The notes: generated by a model not told the origin, from the letters alone. Positions 1 to 51,601 are shown, counted from the stretch's first letter. The stretch is DNA of 51,601 bases from Campylobacteraceae bacterium (GCA_016744535.1 JADGEE010000007.1:1-51601), one strand, 5' to 3'. Program-made: numbers and translations.

Positions 1-293
1 TATTTAAAATATCCTAATAATCCTATATTAAAGAATATTCCAATAGTCAATAATACTTTTTTATTTATATTTTTTATCTCTTTTAAAAAAGTTGTACCTA
101 CTGCATAATTAAACACCATTGAAGATAAAATTATGGGTAAATATATTGGATTCCAATAACTATAAAAGAATAGAGATGAGAATACTAAAAATGATTTTGA
201 TGCAACTATTAATCTTTTTGAATTTAAATAAAAATATACAAAAAATGTTATAGGCAAAAAAATAAAAATAAATTCATAAGAGTTAAATAACAT
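1..293 (-). CDS. MBOAT O-acyltransferase, third copy (N-terminal part only)
   Basis: This is the first 97 codons of an AlgI/DltB-type membrane-bound O-acyltransferase that runs off the window edge. The start MLFNSYEFIF and the following membrane segments match the two complete copies at 4533-5981 and 7020-8471. Its DNA aligns without gaps to 5689-5981 but carries scattered substitutions, so it is older or less homogenised than the other two, which are identical to each other over most of their length. The ATG overlaps the NeuC-like stop codon (TAATG), so it belongs to the same operon. It probably transfers acetyl or other acyl groups to a glycan at the membrane. An SGNH-like partner gene may follow beyond the edge. 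Confidence 0.85.
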   Translation of the reverse strand, partial: MLFNSYEFIFIFLPITFFVYFYLNSKRLIVASKSFLVFSSLFFYSYWNPIYLPIILSSMVFNYAVGTTFLKEIKNINKKVLLTIGIFFNIGLLGYFK

Positions 294-1447
294 TAGTAAG
301 TATTCCTTTTATTTATTTTATCTAAATCAATTGTAGATAAAATTTTAGCTATCTTATCTCCTGCGTCTCCATAACCAAATATTTTATCTGATTTAAATTT
401 TTTATGAGATAACTGTTTGTTTATTTTATCCATAATATCGTCTCTTTCATAAGTTGAAAAAATTACATTTTTGCCATGTTCTCTTCCCTCTTGTCTATCT
501 CCTATAATTACAGCAGGAGTTCCTAAGAATGAACACTCTCTAATAAAACTACTAGAGTTTCCAACTACACAAGAGGCATTATTTATAACTTTTGCATAAA
601 CTTCAGGTGAAAAATTTTTAAAGTATTGAAAATTTTCTTGCATATTAAGTTCCCTAAATTTTCTAATACCTCCAGCAACATCGTCACTTCCAGCATCAAT
701 ATTCGGCCAAAGTATTATTTTTTGAATATCTTTTAACTCTTTTAGTGCATATAAACTCTCTGTTATCTGCTCTCTTCCCTCTCCATAACTTGTAGTAACT
801 GGATGTTGAGAGAGTAAAATATATGGTTTTTCCCAATTAGTTTGAACTCCAACCCCACTATAATTAAACATTAATTCATTATCTATATTTAAATTTTCAT
901 TCTTTAAAATATCCATCGCAGGACACCCAAAATTAAATATATATTTTGGATTTTCACCCATTTTTATTAATCTCTCTTTAGATTCTTCAGTTGATGGAAA
1001 GTGTAAGTCAGAAAGTTTTGTAATTGCGTGTCTTACTCTCTCATCAATATTACCGCTAATTTCACCACCTTGAATATGCACAAGTTTAATATTTAAGTAT
1101 GTTGTAGCAATTGCAGTTGCCATTGTTTCAAACCTATCTGCAACAGTTACAACTAAATTTGGTTTTAAATCTTCAAATACATTTGATAGTTCCATTATCC
1201 CAAGACCAGTAGACTTTGCTTGAGTAGCTAATGTCTCACCCTCAATCACATAATATAGTGACCTATTTGGAATAAACCCATCTTTTTTTAAAACTTCAAC
1301 TGCTTTACCAAATCTATCAAGCATCATAGATGCCCCAACTATAATTTGAAGTTCAACACTTTCAATTTTTTGAAGGGCTTTTAAAAGATATTTAACCCTT
1401 CCGTAATTTGCTCTACTTGCAACTACAACACATATTTTTCTCTTCAA
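293..1447 (-). CDS. NeuC/LegG-type hydrolysing NDP-sugar 2-epimerase
   Basis: 384 aa, normal length for the UDP-N-acetylglucosamine 2-epimerase family. The GT-B-like fold is complete: N-terminal VVASRANYGR, a central VADRFETMATA block near residue 99, HIQGGEISGNIDERVRHA around 124-141, and C-terminal GNSSSFIRE plus EGREHGKNV motifs. In nonulosonate pathways this enzyme inverts C2 and releases the nucleotide, giving ManNAc or the 2,4-diacetamido-trideoxy sugar used by NeuB. It begins with TTG in a TTGA overlap with the neuB-like stop; AAGAGG lies about 7 nt upstream. Flagellin is encoded in the same window, so a legionaminic-type flagellar sugar is a reasonable inference, but the exact substrate (UDP or GDP sugar) cannot be told from sequence. 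Confidence 0.88.
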   Translation of the reverse strand: MKRKICVVVASRANYGRVKYLLKALQKIESVELQIIVGASMMLDRFGKAVEVLKKDGFIPNRSLYYVIEGETLATQAKSTGLGIMELSNVFEDLKPNLVVTVADRFETMATAIATTYLNIKLVHIQGGEISGNIDERVRHAITKLSDLHFPSTEESKERLIKMGENPKYIFNFGCPAMDILKNENLNIDNELMFNYSGVGVQTNWEKPYILLSQHPVTTSYGEGREQITESLYALKELKDIQKIILWPNIDAGSDDVAGGIRKFRELNMQENFQYFKNFSPEVYAKVINNASCVVGNSSSFIRECSFLGTPAVIIGDRQEGREHGKNVIFSTYERDDIMDKINKQLSHKKFKSDKIFGYGDAGDKIAKILSTIDLDKINKRNTY

Positions 1448-2448
1448 TATAAATCCTCTTTATTTAAAAACTCTTGTGCTTGTTTTGAAACTTTTAATTT
1501 TTTACCTATTATATTTTTATACTCTTTTGTTGAAATACCACATCCTGCTGGTTTTTTACTCTCTAAATCTTCAAAACTGATTATATCTCCATCTTTCAAA
1601 TCTTTATTAACTGCCAAAGATTTTCCAAAAATTTTATTCATTTTAGTAAACTCTAAACTATTTTGTTTATCTATTGGATTTAAATTAGCTTCATCTATAA
1701 ATCTAATTCCCTCAACTAACTGTTTAATCTCATTAATTTCTAATGAAGAAGTTGAATCTGGACCAAACATTCTTTTATCAAAAATAGCGTGAAATTCTAT
1801 GAGTGTTGCACCTAGTGCAACAGCTGAAAGTGGTGCGTAAATTGAGCCTGTATGATCAGATAAGCCTATTTGTTTTTTATATCTCTTTTGCATCTGTCCA
1901 ATTACATTTAATCCAACTTTTTTTGCTGGTGTTGGATACATAGAGGTACATTGAAATAGAGAAATATCAACTCCAAAGCCCTCTAAAAATTTTACTGCTT
2001 CATCTAACTCTTTAAAACTACTCATTCCAGAAGATAATAAAATCTCTTTTTTAGTTTTAGCAACTTTTTCTAAAAGTAAAAAATTTTCAACATCACCTGA
2101 ACTTATTTTATATCTCTTAATTCCAATATCTTCTAATAAATTTACTGCTTCTAGAGAAAATGGTGTACTCATAAACTCTAATCCTACATCATCACAATGA
2201 GTTTTTATATCTTGCCACTGCTCTTTAGTAAACTCCATTCGCTTCCAATAATCATATCTAGTATTATCTACATAAGAGAAATTCACTCTAAATGGTTCTT
2301 CTTTGCTACTCTCTGCTTTTGCTATATGAGTTTGAAACTTTATTGCATCAACCCCTGTTTTAGATAAAGCATCAATATAAGAGTGAAGAATGCCTAAACT
2401 TCCATCGTGTGCTTGTGCTATTTCAGCTATTATAAAAGTTTTTTGCAT
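1444..2448 (-). CDS. NeuB-family nonulosonate synthase
   Basis: 334 aa. The protein has the family layout: an N-terminal TIM barrel (EIAQAHDGSL at 8-17, DAIKFQTH at 35-42, KISSGD and SSGMSS in the middle, IGLSDHTGS near 190) and a C-terminal SAF/antifreeze-like domain from about residue 280 (IFGKSLAVNKDLKDGD). It condenses phosphoenolpyruvate with an N-acetylhexosamine to make a nine-carbon sialic-acid-like sugar. A good AAAGGAAAGAG ribosome-binding site precedes the ATG. It is translationally coupled to the NeuC-like gene, while the CMP-activating enzyme lies at the start of the operon (24723-25424). Legionaminate is the most likely product given NeuC rather than PseG context; neuraminate or another isomer is possible. 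Confidence 0.88.
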   Translation of the reverse strand: MQKTFIIAEIAQAHDGSLGILHSYIDALSKTGVDAIKFQTHIAKAESSKEEPFRVNFSYVDNTRYDYWKRMEFTKEQWQDIKTHCDDVGLEFMSTPFSLEAVNLLEDIGIKRYKISSGDVENFLLLEKVAKTKKEILLSSGMSSFKELDEAVKFLEGFGVDISLFQCTSMYPTPAKKVGLNVIGQMQKRYKKQIGLSDHTGSIYAPLSAVALGATLIEFHAIFDKRMFGPDSTSSLEINEIKQLVEGIRFIDEANLNPIDKQNSLEFTKMNKIFGKSLAVNKDLKDGDIISFEDLESKKPAGCGISTKEYKNIIGKKLKVSKQAQEFLNKEDLY

Positions 2449-2472
2449 CTCTTTCCTTTATTAAAAATTAAA

Positions 2473-3516
2473 TTATACTTCTATATAAAACTTTAAAAAT
2501 ATTTTTTGTAATTTGCTCATTTGTTCAGTATTTTTTTTAGGTATTTTCTGATTGTTAGTAACATTCTGTTTTCTAAAGGAGAGACCTCTAAAATTAACTC
2601 TTATAGTATCTCTATATTTATTATTTTTATCTTTAAAGTCATCCCAGTTAGGACCTTTATGAAAACCATTTACATCAGCAATTGCAACTGTTGCTTTTTT
2701 ACCATAAAAAGTAACCCAATCTTTTTTTGGATAAATTTTTTCTACTTCACTATCACTAACTCTTCCATAAATTTCATTAATTCCTAAATCAAAATTAGTT
2801 CTAGGAATACAAGATTTACTATCATGCCTATGAGAATTTGGAACATAAGTTAATGGTCCTCTTGTTCCATCTATATCTATTAAATGAATAAATACCTGAA
2901 CAACATCTCGTTCGTCACTATCTTTATGAAAATTACTTGCTTCGACTGGTTCATCTTGAGGAAAATTTCTCATAATAATAGAGCTATGAGATGGTATATA
3001 TCCTAAGTAATTAGATACAATTTTTAAGATACTCTCATTAAAACATACTTCTATAATTTCTGTTATATTGACTAAAGGGTCTTTTAGAGTAATATTTTGC
3101 TCAAACGCTTCAAGCTCTTCATAAGTAAAATTTTTTAGTGTAGGGATTCTTCCGTGTGAAACATTATATCCACTATCATTAATATTTAACTCTTTAAATA
3201 ATTTATTAGCTTTTTCATCTATTAAATCTATTAATTCATCATTAAAAAGATTTTCAATTACAGTATAACCTTGTTTTTTTAAGTTATCTATATGAGTCTT
3301 TTCAAATTTATTTGGTTTAAAAAGATTAATATTCTCCTCTAAAAATTTTTTATTCTCTTTATTTGCTATTTTTTTAGATAAATATCTCTCAACTCTACAT
3401 ATCACACTATATATAGAGGGAATACTTCTAATTACTTTTAAAATTGGATTAGGAGTGGATTTAGGATTATATTTTACCGCTTTTTTTAACTCTTCTTTTC
3501 TATCCTGACTTAACAT
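2473..3516 (-). CDS. PhyH-family Fe(II)/2-oxoglutarate dioxygenase
   Basis: 347 aa. The C-terminal half carries a phytanoyl-CoA dioxygenase-like double-stranded beta helix: the HxD iron ligands are visible at H197-D199 (FHKDSD), followed by RGPLTYVPNSHR, with the distal histidine at H286 (GFHKGP) and a likely 2-oxoglutarate-binding arginine near 306-310. The N-terminal 90 residues are basic and helical and have no recognised domain. There is a strong AAGGAGG site before the ATG. It lies between an SGNH-like gene and neuB, so its substrate may be a surface sugar, a lipid-linked glycan or an acyl chain; this is inference. The family is certain, the substrate unknown. Confidence 0.82.
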   Translation of the reverse strand: MLSQDRKEELKKAVKYNPKSTPNPILKVIRSIPSIYSVICRVERYLSKKIANKENKKFLEENINLFKPNKFEKTHIDNLKKQGYTVIENLFNDELIDLIDEKANKLFKELNINDSGYNVSHGRIPTLKNFTYEELEAFEQNITLKDPLVNITEIIEVCFNESILKIVSNYLGYIPSHSSIIMRNFPQDEPVEASNFHKDSDERDVVQVFIHLIDIDGTRGPLTYVPNSHRHDSKSCIPRTNFDLGINEIYGRVSDSEVEKIYPKKDWVTFYGKKATVAIADVNGFHKGPNWDDFKDKNNKYRDTIRVNFRGLSFRKQNVTNNQKIPKKNTEQMSKLQKIFLKFYIEV

Positions 3517-3573
3517 TTTATTTCCTCCTTGTATTTTAATATACGACTATTTTTAATTATACTATTATAGTAT

Positions 3574-4524
3574 TTAATATTTAATATTTAATATTTTTTT
3601 TGTTACTAAATAATCATCACTCCTATTTCTCAATAAATCAATTAAATAGGTAGTACCTTCTGTATTTATATGGTCATGATTACTAAATAGATGAATATTA
3701 TTTGAGAGATTTTTTACATAATGAAAGTCATAAAAGCCATCTATAACTGATAAAAAATCTTTAAATTGGTTTTTGTATAGATTTAAATCACAAGTTTTTA
3801 AATATGGCAAATTATAAATTGTTGTAAAATAAGTAATTTTTATACTATTTTTTTTACAAAATTCATCAACTTTAGATAGATATTTTATAGCTTTTTTAGT
3901 AGTAATAGGGATTCTCATTATGTCATTTTTACCTATAATTCCATCAAAAACTTTCTCTTTTATTTTAATAGTTTCACCATATTGTGAAATATAGTAAGTG
4001 TTATTTTTATTTAAATTACTAGTTATAGTTCTATAACTAGCTTTAATCTTATCTATATTTAAATTTGAGATACTTTGAGTGATAAAATCTTTTTTTGAGT
4101 GTAAATTTAAGTTAGCATAAACAGAGTTTTTACTATTAAAAGTGTGAGTATCAATTAAGTACCAAATCTCTTTAATATTTTTTAATTGCTTTTTATTAAC
4201 TTGTCTTATTACATTATAAACATCTACTGGATTACCATATAGTGATGATGAAAAATTCAATATATTCTCTTTAGCTAAATCACTATTAATTAATTGCGAA
4301 CGAGATGTTCCGAAAACTAATATATATTTATTATTTTTTAATTTTTCAAGAAGTTTAAATGGAAATGTATCATAAGAGGTAAAAGTTTTAAATTTATTAA
4401 ATTCAAATTTAAATAAATTAAATTCTCCATAAGGATCAATAATTAAATTTATAACTATAAATAGAGAAAAATATACTATTAAAATAATTTTAAGAAGTGA
4501 AAGTATCCATCTCTTATACAACAT
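3574..4524 (-). CDS. membrane-anchored SGNH-like protein, MBOAT partner (copy 1)
   Basis: 316 aa. One N-terminal membrane segment (about 8-29) is followed by a periplasmic domain with an SGNH-type nucleophile block FGTSRS (G72-T73-S74), an LIDTHTF block, and a C-terminal SNHDHINTEG block with His285. The residue three before this His, normally Asp in the DxxH block, is Asn282. It resembles proteins encoded next to MBOAT acyltransferases (DltD/AlgJ-like), which receive the acyl group from the membrane enzyme and pass it to the glycan. It is a clear paralogue of the product of 5988-7010, and it follows an MBOAT gene with an 8-nt gap. The acyl donor and glycan acceptor cannot be told. Confidence 0.65.
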   Translation of the reverse strand: MLYKRWILSLLKIILIVYFSLFIVINLIIDPYGEFNLFKFEFNKFKTFTSYDTFPFKLLEKLKNNKYILVFGTSRSQLINSDLAKENILNFSSSLYGNPVDVYNVIRQVNKKQLKNIKEIWYLIDTHTFNSKNSVYANLNLHSKKDFITQSISNLNIDKIKASYRTITSNLNKNNTYYISQYGETIKIKEKVFDGIIGKNDIMRIPITTKKAIKYLSKVDEFCKKNSIKITYFTTIYNLPYLKTCDLNLYKNQFKDFLSVIDGFYDFHYVKNLSNNIHLFSNHDHINTEGTTYLIDLLRNRSDDYLVTKKILNIKY

Positions 4525-4532
4525 AACTTACC

Positions 4533-5981
4533 TTAAAAATTAAAATATAAAAAGTCTGAAAATTGGGTTAGACTCATTAAAGCATAAAATAGAGTAGATA
4601 AAACAAAAAGTTTATATATAAAATTTGGTTTAAAATTTTTAGATAAATCTATTGAGTTTTTTAAAAATATAATAATAAATGATATAGATAATATTAATAC
4701 AAAAAATTTTGATTTTTCTATCACATACCAAGCTTCAAACTCTATCCCATACTCTTTTAAAAATGATAATCTATTTTCTAAATATAAATGTATAGTTATA
4801 GTGCTAAAACCAAACATAGCCTTTAAAATATTAATAGCATCTTCAAACTCTTTTGCTCTAAAAAAGACCCAAGTTATATTAATAAAATTAAATGTTATAA
4901 ACCAAGCCAAAAATATATTCATTTTAAAATTTAATTTTTGCCAAATACGATGAATTACTAAAGCAAATCCATGTAAAAATCCCCAAAACAGAAAAGTCCA
5001 ACCAGCACCATGCCAAATTCCACCAATTAAAAATGTTATCATTAAATTATTATAAGTTTGTAAATCACCATTCCTATTACCACCTAGAGGAATATAGATA
5101 TAATCTTTTAAAAATCTACTTAAAGTTATATGCCATCTTCGCCAAAAATCTTGTATATTTAATGCTTTATATGGAGAGTTAAAGTTAATTGGTAATTTTA
5201 TATTAAAAAGTAAAGCAATTCCTATTGCCATATCTGTATATCCACTAAAATCAAAATAGAGTTGAAATGTATAACTAAGAGAAGTTGCCCAAGCTTCAAA
5301 AAGTGTTAAAGCTTCAATATTTTCAAACCCAGCATTTACCCATATAGCAAAAGTATCAGCAATTACAACTTTTTTAAATAATCCAATTGAGAATATAAAC
5401 ATACCTAAAGCTATATTTTTATAATTTTTAACTAAATTTTTTGTTTTGAAAAATTGAGGCATCATCTCTTTATGATGTACAATTGGTCCTGCTATTAATT
5501 GAGGGAAAAATGTTACAAATAGTGAATAATTTAAAAAGTCATACTCTTTAGTTTCACCTCTACAACTATCAACTAAATAGGCTATTTGCTGAAAAGTAAA
5601 AAAGCTTATCGCAAGTGGAAGAGTTAAGTTAAGTAAGCCAATTTCAGAATTAAATATAAAATTAAAATTTTCAATAAAAAAATCCATATATTTAAAATAT
5701 CCTAATAATCCTATATTAAAAAGTATTCCTATACTTAATAATACTTTTTTATTTATATTTTTTATCTCTTTTAAAAAAGTTGTACCTACTGCGTAATTAA
5801 ACACCATTGAAGATAAAATTATGGGTAAATATATTGGATTCCAATAACTATAAAAAAACAGAGAAGAGAATACTAAAAATGATTTTGATGCAACTATTAA
5901 TCTTTTTGAATTTAAATAAAAATATACAAAAAATGTTATTGGCAGAAATAAAAATATAAATTGATATGAATTAAATAACAT
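4533..5981 (-). CDS. MBOAT O-acyltransferase (AlgI/DltB type), copy 2
   Basis: 482 aa polytopic membrane protein. The MBOAT signature is complete: LYFDFSGYTDMAIG, RRWHITLSRFLKDYIYIPLGGNR, and the active-site histidine in GGIWHGAGW (about residue 324). An in-frame ATG exists at 5987, but AAGGAG at 5991-5996 is only 3 nt from it and 9 nt from the ATG at 5981, and copies 1 and 3 start at the site matching 5981; I chose 5981. Positions 4831-5944 are identical, base for base, to the neighbouring copy at 7321-8434; only the last 100 or so residues differ. It probably moves an acyl group across the membrane to the SGNH-like partner encoded just downstream (3574-4524). Confidence 0.88.
   Translation of the reverse strand: MLFNSYQFIFLFLPITFFVYFYLNSKRLIVASKSFLVFSSLFFYSYWNPIYLPIILSSMVFNYAVGTTFLKEIKNINKKVLLSIGILFNIGLLGYFKYMDFFIENFNFIFNSEIGLLNLTLPLAISFFTFQQIAYLVDSCRGETKEYDFLNYSLFVTFFPQLIAGPIVHHKEMMPQFFKTKNLVKNYKNIALGMFIFSIGLFKKVVIADTFAIWVNAGFENIEALTLFEAWATSLSYTFQLYFDFSGYTDMAIGIALLFNIKLPINFNSPYKALNIQDFWRRWHITLSRFLKDYIYIPLGGNRNGDLQTYNNLMITFLIGGIWHGAGWTFLFWGFLHGFALVIHRIWQKLNFKMNIFLAWFITFNFINITWVFFRAKEFEDAINILKAMFGFSTITIHLYLENRLSFLKEYGIEFEAWYVIEKSKFFVLILSISFIIIFLKNSIDLSKNFKPNFIYKLFVLSTLFYALMSLTQFSDFLYFNF
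4831..5944 (-). repeat. 1,114-bp perfect direct repeat, unit A (inside MBOAT copy 2)
   Basis: Compared by eye line by line, this stretch is identical to 7321-8434 with no gap. The constant offset of 2,490 bp equals the length of one MBOAT plus SGNH-like module. On the low-coordinate side similarity drops abruptly at 4831/7321; on the high side single substitutions appear from 5945/8435. The pattern suggests recent duplication followed by divergence at the ends, or gene conversion. Confidence 0.95.
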
Positions 5982-5987
5982 TAACAT

Positions 5988-7010
5988 CTACTCCTTAATA
6001 TAACTTTCATTACAATCACATATTTCTTTATAAATTTTCATTTTTTCATTAAAATTTTTATTATTAACGAAAAAGTTTTTATCTTCACTTAATAAAATAT
6101 TAGTAATATATTCCATACCATCTTTTGAAATATGAGTTGAATTTGTAAAAAGTTCAGCTCTATTTGAAATATTAGACATATAAGTTAAATCATAAAAACC
6201 ATCAATATTATTTAAAAATTTTTTTCGTAAAGAAATTATTAAATTATAATCCATTTTTTTAATATATTCTTGCATAAAAGTAGATGTAAAATATACTATT
6301 TCTATTCCATTGTCTTGAGAAAACTTATCTATTTTTGATAAATATTTAACAATAGAAGTTGAAAACTCTTGTCCATTTTTTATAATTGTTTTACTTTGCC
6401 TTGCGATATCTTTTAAATTATTATTAGCATTTGTAATATCTTTTGTTTGATAGATAGCATAACCATTTTCACTAACATAATGATTAAAATTTAAGGATAT
6501 ATTTTTAAAAACCATTTCAATAGATGAAAATAATTTATCTATTGAAAAAAGCTTTAAATAGTTATAAATAAACTCATAATTAGAGTTTAAATCTATTTTA
6601 AACCTATTATTATATGTTGAATCCTTATCATTAAAACATTGAGAATCAATCAAATAATATATTTTATTTATATTTTTTATCTGTTTTTTAGATAAAGTAT
6701 TTAAAAAATTTAAAATACTAATAGGGTGACCATATATAGGATATAAATTTAAAACTTTATCATTTAATAAATCTGTATCTATTTTTCTAGACCTTGAAGT
6801 TCCAAAAACTAGAGTATATTTATCATCTTTTAATTTTTCAAATAAAATCTTTGTTGTTAATTTTGTCTGTTTAAATTTGTAATTGTTAATTCCATCTATT
6901 TTAATTAAATTAGTTTCATAATATGGGTCTAAAATAATTACTATTAAAAATATAAAAAAAGTTAAAAGAGATGAAAAAATAAAAAAGTTATATACAAATT
7001 TTTTTCTCAT
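5988..7010 (-). CDS. membrane-anchored SGNH-like protein, MBOAT partner (copy 2)
   Basis: 340 aa. An N-terminal membrane segment (about 8-28) is followed by a periplasmic domain with FGTSRS (G70-T71-S72), LIDSQCF and a C-terminal NSTHISKDG block with His293. The residue at minus 3 from that His is Asn290, as in the paralogue at 3574-4524, so the usual DxxH aspartate is absent from both. It is similar to that paralogue throughout but clearly diverged, in sharp contrast to the identical MBOAT genes beside them. Its stop codon directly abuts the next MBOAT gene. Likely role: periplasmic acyl transfer onto a glycan in partnership with an MBOAT protein (inference from context and family). Confidence 0.63.
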   Translation of the reverse strand: MRKKFVYNFFIFSSLLTFFIFLIVIILDPYYETNLIKIDGINNYKFKQTKLTTKILFEKLKDDKYTLVFGTSRSRKIDTDLLNDKVLNLYPIYGHPISILNFLNTLSKKQIKNINKIYYLIDSQCFNDKDSTYNNRFKIDLNSNYEFIYNYLKLFSIDKLFSSIEMVFKNISLNFNHYVSENGYAIYQTKDITNANNNLKDIARQSKTIIKNGQEFSTSIVKYLSKIDKFSQDNGIEIVYFTSTFMQEYIKKMDYNLIISLRKKFLNNIDGFYDLTYMSNISNRAELFTNSTHISKDGMEYITNILLSEDKNFFVNNKNFNEKMKIYKEICDCNESYIKE

Positions 7011-7019
7011 TTGCTAATC

Positions 7020-8471
7020 CTAAAAATTAAAATATAGAAATTCACTATATTTTTTAAGTTCAAAAACTGCATATAAAAACATAAAAGCAATTATAAAAGC
7101 TTTTTTTCTTTCTGATACATTATATTCAATAAAATACTTTTTACTTGGTAAAAATATAAGAATAAATCCTAAAATAATCCAAATAATTATAATATGAAAG
7201 TTTCCAAATACTTGTCCAAATCCTCTAAATACTATACCATATTCTTGTAAAAACGATAGTTGAGATTCAAATGAGATAGGAAAAGATATAGTTGTTAAGC
7301 CTAGCATTGCTTTTAAAACTTTAATAGCATCTTCAAACTCTTTTGCTCTAAAAAAGACCCAAGTTATATTAATAAAATTAAATGTTATAAACCAAGCCAA
7401 AAATATATTCATTTTAAAATTTAATTTTTGCCAAATACGATGAATTACTAAAGCAAATCCATGTAAAAATCCCCAAAACAGAAAAGTCCAACCAGCACCA
7501 TGCCAAATTCCACCAATTAAAAATGTTATCATTAAATTATTATAAGTTTGTAAATCACCATTCCTATTACCACCTAGAGGAATATAGATATAATCTTTTA
7601 AAAATCTACTTAAAGTTATATGCCATCTTCGCCAAAAATCTTGTATATTTAATGCTTTATATGGAGAGTTAAAGTTAATTGGTAATTTTATATTAAAAAG
7701 TAAAGCAATTCCTATTGCCATATCTGTATATCCACTAAAATCAAAATAGAGTTGAAATGTATAACTAAGAGAAGTTGCCCAAGCTTCAAAAAGTGTTAAA
7801 GCTTCAATATTTTCAAACCCAGCATTTACCCATATAGCAAAAGTATCAGCAATTACAACTTTTTTAAATAATCCAATTGAGAATATAAACATACCTAAAG
7901 CTATATTTTTATAATTTTTAACTAAATTTTTTGTTTTGAAAAATTGAGGCATCATCTCTTTATGATGTACAATTGGTCCTGCTATTAATTGAGGGAAAAA
8001 TGTTACAAATAGTGAATAATTTAAAAAGTCATACTCTTTAGTTTCACCTCTACAACTATCAACTAAATAGGCTATTTGCTGAAAAGTAAAAAAGCTTATC
8101 GCAAGTGGAAGAGTTAAGTTAAGTAAGCCAATTTCAGAATTAAATATAAAATTAAAATTTTCAATAAAAAAATCCATATATTTAAAATATCCTAATAATC
8201 CTATATTAAAAAGTATTCCTATACTTAATAATACTTTTTTATTTATATTTTTTATCTCTTTTAAAAAAGTTGTACCTACTGCGTAATTAAACACCATTGA
8301 AGATAAAATTATGGGTAAATATATTGGATTCCAATAACTATAAAAAAACAGAGAAGAGAATACTAAAAATGATTTTGATGCAACTATTAATCTTTTTGAA
8401 TTTAAATAAAAATATACAAAAAATGTTATTGGCAAAAATAAAAATATAAATTCATAAGAGTTAAATAACAA
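7020..8471 (-). CDS. MBOAT O-acyltransferase (AlgI/DltB type), copy 3
   Basis: 483 aa polytopic membrane acyltransferase with the same signature blocks as copy 2: FDFSGYTDM (243-251), RRWH (281-284), GGIWHGAGW with probable catalytic His324. It starts with TTG where copies 1 and 2 have ATG. The first ~383 codons are nearly identical to copy 2 (1,114 bp perfectly identical), after which residues 384-483 diverge, although both end in FLYFNF. The divergent tail lies next to the partner SGNH-like gene, so it may set partner or substrate choice (inference). The gene starts 2 nt after the preceding GT-like gene ends. Confidence 0.88.
   Translation of the reverse strand: MLFNSYEFIFLFLPITFFVYFYLNSKRLIVASKSFLVFSSLFFYSYWNPIYLPIILSSMVFNYAVGTTFLKEIKNINKKVLLSIGILFNIGLLGYFKYMDFFIENFNFIFNSEIGLLNLTLPLAISFFTFQQIAYLVDSCRGETKEYDFLNYSLFVTFFPQLIAGPIVHHKEMMPQFFKTKNLVKNYKNIALGMFIFSIGLFKKVVIADTFAIWVNAGFENIEALTLFEAWATSLSYTFQLYFDFSGYTDMAIGIALLFNIKLPINFNSPYKALNIQDFWRRWHITLSRFLKDYIYIPLGGNRNGDLQTYNNLMITFLIGGIWHGAGWTFLFWGFLHGFALVIHRIWQKLNFKMNIFLAWFITFNFINITWVFFRAKEFEDAIKVLKAMLGLTTISFPISFESQLSFLQEYGIVFRGFGQVFGNFHIIIIWIILGFILIFLPSKKYFIEYNVSERKKAFIIAFMFLYAVFELKKYSEFLYFNF
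7321..8434 (-). repeat. 1,114-bp perfect direct repeat, unit B (inside MBOAT copy 3)
   Basis: Partner of 4831-5944, same orientation. Recombination between the two would delete or add exactly 2,490 bp and keep the reading frame, leaving one MBOAT gene that starts with TTG and carries the C-terminal tail of copy 2. Confidence 0.95.
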
Positions 8472-8473
8472 AT

Positions 8474-9970
8474 TTAAGCTCTTATCAAAAATAGTTTAAA
8501 TAGTTTAAAAATTAATGCAATAAAATTATATTCTAAATTAGATTCAAATAAAGTTATCTTTTTTTCATCTTTTTTTAATACTTTTTTATTATTAACTTCA
8601 AGATAAGTAACTTTTTTATCATTTAAATTATCTAACTCATCAACTTTTATAACTCTTATACCATTAAATTTAGTATTATTTGAGTGATAATTATTATAAT
8701 CTAAAATGCAAATACCGGTGATATTAATCTCTTTTAAAAGAAGCATATTTTTAAAAAGATATACAATAAATTTACCATCTCCAATTAAAACTACATCTTT
8801 ACCTATGGCATTTTTCAATTTAGTTGATATTCTCTTTCTTAAATATATATTCATAATTTTTTGTACATATTTTCTTATATAGTGATAAAAAGTATTATAT
8901 GTTCTAAAAAAGTAGAGTTTTTTTAGGCTATTTTGAATAAATTTTAATTCACTATCCATTTTATTTTTATCAATATCTACAGAATAGGTATAATCAAAAA
9001 GACTATTAACTCTATATGGAAAATAAGTTGTAAAGAATTTTAAATATAATAAAAACTTATTATTTACTGGTTTAAAATTTTTATTTAACTTCTTATAATC
9101 TGTATAACTATCACTTTTTATCTCAAAATCTAAAGCACAACCTTCACTTAAATTAGACATACAAGCCATATTATCACTATTTTTAAAGCTTCTATCTACT
9201 AAACTCCAGTAATCAGAGGCATAACACTCTATAAGATCTTTATTTGAATCTGTAAATTTTTTTGGATTAATTGCACCATAAAGAGTATTAAAAGCTTTTA
9301 TATGAATATTTTGACTATCATTAAATTTGTAATTATAGCCTTTCCAATTACTTGGTATACCTACCTTTAAAGAGTAAAAATAATCATTATATGCCCTAAT
9401 ATTATCTATTTTATTAAATATTAAATTTTCATCTATGTAACCATCTTTTTCAAGTATATTAAAAAAATATGATTCTATATTTTCATCATGTGATATTCTA
9501 AGAGGATGATATATTATTAAATCTTTACCTTTCATAATAAAAGATAATATATTAGATAAAAAATATTTTGAATATAAAAGTTCAGGAAGTATTAATATAT
9601 TATATGAATTATTTTCATAACTTTTTTTTAAACTATGTTTTAGTGATTGGTGAAAGATATGGTTACTTTTTGACATATTAGGACTATATATATTAAAACA
9701 ATCCAATATATTTATACTATCTTTTAAAAGCTCTTCGTCAAAAATTATATTATCAAAAAAATTAGTTAATTCGTTAAATTTATTTAAGTTTTTTAAATAA
9801 TTTTTAGCATCGTTATCTGTATAAATAGCAAATTCTGTATAGAAATTATCTTTTAAAATTAATTTAGCTTCTTCTGTAAATAGAGATTTAATAGCAAAAT
9901 TTAAAAATAGTTCTGTATATTTTTCACCCCAAACAACAACTGTAAATCTTAATGAAATTTTCTCTTTCAC
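8474..9970 (-). CDS. glycosyltransferase-like protein with C-terminal Rossmann-like domain
   Basis: 498 aa, not confidently assigned to a known family. The N-terminus (FTVVVWGEKYTELFLNFAIKSL, then YTEFAIYTDND) reads like a GT-A-type fold, and a helix-rich middle follows (ILPELLYSK, YHPLRIS). Residues about 388-498 form a small Rossmann-like module (DVVLIGDGKFIVYLF, then CILDYNN and GIRVIKVDEL) similar in layout to the N-terminal module of the radical SAM protein at 13209-14480. It starts with GTG in a GTGA overlap with the nucleotidyltransferase gene, so the two are translationally coupled. It may attach the sugar activated by that enzyme; this is inference. Confidence 0.5.
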   Translation of the reverse strand: MKEKISLRFTVVVWGEKYTELFLNFAIKSLFTEEAKLILKDNFYTEFAIYTDNDAKNYLKNLNKFNELTNFFDNIIFDEELLKDSINILDCFNIYSPNMSKSNHIFHQSLKHSLKKSYENNSYNILILPELLYSKYFLSNILSFIMKGKDLIIYHPLRISHDENIESYFFNILEKDGYIDENLIFNKIDNIRAYNDYFYSLKVGIPSNWKGYNYKFNDSQNIHIKAFNTLYGAINPKKFTDSNKDLIECYASDYWSLVDRSFKNSDNMACMSNLSEGCALDFEIKSDSYTDYKKLNKNFKPVNNKFLLYLKFFTTYFPYRVNSLFDYTYSVDIDKNKMDSELKFIQNSLKKLYFFRTYNTFYHYIRKYVQKIMNIYLRKRISTKLKNAIGKDVVLIGDGKFIVYLFKNMLLLKEINITGICILDYNNYHSNNTKFNGIRVIKVDELDNLNDKKVTYLEVNNKKVLKKDEKKITLFESNLEYNFIALIFKLFKLFLIRA

Positions 9971-10692
9971 ATAACTCCTTCTTTATAATTTGTTAAAAAA
10001 AATTTATATATTTGTGCTATTGCATAGCTCTCTAGTGTGCCTATATCTCTGTGATATATATTATTATGGAAAATATATATTTTATTTAAAAAATTTGGTA
10101 TTACTTCTGTACTTAAATCTATCTCTTTTTTATTAAGTTTCTCTAAAAATTCAAATATAGAAGGTTCCATTATGTATACAGCTGCATTTGCTAAGTTTGT
10201 TGGAGGATTTTTTACTTTTTCAAAAAATTCTTCTACTACACCATCTTTATTAAGAGATATTACACCACACTGTGTTGGATTATCTGTTGTAAATGTCATC
10301 ATTGTTATTTCACAACCATTTGGTCTATTTTTATGAGCATCTACAAAAGCATTAAAATCACAAAAACTAAGATTATCAGCGTGTACAACCATAAATACTT
10401 CATCTTTTAAATACTCTTTAGAATTTAAAATAGTACCTCCTGTAAGCAATAACTCCTCTTCATAAATTAATTTAATCATATTTTTATATTTAGAGTTTTT
10501 TACATACTCTTGTACTTGCTCTTTTAAATAGTGTGTATTTACTATAAATTCATTTATTCCAATATTAGATAAATTATCTAACCAATACTCCATTAACGGT
10601 TTTCCATCTATTGGTACTAAACATTTTGGAATATAATTAGTAATAGGTCTTAATCTTGTGCCTAATCCAGCAGATAAGAGTAGTGCTTTCAT
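9967..10692 (-). CDS. sugar-1-phosphate nucleotidyltransferase (HddC/RmlA-like)
   Basis: 241 aa, typical of the short nucleotidyltransferase family. The N-terminal signature LSAGLGTRLRPIT followed by PKCLVPIDGKPL is complete; the VHADN block near residue 128 holds the metal-binding aspartate, and HRDIGTLESY lies near the C-terminus. Such enzymes make NDP-sugars from a sugar 1-phosphate. It overlaps the HldE-like gene by 4 nt, so a heptose 1-phosphate (as with HddC guanylyltransferases) is a sensible guess. That would give two nucleotidyltransferase domains in the pathway, so one may act on a different sugar. A hexose substrate cannot be excluded. Confidence 0.75.
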   Translation of the reverse strand: MKALLLSAGLGTRLRPITNYIPKCLVPIDGKPLMEYWLDNLSNIGINEFIVNTHYLKEQVQEYVKNSKYKNMIKLIYEEELLLTGGTILNSKEYLKDEVFMVVHADNLSFCDFNAFVDAHKNRPNGCEITMMTFTTDNPTQCGVISLNKDGVVEEFFEKVKNPPTNLANAAVYIMEPSIFEFLEKLNKKEIDLSTEVIPNFLNKIYIFHNNIYHRDIGTLESYAIAQIYKFFLTNYKEGVM

Positions 10693-12161
10693 TCTAAAAT
10701 CTCTTTCTTTATCTCTTCTAAATTAAGAGGAATATTTCCAACTCTTGCAACTTGACAAGCAGCTGCAATAGATCCTATATATGCACTTTCAATTACACTT
10801 GCTCCTGCTGATATAGCCATTGCTGAAGTTATCAAAAGAGAATCCCCAGCTCCAGCTACATCTTTTGGATTAGAATTAAGTGCTTCGATTTGATCTGTTA
10901 TCCATTTCTCTTTATCATTACTATCTCTATTTGCATGAATTAATACACCTTCAGAACCAAGAGTAATAAAAACATTTTTAATGCTACTTTTATTTCTTAA
11001 TTTTTCTGCTAATACAATTAATCCTGATTCAAAATCATTTACTCCAAGTCTAGCTTCTCTCTCTGTTGGTGTAACTAAAGACATATTTTTAAATTTTGAA
11101 ATATCTCCTGTCTGTGATGACGATTGACTATCAGCTACTATCATAATATTTTTTTCTAAGCCTAATTTAGTGATTTTATCAATTAACCTTTGAGGAAGAG
11201 CCCCATAACTAAAATCAGAAAATACTATTAAATTTTTATTATCTATAACTTCTGTAATATCTTCAAAAATTTTATCCTGAGTCTCTATATCTATATGATG
11301 TTGTTTTAAATGATTTACTCTAAGAAGTGTCTTTTTATTAGCTCTAAATCTCTGTTTTAGAGTAGTTGGTCTTGATGTATCAATATATGTATAGGCATTT
11401 ATTTTATACTCTTTTATTTTATCTTTTGTAAAATCAGCATAATTATCATTACCTAATATTGTAAAAAAATCAACTTTTGCACCAAGTCCAGATGAGTGTG
11501 CTGCTACAATACCTGCTCCTCCAATAAACATATTTGATGAGATGGGACTAACTACAATTGTAGGGTCTTCTTGACTCATCCCCAAAGGCTCACAAGTAAT
11601 ATACTCATCTATAATTGTATCACCTATAACTAATATATTTAAATTTTTAAATTTATCTAAAATAGATACTATTTTATTTGGATCTATTTTATGCCTTTTA
11701 GTATAAGCCAATGGTTTTTTAATATTAGAAATATCTACATCCATAAACTCATTACGTAAAAGCGATAATGATGAAAATCTTATATCACCTGAGCCAAATA
11801 TAAGCTTTCCACCATAAGATTCAATAACTTTTAGTTCAATGTTGAATTTATTTTCATGTTCATTACCTTTTACTACTATATCTGGTCTCAACTCTTTTAT
11901 AAATTCAATAACATCAGTCTCTATAATAAAAGAGTAATCCACAAATAAAGAGTGAGATAATGCTTCTAATCTTAAATTAGCATCTATCAATATATCATCA
12001 CTAGAATCACCTTCTAGTCCTACAACTAGAAAACCACCATTATCTTTTGCAAATTTAAGTAATCTAAGGTGTCCTGGATGAAGAATGTTAAATTTACCAT
12101 AGACAAATACTATTTTTTTATCTTTTGCTTGTTCAATAATTTGCTCTATATTATTAAGCAT
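10689..12161 (-). CDS. HldE-like bifunctional nucleotidyltransferase/PfkB kinase with reversed domain order
   Basis: 490 aa. The N-terminal ~150 residues are a cytidylyltransferase-like domain with the HxxH nucleotide-binding motif (H28-P-G-H31, after YGKFNIL) and VVKGNEHEN. Residues about 165-490 are a PfkB/ribokinase-type domain (NILVIGDTIIDEY; GGAGIVAAHSS; C-terminal DVAGAGDS with probable catalytic Asp440). Known HldE proteins have the kinase first and the adenylyltransferase second; here the order is inverted. Neighbouring gmhA- and gmhB-like genes support a role in making ADP- or other NDP-heptose from sedoheptulose 7-phosphate. It is coupled by 4- to 8-nt overlaps to both neighbours. 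The ordinary LPS-core HldE may be encoded elsewhere. Confidence 0.8.
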   Translation of the reverse strand: MLNNIEQIIEQAKDKKIVFVYGKFNILHPGHLRLLKFAKDNGGFLVVGLEGDSSDDILIDANLRLEALSHSLFVDYSFIIETDVIEFIKELRPDIVVKGNEHENKFNIELKVIESYGGKLIFGSGDIRFSSLSLLRNEFMDVDISNIKKPLAYTKRHKIDPNKIVSILDKFKNLNILVIGDTIIDEYITCEPLGMSQEDPTIVVSPISSNMFIGGAGIVAAHSSGLGAKVDFFTILGNDNYADFTKDKIKEYKINAYTYIDTSRPTTLKQRFRANKKTLLRVNHLKQHHIDIETQDKIFEDITEVIDNKNLIVFSDFSYGALPQRLIDKITKLGLEKNIMIVADSQSSSQTGDISKFKNMSLVTPTEREARLGVNDFESGLIVLAEKLRNKSSIKNVFITLGSEGVLIHANRDSNDKEKWITDQIEALNSNPKDVAGAGDSLLITSAMAISAGASVIESAYIGSIAAACQVARVGNIPLNLEEIKKEILE

Positions 12162-13215
12162 CGAAACACCACTGTCTAATAGGCTTTTTACTTAAGGTTG
12201 CTTTTAACATACGAATTTTAGCTGTAATTGAAGCTAATAAAAATAGTTTGTTTTTTAGAAAAATAGGAATCCATATGCTACCACCTCTTGGTGTTTGATA
12301 ATATTCAATAACATCTATATATATTTCCGAAGAGCAAACATTTTTAAGTTCATAATACGCCTCAAAAAATGAAAATGGACTATTTTTTTGAAAAATTCTA
12401 ATTATATGTCCCATTATGATGTATGAATAATAATACTTAAGATAATCAAAATTATTATTTGCAAGGCGATTGGAGACTACGCTATAAGAGGTCTCTAACA
12501 TATGAAATTTATCTTTTGTTACTTCGTCAGACAAAGAAGCATAATCTAAATTTACACAATAATGGTAAAGATTATTATTTAATACATATACTTCTTTAAT
12601 TTGAATTAAATAGCATATATTAAATAAAACATCTTCATATCTTCTCAACTTCGTATCAAATTGAAGATTATTTTTTCTTATTACATCAAGCACATATAGT
12701 CTGCCCCAAATATTGCCAGCTGTATGTGCTCTTGCACGAATTGATTGGGAATGTTCCAAGTCAAGCGTATTTAAATTCAAAAAATCATCTATAAATATTT
12801 TTTTAGATTCTAGCTTGAAGGGATTACGTGCCACTTCCTTATTTTCACTAAACATATGGCTCATATATGTACAAATTGCAAGTTCTATATTATTCTTTGT
12901 TATAGTTGCAAGTAAAACTTCAACGATTGAGCTATCTATGAAGTCATCTGCATCAACGAACATCAAATACTCTCCTTTTGCCAAGCTAATACCAAGATTC
13001 CTCGCAGCAGATGGACCAGCATTTTTTGATGATGTATATCTTATTCTGTTGTCAATAGCTGCGTAATTCTCACATATTGCTCCACTATTATCAGTAGAAC
13101 CATCATTAATTAATAAAACTTCAATATTTGCATATGACTGAGAAAGTACACTATCAATACAAGTTGATAAAACAGATTCAGCATTATAAACTGGAATTAC
13201 AATAGAGACTAACAT
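12154..13215 (-). CDS. GT2-family glycosyltransferase
   Basis: 353 aa. A classic GT-A start, VSIVIPVYNAESVLSTCIDSVLSQ, is followed by LLINDGSTDNS, NAGPSAARNLGIS and the metal-binding DxD in FVDADDF (about residues 88-94). The C-terminal half (about 215-353) is helical with a basic end. It likely adds one sugar to a lipid-linked glycan on the cytoplasmic side. It overlaps both neighbours (7 and 8 nt). Its DNA, with that of the next upstream gene, looks less AT-rich than the surrounding operon, which suggests separate acquisition. Donor and acceptor are unknown. Confidence 0.87.
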   Translation of the reverse strand: MLVSIVIPVYNAESVLSTCIDSVLSQSYANIEVLLINDGSTDNSGAICENYAAIDNRIRYTSSKNAGPSAARNLGISLAKGEYLMFVDADDFIDSSIVEVLLATITKNNIELAICTYMSHMFSENKEVARNPFKLESKKIFIDDFLNLNTLDLEHSQSIRARAHTAGNIWGRLYVLDVIRKNNLQFDTKLRRYEDVLFNICYLIQIKEVYVLNNNLYHYCVNLDYASLSDEVTKDKFHMLETSYSVVSNRLANNNFDYLKYYYSYIIMGHIIRIFQKNSPFSFFEAYYELKNVCSSEIYIDVIEYYQTPRGGSIWIPIFLKNKLFLLASITAKIRMLKATLSKKPIRQWCFDA

Positions 13216-14480
13216 AGGTTACTACTATCAATATTCAAATATTTTTTATAAGGCAAAGGCTTTTTTACTTGTATGGCCGCTTCTATAAGTCCAACGCTAT
13301 AGTCTCGGCCTGGACAAAAAGAGCAAGCTTTCAGATATTTTTGTCCTGAATTTAATTTAGCAATTTTTCTTTTTATAGAATCATCGTCTAATTTCATTAA
13401 ATCAAATTCATCCTCATAATATTCAGGGGGAATGGCTTTAAGATTTGTAACATTTGCAGAAAATGGGCAAGTATAAACTTTTCCGTGCAACAAAGTTAGT
13501 GCATCATTTACACAACAATTTCCAAAAACACTGCACAACTCATTCTCTGTTCGATTTACAAATTCTATTTTCGCACAGTCTTGCCATTTATCTACATCAT
13601 ATGCAATAAAATGTATTTTCATTTTAATTAATAAATTTTTTAATTCTGTAATCTTTTTAGATATTTTTCCATAGTCTGAAATTATCAATGTAACTTTAGA
13701 ATTTTTCATTGATTCAATCGTATCACTATTTGGAATTATTGTGCCATTTGTAAATATAGTGATTTTTTTACATTTCTTATAATTTGACAACTGTTTTATA
13801 ACCGTAGATATATCTTTATAAAGAAATGGCTCGCCACCAATTACTCTAGCCTCATATAATTCATCTATATTATGCATGAAACGCTCAATTGAAGTCTCTA
13901 GTACTTTAGTGTCATTATCTTTAGGTTTCTCATAGTATTGCATTAAATTTGAACAATTCTCACAACGTAATGAGCATTTTTCAGTTAGTACTACATCTAA
14001 ACTTTTTACTTTTATTACATCTGGTTTTTTGGATGCGTCAATGGCAAACATATATGAATCAAGCATCCAGACCAGGCGGTCAATTGGTGCAAATGCTTTC
14101 ACTTTGGACAAATCAAGTTCAAAAAATAAAAAATCACAATCAAATTTCATGAGATTATCGTTACTTTTAATTTGCTCTGACATGTAATTAAACCTAAGAG
14201 ATGCTATTACTACAGCTGTGTATGAGGTGGATTTTTTTAGTTCATTGACAGATATTACTTTATAGCCCAGAAAATCATTACCGCAATTGGTATCGTTGTA
14301 ATCACAAAAACAACTTATATTAATATTATGTTTTTTTAATGCATGCAAAGCAAGTGCTCCATAATTGCCTGTCCCAAATATAATTATATCTTTATAGTTT
14401 TTCAAGCTTTGCAAGTTATCTTCGATGTTAAAAATTTTTATATCTGATTTATAATTCAACGGGCTATATTTATATTTCAT
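13209..14480 (-). CDS. radical SAM enzyme with N-terminal Rossmann-like domain
   Basis: 423 aa. Residues about 30-120 form a Rossmann-like module (DIIIFGTGNYGALALHAL, FCDYND, GYKVISVNEL). A radical SAM domain follows with the CxxxCxxC cluster in KCSLRCENC (about 169, 173, 176) and a GGEPF block. The C-terminal third has further cysteines (CSVFGNCC, YTCPFS, ACSFCPGR) that could hold one or two extra Fe-S clusters, as in SPASM-type enzymes. An in-frame TTG lies at 14483, but AAAGGAT is only 3 nt from it and 6 nt from the ATG at 14480, so I prefer the ATG. Substrate unknown; the operon suggests a sugar or sugar nucleotide. Confidence 0.75.
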   Translation of the reverse strand: MKYKYSPLNYKSDIKIFNIEDNLQSLKNYKDIIIFGTGNYGALALHALKKHNINISCFCDYNDTNCGNDFLGYKVISVNELKKSTSYTAVVIASLRFNYMSEQIKSNDNLMKFDCDFLFFELDLSKVKAFAPIDRLVWMLDSYMFAIDASKKPDVIKVKSLDVVLTEKCSLRCENCSNLMQYYEKPKDNDTKVLETSIERFMHNIDELYEARVIGGEPFLYKDISTVIKQLSNYKKCKKITIFTNGTIIPNSDTIESMKNSKVTLIISDYGKISKKITELKNLLIKMKIHFIAYDVDKWQDCAKIEFVNRTENELCSVFGNCCVNDALTLLHGKVYTCPFSANVTNLKAIPPEYYEDEFDLMKLDDDSIKRKIAKLNSGQKYLKACSFCPGRDYSVGLIEAAIQVKKPLPYKKYLNIDSSNLC

Positions 14481-14493
14481 CAATTATCCTTTA

Positions 14494-16293
14494 TCATTTA
14501 TTTGCTCTCATTCTTTGTACAATTCTTTTAAGTGAACGCTCTATTCTCTTTTTAGACATATCATATATATCTGGATATATTTCTTTTAGTTGAGGAACTT
14601 CTATAGAGTTATTTTGCCTTCTCTCTTTTTTTAAATAAGATATCATTAAGTGAGTATACCAAAATAAATTTTTTATAAACCAATCTACTAATTTATCTGG
14701 AAAAACTGTAATTAATTTAGAAGCAAAAGAAATAGCAACTAATCTCTCTATCTTCATTTTATAGTAAATTATCTTATTATGTTTTTTATAATGATTAGAT
14801 GTTAAATTATATCTTGCTCTCGTAGCATTAAAAAGATTTAATATATCTTGATTTATTTTACTCTTTTTAGAGATGTTTTTATAAAAATATCTGGTCGCCT
14901 CAAGAATTATTAGCCGTTTCCAAAACATCACATCTTTTAATGGTATTCCAGTAACATTAACATAAGTATATAGTCCAGCTTTTTGCTCAACTAATCCCTC
15001 TAAATATTTCTCTTCCTCATCAATAGTTTTAAAAATACCAATTTCTCTAGCATAATCATAAGTTGGCGTTCCTGGAAATATTATAAGTAAATTAGTTGAT
15101 ATATAACCAGAATTAAAAAATTCACTTGGTTCAACTCCAATTTGCAAACAAAGCTCACCTAACATCTTTCCAGTTTCTCTGACTGTATCATTATTCTCAC
15201 CAGGAAGTCCAATCAACATCTGTAAACGAGACATAATACTATTTTGCATTGTATTTACTATTCTAGATAAAACTCTCTGAACTGTAAATTTTTTTTCCAT
15301 AACATCTAATATAACTTGGCTTCCAGATTCAACACCATATTTTAACTCTACACAGTTATGATTTTTATAAAAAATAATATCATCATCATCTACATTCACA
15401 CATCTCACTCCACTAGCAGACCAGAACAGTTTATGTTTTTTAAATAACTTTGCAACTTCGTGTGCTTGTCTCTTATTAGCACCGAAATTTTCATCCATTA
15501 TATTAATAAAACCTACATTAAATTTCTCTATTAAATAAATTAAATATTTTTCAATCTCTTTAACATCATAAACATCATAACCTGAAGATGATCTTTGACA
15601 AAATGTACATGTTGCCGTACACCCTTTGGAAGTATTAATTGAACCAACACCTTTATTAAGTGCTAAATATTCAGCAGTTATTTTATTATGTATCCATGCT
15701 GCTGAATCAGTGGCTTTACTATCATATGAAAAGTTAAAAATTTCATAATCAGGGTTTTGCAGATTATTTACTTTCTCCCCATAACCATTACTATATAATT
15801 TACTTTTATATTTATAAGCAATCCCCTTAATCTTTTTCAACTCTTCATGAACTATCTCTCTTCCATATTTTTTATGATAATTCAAAAGCTCTATCCATGA
15901 CTTTTCACCAGCACCTAAAACACATATATCTAAATCTGTTCTCTCTAATAAAACATGGTAAGTAATAGCCATATTACCACCAACAATAATTAAACAATCT
16001 TTTAGTGTTTCTCTAATAATTTTTGACATTCTTTTAACTTGAGAGTATGAACTAGATATTACCGCACTCATACCTACTACTGTAGGCTTAACTCTTAAAA
16101 GATATTCTCGTATCTTTTGGTCATCAGGTAATATTGTTGCAGTATCATAATAATCATATGTCTCACTATCATAACCAAATTGTTCCATATATTTTATTAT
16201 AGATTGAATCCCCATACGAACTGGTTTTGTATCTTCATTATTTTTAATAAGTTCAACTGATTCATTAGATATTGAAAACAATGATATCATCAT
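14494..16293 (-). CDS. B12-binding-type radical SAM protein
   Basis: 599 aa. The first ~180 residues have the layout of a cobalamin-binding domain as in BchE-type enzymes (VVGMSAVISSSYSQVKRM, IIVGGNMA, ICVLGAGE), although no DxHxxG cobalamin-ligand motif is visible. The radical SAM core carries C225-C229-C232 (GCTATCTFC) followed by NIMDENFGANKR, YGVESGSQ and LIGLPGENNDT. About 190 extra residues at the C-terminus are rich in Lys and aromatic residues. Members of this group methylate unreactive carbons or rearrange rings; in this operon a sugar or its acyl/lipid carrier may be the substrate. Two ATGs (16293 and 16290) are possible starts; the first is used. Confidence 0.8.
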   Translation of the reverse strand: MMISLFSISNESVELIKNNEDTKPVRMGIQSIIKYMEQFGYDSETYDYYDTATILPDDQKIREYLLRVKPTVVGMSAVISSSYSQVKRMSKIIRETLKDCLIIVGGNMAITYHVLLERTDLDICVLGAGEKSWIELLNYHKKYGREIVHEELKKIKGIAYKYKSKLYSNGYGEKVNNLQNPDYEIFNFSYDSKATDSAAWIHNKITAEYLALNKGVGSINTSKGCTATCTFCQRSSSGYDVYDVKEIEKYLIYLIEKFNVGFINIMDENFGANKRQAHEVAKLFKKHKLFWSASGVRCVNVDDDDIIFYKNHNCVELKYGVESGSQVILDVMEKKFTVQRVLSRIVNTMQNSIMSRLQMLIGLPGENNDTVRETGKMLGELCLQIGVEPSEFFNSGYISTNLLIIFPGTPTYDYAREIGIFKTIDEEEKYLEGLVEQKAGLYTYVNVTGIPLKDVMFWKRLIILEATRYFYKNISKKSKINQDILNLFNATRARYNLTSNHYKKHNKIIYYKMKIERLVAISFASKLITVFPDKLVDWFIKNLFWYTHLMISYLKKERRQNNSIEVPQLKEIYPDIYDMSKKRIERSLKRIVQRMRANK

Positions 16294-16302
16294 AAATTTT
16301 CC

Positions 16303-17415
16303 TTAGATAAAATTAATATGCTGTGGCTTTTCGCCTTTAGGTTCTCTTAATTTTATGTCACCTTTTTCATAAGAGTCTAAAAATTCATTTACTTTATGTT
16401 GCAAACATAATGAACCACACATTTTTTGAGCATTAAAATTTGGTGATGCTAAATAGTTCATCACTTCCCAATATCTATCACTTTGTAACATATCTTTAAA
16501 TCTTGTATGTACAATATTACCTATATGAAATTTTTTATATTTTTCGTTAAACAACATTCCACAAGGAGCTACAAGTCCTGAACCTGACATTTGTATTTGA
16601 AATGGAGGGCCATAACATCTTTGATAATCTCTTTTACCATCAGAACTTATTTTAGACCATTTTACTACCACTTTATACTCATCATCAGAATAACTCTCTG
16701 CCTCTTTTAATATAGGTTCTATCTCTGCATATTTTGAATAATCAACTCCCAATGCACCATCTTCACTATCTGATGTATGTTTTATTACCAAATAATCTGG
16801 TCTTAACTCTTTACCTAATTTTGCAAGTGGAATAACTTGGTCTGCATCTTGTGGCATTAATACCATTTGCATACCTATTGTTACATCAAGATTATTTTTT
16901 TTCTTTATCTCTACCATATCTTTAATATTTTGACAAACTTGTTCAAACCAAGCCTCTTTAACACCCATAACTTCCGAATATCTTTTTGCTTCACCAGCAG
17001 AAATATTTACTCTTAGGTAAGTAAGATGAGGTAAAATTCTCTCTAAAGCATCTTTTTTTAAATTGTATCCGTGTGTAGCAGTTGCCATTGATAGCCCAAG
17101 TTTAGAGCCTCTCACTACCATATGTTCAAAGTGTGGAGATAATGTACTCTCTCCATCACTTACTAAACTAATAGCTTTAACTCCAACTTCTACACAATCA
17201 TCTAAAAAATTATCAACAACTTCTCTTGTTATATCAAATCTGTCATTTTCTTGTAATCTTGCATAACAAAAACTGCAACCAAAATTACAAGCTCTAGTTA
17301 ATGACATATCTATTGTAATAGGAGCAATTCTTTCACCTTTTGCCCACTTCTCTATCCTCTCTTTATGCCAAGCTATTTTTGTAGCATCTAAAATCAACTC
17401 TTTGTTTTCAATCAT
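16303..17415 (-). CDS. radical SAM enzyme with C-terminal four-Cys (SPASM/Twitch-like) domain, paralogue 1
   Basis: 370 aa. The SAM-cluster cysteines are C43, C47 and C50 (CNFGCSFC); DGESTL replaces the usual GGEP-type block. Four further cysteines at about 267, 285, 333 and 337 match those of the paralogue at 20398-21492 and can hold an auxiliary Fe-S cluster. Both proteins also share a DVTIGMQM/DCTIGVQM block and the same C-terminal pentapeptide HINFI. Likely chemistry is radical dehydration, epimerisation or oxidation of a sugar, or of another small molecule made by this operon. It sits 4 nt after the unknown gene at 17420-18127. The role is inferred from family and context only. Confidence 0.78.
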   Translation of the reverse strand: MIENKELILDATKIAWHKERIEKWAKGERIAPITIDMSLTRACNFGCSFCYARLQENDRFDITREVVDNFLDDCVEVGVKAISLVSDGESTLSPHFEHMVVRGSKLGLSMATATHGYNLKKDALERILPHLTYLRVNISAGEAKRYSEVMGVKEAWFEQVCQNIKDMVEIKKKNNLDVTIGMQMVLMPQDADQVIPLAKLGKELRPDYLVIKHTSDSEDGALGVDYSKYAEIEPILKEAESYSDDEYKVVVKWSKISSDGKRDYQRCYGPPFQIQMSGSGLVAPCGMLFNEKYKKFHIGNIVHTRFKDMLQSDRYWEVMNYLASPNFNAQKMCGSLCLQHKVNEFLDSYEKGDIKLREPKGEKPQHINFI

Positions 17416-17419
17416 AATA

Positions 17420-18127
17420 CTATTTCCTACTCTTTTGTCTTACTCTATTATTATCTATTTTTTCTGTATACATTACCTCAATAGGTACTTTTAAAACTTT
17501 TTGTATATATTTTTCTAACTCTAATAAAAAGTGACCAACATTTTTTAAACTTTCGTTATAGACTAAAAATTCTACTCTCATTGGCTTAATAACAGATATA
17601 GAATAGTCACAATCATTTTGATTTATATCTTTAAAATAGCTATCTATTAATTCATTTAATTTTTCTTTTTTTATATTATCACTTAACTTTACCCACTCTT
17701 TTACTGATGCCACTATATAAGCATTACCTGTTGGTGCATTTTTTATTTTTTGTTTATATTGTTTAAAACAATCTCTTATTAAGTCTTGAAGTATTAAAAA
17801 CTCTTTTAATGTATTATTTGGTGTGATAATTCCATCAATAGGCTTTTTACTTGCATCTCTTAATAAATATTCTAATCTTAATACTCCATGATTGCTAGCT
17901 TCTATAATTGGTAAATTAATAATAACACTACAAAAAGCATTTAAAATACCTTTCATAATATCATCTATATTACTTTCATTATAGCTGACACTTGTTATCA
18001 TATGACTTTTTGTATCTACTTCTAACTTTAATGTAATATCACTACTTATAGATATTATCTCTATTTTATTTTCTACAAATTTGAGTATATTATTTTTATA
18101 TATTTCTATCACTATTTTCTTCCTCAT
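17420..18127 (-). CDS. uncharacterised 235-aa protein
   Basis: I do not recognise this protein. It is soluble (no membrane segment or signal peptide), acidic to neutral with a very basic C-terminus (NNRVRQKSRK), and mixed alpha/beta in appearance. Notable segments are an N-terminal KIVIEIYKNNILKFVENKIE, an ASNHGVLRLEYLLRDASKKP segment near 91-110, and APTGNAYIVASVKEWVKLSDN near 140-160. It starts with ATG in a 4-nt overlap with the truncated transketolase subunit gene and ends 4 nt before a radical SAM gene. Strict coupling to the transketolase pair suggests a partner subunit or the next step of the same pathway; this is inference. Confidence 0.7.
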   Translation of the reverse strand: MRKKIVIEIYKNNILKFVENKIEIISISSDITLKLEVDTKSHMITSVSYNESNIDDIMKGILNAFCSVIINLPIIEASNHGVLRLEYLLRDASKKPIDGIITPNNTLKEFLILQDLIRDCFKQYKQKIKNAPTGNAYIVASVKEWVKLSDNIKKEKLNELIDSYFKDINQNDCDYSISVIKPMRVEFLVYNESLKNVGHFLLELEKYIQKVLKVPIEVMYTEKIDNNRVRQKSRK

Positions 18128-18612
18128 CTACATCTTAAATAAACTGGACCATTATGTTTAAACATCTGCTTAATTTGCTTTTTTAAATTATCTTTATTTG
18201 GTGCAAGTAGTAAAAAATTTTTAAAAATTGACATCATAGTAATATCATCTTCATCCATACAATGACTTCTACCTAATTTATCAAAATAGTTATTAGCCCC
18301 AACTCCAATTAATTTAATATTCATATTATGCTCGTTCAAGTCATATCTAATTTGCTCATAAGCTCTCATTACTAAAAATGGAACTTGCGAATAAACTAAA
18401 GGTTTTAGTCCTGCTAAATACATTCCTCCAGCCATACTAATAGTTGCTTGTTCACAAATACCAACATTAAAGGTCCTATTTGAGTAATTATCAAAAAAAT
18501 CGTCCAGTACTGCAAAACCCATATCACCAACTAAAAGAGCCATCTTTTCATCATATTTAAAGTAGTTATAAACTTCACTCATAACCTCTTGTTTTGAAAC
18601 TAACTCACTCAT
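18124..18612 (-). CDS. transketolase-like pyrimidine-binding subunit lacking the C-terminal domain
   Basis: 162 aa from the ATG at 18612. It holds only the TPP pyrimidine-binding domain: LLVGDMGFA near the start, NVGICEQATISMAGGMYLAG with the TPP-activating glutamate (about E54), and GRSHCMDEDDI with a conserved histidine (about H117). The usual second half (transketolase C-terminal domain, a further ~130 residues) is missing, and the frame ends cleanly at TGA before the next gene. GTG codons at 18621 and 18615 are also in frame, but AGGTGG is placed about 8 nt before the ATG. It overlaps the TPP-domain gene, so the two subunits are made together. The substrate is uncertain. Confidence 0.8.
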   Translation of the reverse strand: MSELVSKQEVMSEVYNYFKYDEKMALLVGDMGFAVLDDFFDNYSNRTFNVGICEQATISMAGGMYLAGLKPLVYSQVPFLVMRAYEQIRYDLNEHNMNIKLIGVGANNYFDKLGRSHCMDEDDITMMSIFKNFLLLAPNKDNLKKQIKQMFKHNGPVYLRCR

Positions 18613-19399
18613 CACTACCACCTATTACATAACCATCTTCAGTTGGACATCTAAAATGGTGAGAAATTGAATTTTCTAATATATCAATCCCTTTACCCTT
18701 TACTGTATCACATACTAAAATAGAAAAATTGCTATTTTTATTGTTAAAAAATTTATCAATAGAGTTAAACAACTCATCTTCATTATGTCCATCAACTTTA
18801 TTAAAATTATCACTATAAGAGTTTAATACTTTTGCCAATCTATCATTATCTAAACCAACGTCGGCAACTCTATCCATAGCTTGTAGACCATTTGCATCTA
18901 CAATTAAGAGTAAATTATCAAGTTTAAATCTATAAGCGAGTGCTAATGCTTCAAAATTACTTCCCTCTTGCATTTCGCCATCACCAACTATACAAACAAC
19001 TCTATTTGGTAAATTTTGCATTTTAAATGCTTGTGCTATCCCAACAGCTATAGGTAAACCGTGTCCTAATGAACCAGTTGAAGCCTCAATCATATAATCT
19101 AAATTTTGTGTCAAACACCCTTTTATAGTTGCACCATCTCCATAAAATTTTTCTAATTCAAAATCTGGTAAAAAACCAAGCTCATTTAATATGATATAAT
19201 AAGAATAAGAGCCGTGTCCTTTACTAAATATTACTCTATCTCTAGTATTATCGGTTGCATCACTTTTATTATATTTTAAAAAGTCACGAAATAGAACTGT
19301 TAGCATTTCAACACAAGAGAGTGAAGGGGCTAAGTGTCCAGCTCCTGTTTTACAAGATAATTCAATCGTTTTTTTTCTAATTTCATAAGAATTTAACAT
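18605..19399 (-). CDS. transketolase N-terminal (TPP-domain) subunit
   Basis: 264 aa. A complete thiamine-diphosphate/Mg-binding domain: GAGHLAPSLS with H22, FSKGHGS with H62, TGSLGHGL, and the GDG...N motif (GDG at 139-141, Asn170). Together with the next gene it forms a split transketolase-like enzyme that transfers or couples a two-carbon ketol unit. It starts with ATG overlapping the epimerase stop (TAATG). In this operon it could supply sedoheptulose 7-phosphate to the GmhA/HldE/GmhB enzymes, or add a two-carbon branch to a ketosugar. Both are inference; a housekeeping full-length transketolase is presumably encoded elsewhere. Confidence 0.85.
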   Translation of the reverse strand: MLNSYEIRKKTIELSCKTGAGHLAPSLSCVEMLTVLFRDFLKYNKSDATDNTRDRVIFSKGHGSYSYYIILNELGFLPDFELEKFYGDGATIKGCLTQNLDYMIEASTGSLGHGLPIAVGIAQAFKMQNLPNRVVCIVGDGEMQEGSNFEALALAYRFKLDNLLLIVDANGLQAMDRVADVGLDNDRLAKVLNSYSDNFNKVDGHNEDELFNSIDKFFNNKNSNFSILVCDTVKGKGIDILENSISHHFRCPTEDGYVIGGSDE

Positions 19400-20388
19400 T
19401 ATTTTTTACCTAAGTATTTAAACCAATCTTTGGTGGCTTTGCCAATATTTTTTTCATCCCATAGTGGAGCTTCTCGCCATAATTCTATATTTTCAAGCAT
19501 AATTTTAACTCCATCTTCAAATTTCACTTTAGGTTTCCATCCAATAGCCTCTTTTAATTTTGTAATATCTGCATATGTACAATCTGGCTCACCTGGTCTT
19601 TTTGGAATATAAACTTTCTCACCACCAAGAAGCTCAACCAAATAGTTTACGCTATAAGTGTTATCACTACCTACATTAAATATCTCTCCAGTTATGTTTG
19701 AAATAGCCATAGAGTAACAAGCATCTACAATATCAGTTACATAAGTAAAGTCTCTAGTTTGTTTGCCATCACCCACTATTGTAAGAGGTTTATTATTTAA
19801 TATTTGTGCTAAAAAGACACCAAAAACTGCACCATAAGTACCACTTGTTCTATGCCTTATGCCATATACATTAAAAAATCTCATAGATACAACAGGGATA
19901 TCATAAATTTGTCCCCAATGCATAACATACTGCTCACCTACTGTTTTTGTAAGTGCATAAGGATATTCTGGTTTTATAGGAGATATTTCAGGTGTAGGGT
20001 AAATTTCTGGAATACCATAACAAGATGAAGATGCAGCATATACAAATTTTTTTAAGTTTTTAGATTTTTTAGAGGCTTCTAAAACATTAATTGTTCCATC
20101 TACATTAGCTTTATGATATTTTAATGGATTATTTATTGACGGAACAATGTCTGCAAGTGCTGCATAGTGAAACACATAATCTACATCTTCAAAATACTCA
20201 TCTAAGTTAATTGAATAATCACTTATATCTATATTCAAAAATATTACTTTATCTTTATGGTGAGCAATATTTTGTAATTGACCATTTGCTAAATTATCTA
20301 TAACCGTTACTTCAAAATTTCTATCTATTAATAAGTCAACCATATGAGAGCCTATAAACCCAGCACCTCCTGTAACTACTGCTTTCAT
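19399..20388 (-). CDS. NAD-dependent NDP-sugar epimerase/dehydratase (extended SDR)
   Basis: 329 aa, typical length. The glycine-rich NAD site is VTGGAGFIGSHM (4-15), followed by DNLANG, the catalytic SSS near 124 with YALTK (YxxxK), RFFNVYG, and a substrate-binding C-terminal half (VGDGKQTRDFTYV). It belongs to the GalE/UDP-sugar 4-epimerase-like branch. The substrate is presumably the NDP-sugar made by the adjacent heptose enzymes or a UDP-hexose. It lies 9 nt after a radical SAM gene and overlaps the transketolase gene by 1 nt. Dehydratase or decarboxylase activity is less likely than epimerisation but cannot be excluded. Confidence 0.82.
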   Translation of the reverse strand: MKAVVTGGAGFIGSHMVDLLIDRNFEVTVIDNLANGQLQNIAHHKDKVIFLNIDISDYSINLDEYFEDVDYVFHYAALADIVPSINNPLKYHKANVDGTINVLEASKKSKNLKKFVYAASSSCYGIPEIYPTPEISPIKPEYPYALTKTVGEQYVMHWGQIYDIPVVSMRFFNVYGIRHRTSGTYGAVFGVFLAQILNNKPLTIVGDGKQTRDFTYVTDIVDACYSMAISNITGEIFNVGSDNTYSVNYLVELLGGEKVYIPKRPGEPDCTYADITKLKEAIGWKPKVKFEDGVKIMLENIELWREAPLWDEKNIGKATKDWFKYLGKK

Positions 20389-20397
20389 TAATATTCC

Positions 20398-21492
20398 TTA
20401 TATAAAATTAATATGCTTATTTGGATGTTTTAATTTCCATAAATATCTATTTACCTCATCCATTCTACAATTTACTCTACAATTTTTTATATCTAATTCA
20501 TTTTTAATATAATTATAAGATTTTTTTCTCTTATCACTTTCCCATATCTCTTCAAAACTATTTTCATAAATATTTCCATAACAAAACTTATCTTCTCCTA
20601 GATATGCACTACATCCAAATACATTTCCGTCAGTTGCAATATAAGCCCAAAAAAATGGAGTGGAATAACATTTATCGTAAGGTTGTTTTTTTTCAATATA
20701 TTTTTTCATTGTATTTGCTCTAAAAACTACATTAAAGTTTTCATCAGAAATCTCTTTTAACTCATCTTCTATATCTACCATTTTAGAGTAATCTATATTT
20801 TCATATTGAGTAGTTTCACTAAAAAGATGTTGTGAATATGGCTTTACAACCAAGTAATTAACTCCTAAGCTTTTACAAGATGATGCTAAAATTTTTGCTT
20901 CATCTTTATTCTCTGGAAGTAATAACATCTGTACACCTATTGTGCAATCTAAATTATTTGCTCTTTTATGCTCTATTGCATATTTTATATTGCTCATAAC
21001 TCTCTCAAAATCTTTCTCTTTTGTTTGATGAATTTGAGCATAAGTCTTAGCAGTTCCTGCGTTTAAACTAATTTTTATCCAAGAGCAATTCTCAACACAT
21101 CTTTCAATATTTTTCTTATTAAGAGGTACAAAATTAGTAGTAAGAGAGGTATCAATTCCTACACTCGTACAATGCTCTACTATTAAATCTAAATCTTTAA
21201 ATAGTAGCGGTTCACCCTCTCCTGCAAACATAACACTTTTAACACCTTTTTTTGCCATATTTGTAAGTGTATTTTTTAAAACTTCAAAATCTAATCCTAT
21301 GTTCTCATATCCCATATAGTCTAATGCACAAAAAGTACATCTATGGTTACAGCCTCCATAAGGGGAAATTTCCACATAAATTGGATATACACTCTTTAAT
21401 TTTTCCCACTCACTATTAGATTCATACCATCTTGAGACTCTTGTTGGATGATAAATTAACTTATGGCTATCAATAGCATACTTATCACTCAT
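20398..21492 (-). CDS. radical SAM enzyme with C-terminal four-Cys (SPASM/Twitch-like) domain, paralogue 2
   Basis: 364 aa. The SAM-cluster cysteines are C48, C52 and C55 (CNHRCTFC). The block AGEGEPLLF follows, then ISLNAGTAKTY, and four C-terminal cysteines at about 275, 294, 338 and 342 that align with those of the paralogue at 16303-17415; an extra Cys is present at about 304. The protein ends in HINFI like its paralogue. It overlaps the gmhA-like gene by 8 nt and is followed by the epimerase, so it likely acts on a heptose-type intermediate; that is inference. The two paralogues may do successive steps or form a pair. Confidence 0.8.
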   Translation of the reverse strand: MSDKYAIDSHKLIYHPTRVSRWYESNSEWEKLKSVYPIYVEISPYGGCNHRCTFCALDYMGYENIGLDFEVLKNTLTNMAKKGVKSVMFAGEGEPLLFKDLDLIVEHCTSVGIDTSLTTNFVPLNKKNIERCVENCSWIKISLNAGTAKTYAQIHQTKEKDFERVMSNIKYAIEHKRANNLDCTIGVQMLLLPENKDEAKILASSCKSLGVNYLVVKPYSQHLFSETTQYENIDYSKMVDIEDELKEISDENFNVVFRANTMKKYIEKKQPYDKCYSTPFFWAYIATDGNVFGCSAYLGEDKFCYGNIYENSFEEIWESDKRKKSYNYIKNELDIKNCRVNCRMDEVNRYLWKLKHPNKHINFI

Positions 21493-22066
21493 TTATAGTA
21501 CCTTTATGGATATAATATGAGTATATAATATGGTCAAGTATCATATGAACATCTTCAACTAAACCATACTCACCTTTTGGTGCATCTACATGAAAGTTTA
21601 TATTACTTAAAGATTTTAACTCTCCACCATCAAAACCGGTCACACCAATAATATTTGTGCCTATCTCTTTAGCATATTGAACAGCTTTTATAATGTTTGG
21701 TGAGTTTCCGCTACAAGATATAGCTATAATTATATCTTTTGGTTTTAATATATTTTTAAGTTGCATATAAAAAATATTTTCATATCCAATATCATTAGCA
21801 ATTGCTGAAGTTACAGCTGAATTATCTCCCAAAGAGATAATATCAATATCTCTTATATCTCTTCTTTTTAAGCCTATACCTAAATCATTTGCCATATGTG
21901 AAGCAGTTGCAGAACTTCCTCCATTGCCTATTACATAAACTTTAGAGTTATTTTTTATAGTTTTTTCAATACTAATTTGAATATCTTTTATTGCATCTAA
22001 ATCTATTTGAGTTAATAATTCTTTTAATCTATTTATATAATTAATTGTAAATTCTTTAATTTCCAT
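21485..22066 (-). CDS. GmhA-like SIS-domain sugar-phosphate isomerase
   Basis: 193 aa. A single SIS domain: GNGGSSATASHMANDL (47-62) and ISCSGNSPNIIKAV match the phosphoheptose isomerase signature, and LVEDVHMILDH (169-179) matches the zinc/active-site region. From memory of E. coli GmhA, the zinc-site residues are His61, Glu65, Gln172 and His180; here the matching residues look like H57, D61, E171 and H179, so two are changed. GmhA converts sedoheptulose 7-phosphate to heptose 7-phosphate. The neighbouring GmhB- and HldE-like genes support that role, but the altered site may mean another ketose phosphate. Separated from gmhB by one base. Confidence 0.8.
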   Translation of the reverse strand: MEIKEFTINYINRLKELLTQIDLDAIKDIQISIEKTIKNNSKVYVIGNGGSSATASHMANDLGIGLKRRDIRDIDIISLGDNSAVTSAIANDIGYENIFYMQLKNILKPKDIIIAISCSGNSPNIIKAVQYAKEIGTNIIGVTGFDGGELKSLSNINFHVDAPKGEYGLVEDVHMILDHIIYSYYIHKGTINE

Positions 22067-22067
22067 T

Positions 22068-22580
22068 TTATAACCCTTTTCCTTTTAACTTAGAAATAGA
22101 TATAGTTTCATTTTCATCTAAAAGTATATTTTTACCTATTTTAGCTTTTTGACCTGCTAAAATATCTCTTTTTTTATCTCCTATTAAAATTGATTTCTCT
22201 AAATTTATATTAAACTCTTTTTTAGCTTTTAAAATCATACCCGCTTTTGGCTTTCTACATTCGCACTCTATTTTATACTTTTCTTTAGCATTAGTTGGAT
22301 GATGTGGACAATAATAAACCTTTTCTATTCTAACATTTTTATTTTTAAACTCTTCTATCATCCATTTTGTCAATTTTAAAAAATCATCTTCACTATAATA
22401 ACCTCTTCCTATTCCAGATTGATTAGTTATTACAAATATCATAAATCCTTTATCTTGGAAAAATTTACAAACTTCAAATATACCTTCTATAAATTCAAAA
22501 TCATCTATTTTATAAAGATAATTTTTATCTTTATTTATTACTCCATCTCTATCTAAAAAAAGAGCTTTAGAAAGTTTCAA
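22068..22580 (-). CDS. gmhB: GmhB-like HAD-IIIA phosphatase
   Basis: 170 aa, normal for D-glycero-D-manno-heptose 1,7-bisphosphate phosphatase. The HAD nucleophile motif is D10-R-D12 (LDRDGVIN); TNQSGIGRG (52-60) is motif II, CRKPKAGM gives the lysine of motif III, and IGDKKRD (D135, D139) is motif IV. The GmhB zinc loop is present: C91-P-H93-H then C106-E-C108. It begins with TTG in a TTGA overlap with the upstream methyltransferase gene. It removes the C7 phosphate between the kinase and nucleotidyltransferase steps of the HldE-like enzyme at 10689-12161. Confidence 0.85.
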   Translation of the reverse strand: MKLSKALFLDRDGVINKDKNYLYKIDDFEFIEGIFEVCKFFQDKGFMIFVITNQSGIGRGYYSEDDFLKLTKWMIEEFKNKNVRIEKVYYCPHHPTNAKEKYKIECECRKPKAGMILKAKKEFNINLEKSILIGDKKRDILAGQKAKIGKNILLDENETISISKLKGKGL

Positions 22581-23623
22581 AATTCTCTTTTTTTTAATAA
22601 AATATGCACTTCTGATGAAGTTTCACTCTTATCTAATTGAAGTTGTAATCCGTCAATTAAAGGTAAAAATTTTTTATCAAATCCATCTAATGCCGTTAAT
22701 GGTTGAGAGTTTTTCTCCATCATAACTCTTAAACTTCTATATAAATCGTGAATATCTGAGCTAAACCACCATTCTGATTTTATTTCAAAATTATATCTAT
22801 TTACTAAATAATTTATAGATTCTTTTGTATATAAATGTGTATGTCCACTATATAAAATTCTCTCAAAAACATCAGGAAAAGCCAATTGAAAATATGTAGT
22901 TAAATTAAATAGTGGCACAGCTAAATAGAAATATTTTATATTTTTATTATTATTTATAGCTTGAAAAAATATACTTGGAGATTGTAAATGCTCTAGAACC
23001 ATAATAGCTGATAAAACATCAACTTTTGCACTCTTTATATAATCTATTATCTCATTTAAACCAACCTCTTTTAATTTATTGGTTTTTAATATCTCATTTC
23101 CCATTTCAACTTGTGACTTAGATACCTCAATTCCTTCTATTTTATCTATATTAAACTCTTTATTCATTGCATACACAAGATGTCCAACACCTGTACCTAC
23201 ATCTAAATATGATAAATTAGAGGGATCAATATTATCCTCTTTTAGTGATTTAAATAAAAAATCAACTTTAGGTACATAAACATTTTTTACTTTATTTAAA
23301 TAATTTTCTACATCTACTCTTTGATATTCTCTTCTATAATCATCTGGATTCTCTTTTGTATAGTTAAATTCTAAAAACTCATTAGTATCTTCAAATTGAC
23401 CATTTAAATGTCCACAAGTTTTACATTGATAATAATTAATGCTTTTTCTAATTAAAGAGACTTCTATTAAGTTACTAGAACATATTTTACAATTTAATCT
23501 TTTAGGTTGTAACTTATAAAAATCTATAGATTTTTTCTCTTCTGATACTAATTTATCATTTTGTTCTGAAAAATAACTCTTAGTAGATATTACATCTTTT
23601 ATACTTTTACCATATTTTTTCAT
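22577..23623 (-). CDS. SAM-dependent methyltransferase with N-terminal zinc-ribbon-like motif
   Basis: 348 aa. An N-terminal CKIC...CKTC pair (about residues 46-75, RLNCKICSSN and QCKTCGHLN) can bind zinc, as in some sugar methyltransferases. The class I SAM-binding motif is LDVGTGVGHLVYAM (about 135-148), followed by LSAIMVLEHLQSPSIFF. The last 100 residues have no recognised motif. It probably methylates a sugar or sugar nucleotide of the glycan encoded here, or methylates a carbon centre prepared by other enzymes of the operon. Start ATG; the stop overlaps the gmhB-like start by 4 nt. Confidence 0.78.
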   Translation of the reverse strand: MKKYGKSIKDVISTKSYFSEQNDKLVSEEKKSIDFYKLQPKRLNCKICSSNLIEVSLIRKSINYYQCKTCGHLNGQFEDTNEFLEFNYTKENPDDYRREYQRVDVENYLNKVKNVYVPKVDFLFKSLKEDNIDPSNLSYLDVGTGVGHLVYAMNKEFNIDKIEGIEVSKSQVEMGNEILKTNKLKEVGLNEIIDYIKSAKVDVLSAIMVLEHLQSPSIFFQAINNNKNIKYFYLAVPLFNLTTYFQLAFPDVFERILYSGHTHLYTKESINYLVNRYNFEIKSEWWFSSDIHDLYRSLRVMMEKNSQPLTALDGFDKKFLPLIDGLQLQLDKSETSSEVHILLKKREF

Positions 23624-23640
23624 AAATTTATACCTTAAGT

Positions 23641-24720
23641 TTATTTATCAAATATATATCTATTTTCACCAACACCATATTTCCATATAATATCATCTCT
23701 ATTCTTCATATTATAAATATTCTCTACTCTATCAAAATCAACACCTCTAGTTAATCTTTTAATATTTTTAAATCCAATATTACTTAAAATCTCTTCTAAC
23801 TCCTTTGGAGTAAGCCTTGTATTAATAGGAACCATAATATGGTCAAGTATATAAAAAATTCTATTCTCAGGAACACCAAACATTTTAAATAAATCTCTTG
23901 CATATTGATGATTAACAGGCTTCATCACAAGTCTTAATAACTCTACAACATCCCAGTGTACTCCACCTGGTTTTTCCATTAAATATAAAAATCCCTGTGC
24001 ACCACTTTTCATAATTCTAAAAATTTCTCTCAAACCTTCTTGAATAGATACAGTGTGATGTAAAACACCATTTGAAAAAACAAAATCAAATTTACCATCT
24101 TCGAAAGGTAATTTTAAAACATCTCCTTGTTTATATTCAACATTTTCAATATTTTTTAAATCTTTTCTATAATTAGCTGTCTTGAGATTAATTACACTCC
24201 AATCGATTCCATAAACCTTTTTAAAACCCATCTTTTTTAAAGCAAGAGTATATCTTCCTCCACCACAACCGTCATCTAAAGCTACTTTATTTTCAATATT
24301 ATCTATAACAATACTATTTCTATTAAATCTTGTTTTTAATAACTCAAAAGCCTCTTCATAGTAATGGTATTCACTAAAATTTTCAAAAAGTTTTCCATAG
24401 TGCTCTTTTGTTATTTCATCAAAAGCACTCTTCTCTTTTGATAGAGATTTAAAATCTATTTTATCTTTATATATCTCTAAGTTATTAGCTAATATTTTTG
24501 CTACTTCAATTTCAGATAGTAAAATTTTACTTATTTCTGAAACAGAGAACTCTTTCGTTTGTAATTTTTCTATTTTATGAAATAAATCATAAGTTATATA
24601 AGTTCTTATAAAAAAGCTATCCTCTTCTTCACTTAAATTTGAAAAAAAATCAACAAACTTTTTTGCCTCTTTTGAGTATGGAGAACCATTTGTTAAACAA
24701 TCTATATCTGCTGTAAACAA
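23641..24720 (-). CDS. class I SAM-dependent methyltransferase
   Basis: 359 aa. The first ~130 residues are helical and specific to this protein; the methyltransferase core starts near 145 with ALDDGCGGGRYTLAL, followed by YGIDWS, GDVLKLPFEDGKFDFVFSNGVLHH and FRIMKSGAQGFLYL. This is the Methyltransf_11/25-like layout. The TTG start at 24720 is supported by AAGGAG 7 nt upstream. It follows the CMP-nonulosonate synthetase gene after 2 nt. Likely acceptor: a sugar of the glycan; the sequence alone cannot show which. Confidence 0.78.
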   Translation of the reverse strand: MFTADIDCLTNGSPYSKEAKKFVDFFSNLSEEEDSFFIRTYITYDLFHKIEKLQTKEFSVSEISKILLSEIEVAKILANNLEIYKDKIDFKSLSKEKSAFDEITKEHYGKLFENFSEYHYYEEAFELLKTRFNRNSIVIDNIENKVALDDGCGGGRYTLALKKMGFKKVYGIDWSVINLKTANYRKDLKNIENVEYKQGDVLKLPFEDGKFDFVFSNGVLHHTVSIQEGLREIFRIMKSGAQGFLYLMEKPGGVHWDVVELLRLVMKPVNHQYARDLFKMFGVPENRIFYILDHIMVPINTRLTPKELEEILSNIGFKNIKRLTRGVDFDRVENIYNMKNRDDIIWKYGVGENRYIFDK

Positions 24721-24722
24721 CT

Positions 24723-25424
24723 CTAAACTCCTTTTTGTTTTTTATTTAAAATATCTTTAGCTCTATTAAAATCTTCAATTGTGTCTATATTTACACTTTT
24801 ATTTTTTGGCATTACAAAAGGGAGAGTCTTTTTTAGCATTAATGATTTATTTTTTAAAAATAAGCTAGTTTTTATCATATAAATTGCTCCATTTGCTAAA
24901 TAAGCCTTGGGTAAATCTTGTCTTCTAGTAAAAGGATATTTATCATCAAATGCACCTTGTAAATATCCATCTTTATTTACTATATAAGATTTTAACACTT
25001 CAATATCAGGCTCTACTACTGAAATTAAAGCATCTACATCTTTATTAATAAATGATTTAATTGCACCATCAATATCTATACTATCTCTAAGTGGTGAAGT
25101 TGGCTGTAAAATTATAACTATATCAAATTCTCTTTTTTGAGATAATAATTCATTTATAGTGTGAATAATAACAGGCATAGTTGATGCTGTATCACTTGCT
25201 AACTCTTCTGGTCTATTTATAATTTCAGCTCCAAAACTTTTTGAAACTTGAAGAATTTCCTTATCTTCACTAGAAACAATAGTTGTATCAATAAAAGATG
25301 AATTAATTGAAGATTCAATTGTGTAAGCTATTAATGGTTTACCATTTAAATTTTTAATATTTTTTCTCTTAACACCTTTTGAGCCACCTCTTGCAGGGAT
25401 TATTGCTAAAATTTTACTTTTCAT
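24723..25424 (-). CDS. CMP-nonulosonate synthetase (NeuA/LegF family)
   Basis: 233 aa, typical. The CTP-binding signature IIPARGGSKGVKRKNIKNLNGKPLIAYTI is complete at residues 7-36; NRPEELASDTASTM, ILQPTSPLR and RRQDLPKAYLANGAIY follow in the family order. It activates the nonulosonic acid made by the NeuB- and NeuC-like enzymes at the far end of the operon (293-2448), so the pathway genes flank the heptose-type block. It overlaps the upstream glycosyltransferase gene by 11 nt. Whether the substrate is legionaminate, pseudaminate or neuraminate is not settled, although the NeuC partner argues against pseudaminate. Confidence 0.88.
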   Translation of the reverse strand: MKSKILAIIPARGGSKGVKRKNIKNLNGKPLIAYTIESSINSSFIDTTIVSSEDKEILQVSKSFGAEIINRPEELASDTASTMPVIIHTINELLSQKREFDIVIILQPTSPLRDSIDIDGAIKSFINKDVDALISVVEPDIEVLKSYIVNKDGYLQGAFDDKYPFTRRQDLPKAYLANGAIYMIKTSLFLKNKSLMLKKTLPFVMPKNKSVNIDTIEDFNRAKDILNKKQKGV

Positions 25425-26874
25425 AACTACTCAATTCAATATCCAATATTTTTTCTAATCCAATGGCAATACTTTTTTCAAACTCATCATATAAAGGAAA
25501 ACCTCTTTGGTAAAAAAATTTCACCATTTTATCTTGTTCTTGATTCTTTTCAATATCAAGGATTTCAAAATCTAAAAAATATTTTATTTCATTAAACATA
25601 GTTAAAATATTCTCTAATGACCTTATTAATTTAGAATCTGTATATATATAATCTTTTGTTAATAAAAAATATTTTTTACCAAAAGCTACAGCTTCAAAAA
25701 GAGTTGTTCCTCCAAACCCAATAATTAACTCTGACTTTTTAATTAAATCTTTTCCACTAAAACTACTAGTTAATAAAATAACATTATTTAATGAATTTAT
25801 CTTTTTATAAAATGATAAACCTCTCATTCCATATCCCATTGGATGCTCTTTTACAATTAAAGTATATCCTAAAGGAAGTGATTTAGAGATATTAAAAATT
25901 ACTTCTAATTGATTCATAAAATATGGAGCTCTTGACGAGGTTGATGCTTCTGGTTGAATTTGAAGAGGAAAATATATTATTTTTAAATTTTCCTCTATAT
26001 TATTAGCTTCAATAAAGCCTTTAGCACAAGTTAAAATTAGTTTATTATAAGCTCTCGTAAGGTTTGCTAAAATTTTATTATATATTGAAGGCTTATCTAT
26101 GTTCATAAATTTTTTTATCTTTTTATTTCTACTCTCATATCCAAACAACATAAATTTTAATTTCTCTCCATCAAAAATATTAGGAGAAATTATTCCAAAT
26201 AGACCTTTTTTCACATCTTTTCTCTTTTTTGTATACTCTTTAAAATGAGTTTTATTATCATAATTTTTTATATGTTCTTTTTTTTTCTCTTCTACATTAG
26301 AATCTTTTTTCGTAATATAATTTTTAACAGGTGTACATCTTATACCCTCATTTATATAACAAGTTTTATTATCAACTATCCAGTGTGGATGAAAAGATAA
26401 ACACTCTTTATTAAAGTGTTCAGAAAGCAAATAAGTTAGAGTAGAGATAAAATTATCTGCATAACCACCAAATATTATTTTTGAATTTAAAAAATATTGT
26501 TCTAAAAATAGAGTATAACTTTTGATTAAAAATTCTATCTCTTTATAAGAAAAATTTTTATTACCCAAAGTTTTTTCAATTCCAAAGTAGTAATTTGAAA
26601 TATTTCTCTCTGCTATAACAGCTCTCATAAAATTTACATTTTTATATCTATTTTGTAATTCATTCACGGAGTAATTATTTATATAATCAAAATTATTTTC
26701 GATAAATTCTTCATAAGAGATAGAGTTTTTAATATTAGTTTTTCTATAACTCAATATTTTATATTTTATATCTTTATCTAAATTTTCAGCTACTTCATTT
26801 AATACACTATTTAATGAATCAGAATAGTTTGATACAAATAATATGTCAATCTCTTCATTATTTTGTTTCTTCAT
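25414..26874 (-). CDS. capsule-type polysaccharide glycosyltransferase-like protein
   Basis: 486 aa, first gene of the operon. The C-terminal half resembles the capsule polysaccharide synthesis (KpsS/KpsC-like, GT-B) fold: YFPLQIQPEASTS near 304-316, VKEHPMGYGMRG near 340, and ELIIGFGGTTLFEAVAFGKKYFLL near 385-410. The N-terminal half (IDILFVSNYSDSLNSVLNEV) is Rossmann-like with a basic linker. It may transfer a nonulosonate or Kdo-like residue, consistent with the CMP-synthetase gene that overlaps it by 11 nt. An extended minus-10 promoter and AGAGGG ribosome-binding site lie upstream. Confidence 0.68.
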   Translation of the reverse strand: MKKQNNEEIDILFVSNYSDSLNSVLNEVAENLDKDIKYKILSYRKTNIKNSISYEEFIENNFDYINNYSVNELQNRYKNVNFMRAVIAERNISNYYFGIEKTLGNKNFSYKEIEFLIKSYTLFLEQYFLNSKIIFGGYADNFISTLTYLLSEHFNKECLSFHPHWIVDNKTCYINEGIRCTPVKNYITKKDSNVEEKKKEHIKNYDNKTHFKEYTKKRKDVKKGLFGIISPNIFDGEKLKFMLFGYESRNKKIKKFMNIDKPSIYNKILANLTRAYNKLILTCAKGFIEANNIEENLKIIYFPLQIQPEASTSSRAPYFMNQLEVIFNISKSLPLGYTLIVKEHPMGYGMRGLSFYKKINSLNNVILLTSSFSGKDLIKKSELIIGFGGTTLFEAVAFGKKYFLLTKDYIYTDSKLIRSLENILTMFNEIKYFLDFEILDIEKNQEQDKMVKFFYQRGFPLYDEFEKSIAIGLEKILDIELSSYEK

Positions 26875-26906
26875 ATTTATATTCCCTCTGTTCTTAAATC
26901 TTCTGT

Positions 26907-26922
26907 ATTAGAAATTATATCA
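26907..26922 (-). promoter_or_regulatory. extended -10 promoter of the polysaccharide operon
   Basis: On the minus strand TGATATAAT (complement of 26914-26922) is a good TGN-TATAAT extended -10 box. Transcription would start near 26907, giving a ~33-nt leader with AGAGGG about 9 nt before the ATG at 26874. No good -35 box is evident. The box overlaps the stop codon of the broken HepT-like gene, so the operon's first promoter sits in the end of the decayed toxin gene. Confidence 0.45.
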
Positions 26923-27398
26923 TTGCTTTATGAAATCAAATCTATTTTCACAATAATTAAAAAATTTTTGATAGATATTTAATAAAGTATAACTAACTTC
27001 ATAAATTAAATTAATACTATCAACGATTTCATCTATATTAAACGAGTACTCGTGTGCTATCTCGTTTCTATTTTTTCTAAGTTCCATCCATTTATCTTTA
27101 GATAAAAATTCTAATCTCTCTAATCTATTTAAAATATCAATAAATGGCTTGTTTTTAAAATTTTCACCTAAATTTAATAATAATACTATAAAAGTTTTTC
27201 TCTCATTGTGTCTTGTAATTTTGAAAATCTAAAGATAAGTTGGTCTATAAAGCTAATATACTCTTCACTTAAATTAGAATATTTATTTTGATTTAAAGGT
27301 ATAATAGGTTTTAATTTTTTTCTAACAAAAGTCACTCTTTTTTTATGTTGATTACACTCATATAATAACTCTTTTAATCTATTTTCAATTTGCTTCAT
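26920..27398 (-). pseudogene. frameshifted HepT-like HEPN toxin
   Basis: Two frames together give a complete HEPN (DUF86-like) toxin of about 159 aa: MKQIENRLKELLYEC to SKLQDTMREK in one frame (27398 down to about 27186), then NLGENFKNKPFIDILNRLERL to the stop at 26920-26922 in another. One missing base in the A-run at about 27189-27195 explains the shift; the total of 479 nt is one short of a whole number of codons. The second part carries the HepT signature RX4HXY as RNEIAHEY, so the active site would be lost from the truncated 70-aa product. It overlaps the MntA-like gene by ATGA. A sequencing error is possible and should be excluded. Confidence 0.8.
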
Positions 27399-27686
27399 AA
27401 TTCTATTCCATTTTTTACAGCTTCTTGCTCTATTAACCTGCCTTTATCTTTAGATATAATTACATCAATCTTTTGTTCTCCAATTTTAAATTCTAAATCT
27501 ACTAAAAATTTTATTTTTTGCTTATAAAGGTTCTCTTTTTTTAATGTTTCTATTATACAAGTCAATATCTCCACCTCTTTTTGTATCATCTACACGACTT
27601 CCAAAAAGAGTGATTTTTACACTTTCGCCAAAATTTTTTTTTGCAACTTCCTTTATAGATTTAATTTCAAAATCACTCAACCTCAT
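27395..27686 (-). pseudogene. frameshifted MntA-like minimal nucleotidyltransferase antitoxin
   Basis: From the ATG at 27686 the frame reads MRLSDFEIKSIKEV to LFGSRVDDTKRGGDIDLY, with the minimal nucleotidyltransferase motif GS...DxD, then runs into a stop. Shifting by one base near 27549-27555 continues as IETLKKENLYKQKIKF to QEAVKNGIEL, the expected second half of a ~96-aa MntA. The length is 292 nt, one base too many, consistent with a single inserted base. With the HepT-like gene it forms a type VII toxin-antitoxin pair (in described systems the nucleotidyltransferase AMPylates the HEPN toxin). Both halves being shifted suggests decay of the whole module. Confidence 0.8.
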
Positions 27687-27777
27687 AAAATTTATCTCAC
27701 TTTACTTTTTTCATAACTGCATTATACAATTATTTTAGATAAAATAGTAAAAAAATATTTATAATAAGGAGTAATCA

Positions 27778-28083
27778 TTGAGTAGAGATATAGACTTAAG
27801 AGAAGAATATGAAACAAAACTTGATATTGATACTCCAAAAATGTATAAAGTTATTTTATTAAATGATGACTACACTATTATGGATTTTGTAGTTGAGATT
27901 TTAATGAAAATTTTCCATAAACAATATGAAGAGGCAGTTGATATTATGATTACTATTCACAAAGTTGGAAAAGCATTATGTGGAGTTTATCCCTATGATA
28001 TTGCAGAAGCAAAAATTATACAAGTTAAAAAATTAGCAAGAAAAAATGGCTTTCCATTGAGAGCTATTATGGAGGAGGAGTAA
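27778..28083 (+). CDS. clpS: ClpS, N-degron adaptor of ClpA
   Basis: 101 aa. It starts with TTG after AAGGAG about 6 nt upstream. The ClpS core is complete: YKVILLNDDYTIMDFVVEIL contains the NDD loop that contacts the N-terminal residue of substrates, and TIHKVGKALCGVYPYDIAE contains the conserved His and the ClpA-contact region. The N-terminal ~18 residues form the flexible extension used to hand substrates to ClpA. The stop overlaps the clpA start (TAATG), so adaptor and unfoldase are translationally coupled. Confidence 0.96.
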   Translation: MSRDIDLREEYETKLDIDTPKMYKVILLNDDYTIMDFVVEILMKIFHKQYEEAVDIMITIHKVGKALCGVYPYDIAEAKIIQVKKLARKNGFPLRAIMEEE

Positions 28084-30314
28084 TGGTAAGTAGAGAATTA
28101 AGTGTAATTTTAAAAAATGCCTTAAAATTTGCAAAAGATAAAAGACACGAATATTTAACAACAGAGCATCTATTTTTAGCACTTTTATCAAATAGGGATA
28201 TAAAAGATATTTTAAAGAGTTCTAATGTAGATATAGATATTATAAAACTTAAAATTTTTAATTATTTAAATCAAAATATTCGAATAATACCCTCTGAAGA
28301 GAAATATGAACCCTATGAGACGCCAACTCTTACAAGAGTAATGAGTGCTATGGTAAAACAAGTCCAGAGTGCTGATAAGAAAAAAGCTAATGTAGGTGAT
28401 TTATTAGTTGCTATCTTTAGTGAAAATAGATCATTTACCTCTAATATTCTTAAACGATTCGGTTTAAAAAGAGTTGATATATTAGAGGCAATTACAAGTT
28501 TAGAGAATATTGATGAAAAAAATAGTGATAAGAGTAATAAAAAAGAGAAAGAGAGTTATTTAGAAAAATACACTATTAACTTATCAGAATTAGCAAAAGA
28601 TAGTAAAATTGACCCAGTAATTGGAAGAGTTAGTGAAATCAATAGAGTCGTTCAAACACTTTGTAGAAGAAAAAAAAACAATCCAATATTAATTGGTGAA
28701 GCAGGAGTTGGTAAGACGGCAATTGCAGAGGGATTAGCTATAAAATTAGCTGATAATGATATTCCAACTATTTTAAAAAATTCAATTTTATTCTCACTTG
28801 ATATGGGTGCACTTTTAGCAGGAACAAAATATAGAGGCGATTTTGAAAAGAGAATAAAAGGTGTTTTAGATGAAATTGATGAAATAGGAAATGTAATTTT
28901 ATTTATTGATGAGATTCATACAATTGTCGGAGCTGGAGCTACAAATGGTGGAAGTATGGACGCATCAAACTTACTTAAACCAGCCCTTGCAAGTGGAAAA
29001 ATAAAATGTATCGGTGCTACTACCTATTTAGAGTTTAAAAACTTTTTTGAAAAAGATAAAGCATTAACTAGAAGATTTTCTAAAATAGATGTAGATGAAC
29101 CGTCACTTGAAGATAGTTTTAAAATTTTAAAAGGTTTAAAGAGTAGATACGAAACACACCACGGCATAAAATATCAAGATAATGCTTTATATTCAGCAAT
29201 TGAGTTGAGTAATAAATATATAAATGATAGATTTTTACCTGATAAAGCAATTGATATTATCGATGAAGTAGGTGCTAGTTTTCATATACTAAAAAGAAAA
29301 CGCAAAATAGCCACTGTTAGCGATATTGAAAATATGGTAGCAAAAATTGCAAATATTCCATCAAAAAGAGTCTCTCAAGATGATAAAGATATTTTATTTA
29401 ATTTAGAAAATAATTTAAAATCAAAAATATTTGGACAAGATGAAGCTATAACAAATTTAGTAAATTCAATTAAACTCTCTCGTGCTGGACTTAGAGAAGC
29501 AGATAAACCTGTTGGCTCATTTTTATTTACTGGTCCCACTGGAGTTGGTAAGACTGAAGTTGCCAAAGAGTTAGCAGATGAGTTAGGAATATATTTTGCT
29601 AGATTTGATATGAGTGAATATATGGAGAAACATAGTGTTTCAAAATTAATTGGAGCACCTGCTGGTTATGTTGGCTTTGAAGGTGGTGGACAACTTAGTG
29701 AAATAATCAAAAAACACCCTTACTCTATTTTACTTTTAGACGAAGTTGAAAAAGCTAATGTGGATGTTTTAAATATACTACTTCAAATAATGGATAGTGC
29801 CTCAATGACAGATAATAGTGGAGCTAAAATTAATTTTAAAAATGTGATTATTATTATGACTTCAAATATAGGAGCTAGTGAAGCCCCAGTAATGGGATTT
29901 CAAAAAGATGAAAATAGAAAACAAGAGAGTGCAGTTAAAAATCACTTTTCACCTGAATTTAGAAATAGATTGGATAAAATAATTAACTTTAAATCTTTAG
30001 AGAGTGTTCAAGTTGTTCATATTGTGGATAAATTTATAGCTGAACTTGAAAATAATTTAAGTGATAAAGGTATAAAAATAAATTTAAATAAAAGGGCAAA
30101 AGAGTATTTAGCTAATTTAGGATACGATAAAGACTTAGGGGCTAGACCACTGGCTAGAGTAATTCAAGAGGAGTTAAAAGCTAAATTGACAGATGAGATT
30201 TTGTTTGGTGGACTTCAAAATGGAGGAGAAGTAAAAGTGACTCTAAAAAACTCTAAATTAAATTTTATAATACAGAATAAAAAAACAGTTAAAAAAGAGC
30301 CAGAGAGGGTCTGA
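28083..30314 (+). CDS. clpA: ClpA, AAA+ unfoldase of the ClpAP protease
   Basis: 743 aa, normal length. An N-terminal Clp_N repeat domain (about 1-140, with EHLFLALL) binds ClpS. D1 has Walker A GEAGVGKTA and Walker B LFIDEIHT near 205-285; D2 has Walker A GPTGVGKTE and Walker B LLLDEVEKA near 483-555, followed by the D2-small domain (FSPEFRNRLDKII). No ClpB-type middle coiled coil is present, which separates it from ClpB/ClpC. It unfolds N-degron and other substrates for ClpP, which is encoded outside the window. It is second in a five-gene operon that ends with aat. Confidence 0.96.
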   Translation: MVSRELSVILKNALKFAKDKRHEYLTTEHLFLALLSNRDIKDILKSSNVDIDIIKLKIFNYLNQNIRIIPSEEKYEPYETPTLTRVMSAMVKQVQSADKKKANVGDLLVAIFSENRSFTSNILKRFGLKRVDILEAITSLENIDEKNSDKSNKKEKESYLEKYTINLSELAKDSKIDPVIGRVSEINRVVQTLCRRKKNNPILIGEAGVGKTAIAEGLAIKLADNDIPTILKNSILFSLDMGALLAGTKYRGDFEKRIKGVLDEIDEIGNVILFIDEIHTIVGAGATNGGSMDASNLLKPALASGKIKCIGATTYLEFKNFFEKDKALTRRFSKIDVDEPSLEDSFKILKGLKSRYETHHGIKYQDNALYSAIELSNKYINDRFLPDKAIDIIDEVGASFHILKRKRKIATVSDIENMVAKIANIPSKRVSQDDKDILFNLENNLKSKIFGQDEAITNLVNSIKLSRAGLREADKPVGSFLFTGPTGVGKTEVAKELADELGIYFARFDMSEYMEKHSVSKLIGAPAGYVGFEGGGQLSEIIKKHPYSILLLDEVEKANVDVLNILLQIMDSASMTDNSGAKINFKNVIIIMTSNIGASEAPVMGFQKDENRKQESAVKNHFSPEFRNRLDKIINFKSLESVQVVHIVDKFIAELENNLSDKGIKINLNKRAKEYLANLGYDKDLGARPLARVIQEELKAKLTDEILFGGLQNGGEVKVTLKNSKLNFIIQNKKTVKKEPERV

Positions 30315-30316
30315 TT

Positions 30317-31513
30317 TTGGAAAAAGATTTGCAAAATATAAAAATATTAATTGTTGAAAATAGTGAAGATGCAAGAAAATTTTATTTAGATTTATTAAAA
30401 AAATACAATTTTAATGTATATGAAGCATCAAATGCTAAAGAGGGAATTGAAAGTTATAAAAAAAATTTACCTGATATTATAATAACTGATATTATTATGC
30501 CTGAAATGAGTGGATTTGAGTTAATAGCAAAAGTTAAACAAATTAATAAAAATACTTCAATTATTATTATAAGTGCATTTGAGAGTATAGAAATTTTACA
30601 TCAAGCAATTGATTTAGAAGTATGTAAATTTATTAAAAAACCTATACATTGGGATAAGCTTTTAAATGCTATTGAAATGTTATCTAAAGATATTAAGTCA
30701 AAAAAACTCATAAAATTTCAAAAAAACTTGATAGAAAAACAAAAAAAGATTCTTGAAAATAGAGTTGAAAATGAAATTGAAAAAAATCAAGAAAAAGAGA
30801 GTTTAATGTTTCAACAATCTAGGTATGCTCAAATGGGTGAAATGCTATCAATGATAGCACATCAGTGGCGACAACCTTTAAATGCTATAAGTGCTTCTGC
30901 TATGAATATTGAGATAGAAAACTCCTTTGGAGAATTGACTGAAGAAAGCATTGAGAGTAATATTAAATTTATTCATAATCAAATTCAAAATATGTCAAAT
31001 ATAATAAATGACTTTATGAACTTTTTTAAAGTGGAAAAAGAGAGTCTAGAATTTACTATCACATCTTTAATGAAAGGAATTGAAGATTTAATAGGAGCTC
31101 AATTTAGAAGCAGAGGAATTGAATTAATTTTAAATTTCAAAGAAGATATAACTCTTAATAGTTATAAAAAAGAGATAATACATATATTAATAAATTTAAT
31201 TATAAATTCAAGAGACGCATTTGATGATATGGATATTAAAAAAAATAAAATAGTGACACTGAATTTTAAAGATAAAAGAGATACTTTTGAGATAGCTATA
31301 ATAGATAATGCTGGTGGAATTGATGAAAATATAATAGATAGGATATTTGAGCCTTACTTTACAACAAAAGAGCAAGGTAAAGGGACTGGGATTGGACTTT
31401 ATATGACAAGAAGTATAATTGAAAAAAATTTATCTGGTGAAATTAGTGTTAGAAATATAGATAGCAAAAATGGAAAAGGTGTCTGCTTTATAGTAGAAAT
31501 TCCCAAAGGATGA
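30317..31513 (+). CDS. response regulator/histidine kinase hybrid (REC-HisKA-like-HATPase)
   Basis: 398 aa, cytoplasmic (no membrane segment). Residues 1-125 are a receiver domain with phospho-acceptor Asp in ITDIIMPEMSG and Lys in FIKKPI. A coiled linker (about 135-170) leads to the kinase phospho-acceptor block MIAHQWRQPLNAIS (His near 186) and the HATPase domain: N-box INLIINSRDAF, G1 DNAGGI, G2 GKGTGIGLYM. The TTG start follows the clpA stop by 2 nt. The next gene encodes a REC-GGDEF-EAL protein, a likely phospho-transfer partner. Its presence between clpA and aat is unusual. Confidence 0.88.
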   Translation: MEKDLQNIKILIVENSEDARKFYLDLLKKYNFNVYEASNAKEGIESYKKNLPDIIITDIIMPEMSGFELIAKVKQINKNTSIIIISAFESIEILHQAIDLEVCKFIKKPIHWDKLLNAIEMLSKDIKSKKLIKFQKNLIEKQKKILENRVENEIEKNQEKESLMFQQSRYAQMGEMLSMIAHQWRQPLNAISASAMNIEIENSFGELTEESIESNIKFIHNQIQNMSNIINDFMNFFKVEKESLEFTITSLMKGIEDLIGAQFRSRGIELILNFKEDITLNSYKKEIIHILINLIINSRDAFDDMDIKKNKIVTLNFKDKRDTFEIAIIDNAGGIDENIIDRIFEPYFTTKEQGKGTGIGLYMTRSIIEKNLSGEISVRNIDSKNGKGVCFIVEIPKG

Positions 31514-31516
31514 AAT

Positions 31517-33214
31517 TTGCTTGATATGAAAAAATTAAAACATTTAGGAGAAGAGTTTAGAGTCTTATATGTTGAAGATGAAGACAATGTAAGAGTACAA
31601 ACTCATATGCTCCTAGAAAAATTTTTTAAAGAAGTAACTTCTGCCTCAAATGGATTAGAAGGATTAAATTATTTTAAAGAATCGAAATTTGATTTAATTA
31701 TAACTGACATTATGATGCCTAAAATGAATGGCTTTAAAATGATTGAAGAGATTAGAAAAATAGATTATTCTCAAAAAATTTTAATAACTTCAGCATATCA
31801 AGAGATAGACTATTTTTTAGAAGCTATTAAATATACAGTAGATGGATATATTTTAAAACCAATCGAGACAAAACAATTTTTATTAGCGATTCAAAAAGTT
31901 TGTATGAATTTAAGAGATAACATAGATAATAAAAATTACAAATTAAAGCTTGAAGAGATGGTCAAAGATAAAACTTTTGAACTTCAAGAGAAATCAGAAG
32001 AGTTACAAAAAGAGTTAATAAAAGATTCTCTTACAACTTTATATTCAAAGCGTAAATTAAGTGAAGATTTAAAAAAAAATGAACTCTATGTTATGGCTTT
32101 AATAAATATAGATAATTTTTCAAAAATAAATTTAACTTATGGTTACTCAATAGGAGATAAACTCTTAAAATATATAGCTCTATTTTTAAGAGATAAATTA
32201 ATTTCAAATTCAACTATTTATAGATTTAATTCAGATGAATTTATATATCTATTTTCAAATTCAAATTTAGATAAAGTTGAAAAATTTATAGATACTCTAA
32301 GAGTTGAATTTTTTAAGAGAGAATTTAAAATAGAAAATTTAACTTTTAAACTCTCTTTTACTGCATCAATAGTTCAAACAGATGGAAAAAAATTAATCTC
32401 TAAAGCTGAAGTTGGTTTAGAAAAAGCTAGATTAATAGGGAAAAATAGAATAATTGTATTTAGTGGAGATGAGGAGTTAGAGAGAGAATTAAAAACAAAT
32501 TTATATTGGATGCGTAAAGTAAACTCTTCACTTGAATATGACTTAATTACGCCATTTTATCAACCAATTGTCAATAATAAAACTCTGAAAATTGAAAAAT
32601 ATGAAGTGTTAGCTAGAATCGTTGAAGATGATAAAATAATTGAGCCATACTTCTTTTTAACTCCAGCCAAAGTTGTTGGGTTAATTCCAGATATTACAAA
32701 AGTAATAATAGAGAAAAGTTTTAAATATTTTGATAATAGAGATATATCATTTTCAATAAATATTACTGAAATTGACTTAAAAGAGAATTATCTACTTGAA
32801 ATATTTAAAGAATTTTTTAAAATATATAATATAAAACCCTCAAATGTAATTCTTGAAATACTTGAAGATATAAGCGTTTTTAGTTCGCCTGAAACTATAA
32901 AACAGATAAATAAATTAAAAGAGATGGGAATTTTAATCTCATTAGATGATTTTGGTGCAGAGAAAGCAAACTTTTCAAGAATACTAGATTTAAATGTAAA
33001 TTTTATAAAAATAGATGAGCTTTTTATTAAAAATATTGCTCTTAATAAAAAAAGTTTGATTATAACTAAGGCAATTGTATATATGGCAAAAGAGTTTAAT
33101 ATTCAGACAATAGCCGAATATGTCCATAATAGAGAAACTTTTGAAGTTGTTAGAGATTTAGGGGTCGATTTTTCACAAGGCTACTACTTTTCTAAACCAA
33201 AGCCTAATATTTAA
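31517..33214 (+). CDS. REC-GGDEF-EAL protein, probable c-di-GMP phosphodiesterase
   Basis: 565 aa. The receiver domain (about 14-130) has Asp in LIITDIMMPKMNG. After a coiled linker a GGDEF-like domain (about 170-310) has FNSDEF where active cyclases have GGDEF, so it is probably not a cyclase. The EAL domain (about 335-560) looks catalytically complete: EVLAR, SINIT, LEILED, LDDFG, IKIDE, AEYVHNRE and SQGYYFSKP. It should therefore degrade c-di-GMP under control of the receiver. The TTG at 31517 is chosen since AAAGGA lies 6 nt upstream; the ATG at 31526 would be 15 nt away. Confidence 0.87.
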   Translation: MLDMKKLKHLGEEFRVLYVEDEDNVRVQTHMLLEKFFKEVTSASNGLEGLNYFKESKFDLIITDIMMPKMNGFKMIEEIRKIDYSQKILITSAYQEIDYFLEAIKYTVDGYILKPIETKQFLLAIQKVCMNLRDNIDNKNYKLKLEEMVKDKTFELQEKSEELQKELIKDSLTTLYSKRKLSEDLKKNELYVMALINIDNFSKINLTYGYSIGDKLLKYIALFLRDKLISNSTIYRFNSDEFIYLFSNSNLDKVEKFIDTLRVEFFKREFKIENLTFKLSFTASIVQTDGKKLISKAEVGLEKARLIGKNRIIVFSGDEELERELKTNLYWMRKVNSSLEYDLITPFYQPIVNNKTLKIEKYEVLARIVEDDKIIEPYFFLTPAKVVGLIPDITKVIIEKSFKYFDNRDISFSINITEIDLKENYLLEIFKEFFKIYNIKPSNVILEILEDISVFSSPETIKQINKLKEMGILISLDDFGAEKANFSRILDLNVNFIKIDELFIKNIALNKKSLIITKAIVYMAKEFNIQTIAEYVHNRETFEVVRDLGVDFSQGYYFSKPKPNI

Positions 33215-33223
33215 AGTTAAAAT

Positions 33224-33886
33224 ATGAATAAAGTTGTTTTTCCATCAGTAGAAAATGCTCCTAAAGATTTACCTCTTGCTTTGGGTGGAGATTTAAATCC
33301 AAATACATTAATATCAGCTTACTCACAAGGAATTTTTCCTTGGTATAATGAAAATGAGCCAATTTTATGGTGGTCACCTGAACCTAGACTAGTTCTATAT
33401 TTAAATGATTTAAGAATCAATAAAAGCTTAAAAAAAACTATTAAAAATAATAAATTTGAAATTAAATTTGATACAAATTTTAAAAAAGTTATAAAAGAGT
33501 GTGCAAAAATACCTAGAAAAACACAAGATGGAACTTGGATACAAGAAGAAATAATAGAAGCTTATAGTGAACTATATGAGTTAGGTTATGCCCATTCAGT
33601 AGAATCTTATTTAAATGGAGAGTTAGTTGGAGGACTTTATGGAGTCTCTTTAGGGAAAACTTTTTTTGGAGAATCTATGTTTGCAAAAGTGAGTGACGCT
33701 TCTAAAGTTGCATTTGTTGAATTAGTCGAAAAGTTAAAAAAGTGGGAGTTTGATTTTATAGATTGTCAAGTTCCAACAGAGCATTTAAAATCACTTGGGG
33801 CAGTTGAAATTTCAAGAGAAAAATTTTTAAAAGAGTTAAAAATTGCTTTAAATAAAACATCTCATATAAATAAATGGAAAATATAA
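33224..33886 (+). CDS. aat: leucyl/phenylalanyl-tRNA--protein transferase
   Basis: 220 aa, close to the usual ~230. The family signature is complete: LALGGDLNPNTLISAYSQGIFPWYNENEPILWWSPEPRLVL (residues 18-58), TWIQEEIIEAY, HSVESYLNGELVGGLYGVSLGKTFFGESMF and DCQVPTEHL. It adds Leu or Phe from tRNA to proteins with N-terminal Lys or Arg, creating the degron read by ClpS. Nine bases after the EAL gene, it is the last gene of the clpS-clpA operon, so tagging, recognition and unfolding enzymes are co-expressed. Confidence 0.96.
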   Translation: MNKVVFPSVENAPKDLPLALGGDLNPNTLISAYSQGIFPWYNENEPILWWSPEPRLVLYLNDLRINKSLKKTIKNNKFEIKFDTNFKKVIKECAKIPRKTQDGTWIQEEIIEAYSELYELGYAHSVESYLNGELVGGLYGVSLGKTFFGESMFAKVSDASKVAFVELVEKLKKWEFDFIDCQVPTEHLKSLGAVEISREKFLKELKIALNKTSHINKWKI

Positions 33887-33897
33887 ATTTTTTTACT

Positions 33898-33925
33898 TTG
33901 CTTTTGTACTAAGTAGTGCTATAAT
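33898..33925 (+). promoter_or_regulatory. promoter of the TetR-family gene, possibly leaderless
   Basis: TGCTATAAT (extended -10, TATAAT at 33920-33925) with a weak TTGCTT at 33898-33903. Start of transcription about 7 nt downstream would fall on or next to the ATG at 33932, and no Shine-Dalgarno sequence is seen before that ATG, so the mRNA may have almost no leader. Confidence 0.5.
33902..33923 (+). promoter_or_regulatory. TetR-type operator, imperfect (upstream of the TetR gene)
   Basis: TTTTGTACTA at 33902-33911, two spacer bases, then TAGTGCTATA. The left arm is identical and the right arm 7/10 identical to the perfect operator at 34549-34570. It overlaps the promoter (TATAAT at 33920-33925), which fits negative autoregulation. 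Confidence 0.6.
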
Positions 33926-33931
33926 TAATTT

Positions 33932-34534
33932 ATGGCAAAAAAATCTATAAAAAACAGTATCGGAAGACCTAAAACATTTGATAGAGATGAAGTTATTAAA
34001 TTAGCAATGAATCACTTTTGGGAAAATGGTTATGAGAGTAGTCTTGATGATTTATTAGTTGCAATGGGAATAAAAAAGAGTAGTTTTTATAGAACATTTA
34101 AATCAAAAGAGGAAATTTTTTCTTTATCACTACATCTATACAGAGAAGAGACTTTTAATTTATTAACTGAATTAAAAAGTGAAATAGGTACGAAAAAAGC
34201 TTTAATTTTTTTAATTAAAGAGAGTGTTGAACAGTTAAAAAATAGCGGGAAAATAAAAGGTTGTTTGTTAATGAATTCTGGAAAAGAGTGTTATTTAAAA
34301 TATAATGAACTTAGTAGACAGATTCATATAGAGCTTAATGCTTTTACTAAATTTATTACAAAATTTATAGATGAAGCCCAACAGAAAAATGAGATTTCAA
34401 ATAAAATTAATTCAGAAAAATTGTCTATAAGATTTTTAACTCTTTATAGTGGAATTATGATAATGTTACAAGCTGGAAGTGATATTAAAATTATAGATGA
34501 TTTAATACTTTATGTTGAAGATTTATTGAGTTAG
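33932..34534 (+). CDS. TetR-family transcriptional repressor
   Basis: 200 aa. The N-terminal HTH domain is clear: GRPKTFDRDEVIKLAMNHFWENGYESSLDDLLVAMGIKKSSFYRTFKSKEEIF (residues 11-63), with the recognition helix in KKSSFYRTF. The C-terminal ligand-binding half is helical (CLLMNSGKE, LSIRFLTLYSGIMIML) as in AcrR/YezE-like regulators. An imperfect operator overlaps its promoter, and a perfect one lies between it and the next gene, a flavin reductase, so it probably represses itself and that gene until a reactive or quinone-like ligand binds. The ligand cannot be told. Confidence 0.9.
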   Translation: MAKKSIKNSIGRPKTFDRDEVIKLAMNHFWENGYESSLDDLLVAMGIKKSSFYRTFKSKEEIFSLSLHLYREETFNLLTELKSEIGTKKALIFLIKESVEQLKNSGKIKGCLLMNSGKECYLKYNELSRQIHIELNAFTKFITKFIDEAQQKNEISNKINSEKLSIRFLTLYSGIMIMLQAGSDIKIIDDLILYVEDLLS

Positions 34535-34547
34535 TTTTTTTTGTTTA

Positions 34548-34571
34548 ATTTTGTACTAAATAGTACAAAAT
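34548..34571 (+). promoter_or_regulatory. perfect palindromic operator of the TetR regulator
   Basis: ATTTTGTACTA, two bases AA, then the exact reverse complement TAGTACAAAAT: 11-bp arms. It lies 26 bp upstream of the quinone reductase ATG at 34597, and its core (GTACTA then TAGT) recurs before the TetR gene. An AT-rich -10-like AAAATAAT overlaps its right end. I predict that it is the main binding site of the regulator encoded at 33932-34534. Confidence 0.7.
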
Positions 34572-34596
34572 AATTAATTTAAAAAAAGGAATAAAA

Positions 34597-35154
34597 ATGA
34601 AAAATATACTTATAATTGTAGCAAATCCAAAAAAAGAGAGTTTATCTTTTGCAATAGCAAATAAATATAAAGAGTTGTCATTAGAGCATAATAATAGTGT
34701 AGAGATATTAGATTTATATAGAGATGAGAATCAACAACCATTTTTTACATATATAGATAATCCTTATGCGAGGGAAGCTACAAAAGAGATGAAATATTAT
34801 CAAGGAAAAATTTCAAAAGCAGATGAAATTGTATTTATATTTCCATATTGGTGGGGAAGTATGCCAGCTATTTTAAAAAATTTTTTTGATTGGAATTTAT
34901 CTATGGGATTTGCTGCAAAATTTATAGATGGAAAACCAAAAGGACTTTTAACTAATAAAAATGTCAAAGTTTTTACAACAACTGGAACACCATATTTTTT
35001 ATATATGCTAACTGGAGCAAATAGAAGATTAAAAAATATGTTTAAAAAGGAAATTATAGAGTTTTGTGGGATGAAACTTGAAAAATTTAATATATTTGGT
35101 GGAGTTGATACTAATTTAAAAGATATTAACAAAATATTTAAAAAAATTAAATAG
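34597..35154 (+). CDS. flavodoxin-fold NAD(P)H:quinone oxidoreductase
   Basis: 185 aa, the usual size of NQO1/KefF/MdaB-like FMN or FAD enzymes. Motifs in order: N-terminal VANPKKESLSFAIANKY (flavin phosphate loop), DLYRDENQQPFF, IVFIFPYWWGSMPAILKNFFDW, TTTGTPYFLYML and FCGMKLEKFNIFGG. It reduces quinones or similar electrophiles by two electrons. AAAAAGGA precedes the ATG. It is separated from the TetR gene by 62 bp containing the perfect operator, so expression is probably induced by its substrates. Confidence 0.85.
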   Translation: MKNILIIVANPKKESLSFAIANKYKELSLEHNNSVEILDLYRDENQQPFFTYIDNPYAREATKEMKYYQGKISKADEIVFIFPYWWGSMPAILKNFFDWNLSMGFAAKFIDGKPKGLLTNKNVKVFTTTGTPYFLYMLTGANRRLKNMFKKEIIEFCGMKLEKFNIFGGVDTNLKDINKIFKKIK

Positions 35155-35170
35155 TAAAATATTAGTTATA

Positions 35171-35199
35171 ATTTGATATAATAAAATATTATATCAAAT
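35171..35199. promoter_or_regulatory. 13-bp perfect inverted repeat before the histidine kinase gene
   Basis: ATTTGATATAATA, a 3-base AAA centre, then its exact reverse complement TATTATATCAAAT. It ends 13 nt before the ATG at 35213 and contains TATAAT on both strands. It could be an operator over a promoter, or a hairpin ending the quinone reductase transcript; no U-tract follows, so the operator reading is a little better. Confidence 0.45.
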
Positions 35200-35212
35200 A
35201 AAGGTCTAAGAG

Positions 35213-37408
35213 ATGAATGAAGAGAGGCTCTACTCAAAATTATTAAAAAGAAAAGTATTATTAACTATTTTTTTATTAATGTTTATACTACTTAGTATTA
35301 TATTCTCTTTTTTACTTTATAATGAAACTAAATTTACAAAAGAAGTAGAAAGTGCATTTAATAAAGGCTTAGATGGTATTGTTGAACATATTGTAAAAGA
35401 ACATATTATTGATACATATATGTTCAAAGCTAATGAAATATTAGAGATTCCTAAAGTAAAAGAGTATTTAAAAATAAGAGATAGAAAAAGCCTCCATAAG
35501 TTAGTAAACCCTCTGTGGAAGAGAATGACTAAAAAAAATCCATATTTAAAAATTATGCTTTTTCACTCACCTGATGGAAAAGCATTTTTAAGAATGCATA
35601 AACCTAAAACCTTTGGAGATAAGTTATCAAATATAAGAAAAATGATTAAAGAAATTCATAAAGAGAGGAGAGTTTTAATTGGTTATGAGACTGGAAAATA
35701 TAGCACAGTTTATCGAATCATAGTCCCAATTTTTGATAAAAATGAATATTTAGGAGCATTGGACTTTGGTATCAACCCAAATTATTTTATTGAAAAATTA
35801 AATAAAACTATAGAAGGAGAGGGAGTATTATTTGTAAATAAAAAAGATTTAAAACTATTTAAAAGAGATTTTAACTTCTCTATTGGAGATTATCAACTTC
35901 AAAGCACTTCAACTAAACAGATTTTACTTTTACTTAATTATGTAAAAAAACATTGTAATTCTCTCTTGATAGATAATTATAGATGTAAAATTAATGGTAA
36001 TTATTATATTGTACATATAAAAAATTTAACTGGTTTTAAAGGCGAAATAAAGGCGAAATTACTCTTTTTTCAAGATATTACAGAACATAAAAAATTCTAT
36101 AATAGTGCTGTTTTTTATATAATCACCTCTGCTTGGATTCTATTAATAGTAATATTCATTATTTTAAATTACTCATTTAACTACTTTATTAGTAAATTAA
36201 AAAAATTACATAACATCAGTATGGAAAAAGAGAAAGAAGCTAAAAAAAAGTTAATATTTAAAGAAAAATATTTAAAAACTATTTTAGATAGTAATGAAAA
36301 TATAATTATAACTACAATCGAAGGTGAAGAGTTAGATAGAGCAAATAGTATATTTTTTGAATTTTTTAACTATAAAAATATAGAGGAATTTAAAAAAAAG
36401 CATAGTTGCATTTGTGACTTTTTTGAAGCTGAAAAAGATTATGTTACAAAATATGTGAATAGTCAAAATTGGCTGAAATACATACTAAACAATAGAGATA
36501 AAACTCATAAAGTTTTAATGAAAAAAGATAATCAAAATTATATTTTCAAAGTAAATGCAAATTTAATGGAATTTGATGAAAAATCTAGAAGTGTTGTAAG
36601 TTTTACTGATATTACAGAAATTGAAGAGTATAAAGAGAGCTTAGAAAATAGAGTTAAAAATGAGATAGAAAAGAGAAGAAAACAAGAGCAATTATTAATT
36701 CAACAATCTAAAATGTCATCTCTTGCAGAGATAATGAGCAGTATTGCACATCAATGGCGTCAACCATTAAATGTCATAGGTTTAGCTATTCAAGGTCTTA
36801 ATATAAAGATTGACTTAGAAGAAAAAATTACAGAAGAGGATGTAGATGATTTAAATGAAAGTGTAATGAAGCAAATTAAATATATGTCAAATACAATTGA
36901 TGACTTTAGAAACTTTTTTAGACCCTCAAAAGGGAAAAAAGAGTTTGATATTAAAAAAGCCATTTTAAATGTAGAACATTTAATAAAAGCTCAATTAGAA
37001 AATAATTCTATTAATATTTATTTTGAATTTAATGAAAAAAATAGTTTTTTAGTTTTGGGTTATGCAAATGAGTTTGAGCATATAATTTTAAATATTATCT
37101 CAAATGCAAAAGATGCAATTGAATCTCAAATTAAAAAAGATAAAATAGTAGATAATGGATTAATTCAAATTAAATTAAATTACTTAGAATCTAAAGCAGT
37201 TATAGAGATAATAGATAATGGTGGTGGAATTAAAGATGAGATAATAGATAAAATTTTTGATCCATACTTTACTACTAAATTTGAAGCAATGGGAACAGGA
37301 ATTGGGTTATATATGGCAAAAATAATGATTGAAAAAAATATGAGAGGCAAAATTTATGCTCAAAACTTTGAAAGTGGTTCTAAATTTATAATTGAAATTC
37401 AAAAGTAA
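35213..37408 (+). CDS. membrane-bound sensor histidine kinase (Cache-like sensor, PAS)
   Basis: 731 aa. Membrane segment 1 is at about 14-36 and segment 2 at about 303-328; the ~265 residues between form a periplasmic sensor of double-Cache type (YRIIVPIFDKNEYLGALDFGI near 165-185). A PAS-like domain (about 355-470) is followed by the coiled connector, the phospho-acceptor block SIAHQWRQPLNVIG, and the ATPase boxes NIISNAKDAI, DNGGGI and GTGIGLYM. No response regulator gene lies beside it, so the partner is elsewhere. AAAGG precedes the ATG, and a 13-bp palindrome lies just upstream. Confidence 0.88.
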   Translation: MNEERLYSKLLKRKVLLTIFLLMFILLSIIFSFLLYNETKFTKEVESAFNKGLDGIVEHIVKEHIIDTYMFKANEILEIPKVKEYLKIRDRKSLHKLVNPLWKRMTKKNPYLKIMLFHSPDGKAFLRMHKPKTFGDKLSNIRKMIKEIHKERRVLIGYETGKYSTVYRIIVPIFDKNEYLGALDFGINPNYFIEKLNKTIEGEGVLFVNKKDLKLFKRDFNFSIGDYQLQSTSTKQILLLLNYVKKHCNSLLIDNYRCKINGNYYIVHIKNLTGFKGEIKAKLLFFQDITEHKKFYNSAVFYIITSAWILLIVIFIILNYSFNYFISKLKKLHNISMEKEKEAKKKLIFKEKYLKTILDSNENIIITTIEGEELDRANSIFFEFFNYKNIEEFKKKHSCICDFFEAEKDYVTKYVNSQNWLKYILNNRDKTHKVLMKKDNQNYIFKVNANLMEFDEKSRSVVSFTDITEIEEYKESLENRVKNEIEKRRKQEQLLIQQSKMSSLAEIMSSIAHQWRQPLNVIGLAIQGLNIKIDLEEKITEEDVDDLNESVMKQIKYMSNTIDDFRNFFRPSKGKKEFDIKKAILNVEHLIKAQLENNSINIYFEFNEKNSFLVLGYANEFEHIILNIISNAKDAIESQIKKDKIVDNGLIQIKLNYLESKAVIEIIDNGGGIKDEIIDKIFDPYFTTKFEAMGTGIGLYMAKIMIEKNMRGKIYAQNFESGSKFIIEIQK

Positions 37409-37472
37409 AAATTTTAAATTATATTTTTCCTAATACTATTTTACTATCTTTTACTTAGTTAATAATATCTAT

Positions 37473-37487
37473 TGATAATCAATATCA
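37473..37487. promoter_or_regulatory. candidate Fur box
   Basis: TGATAAT, one base, AATATCA: 13 of 14 fixed positions match the 7-1-7 Fur-box consensus TGATAAT-N-ATTATCA, in the 194-bp gap between two histidine kinase genes, about 115 nt before the start at 37603. In such AT-rich DNA a chance match is possible, so this is only a candidate. Confidence 0.35.
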
Positions 37488-37504
37488 TTATTAATTATAG
37501 ATTA

Positions 37505-37535
37505 AGTTTAAAAAAGATAAAATTTTTTTTAAACT
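37505..37535 (+). terminator. AT-only hairpin between two histidine kinase genes
   Basis: AGTTTAAAAAA pairs with TTTTTTAAACT across a 9-base loop (11-bp stem). It lies 97 nt after the first kinase gene and 68 nt before the second. It could weakly end the first transcript or form a leader structure of the second; the stem has only two G-C pairs, so confidence is low. Confidence 0.3.
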
Positions 37536-37602
37536 AAAAATAAGGTCTTTTTATGATAGATGCTGAAATAGGGAAAATTCCTTAATAAAATTAGGAAACA
37601 TT

Positions 37603-38694
37603 ATGAGTATTAAAAATTTTACAACTTCGTGTCATTTTCAATTTATATTTCAAAAGAGTAACTTAGGCATTACACTCTTGGATTTAGATGGAAATATTTT
37701 AGATGCAAATGAGAAATATTTAAAATTAATAAATTCAAATAAAGAAGATATTTTTAAAAAAAGTCTCTTTGAATTTATAGATAACACAAATATAGAGATA
37801 TTAAAAAAATCTTTTGATAAATTAATAGATAAAAAGAGTTTAACATTTAATATAGAATTAAAAAAAGCTATTACCAAAGATAATTTTTTATGGTTTGATG
37901 TTCACGGTTCATCCATAGAAGAGAGCGAAGAGATTAAATATATAGTTCTATTTTTAGAAGACATTACAGAAATTAAAAAATTAAAAGAGGAAAATTTAAA
38001 AAAAGAGCAAATATTAATACAACAACTAAAATTAGCTCAAATGGGAGAGATGATAGATGCCATAGCACACCAATGGAAACAGCCACTAAATATTATAACA
38101 ACCAATTTATTAAATTTTACACTTGAGTTAGAATTAAAAGATATTAAATTAAAAGGAGTAGGAGAGCTTAATAGTGAAATTTCATCCCAAATAAAACATA
38201 TGGTGGATACATTAGATAAGTTTAGAGGTTTTTTTAGACCAAATAAATATAGAACAAATTTTAATTTATTTAATATAATTCAAAATACAATAAATTTAGT
38301 TAAAGATGAATTTATAAAAGAAAATATTAATATAAAAATTATAGGCGATAAAAATTTAAATATATTTGGAGTAGAGACTGAATTTAAACATATTATATTA
38401 AATATTATCAATAATTCAAAAGATGCTTTTAAAGAACAAAAAATAGAAGATAAAAAAATAGTTTTTTATCTTAAAAAAAATATTAATATCGATATATTAG
38501 AAATTGAAGATAATGCAGGAGGAGTTCCTAAAAATATCGTAAATAAAATTTTTCAAGCTAACTTTACTACAAAAAAGAAAGGGACAGGAATAGGGCTTTA
38601 TATGAGTAAAAATATTATTGAGAGTATGAATGGAAAAATAAGTGTTAAAAATATTAAAAATGGCTCTAAATTTATAATTGAAATTCAAAAGTAA
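37603..38694 (+). CDS. cytoplasmic PAS sensor histidine kinase
   Basis: 363 aa, no membrane segment. A PAS domain at about 10-130 (FQKSNLGITLLDLDGNILDANEKYLKLI; then VLFLEDITEIKKL) is followed by the phospho-acceptor block AIAHQWKQPLNII (His near 152) and the ATPase domain with NIINNSKDAF, DNAGGV and GTGIGLYM. The C-terminus GSKFIIEIQK is identical to that of the kinase at 35213-37408, so the two likely arose by duplication. The 194-bp leader holds a candidate Fur box, an AT hairpin and an 11-codon reading frame. The partner response regulator is not in the window. Confidence 0.87.
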   Translation: MSIKNFTTSCHFQFIFQKSNLGITLLDLDGNILDANEKYLKLINSNKEDIFKKSLFEFIDNTNIEILKKSFDKLIDKKSLTFNIELKKAITKDNFLWFDVHGSSIEESEEIKYIVLFLEDITEIKKLKEENLKKEQILIQQLKLAQMGEMIDAIAHQWKQPLNIITTNLLNFTLELELKDIKLKGVGELNSEISSQIKHMVDTLDKFRGFFRPNKYRTNFNLFNIIQNTINLVKDEFIKENINIKIIGDKNLNIFGVETEFKHIILNIINNSKDAFKEQKIEDKKIVFYLKKNINIDILEIEDNAGGVPKNIVNKIFQANFTTKKKGTGIGLYMSKNIIESMNGKISVKNIKNGSKFIIEIQK

Positions 38695-38769
38695 AAGTTA
38701 AAATTGTAAAAATAATCTTTTTCTGATATTATTTTGATTTAATAAAAACTATTTTTAGTAGGAAACTTA

Positions 38770-39690
38770 ATGGAAAAAGCAAAGTATATATGGATGGATG
38801 GAGAGCTAGTTAATTGGAACGATGCTAAAGTTCATATTTTAACTCATACACTCCATTATGGAAATGGTGTATTTGAGGGAACTAGAGCTTATAAAACTGA
38901 TAGAGGTTTAGCTATTTTTAGATTGAAAGAACACACACAGAGACTTTTAAATTCGGCTAAAATCACTATGATAAAATCGCCTTATAGTGTTAAAGAGTTA
39001 GAAAAAGCTCAAATTGAAGTATTAAAATCAAATAATTTTAAAGCTAATACTTATTTAAGACCGTTAATCTATTTAGGTTATGGTGTTATTGGTGTTCATC
39101 ATATAAAAGCCCCAGTAAATGTAGCGATTGCTGCGTGGGAATGGGGAAGTTATTTAGGTGATGAAGGACTTGAGAAAGGGATTAAAGTAAAAGTTAGCTC
39201 ATTTACTAGAAACTCAATTAAATCTACAATGGGTAAAGCAAAAGCTGCTGCAAATTATTTAAATTCTCAAATGGCAAAATTTGAAGCTATTAATGATGGA
39301 TATGAAGAAGCTTTACTGCTTGATGATAATGGATTTGTAGCAGAGGGAAGTGGAGAGTGTTTTTTTATTATTAGAGATGGAGTTTTAATAACTCCACCAA
39401 ATGATAACAGCTTAGAATCAATTACTCAAGATACAGTTTTAAAATTAGCTAATGATATGGGGATTGAGATTCAAAGAAGAAACATTACAAGAGATGAAGT
39501 TTATATTGCAGATGAAGCATTCTTTACAGGAACAGCCGCAGAGGTTACTCCTATTAAAGAGGTGGATGCAAGAGAAATTGGAAGTGGAAAACGAGGTGAA
39601 ATTACACAAAAACTTCAAAGTGCTTACTTTGATGTGGTGTATGGTCGAAATGAGAAGTATATAGATATGCTAACTTTTATAGAGGAGTAA
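38770..39690 (+). CDS. ilvE: branched-chain amino acid aminotransferase
   Basis: 306 aa, PLP fold type IV. The N-terminus IWMDGELVNWNDAKVHILTHTLHYGNGVFEGTRAY is typical of IlvE. The PLP lysine is about K158 in GKAKAAANYL, followed by EALLLDDNGFVAEGSGECFFI and the phosphate-binding FFTGTAAEVTPI. It makes Leu, Ile and Val from their 2-oxo acids. The stop is 3 nt before the start of the SPFH gene, so the two are co-transcribed. Confidence 0.95.
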   Translation: MEKAKYIWMDGELVNWNDAKVHILTHTLHYGNGVFEGTRAYKTDRGLAIFRLKEHTQRLLNSAKITMIKSPYSVKELEKAQIEVLKSNNFKANTYLRPLIYLGYGVIGVHHIKAPVNVAIAAWEWGSYLGDEGLEKGIKVKVSSFTRNSIKSTMGKAKAAANYLNSQMAKFEAINDGYEEALLLDDNGFVAEGSGECFFIIRDGVLITPPNDNSLESITQDTVLKLANDMGIEIQRRNITRDEVYIADEAFFTGTAAEVTPIKEVDAREIGSGKRGEITQKLQSAYFDVVYGRNEKYIDMLTFIEE

Positions 39691-39693
39691 GAA

Positions 39694-40776
39694 TTGCCAG
39701 CAGATATTAATGATTATTTTAAGAGAAATTCAAACGGAGGTGGAGGGGGAAACAGTCCTCAAAATATGCCTCAATTTGAGCCACCTGAATTTATGAAAAA
39801 TTTAGGTAATAAAGCTTGGATTGTCTATGCAATCGTAGTTTTAATCGCTATTTTAGTGATTACAAAACCATTTAAAGTTATTAACTCTGGTGAGGTTGGG
39901 ATTAAAGTAACAGCCGGTAAATTTGAGAGTGTTCCATTAAATCCAGGAGTTCATTTTTATGTCCCTGGGATTCAACAAGTGCTATTAGTTGATACTAAAG
40001 TTAGGGTAATTAATTATAAAAAACTTGAAGATGTAGGCGGAATTGGTTTTACAGAAGGTATTAAAACAAATAATGCAATTACGCTACTTGATACTAGAGG
40101 TTTAACAGTTTCGATTGAGCTAACAGTTCAATATAGCTTAAAACCAATGGGAGCTCCTCAAACTATTGCAACTTGGGGGATTAGTTGGGAAGAGAAAATT
40201 ATTAATCCAGTTGTTAGAGATGTAGTTAGAAGTGTTGTAGGTAGATTTACAGCTGAAGAGCTTCCGGCTAAAAGAAATGAAATTGCTGATTTAATTGAAA
40301 ATGAAGTTAGAACAAAAATTGAAAAGTTAGAAAATCAACCTGTAAAGCTTGAATCTGTTCAACTTAGAGAAATTGTATTACCTCAAAAGATTAAAGACCA
40401 AATAGAGAGAGTTCAAATCGCAAGACAAGAGGCTGAGAGAGCGAAATATGAAGTAAAAAGAGCTCAACAAGAAGCAGAGAAAAAAGCAGCACTTGCAATT
40501 GGTAATGCTGAAGCTGTTAAAATTGAATCTCAAGGTAAAGCAAATGCTATTATGATTGAAGCAACATCTCAAGCTAAAGCAAATAATCTAATTTCAAAAT
40601 CATTAACCAACGATTTATTGACACTTAGACAAATTGAAGTTCAAGGAAAATTTAATGATGCACTAAGCGTTAATAAAGATGCAAAAATATTCTTAACACC
40701 AGGTGGTGCAGTTCCTAATATTTGGGTAGATACTAAAAATGCTAAAAGAGATACTGCAATTAATGATGGAAAATAA
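39694..40776 (+). CDS. SPFH/Band 7 (prohibitin-like) membrane protein
   Basis: 360 aa. It starts with TTG after AGAGGAG 7 nt upstream. The first 40 residues are Gly/Asn/Pro-rich (SNGGGGGNSPQNMPQF), then one membrane segment (about 43-64, AWIVYAIVVLIAILVIT), then a Band 7 domain (about 65-250: INSGEVGIKVTAGKF, NPGVHFYVPG) and a long Ala/Glu/Lys coiled coil (about 235-315). This layout is that of HflK-like or prohibitin proteins that build large membrane-bound rings and modulate FtsH. No HflC partner lies nearby, so it probably forms homo-oligomers. The pairing with ilvE is likely only positional. Confidence 0.88.
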   Translation: MPADINDYFKRNSNGGGGGNSPQNMPQFEPPEFMKNLGNKAWIVYAIVVLIAILVITKPFKVINSGEVGIKVTAGKFESVPLNPGVHFYVPGIQQVLLVDTKVRVINYKKLEDVGGIGFTEGIKTNNAITLLDTRGLTVSIELTVQYSLKPMGAPQTIATWGISWEEKIINPVVRDVVRSVVGRFTAEELPAKRNEIADLIENEVRTKIEKLENQPVKLESVQLREIVLPQKIKDQIERVQIARQEAERAKYEVKRAQQEAEKKAALAIGNAEAVKIESQGKANAIMIEATSQAKANNLISKSLTNDLLTLRQIEVQGKFNDALSVNKDAKIFLTPGGAVPNIWVDTKNAKRDTAINDGK

Positions 40777-41770
40777 AAATCACTTAAGAGCATTAGCTCT
40801 TTTTAGTGGTGGACTTGATAGTCTTTTAGCAATAAAAGTTATACAAGAACAAGGTATAGAAGTAATTGCACTAAATTTTGATACAGGTTTTGGTTCTGTT
40901 AAAGACAAAAAAGAACAATTAGAAAAAATGCTCAATCAAATTGGTGCAAAACTTGAAATTATTAATATCAAAGATGATTTTATTAAAAATACACTCTTTA
41001 CTCCAAAATATGGCTATGGTAAAAATTTTAATCCCTGCATTGACTGTCACGCCAAAATGATAAATATAGCAAAAAATTTACTCAAAACATATGATGCACA
41101 ATTTATAATTAGTGGTGAAGTTTTAGGGCAGAGACCTATGAGCCAAAATTCTCGTTCACTAAAAGATGTAAGTAGATTAAGTAATGAAGGTGGAATACTT
41201 TTGCGACCTCTATCTGCAAAACTGCTTGAGCCTACAATTCCTGAAAAAGAGGGTTGGGTTGATAGAGAAAAACTTTTAAATATTGAAGGTAGAAGTAGAT
41301 CTGTACAGATTAGCTTAGCAGATGAATTTGGAATAGATGAGTATGAATCACCATCAGGTGGATGTCTATTAACTGACGAAGGATTTGCTATAAAAATTAG
41401 AGATTTTGTCAAATATGATGATACTTTTACTATATCAGATATTGATGTTTTAAAGTATGGAAGACAATTACGATTACCTAATGGTGCAAAATTAATAATA
41501 GGTAGAAATAAAGATGATAATGAGGGTATCTCTAAAATAGATAATCCAAAATTTTCACTAGCTTATGTAGAAGATATTACAGGACCTATTGCACTATTAT
41601 CAAAGAGTGCAACCGAAAACGAAAAAAAATTAACTGCTAAACTACTTATAACTTATGCTAAAAATCCAACTGATGAAAATTATAGTGTAAAAATAGGTCA
41701 AGAGATAATTAAAGAGATAAAATTTAATTCAAAAAATAATGCCAAAGAGTATTTTGTAATTAAGAATTAA
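40763..41770 (+). CDS. PP-loop ATP pyrophosphatase, MnmA/ThiI-like
   Basis: 335 aa from the ATG at 40763; an in-frame ATG at 40739 would lengthen it by 8 residues inside the SPFH gene. The PP-loop is ALFSGGLDSLLAIKV near the N-terminus, as in tRNA thiolation enzymes and argininosuccinate synthase. A CxxC pair follows in NPCIDCHAKM and a further Cys in SPSGGCLLTDEG, fitting an adenylation plus sulfur-transfer role. The C-terminal ~120 residues (LKYGRQLRLPNGAKLIIGRNKDDNEGI) resemble the small nucleic-acid-binding domain (NFACT-R-like) linked to some PP-loop proteins. Probably a tRNA-modifying thiolase; the exact base is unknown. Confidence 0.75.
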   Translation: MMENKNHLRALALFSGGLDSLLAIKVIQEQGIEVIALNFDTGFGSVKDKKEQLEKMLNQIGAKLEIINIKDDFIKNTLFTPKYGYGKNFNPCIDCHAKMINIAKNLLKTYDAQFIISGEVLGQRPMSQNSRSLKDVSRLSNEGGILLRPLSAKLLEPTIPEKEGWVDREKLLNIEGRSRSVQISLADEFGIDEYESPSGGCLLTDEGFAIKIRDFVKYDDTFTISDIDVLKYGRQLRLPNGAKLIIGRNKDDNEGISKIDNPKFSLAYVEDITGPIALLSKSATENEKKLTAKLLITYAKNPTDENYSVKIGQEIIKEIKFNSKNNAKEYFVIKN

Positions 41771-41795
41771 TTTAAAGTAGTTAGTGGAGTTTGAA

Positions 41796-41815
41796 AGAAG
41801 AGATAACTCTCTTCT
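41796..41815. terminator. bidirectional hairpin between convergent genes
   Basis: AGAAGAGA and TCTCTTCT form an 8-bp perfect stem around the loop TAAC. It sits in the 74-bp gap where the PP-loop gene (plus) and fliW (minus) converge. AT-rich runs flank it but there is no long U-tract on either side. Confidence 0.5.
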
Positions 41816-41844
41816 ATGGAATTTAGAATTTTTAAATACTTAAA

Positions 41845-42234
41845 TTAAGCTACGAAATCTTTAATATCTTCTGCAAAATTAAAATGTGGATACTCTAATG
41901 CAGATAAAACAATTTGCCCAACTGTATTATTATCTTCATTAAATATAAGTGGAGCTAAAAAATTAACTTTTGATTCAGCCATTGGTTGTTGAAGCACAAC
42001 AACATTATAAATTTTAATATTACTACTCTCTCCTACATCTAGTAAAACTTTCATAGAAGTAGACATATTAAACTCATACTCTCTTAAAACAAATGGATTT
42101 ACTAGAGTAAATACTACATCCCCATTATCAGCATCTTTGATAGTTACAAAGAAATTATCAACTTTTTCTAACTCTATTCTCTTGATATCCTCAAATCCTA
42201 AAATTGGAGATTTTACTTCATAAACTTTTCCCAT
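41845..42234 (-). CDS. fliW: FliW, flagellin-binding assembly factor
   Basis: 129 aa, the usual size. The signature blocks SPILGFEDIKRIELEKVDNFFV and FTLVNPFVLREYEFNMS, and the C-terminal APLIFNEDNNTVGQIVL, match FliW. FliW binds the C-terminus of flagellin and, when free, blocks CsrA, which represses flagellin translation. Its position 32 nt after the flagellin gene on the same strand fits co-expression. AAAGGAT precedes the ATG. A hairpin that may end the transcript lies downstream at 41796-41815. Confidence 0.93.
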   Translation of the reverse strand: MGKVYEVKSPILGFEDIKRIELEKVDNFFVTIKDADNGDVVFTLVNPFVLREYEFNMSTSMKVLLDVGESSNIKIYNVVVLQQPMAESKVNFLAPLIFNEDNNTVGQIVLSALEYPHFNFAEDIKDFVA

Positions 42235-42266
42235 TTTTTATCCTTTCTTTTTAGTTTAAATTAAAT

Positions 42267-43754
42267 TTATTGTAATAGTTTCATTACATTTTGTTGAACT
42301 TGATTAGCTTGTGACATCGCAAAACTACCAGATTGTGCGAGTAAATTATGTTTGTTAAAGTTTGCAGATTCTGATGCAAAATCAACATCTCTAATACCAG
42401 ATTCACTACTCTTTACATTTACTTGAGTTGTTGTAATATTATTTATAGTTGAGACTAATTGGTTTTGTACAGAACCTAAATCACTTCTAACACTGTTTAA
42501 AAATCGAATAGCATTATCTGCAATATTCATAACACTCATAGCACCTGTCATTGTAGTAACACCTGCCCCTAATTGCTGACCATATAATTCTGTATTAGTA
42601 TTTTCAAATGCACCCATTGCACTTGCGTCATCAGCAGTAAACCCACCTCTAACACTTCCAGCATTAATTACAGTTTCAGCTACACTTCCAGCATCAAATC
42701 CAATTACTCCACCAGTTGAGCTTACAATAATATCTTTTGCTCCATATTTTGTAAGTGTTAATCGTCCGTAGTTTTCTACTGAAGTACTAGCTAATCCTAA
42801 TACTGTATCAACACCTGTACCACTAACAGCTATACCTCTACCATCTGTACTTCTTAAATTTAAATTACCTCTAGTATCGATATATGCTTCAGTTCCTGTT
42901 AAATCTTTTACATTATTAATAGCATTTACAAGTCTTCCATCTCTATCATTAGCTTGAATATTTCCAATATCTCCAATAGTAACTCCATTAATACTAAGTC
43001 CAGTAACACTTCCACTAGCAACAGAACTTCCAGCTGTCTCCAAAACATTCCAACTAGCCTTAATTCCACCTAAAGAGTTTGTATTTTTATTAATAGTTTC
43101 TGCTAATGCTCCAATTCCTGTATTAATTCCTGTAGAAATTACAACACTCTCAAGTGATATGTCGTGAACTCCATCAACAGCAGAAAATTTAAGAGTTACT
43201 TCACTTGAAGCTGAAATATTTGAGCCTGTTTCAAACCTAGTAGCTCCAATTTTAGCAGCATTAGTAGCTCCAATACTAGCTTTAATTGTCTCATTTGAGT
43301 AAGCCCCAATTTGAAACTCTTTATTATTAAATGAACCAGCTAATAGATTTTGTCCGTTAAAACTTGTAGTAAAAGAGATGTTATCTAACTCTTCTAAAAG
43401 TCTTACAATATCAGCTTGTAGTGCCTTTCTTGTCTGTTCAGTTTGCCCATCTTGAGCAGCTTGTGTAGATTTAACTTTAACAGTATCAAGAATTTTAATT
43501 TGCTCATCCATTGCTTTATCAGCAGTTTGAATAATACCAACTGCATCGTTAGCATTTCTAATTGCTTGTCCAAGAGAATTTGCTTGATTTCTCAAACTAT
43601 CTGCAATTGCCATTCCAGAGGCATCATCTGCAGCTTTATTAATTCTCAAACCTGAACTAAGCTTTTCAAGGGATGAGTTAATACTTCTATTATTTCCAAG
43701 TCCAATTGCATGGGAATTCATCGCAGCAATGTTTGTATTTATTCTAAATCCCAT
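42267..43754 (-). CDS. flagellin
   Basis: 495 aa. The conserved N-terminal D0/D1 region (1-~170: [48 protein letters not shown]) and C-terminal D1/D0 region (~405-495, ending [10 protein letters not shown]) flank a variable, Ser/Thr/Gly-rich middle that is the likely site of nonulosonate O-glycosylation. The NeuB/NeuC/NeuA-type genes of the window could supply that sugar (inference). A sigma-54-type promoter lies upstream and AAAGGAAG precedes the ATG. FliW follows. Only one flagellin gene is seen here; another copy elsewhere is possible. Confidence 0.95.
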
Positions 43755-43805
43755 TTAACTTCCTTTCTGTTAGTTTTTATTAACTTAACTTATTGGAAGT
43801 ATTAA

Positions 43806-43821
43806 AGCAATTAGTGTTCCA
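43806..43821 (-). promoter_or_regulatory. sigma-54-type promoter of flagellin
   Basis: On the minus strand TGGAAC, five bases, TTGCT match the -24/-12 consensus TGGCAC-N5-TTGCA with exact GG-to-GC spacing. Transcription would start near 43795, about 40 nt before the flagellin ATG at 43754. RpoN control of flagellin genes is known in Campylobacter and Helicobacter. Confidence 0.65.
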
Positions 43822-43939
43822 AATATTTATTATGAGTAGAAAAAAAATGTACTAAAAAGCTTTAAAATTTTGAACTTAAATTATCAAATATGTATAAAAT
43901 ATCTTATAAAGTCTATGGAGTGGAATGAAAAGAGAGATG

Positions 43940-43958
43940 AAAAAGTATTTTACTCTTT
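43940..43958 (-). terminator. hairpin at the end of mrp
   Basis: On the minus strand AAAGAGTA and TACTTTTT pair (one G-U) across AAA, overlapping the mrp stop codon, with the U-run inside the stem end. A plausible weak intrinsic terminator ahead of the flagellin promoter. Confidence 0.35.
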
Positions 43959-45144
43959 AATGTCCACAGCCACAGCCACCTTGACCATCTCCACCGTGAG
44001 AACCACATCCGCCACCACCGTGACTAGGTTGTTGAGGTGCAGCTGCTGTTGAACAAGCTGATGCTCCACTTGTAGGTTGGATTGCTTCATTAGTTGCTAT
44101 TCCCTCTTCATTAACTTTTTCGATAAATGTCCATAAATTACTAGCTAATAACATATACTCTTTAGCTGTTTTGGATTCTGGTTGATGATAAGTAATAGGT
44201 TTTCCACCATCTCCACCCTCTCTAATTGCTGGTTCAATTGGAATTTCTGAAAGTATTTTAGTGTCATACTCGTTTGCTACAACTTCACTTGTACCTTTTC
44301 CGAAAATATCATACTCTTTATTTGTCTCTGGACAGATAAACCCACTCATATTTTCAACAATTCCAGCGATTGGAATATGAAGTTTTTTAAACATATCTAA
44401 ACTTCTTCTACTATCATCTAGTGAGACTTGTTGAGGAGTTGTAACTGTAAGCCCCGCTGTAACTGGTATACTTTGAGCTAGAGTTAATTGTGCATCACCA
44501 GTTCCTGGTGGCATATCAATAACTAATACATCAAGTTCTCCCCACGAAATATCTTGAAGTAGCTGCTCAATTACTTTCATAATCATAGAACCTCTCCAAA
44601 TTAGAGATTGTCCCTCTTCCATAAGTGAACCCATAGAGATAGTTTGAACTCCATAAGCCTCTATTGGTAAAACACTTTGTCCTTGAACTTCTGGTTTAGC
44701 ACCAACTATTCCCATCATTCGAGGTACATTTGGTCCATAAATATCAGCGTCTAAAATACCTACTTTTTTACCTTGCATAGCCAGTGCCACAGCTAAATTA
44801 ACTGTTGTTGTTGATTTACCAACTCCACCTTTTCCACTACTAACCATTATAAAATTTTTAACTTGAGGAGCTAAATTTTTACCTTTTGAGCTTGTCTCTC
44901 TTGGCTCATCTGGTTTTTTAATATTAATTGTAAGCTCTGTTGCACCAGCTTGTTTTAATTTAAATCCCATTTCACCTTTTAACATCTCTTCAACTTCTTT
45001 AGCTGATGATGTAATCTCTAAATCTATAACTAATGCAGTTTCATTAATATTAATATTTTTTACAAAACCAAATGTAACTATATCTTTTTGAAATCCAGGA
45101 TATAAAATAGTCGATAATACTTCTTTTACTTGTGATTCATTCAT
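43957..45144 (-). CDS. mrp: Mrp/ApbC-type Fe-S carrier ATPase with Cys/His/Gly-rich tail
   Basis: 395 aa. An N-terminal MIP18-like domain (about 1-85) is followed by the deviant Walker A SSGKGGVGKSTTTVN near 102-116, DADIYGPNVPRMMG, VIDMPPGTGDAQL and ENMSGFICPETNKEYDIFG. The usual CxxC that bridges the Fe-S cluster in the dimer is not present at that last site (CPET has a single Cys). Instead the last ~32 residues hold four Cys and three His in glycine-rich sequence (CGSHGG, GCGCGH), which might bind metal. Mrp proteins deliver Fe-S clusters to target proteins. The gene has its own promoter region, shared with a divergent gene. Confidence 0.9.
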   Translation of the reverse strand: MNESQVKEVLSTILYPGFQKDIVTFGFVKNININETALVIDLEITSSAKEVEEMLKGEMGFKLKQAGATELTINIKKPDEPRETSSKGKNLAPQVKNFIMVSSGKGGVGKSTTTVNLAVALAMQGKKVGILDADIYGPNVPRMMGIVGAKPEVQGQSVLPIEAYGVQTISMGSLMEEGQSLIWRGSMIMKVIEQLLQDISWGELDVLVIDMPPGTGDAQLTLAQSIPVTAGLTVTTPQQVSLDDSRRSLDMFKKLHIPIAGIVENMSGFICPETNKEYDIFGKGTSEVVANEYDTKILSEIPIEPAIREGGDGGKPITYHQPESKTAKEYMLLASNLWTFIEKVNEEGIATNEAIQPTSGASACSTAAAPQQPSHGGGGCGSHGGDGQGGCGCGH

Positions 45145-45162
45145 TTAAATTTTCCTTTCTTT

Positions 45163-45191
45163 TTAAATAAGACTAATTTACTCTTATTTAA
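45163..45191. promoter_or_regulatory. 10-bp inverted repeat upstream of mrp
   Basis: TTAAATAAGA and its exact complement TCTTATTTAA are separated by 9 bases, 18-47 nt upstream of the mrp ATG. It may be an operator or a leader hairpin. Part of the motif (AATAAGA) recurs nearby at about 45200. Confidence 0.35.
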
Positions 45192-45292
45192 TTTTAAGTG
45201 AATAAGATACTATTAAAAAAATTAAAATCATATTAAAAATTTTGGAATAAAAGAGTAATATTATAAATAATATAAAAGTATGAGAGGTCATT

Positions 45293-45697
45293 ATGAATAA
45301 AACAAATGTTGATAATATGTTAATAGAGATGATAACTCCAAAAGTTAAAGAGATAGAGGAAAAATTTTCAAGAGGTGAAGGACTTGAACAAGAAGATATT
45401 AATACTCTACTTTTAAAATCTCAATATAATCATATTAATCATTTAGATGAAAAGTTAAATGAAGTTACTGATAGTGTTAAAGCGTTAGAGGGAAAATTTT
45501 TAGGTTTAGAGGGAAAGTTTGAACTTCAAAAGCAAGAGATTAAAGCTGATATTGCAGAGTTTAAATATGAAGTTAAAACTGAAATTGCAAATTTAAAAAT
45601 TTACATAGAAAAGACAATGTCTAGTTTTATGAAATGGTTTATTGGTGGAGCTGGAATTTTAATAGTTTTATTAAAGCTTATTGATAAAGTTTTTTAG
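45293..45697 (+). CDS. small coiled-coil protein with C-terminal membrane anchor
   Basis: 134 aa, no recognised family. Residues about 50-105 form a coiled coil (repeated LEGKF units at LEGKFLGLEGKF, then KQEIKADIAEFKYEVKTEIANLK). One C-terminal membrane segment spans about 112-131 (FMKWFIGGAGILIVLLKLI). GAGAGG lies before the ATG. This layout resembles small DUF1640-like or phage-holin-like tail-anchored proteins, but function is unknown. It is divergent from mrp and precedes a glycosyltransferase gene after 46 nt. Confidence 0.7.
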   Translation: MNKTNVDNMLIEMITPKVKEIEEKFSRGEGLEQEDINTLLLKSQYNHINHLDEKLNEVTDSVKALEGKFLGLEGKFELQKQEIKADIAEFKYEVKTEIANLKIYIEKTMSSFMKWFIGGAGILIVLLKLIDKVF

Positions 45698-45743
45698 GAT
45701 TAAAATATAGATAAAATTAATCAAATAATATAAAGGTAATGAA

Positions 45744-47570
45744 ATGTTTTATAGATTTAAAGAGTATATAATTTTTTTTACTCTCTTATTAGTTGGCTTT
45801 GTATATTTAGAAATTAAATTTGTAAATATTACTAGTGTAAATGAGTTAATTAATAATAAAAAAAATGAAATTGTTTTACCATTTTTAAGTAGTTCAAATG
45901 ATAAAAATAAGATTCATATTTTTGAAGTTCAAATTGATTCATATATTCCTCAAGAAGTTAAATTAAATATCGCATCTGATGATAAAGTTAGAGAAGTTAG
46001 AGTCAATTCAGAGCGATTAAAATTTAAAGATAAAAGTAAATATAACTATAATTATAGAGAGTGGAAATATGGAGATTTTTACAATATAAATTTACAAAGT
46101 GGAAAAAATATTTTAAAAATAGTCAGTTTAAATAAATCAGGCAATTACTCTCTTAAAATAAAACAAAATATCTCTATATTTGATTATATTTTAATATTTA
46201 TACTAATAATTTATCCTCTTATAGCTTTACTATATAAACTCTATTTAATTATTTTAGATAAATCAAAAGAGGGCTTTTTTAAAAATTATTTAAATATTAC
46301 TTATATAATTATTTTTATGGGAGTTGTACTTAGATTAATTTATTTTTTTAGTTATGAATATAGCTTATTTCAACACGATTTTCCATCACACACAGATTAT
46401 ATTCGGTTTTTTGCACACTACTTTGAAATTGCACCACCTGATAAGTTAATTCAAGCACCTCAACAACCTCTATATCATAGCTTAGCTGGTTTAATGTATG
46501 CCTTTTTTGAGTATTTAAATTATAGTGAAAAAGAAATTTTCTATTTTTTAACTCTATTCTCATTAACTCTATCAATCATTTCACTTATTTTTGCATATAA
46601 GACTCTTAAATTAATTACAGAGAGTAAATTTATTATAAATATCACTTTAGGATTTTTAGCCTTTACACCATCACTTATATATATGTCAGCTAGAATAAAT
46701 AACGATATTTTAAATATGACACTAGCTATCTTAGCACTCTATTATATTATAAAATCATCTAAAGGTTATTTTGAAAACTATTTTTATACAGCACTTATTT
46801 TTACAACTCTGATATTTTTTACTAAACTCTCCTCTATAATTATAGTTTTAACATTTTTTGCACTTTTAACTATAACTTATATGGATAATAAAAAAACAGA
46901 GCTTTTAAAAAGTAGAATCTATATTTTTGGTTTAGTTGGAGTCTTTATTTTAGGACTAACTCTACTTAGAGTCTATTTACCAGTTGAAGGTGAGTTTAAA
47001 TTTGTAAATAGTGGAATATTTAAAGGTCAAGAGATAGGAGTTATGGATATAAATTATTTTTTTAGTTTTAATTTATCAAAATTAATTGAGTTAGCACAAT
47101 CTTACTCTTATGAGAATAAAAGCGATTTAGTGAGACGCTCATTTTTTACATATCAATACGGTACAATGTTATTTGGCGAATTTAATTATCACAGTTTCTT
47201 TAAAAATTCGGATTTTTTAAAACTATTAATTCAAGTAATTCAGGCGTTAGGAGTTATATTTGTAGTTGGTTTTACTCTATTTTTTATAAACTTTTTAAAA
47301 CAGAATAGATTGATAAAAATTTTAGCTTTTGCTTTTATTATAAATATGCTTCTATTAGCAAAATTTGCGTATGATTTCCCTTCTGTTTGTAATACTGATT
47401 TTAGGTATTATTCTCCATCATTTTTAATAATTGGACTTTTAATTGCAATCGGGTTAAATCACTTATCAAATATTGCATATTTTTTAAGAAAAACTGTAAT
47501 ATTTTTAGTTGGTTCTCTATTTATTTTAGAGACAATATTTATCTTAAAATTAGTTATGTTGAAAGGATAA
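45744..47570 (+). CDS. GT-C membrane glycosyltransferase with periplasmic beta domain
   Basis: 608 aa. Membrane segment 1 (about 9-27) is followed by a ~115-residue periplasmic domain of beta character (VQIDSYIPQEVKLNIASDDKVREVRVN to GNYSLKIKQN), then about ten membrane segments. The first periplasmic loop after segment 3 has acidic residues in LFQHDFPSHTDYIRFFAHYF, fitting the GT-C catalytic loop, and ARINNDILNMTLAILALYYI resembles PMT/ArnT-like proteins. It probably uses a lipid-phosphate sugar donor. Its stop is 3 nt before a duplicated start of the next glycosyltransferase gene. Confidence 0.7.
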   Translation: MFYRFKEYIIFFTLLLVGFVYLEIKFVNITSVNELINNKKNEIVLPFLSSSNDKNKIHIFEVQIDSYIPQEVKLNIASDDKVREVRVNSERLKFKDKSKYNYNYREWKYGDFYNINLQSGKNILKIVSLNKSGNYSLKIKQNISIFDYILIFILIIYPLIALLYKLYLIILDKSKEGFFKNYLNITYIIIFMGVVLRLIYFFSYEYSLFQHDFPSHTDYIRFFAHYFEIAPPDKLIQAPQQPLYHSLAGLMYAFFEYLNYSEKEIFYFLTLFSLTLSIISLIFAYKTLKLITESKFIINITLGFLAFTPSLIYMSARINNDILNMTLAILALYYIIKSSKGYFENYFYTALIFTTLIFFTKLSSIIIVLTFFALLTITYMDNKKTELLKSRIYIFGLVGVFILGLTLLRVYLPVEGEFKFVNSGIFKGQEIGVMDINYFFSFNLSKLIELAQSYSYENKSDLVRRSFFTYQYGTMLFGEFNYHSFFKNSDFLKLLIQVIQALGVIFVVGFTLFFINFLKQNRLIKILAFAFIINMLLLAKFAYDFPSVCNTDFRYYSPSFLIIGLLIAIGLNHLSNIAYFLRKTVIFLVGSLFILETIFILKLVMLKG

Positions 47571-47597
47571 AAATTGAAAAAAATTTCACATCAAAGT
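47565..47597 (+). repeat. 33-bp direct repeat, left copy
   Basis: Matches 49380-49412 at 32 of 33 bases. It contains the ribosome-binding region (GGATAAAAATTG) and the first eight codons, reading KKISHQS after the start, of the glycosyltransferase gene at 49389. It marks the left border of the ImmA/PIN cassette. Confidence 0.92.
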
Positions 47598-47648
47598 ATT
47601 AACATAAACTATTTTTATTTTTACGATACCTATGTTTATAAATTATAA
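47574..47648 (+). pseudogene. 5' relic of a glycosyltransferase gene
   Basis: TTG-initiated frame of 24 codons, M-KKISHQS then unrelated residues to TAA. The first eight codons are nearly those of the gene at 49389; the rest runs into the end of the PIN gene on the other strand. It looks like the copy of the start left at the insertion border rather than a functional gene. Confidence 0.6.
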
Positions 47649-48201
47649 TTCTCTTTTTTTCACAAATATTTAATAAAACATTAAAATTTGTATTATTTCT
47701 AATTTTTTCAATAACTTTAGGAGAACAGATAAAACTATGATTTTGATGATATTTTTCTACTATTTTTAATATACGATTATCATCTGTTACTAAAGTTGTA
47801 TTGTTTTTTACAAAAGAGAAGGCTAACATATTTTTATCTGCACTACTTAATCTCTTTTTTCCATTAGTTTGTAACTCTTCTAAGCTAATTCCTGTTTCAG
47901 GTATCTCTTTTAATATCAATTCACTATCTTGATTATTTATTGCTGATAAGTATGTTAGATATGACATTTTTTCTATAACCGTTAATGTATTTATATTTAT
48001 TTCTTGTACATTAGGTGCTTTATTAAGTTTATTTATTAAATCTTTTAAATACGATTTTTTTTTACTTAAACCTTTCAATTCTCTTATTAAATCATCTGTT
48101 TTTAATATAGTTTTATTATTACATTTTTTTGCAATTGAATCAATCCATATTTTAGAAAATTTATAACAATTCATAGCTGAACAGGTATCAAATAATATCA
48201 C
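47599..48201 (-). CDS. PIN-like domain protein, putative toxin
   Basis: 200 aa. PIN-type acidic residues are visible: LFDTCSAM (D5), a middle Glu (E41 or E94), RLSSADKNMLAFSF (D122) and LVTDDNRIL (D140/D141), in the order of VapC/DUF4411-like RNases. The C-terminus is strongly basic (KKRIIIYKHRYRKNKN). It starts with GTG in a GTGA overlap with the ImmA-like gene; AAGGAG lies about 10 nt upstream. Pairs of a PIN protein with an ImmA/IrrE-type protein are common as mobile toxin-antitoxin-like modules. Predicted activity: cleavage of an RNA, target unknown. It ends 2 nt from the 33-bp repeat. Confidence 0.72.
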   Translation of the reverse strand: MILFDTCSAMNCYKFSKIWIDSIAKKCNNKTILKTDDLIRELKGLSKKKSYLKDLINKLNKAPNVQEININTLTVIEKMSYLTYLSAINNQDSELILKEIPETGISLEELQTNGKKRLSSADKNMLAFSFVKNNTTLVTDDNRILKIVEKYHQNHSFICSPKVIEKIRNNTNFNVLLNICEKKRIIIYKHRYRKNKNSLC

Positions 48202-49220
48202 TCCTTTATCGCTCCTTCTAATTCTATCTTTCTACTATACGAAATTGAGGCTTCATCACAGTGCCAAGTTAATAAATCATTAATTTCCGTACTTGCAAAA
48301 GGAAAAAAAGTTTTAGTAGTTCTTCCAACTTTAATTGAATTTAACTTTTTCATATCTAATTTTATAGCTAATGCTTCACGACTAACACAATATCTTTTCA
48401 TAGTTTCTTTTAATAAATTTTGTGTTGGATTAGTTCTAAGCTTATTTAATTCTTCATCTGCTTTATATAGTAAAAAATCTATGGCAAACCTATTAGCTCT
48501 TATATCTTCGGCTTTATTATATTGATTTACTTCACTGTTATCAAATAAATCAAAGGTAAAAGTTTTACCATCATCTTTAAAGAAATGATATATTTCGTGT
48601 AATAGAGTAAATATAGCTTTTGTATAATAAGAATAATGTGCATTTATATATATAGTCGCAATAGGTTTATTAAAATAAACTCCATCAAAATTAAATGGTG
48701 ATTTTTCTTCATTAATAAAAAAAGTTTTTAATCCATAAAGATTTTCCATATCTTTAATTAATTCTTTAAGTAAAAAGTTTCTTTGTTTACCATCTGATTT
48801 AGAAAATTTAATAAGAAAATTGTTAAAATCTAAATCTTTATGTATTTTATCAATTAAATCAATATCATCTAAATTATTATAATCATTTGGAAAAATATCT
48901 AGTTTTTTATTTTCTAAAGCTTTTTTTTCTCTGTAAAGAATAGCTATTGTTTTTAAATTTTCAATTAATTCATTAGATACACTTTCACTGTTTGCTTTTT
49001 TAAATTTAACTAATTCGATAGGTTGAAATTCAGATGTCATAATAGACGGCAAAGATAATTCAAATTTTTGCAAAAACTTTTCTATTTGAGATAAATACTC
49101 TATTGGATTAGTTAATAAATTCTTAATAGAAATACCCAATTCAGTAGCAAAAACTTTTGCTTCTTCACTGTTACATTTTATTAATTTATCTAAATTATTT
49201 ACTAATAACTTATCTACCAT
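48198..49220 (-). CDS. ImmA/IrrE-like zinc metallopeptidase, putative antitoxin
   Basis: 340 aa. The zinc-protease motif is HEIYH (H208, E209, H212) in TLLHEIYHFFKDD, with a likely third ligand in KAEDIRANRFA (E238). The preceding ~190 residues are helical with no clear HTH, although such proteins often carry an XRE domain there. The C-terminus (SREALAIKLDMKKLN) has an HTH-like look. It precedes and overlaps the PIN gene, as an antitoxin or regulator would. It probably acts as repressor or inhibitor of the PIN protein and may be cleaved or cleave under stress; this is inference from related modules. Confidence 0.75.
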   Translation of the reverse strand: MVDKLLVNNLDKLIKCNSEEAKVFATELGISIKNLLTNPIEYLSQIEKFLQKFELSLPSIMTSEFQPIELVKFKKANSESVSNELIENLKTIAILYREKKALENKKLDIFPNDYNNLDDIDLIDKIHKDLDFNNFLIKFSKSDGKQRNFLLKELIKDMENLYGLKTFFINEEKSPFNFDGVYFNKPIATIYINAHYSYYTKAIFTLLHEIYHFFKDDGKTFTFDLFDNSEVNQYNKAEDIRANRFAIDFLLYKADEELNKLRTNPTQNLLKETMKRYCVSREALAIKLDMKKLNSIKVGRTTKTFFPFASTEINDLLTWHCDEASISYSRKIELEGAIKE

Positions 49221-49379
49221 TTATTATCCTTTAAAAGTAATATTATTGTACTATTTTATTTCTTGAAATTAAGTTATACAGTATAGAAACTTCTATTCCT
49301 ATATTTTAAAATAATCATCAATAAAAAATTATTGAATATTTAATACTTTAGAGATATAATCTTTCATTAAAAACCAAGA

Positions 49380-49412
49380 GGATAAAAATTGAAAAATATT
49401 TCACATCAAAGT
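49380..49412 (+). repeat. 33-bp direct repeat, right copy
   Basis: Partner of 47565-47597, with one mismatch. Here the repeat is in its functional place at the start of the glycosyltransferase gene, so the 1,782 bp between the copies look like an insertion. Confidence 0.92.
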
Positions 49413-51488
49413 TTAAAATTATATCTATACTCTTTTATTTTAATTCCATTAATTGCATTTTATCTGCTGTACTCATTTAAAGGTGAGTTTGAAGTAATAA
49501 AAGCAAATACTCAAAAGTTAAATTATGCAAATGCTGTTGAATATTGCACTAACGAAGAGGGAAGGCTTCCAACTCCTAATGAGATATTTTTAATTTACTC
49601 ATATAGCTTAAATCCTAACTTAAATTTTGATTTCTATTGGGCAGATGAAGAGAAGTTAAAAGAGTCAAGTTCTCAAAGTCTATTTAATATGTCAAAGGGT
49701 AAATCTTATTCAAATAAAAAAGTTGTAAAGCACGGGGTAATGTGTGTTAAAGATTCTCCTAAACAGATTTACTCACTCTTAATCGCTTTTGGACTTTTTA
49801 TATTTTTAATTTATATTTGGGTTAAATATTTAAAAAGAGATAAATTTATTGACTTAAGTCTGCTTAGTTTATTAGTTATTAGTTGGTTGATTTTAGGCTC
49901 TTATAAACTGGGTAGTTTTGAAGTACCTAAAACACTCTGGACATCAACAGATATTGGAGAGATGTTTGTGGTAGATTTAAAACGCGAACGAGAAGTTAGT
50001 AAAATTGCATATTTTCAAGAGATTGATAAAAAAGGTAGTTTTGAAATATCATACTTTAGTAAAGATAGAAGATGGGTTACTTATGATAAAGTAAACAAAA
50101 ATAAATTTCAAAACTCATTTAAGTGGCAATTTTTAAAAGATAATATAAAAACTAGATTTTTAAAATTAAGAGTTAAAAAAGCTCCTGTTTCACTCTTTGA
50201 ATTACGATTTTTAGAAAAAAATTCTCCTATTAAAAGTTTTGAAATAAAAACAAGAAGAGATAAAAAAGATATAAATAAACTCTTTGATGAAGTTAATGTT
50301 CCAGTAAAAGGTGGATATTATAATAATTTCTATTTTGATGAAATTTATCATTCACGAACTGGTTATGAAATCACTAAAGCAATAGACCCTTACGATAAAG
50401 TTCATCCAATGCTTGGTAAAAGTTTAATAGCATTAGGAATATCAATATTTGATATGACTCCATTTGGTTGGCGGTCAATGAATTTTATATTTGGAATATT
50501 TTTAATTATTATTATGTATTACTTTGGAAAAAATCTATTTAAATCAAGATTTTTAGGCTTTTTTGCCGGATTTTTAATGCTGTTTGATTTTATGCATTTA
50601 ACACAATCAAGAATAGGCTTAATTGATACATTTGGAGTCTTCTTTATATTAACAGCTTATTATATGTTATATATGTTTATAGATAGAGTTAAATTTAAAA
50701 AACCTCCTACTAAATATCTATTTTTAAGTGGAGTATTCTTAGGACTTGGAATATCTGTGAAGTGGTCGGCACTCTTTGGAATGGCAGGAATGGGTTTAAT
50801 AATTTTATATCTACTCTACAAAAATATAAGAGAAAAAAACTTACCATACTCAACTTTAAAATTTTTTACTTTAAGTTTTATATTTTTATTGTTAATTCCG
50901 TTAGCAATATATACAGCAAGTTTCTTTTCACTATTTTTAAAAGGTGATAGTTTAATGGATATAGTTAAACTTCAACAATTTATGTATAACTATCATCACG
51001 GTTTAACTGCTACACATCCATACACATCACTTTGGTATATGTGGCCTATAATAACTATTCCTATGGGTTATTTAAGAGAGACTTATCACTCTTTAACTTC
51101 TTCAATTAACGCAATGGGTAATCCAGCTATTTGGTGGATGGGAATTGTTGCTATTTTTTACACTATTTTTGCATTTGTAAAAAAACGAAATATAAAAGCA
51201 GGTATTATTCTAATAGGGTTTTTATCACTATTTATGCCTTACGCTTTTATAGACAGGGTTATGTTTATATACCATTTCTACTATGCTACACCTTTTTTAA
51301 TGTTAGCAATTGTTTATATGGCTAATGATTTAATTAGAAAAAAATTAAATTATATATATATTATTTTTGGATATATGTTTATTATAGTAGTATTATTTAC
51401 TCTATTTTATCCAATATTAACAGGAATTGAAGTTGAACGAACTTTTGTAAATGAGTATATGAAGTGGTTTACTAAGTGGTGGATGTAG
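49389..51488 (+). CDS. PMT-like (GT39) membrane glycosyltransferase with Lcl/DUF1566-like and discoidin-like domains
   Basis: 699 aa from a TTG start with AAGAGG 8 nt upstream. Order: membrane segment (about 9-26); periplasmic domain to ~128 with YANAVEYCTNEEGRLPTPNE ... YWADEE ... GVMCVKD, the pattern of the Lcl/DUF1566 fold; two membrane segments (about 129-172); a beta domain (about 178-285, KTLWTSTDIGEMFVVDLK ... RFLKLRVKKA) resembling a discoidin/F5-8C module; then a GT39 core starting FYFDEIYHSRTGYE with the catalytic DE, HPMLGKSLIALGI and about ten membrane segments. It likely transfers a sugar from a polyprenyl phosphate donor to a protein or glycan outside the membrane. The two extra domains may bind the acceptor. 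Confidence 0.8.
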   Translation: MKNISHQSLKLYLYSFILIPLIAFYLLYSFKGEFEVIKANTQKLNYANAVEYCTNEEGRLPTPNEIFLIYSYSLNPNLNFDFYWADEEKLKESSSQSLFNMSKGKSYSNKKVVKHGVMCVKDSPKQIYSLLIAFGLFIFLIYIWVKYLKRDKFIDLSLLSLLVISWLILGSYKLGSFEVPKTLWTSTDIGEMFVVDLKREREVSKIAYFQEIDKKGSFEISYFSKDRRWVTYDKVNKNKFQNSFKWQFLKDNIKTRFLKLRVKKAPVSLFELRFLEKNSPIKSFEIKTRRDKKDINKLFDEVNVPVKGGYYNNFYFDEIYHSRTGYEITKAIDPYDKVHPMLGKSLIALGISIFDMTPFGWRSMNFIFGIFLIIIMYYFGKNLFKSRFLGFFAGFLMLFDFMHLTQSRIGLIDTFGVFFILTAYYMLYMFIDRVKFKKPPTKYLFLSGVFLGLGISVKWSALFGMAGMGLIILYLLYKNIREKNLPYSTLKFFTLSFIFLLLIPLAIYTASFFSLFLKGDSLMDIVKLQQFMYNYHHGLTATHPYTSLWYMWPIITIPMGYLRETYHSLTSSINAMGNPAIWWMGIVAIFYTIFAFVKKRNIKAGIILIGFLSLFMPYAFIDRVMFIYHFYYATPFLMLAIVYMANDLIRKKLNYIYIIFGYMFIIVVLFTLFYPILTGIEVERTFVNEYMKWFTKWWM

Positions 51489-51520
51489 AAAAATTTTTCC
51501 ACTTCTTTTAAATTTTTTTA
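51474..51520 (+). terminator. possible terminator after the GT39 gene
   Basis: AAGTGG (51474-51479, inside the last codons) pairs with CCACTT (51499-51504), with an AAAAATTTTT element in the loop that can extend the hairpin; a U-rich run (TTTTAAATTTTTTT) follows. No gene is seen from 51489 to the window end. Confidence 0.4.
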
Positions 51521-51601
51521 GATAGAGTAGTTGAGATAGTTCAATTACTAAAGAAAAAAGAAAATTAAATAATTTTCACAAATACTTAATTATATTTATA
51601 T

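Follow-up and report, generated by a model that had tools for sequence, protein, structure and literature searches.

A candidate cassette for two-carbon-branched NDP-sugars that pairs a DesII-like radical SAM protein with interchangeable ThDP enzymes

A set of genes in a Campylobacteraceae bacterium, anchored by a DesII-like radical SAM protein (rsamA), recurs in at least ten phyla, with ThDP enzymes of three different classes next to rsamA. We favour, with moderate confidence, the reading that these core genes are a horizontally exchanged cassette which makes a nucleotide-activated sugar with a two-carbon branch for surface polysaccharide. A narrower form of this proposal, offered tentatively, is that new and widespread surface sugars are C2-branched heptoses (nine carbons), formed from a radical SAM-derived ketone by interchangeable ThDP carboligases, one of which would be a minimal transketolase of two domains that uses a ketone as branch point. 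If true, radical SAM enzymes and ThDP carboligases would be joined in one sugar pathway across all these phyla, and the bearers include marine Pelagibacteraceae and SAR116 as well as cultured Azospirillum, Nisaea, Pseudoalteromonas and Malaciobacter. Keto-sugar branching by split transketolases is open in the literature, and the cassette makes it directly testable, with three ThDP enzyme classes beside the same partner as a natural experiment.

Gene content of the locus

The window, i.e. the whole 51,601-nucleotide stretch of DNA analysed, is the 51.6-kb contig G000:C128 of a 3.0-Mb draft genome. The earlier note had described an operon at 8474-24720 with NDP-heptose-type enzymes, a transketolase split in two and four radical SAM proteins. 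Searches with Pfam and NCBIfam recovered the enzyme classes that it named, and all of the named genes lie on the minus strand, overlapping or nearly abutting. The minus-strand run is wider than noted, from about 26874 down to 293, and its junctions mostly overlap or leave gaps of at most about 20 bases. From high to low coordinates, the genes are:

24723-25424, minus: CMP-nonulosonate cytidylyltransferase, PseF-like (TIGR03584 180.2 bits, cut-off 205.7)
23641-24720, minus: SAM methyltransferase 1, accessory (no relative found in 80 loci)
22577-23623, minus: SAM methyltransferase 2, accessory (no relative found in 80 loci)
22068-22580, minus: GmhB-like bisphosphate phosphatase (TIGR00213 202.9 bits)
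21485-22066, minus: GmhA-like SIS isomerase (TIGR00441 108.6 bits; PDB phosphoheptose isomerases 7e-23)
20398-21492, minus: rsamB, radical SAM/SPASM-like, one auxiliary cluster, C-terminus HINFI
19399-20388, minus: epim, SDR epimerase/dehydratase
18605-19399, minus: tkN, N-terminal (PP) half of a split transketolase
18124-18621, minus: tkC, C-terminal transketolase half, Pyr domain alone, 165 aa
17420-18127, minus: u17420, 235 aa, first domain weakly like IscU/NifU, partner of rsamA
16303-17415, minus: rsamA, DesII-like radical SAM, 4-Cys auxiliary cluster, C-terminus HINFI, cassette anchor
14494-16293, minus: B12-binding radical SAM, accessory, outside the conserved core
13209-14483, minus: Rossmann-radical SAM fusion, accessory (Radical_SAM 3.6e-7, CoA_binding 4.7e-5; weak, above cut-off)
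12154-13215, minus: GT2 glycosyltransferase, accessory (no relative found in 80 loci)
10689-12161, minus: reversed HldE, nucleotidyltransferase domain first, PfkB (heptose-7-P kinase-like) second
9967-10692, minus: ntp, sugar-1-phosphate nucleotidyltransferase

The gene at 8474-9970 matched no family in the Pfam search, and the PseF-like gene probably serves a second sugar. The motif search found CxxxCxxC intact in all four radical SAM proteins, GDG-N and GICEQ intact across the transketolase halves, and HxGH and GAGD intact in HldE.

Among the heptose-type enzymes, GmhB exceeds its curated cut-off (202.9 vs 149.6 bits) and GmhA falls under its own (108.6 vs 209 bits). The reversed HldE, which is the sole HldE in the host genome, scores 186 bits against 345 for rfaE domain I and 67 against 181.5 for domain II. 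Since the SDR and ntp scores also fall under the cut-offs for the named activities, the sugar could be other than a heptose; judged from these likenesses, a heptose is likely. A second set of GmhA/HddC/GmhB/HddA-like genes lies elsewhere in the host genome (L114).

A conserved core and its accessory genes

An order-level search of 299 genomes found rsamA relatives in 15, some of which match the rsamB kind only. A scan of one genome per species returned 278 rsamA relatives, and the analysis uses the best 80 (64-90% identity). These 80 fall in at least ten phyla (Campylobacterota, Pseudomonadota, Bdellovibrionota, Myxococcota, Spirochaetota, Elusimicrobiota, Omnitrophota, Planctomycetota, Acidobacteriota, Bacteroidota, Fidelibacterota and others), of which individual assignments may err because names are as in the records and many are metagenome bins. 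Since the 80 loci are the top matches to one query and share descent, locus counts overstate independence. Forty of the 80 have essentially complete 10-kb flanks (full-flank loci), and many other contigs end within the flank.

The genes that travel together across genera are rsamA, rsamB, epim, the split transketolase, u17420, the reversed HldE and ntp, often with GmhA. In the closest relatives within the order the arrangement is rsamB-epim-tkN-tkC-(u17420)-rsamA-hldE-ntp, sometimes with gmhA first, and it is kept in Pseudoalteromonas too. Two of the loci within the order, L022 and L023, are a single genome, split between contigs. The core order recurs outside the host's family, both within the order and in other phyla, so the grouping is not due to chance. 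Heptose-type enzymes, the two HINFI radical SAM proteins and transketolase, whose co-occurrence the earlier note had asked to be looked for, were found together across genera and phyla. Among the full-flank loci, a ThDP enzyme and an HldE-type protein are each present in 38 of 40, an SDR in 37, a u17420 homolog in 33 and GmhA in 24, and GmhB occurs in 6 of the 80 loci. The epim gene is a single ortholog across phyla (50-82% identical), and in every Campylobacterota or Pseudoalteromonas locus ntp adjoins an hldE of the window type. In a second, distant locus type, which has no hldE, the genes are rsamB-tkN-tkC-rsamA and the C-half is full-length.

Cultured, named bearers from soil or sea include Malaciobacter halophilus DSM 18005, Nisaea denitrificans and Azospirillum oryzae KACC 14407. 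On plasmid unnamed1 of the last, the order is SDR, SDR, PfkB kinase, SIS, SDR, E1 alpha, E1 beta, DegT, DegT, hypothetical, radical SAM, every gene under a generic annotation. Identity of the Azospirillum proteins to those of the window is 69% for rsamA, 58% for epim, 39% for gmhA, 27% for hldE and 18% for u17420.

The accessory genes behave differently from the core. A strong relative of the B12 radical SAM protein (77%) occurs in a same-genus genome only, other matches being 20-37% identical, and the Rossmann-radical SAM protein, both methyltransferases and the GT2 have no relative among the best 80 loci. In the order-relatives and the 80 loci together, accessory genes are missing or weakly matched, with the exception of the same-genus genome. 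The suggestion that four radical SAM proteins act as one functional set was not supported, and a single mechanism pooling all four was dropped because two of them are not conserved. The broader suggestion of an undescribed pathway to a modified or higher-carbon sugar survives for the co-occurring heptose-type, transketolase and HINFI proteins, but the accessory genes are outside that set.

The locus could also be a mosaic in which an ordinary NDP-heptose pathway sits among unrelated neighbours. Surface-polysaccharide loci are mosaics, and the B12 radical SAM, methyltransferase and GT2 genes are not conserved; for these accessory genes the explanation stands. For the core it is refuted, the core being kept, with a regular choice of partners, in ten or more phyla, and as an account of the whole locus we regard it as very improbable.

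The radical SAM anchor, its partner and the ThDP slot

The two HINFI proteins are 31% identical to each other, and a C-terminal His-x-x-Phe/Tyr-Ile/Val is found in all 68 rsamA and rsamB sequences. Besides the CxxxCxxC motif and a radical SAM fold, they have four auxiliary cysteines (267, 285, 333 and 337), invariant in 54/54 rsamA and 10/10 rsamB sequences, which suffice for one auxiliary cluster, not two. The AF2 model of rsamA (pLDDT 92.8) is closest in Foldseek to DesII (E 4.5e-16, TM 0.66), followed by SuiB, SkfB and BlsE. Profile comparison likens its core to DesII (1.5e-13) and residues 260-335 to the auxiliary-cluster domain of BtrN (4.8e-12). The cut-off of the DesII family in NCBIfam (TIGR04426, 450 bits) is not reached (37.7 and 42.8 bits), and the tie to DesII is put, from these comparisons, as a claim on how rsamA may work only. 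Its relatives act on sugars, nucleotides and aminocyclitols (DesII, BlsE, BtrN) but also on peptides (SkfB, SuiB). In NCBIfam both HINFI proteins match a tungsten-cofactor maturase (TIGR04317) best; at 75/380 bits, this was taken as superfamily likeness only.

The gene u17420, which the earlier note did not name, belongs to the core; of the 65 loci that carry it, 56 have it no more than 150 bp from rsamA. It matched no family in the Pfam search. Its model (pLDDT 91.5) has a first domain with a weak likeness to IscU/NifU in Foldseek (E about 0.02, probability up to 1.00, TMt up to 0.62) and in HMM comparison (0.0069), and NifU_N matched 3 of 50 members. Residues H80, G99, W145 and D225 are invariant. 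The conserved Cys ligands of IscU/NifU are missing, the one common Cys (66) being present in 42 of 52 sequences, and the idea that u17420 donates a cluster to a sulfur-inserting radical SAM enzyme was rejected because these scaffold ligands are missing.

Three classes of ThDP enzyme are encoded near rsamA: a split transketolase, a PDH-E1 alpha/beta pair and an acetolactate-synthase (ALS) type. The split transketolase is found in Campylobacterota, Pseudoalteromonas, Colwellia, one lambdaproteobacterium and one Pelagibacter, PDH-E1 alpha/beta in most of the remaining loci, and the ALS type in Pelagibacter and one weak Caulobacterales case. No ThDP gene was seen in 16 loci at contig ends and in 2 full-flank loci. 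Relatives of the host have about 2-3 Transket_pyr (transketolase/E1-type) genes per whole genome, so that one would be expected by chance in a few per cent of stretches of the size examined here. On a tree of rsamA built by a quick method, at least seven switches of ThDP class are needed. The other partners follow the class: rsamB is present in 14/16 transketolase loci, 0/37 E1 loci and 0/7 ALS loci, and two or more DegT aminotransferases in 1/16, 30/37 and 4/7, respectively.

In the window, the best PDB match of tkN is the N-terminal component of a split transketolase (4.9e-39), and tkN and tkC hold between them the PP and Pyr domains, the ThDP motif GDG-N and the catalytic Glu. Both halves of the split transketolase described earlier are thus present, but the C-terminal one is a Pyr domain only: Pfam found no Transketolase_C domain (PF02780) in its 165 residues. 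In every close-rsamA locus with transketolase as the sole ThDP enzyme and with a recovered ORF, the C-half stops where the Pyr domain ends or close to it, at a length of about 162-175 aa, or as much as 195 aa if an earlier start is taken. It is much longer in loci that also hold E1 and in the distant locus type.

These observations bear on the earlier proposal that transketolase is the source of sedoheptulose 7-phosphate. The split enzyme would then feed this compound to GmhA, HldE and GmhB, and the NDP-heptose would be deoxygenated, methylated or rearranged by radical SAM enzymes, with no C2 transfer onto the sugar. GmhA-, GmhB- and HldE-like genes are indeed in the operon, and transketolase yields sedoheptulose 7-phosphate in central metabolism. 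This role is nevertheless disfavoured, because the host genome encodes a separate full-length transketolase (G000:C88, 658 aa) and the slot in relatives is filled by PDH-E1 or ALS types, which would not make sedoheptulose 7-phosphate; in every close relative, moreover, the operon transketolase is without its C-terminal domain. We consider the supply role unlikely, and C2 transfer onto a sugar fits better.

Where on the sugar the C2 unit would be added is a further question. The usual C2 acceptors of transketolase and ALS are aldehydes or short keto acids, which would suit chain extension: rsamA would turn a terminal alcohol into an aldehyde, and C2 addition there would give a linear nine- or eight-carbon sugar. 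Radical SAM enzymes of the anSME type, oxidisers of primary positions, are also among the fold neighbours of rsamA. On the other hand, the sugar-linked members of the three ThDP classes form tertiary alcohols on ketones (PMC12247030), and kinship with DesII and BtrN suggests ring ketones. Chain extension therefore appears improbable, even more so than the supply role, and branching at a ring ketone is preferred.

Proposed route and relation to known systems

The main argument for C2 branching is that the three ThDP classes known or proposed to branch sugars interchange beside one radical SAM protein, and its likeness to DesII and BtrN makes rsamA the natural candidate for the ketone-forming step. 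From the observed gene content, co-occurrence, swap of ThDP class, and kinship in fold and sequence, we infer substrates, order of steps and product as follows. GmhA, the HldE-type kinase/nucleotidyltransferase, GmhB and ntp would make an NDP-sugar, probably of a heptose, which the SDR would remodel. Together with u17420, rsamA may then turn a ring position into a ketone by oxidation or, in loci with DegT, by deamination, in the manner of DesII and BtrN. The ThDP enzyme would add a C2 carbanion to this ketone; from the minimal split transketolase of the window it would be a hydroxyacetyl unit, from the E1 or ALS-type enzymes of other loci an acetyl unit. Finally, rsamB here, or two DegT aminotransferases elsewhere, may complete the branch or the ring, DegT acting in a DesI-like manner or in transamination of the branch.

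For branched-sugar biosynthesis three ThDP classes are on record: YerE-like decarboxylases, E1-type alphaKADH2 pairs and split transketolases, the last so far only proposed (PMC12247030). E1-type branching has been proposed for avilamycin and paulomycin (PMC4753412) and for everninomicin (PMC10338323). In miharamycin the acceptor ketone is attributed to a putative oxidoreductase, and the branch of kibdelomycin becomes transaminated (PMC12247030), which the DegT enzymes in the E1 form of the cassette resemble. As in the pathways to yersiniose (YerE), avilamycin/paulomycin (E1-type pairs AviB1/B2, Pau11/12) and miharamycin/amipurimycin (a split transketolase, as proposed), one of the classes YerE, alphaKADH2 and split-TK is encoded in the cassette among NDP-sugar genes. 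Unlike in these pathways, its partners are a DesII-like radical SAM protein, u17420 and a heptose-type kinase/nucleotidyltransferase, and its transketolase is without the C-terminal domain. The hosts are mostly Gram-negative and of many phyla, whereas the 13 putative ketone-branching split transketolases reported are all from Streptomycetes (PMC12247030). In the open-access literature, we found no account of this gene set.

With the NDP-heptose pathway (GmhA-HldE-GmhB / HddA-HddC) the cassette shares GmhA-, GmhB-, HldE- and nucleotidyltransferase-like enzymes, but its HldE domains are reversed, scores fall under the equivalog cut-offs, and the genome has a separate heptose set. BtrN, the radical SAM alcohol dehydrogenase of butirosin, resembles rsamA in the auxiliary-cluster domain and its four conserved Cys; its substrate, however, is an aminocyclitol, and its pathway is not known to have a ThDP partner. 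As to DesI/DesII of desosamine, the fold of rsamA is nearest to DesII, and the cassette DegT proteins match DesI (TIGR04427, 184 bits against a cut-off of 650), but rsamA and DesII are only about 14% identical, the cassette couples a ThDP enzyme, and its transketolase form is without the DegT pair.

Genes flanking and within the operon

The minus-strand operon that holds the radical SAM and heptose-type core is bracketed by probable nonulosonic acid genes, and also carries two MBOAT acyltransferase genes:

293-2448, NeuC (above the cut-off) and a NeuB-like gene
4533-5987, MBOAT acyltransferase
7020-8471, MBOAT acyltransferase
24723-25424, PseF-like gene

The NeuC, NeuB-like and PseF-like genes probably supply CMP-nonulosonic acid for the same polysaccharide as the operon. 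The two MBOAT proteins are 86% identical and their DNA is 97.4% identical across 1239 bp; the pair reflects a recent event, either tandem duplication or gene conversion. One member of a diverged paralog pair (3574-4524 and 5988-7010) adjoins each MBOAT gene. The operon is separated from a ClpA-type gene by frameshifted remnants (about 26900-27690, minus strand) resembling an MNT-type nucleotidyltransferase paired with HEPN.

A further sugar cluster of the host genome

The genome that holds the window also has a second sugar cluster (L114, G000:C69, 3998-14397). It contains GmhA, HddC-like, GmhB and HddA-like GHMP kinase genes, together with a B12 radical SAM protein, a TIM-barrel protein, DegT, a pair of SDRs and a split transketolase whose C-terminal half is full-length, all named by sequence reading and matches, not by family scan. 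The cluster appears to be a further pathway to a higher-carbon or branched sugar, one that builds on GDP-heptose-type enzymes.

More distant related loci

Loci L028-L033 represent a more distant cassette type, in which the radical SAM gene rsamB is followed by the transketolase halves tkN and a longer tkC. Most have a homolog of rsamA (the window radical SAM gene at 16303-17415), and further radical SAM proteins are present. These cassettes had no HldE (the reversed kinase/nucleotidyltransferase) and no close relative of the window SDR epimerase/dehydratase; their product may be a sugar related to that of the window cassette. The type also occurs in 1.6-1.8-Mb genomes of Campylobacterales. A cluster on Solidesulfovibrio carbinolicus plasmid pDCAR1 (L117, 288-19661) combines an rsamA relative (37.5%) with methyltransferases, a protein bearing the transketolase C-terminal domain, and several radical SAM proteins.
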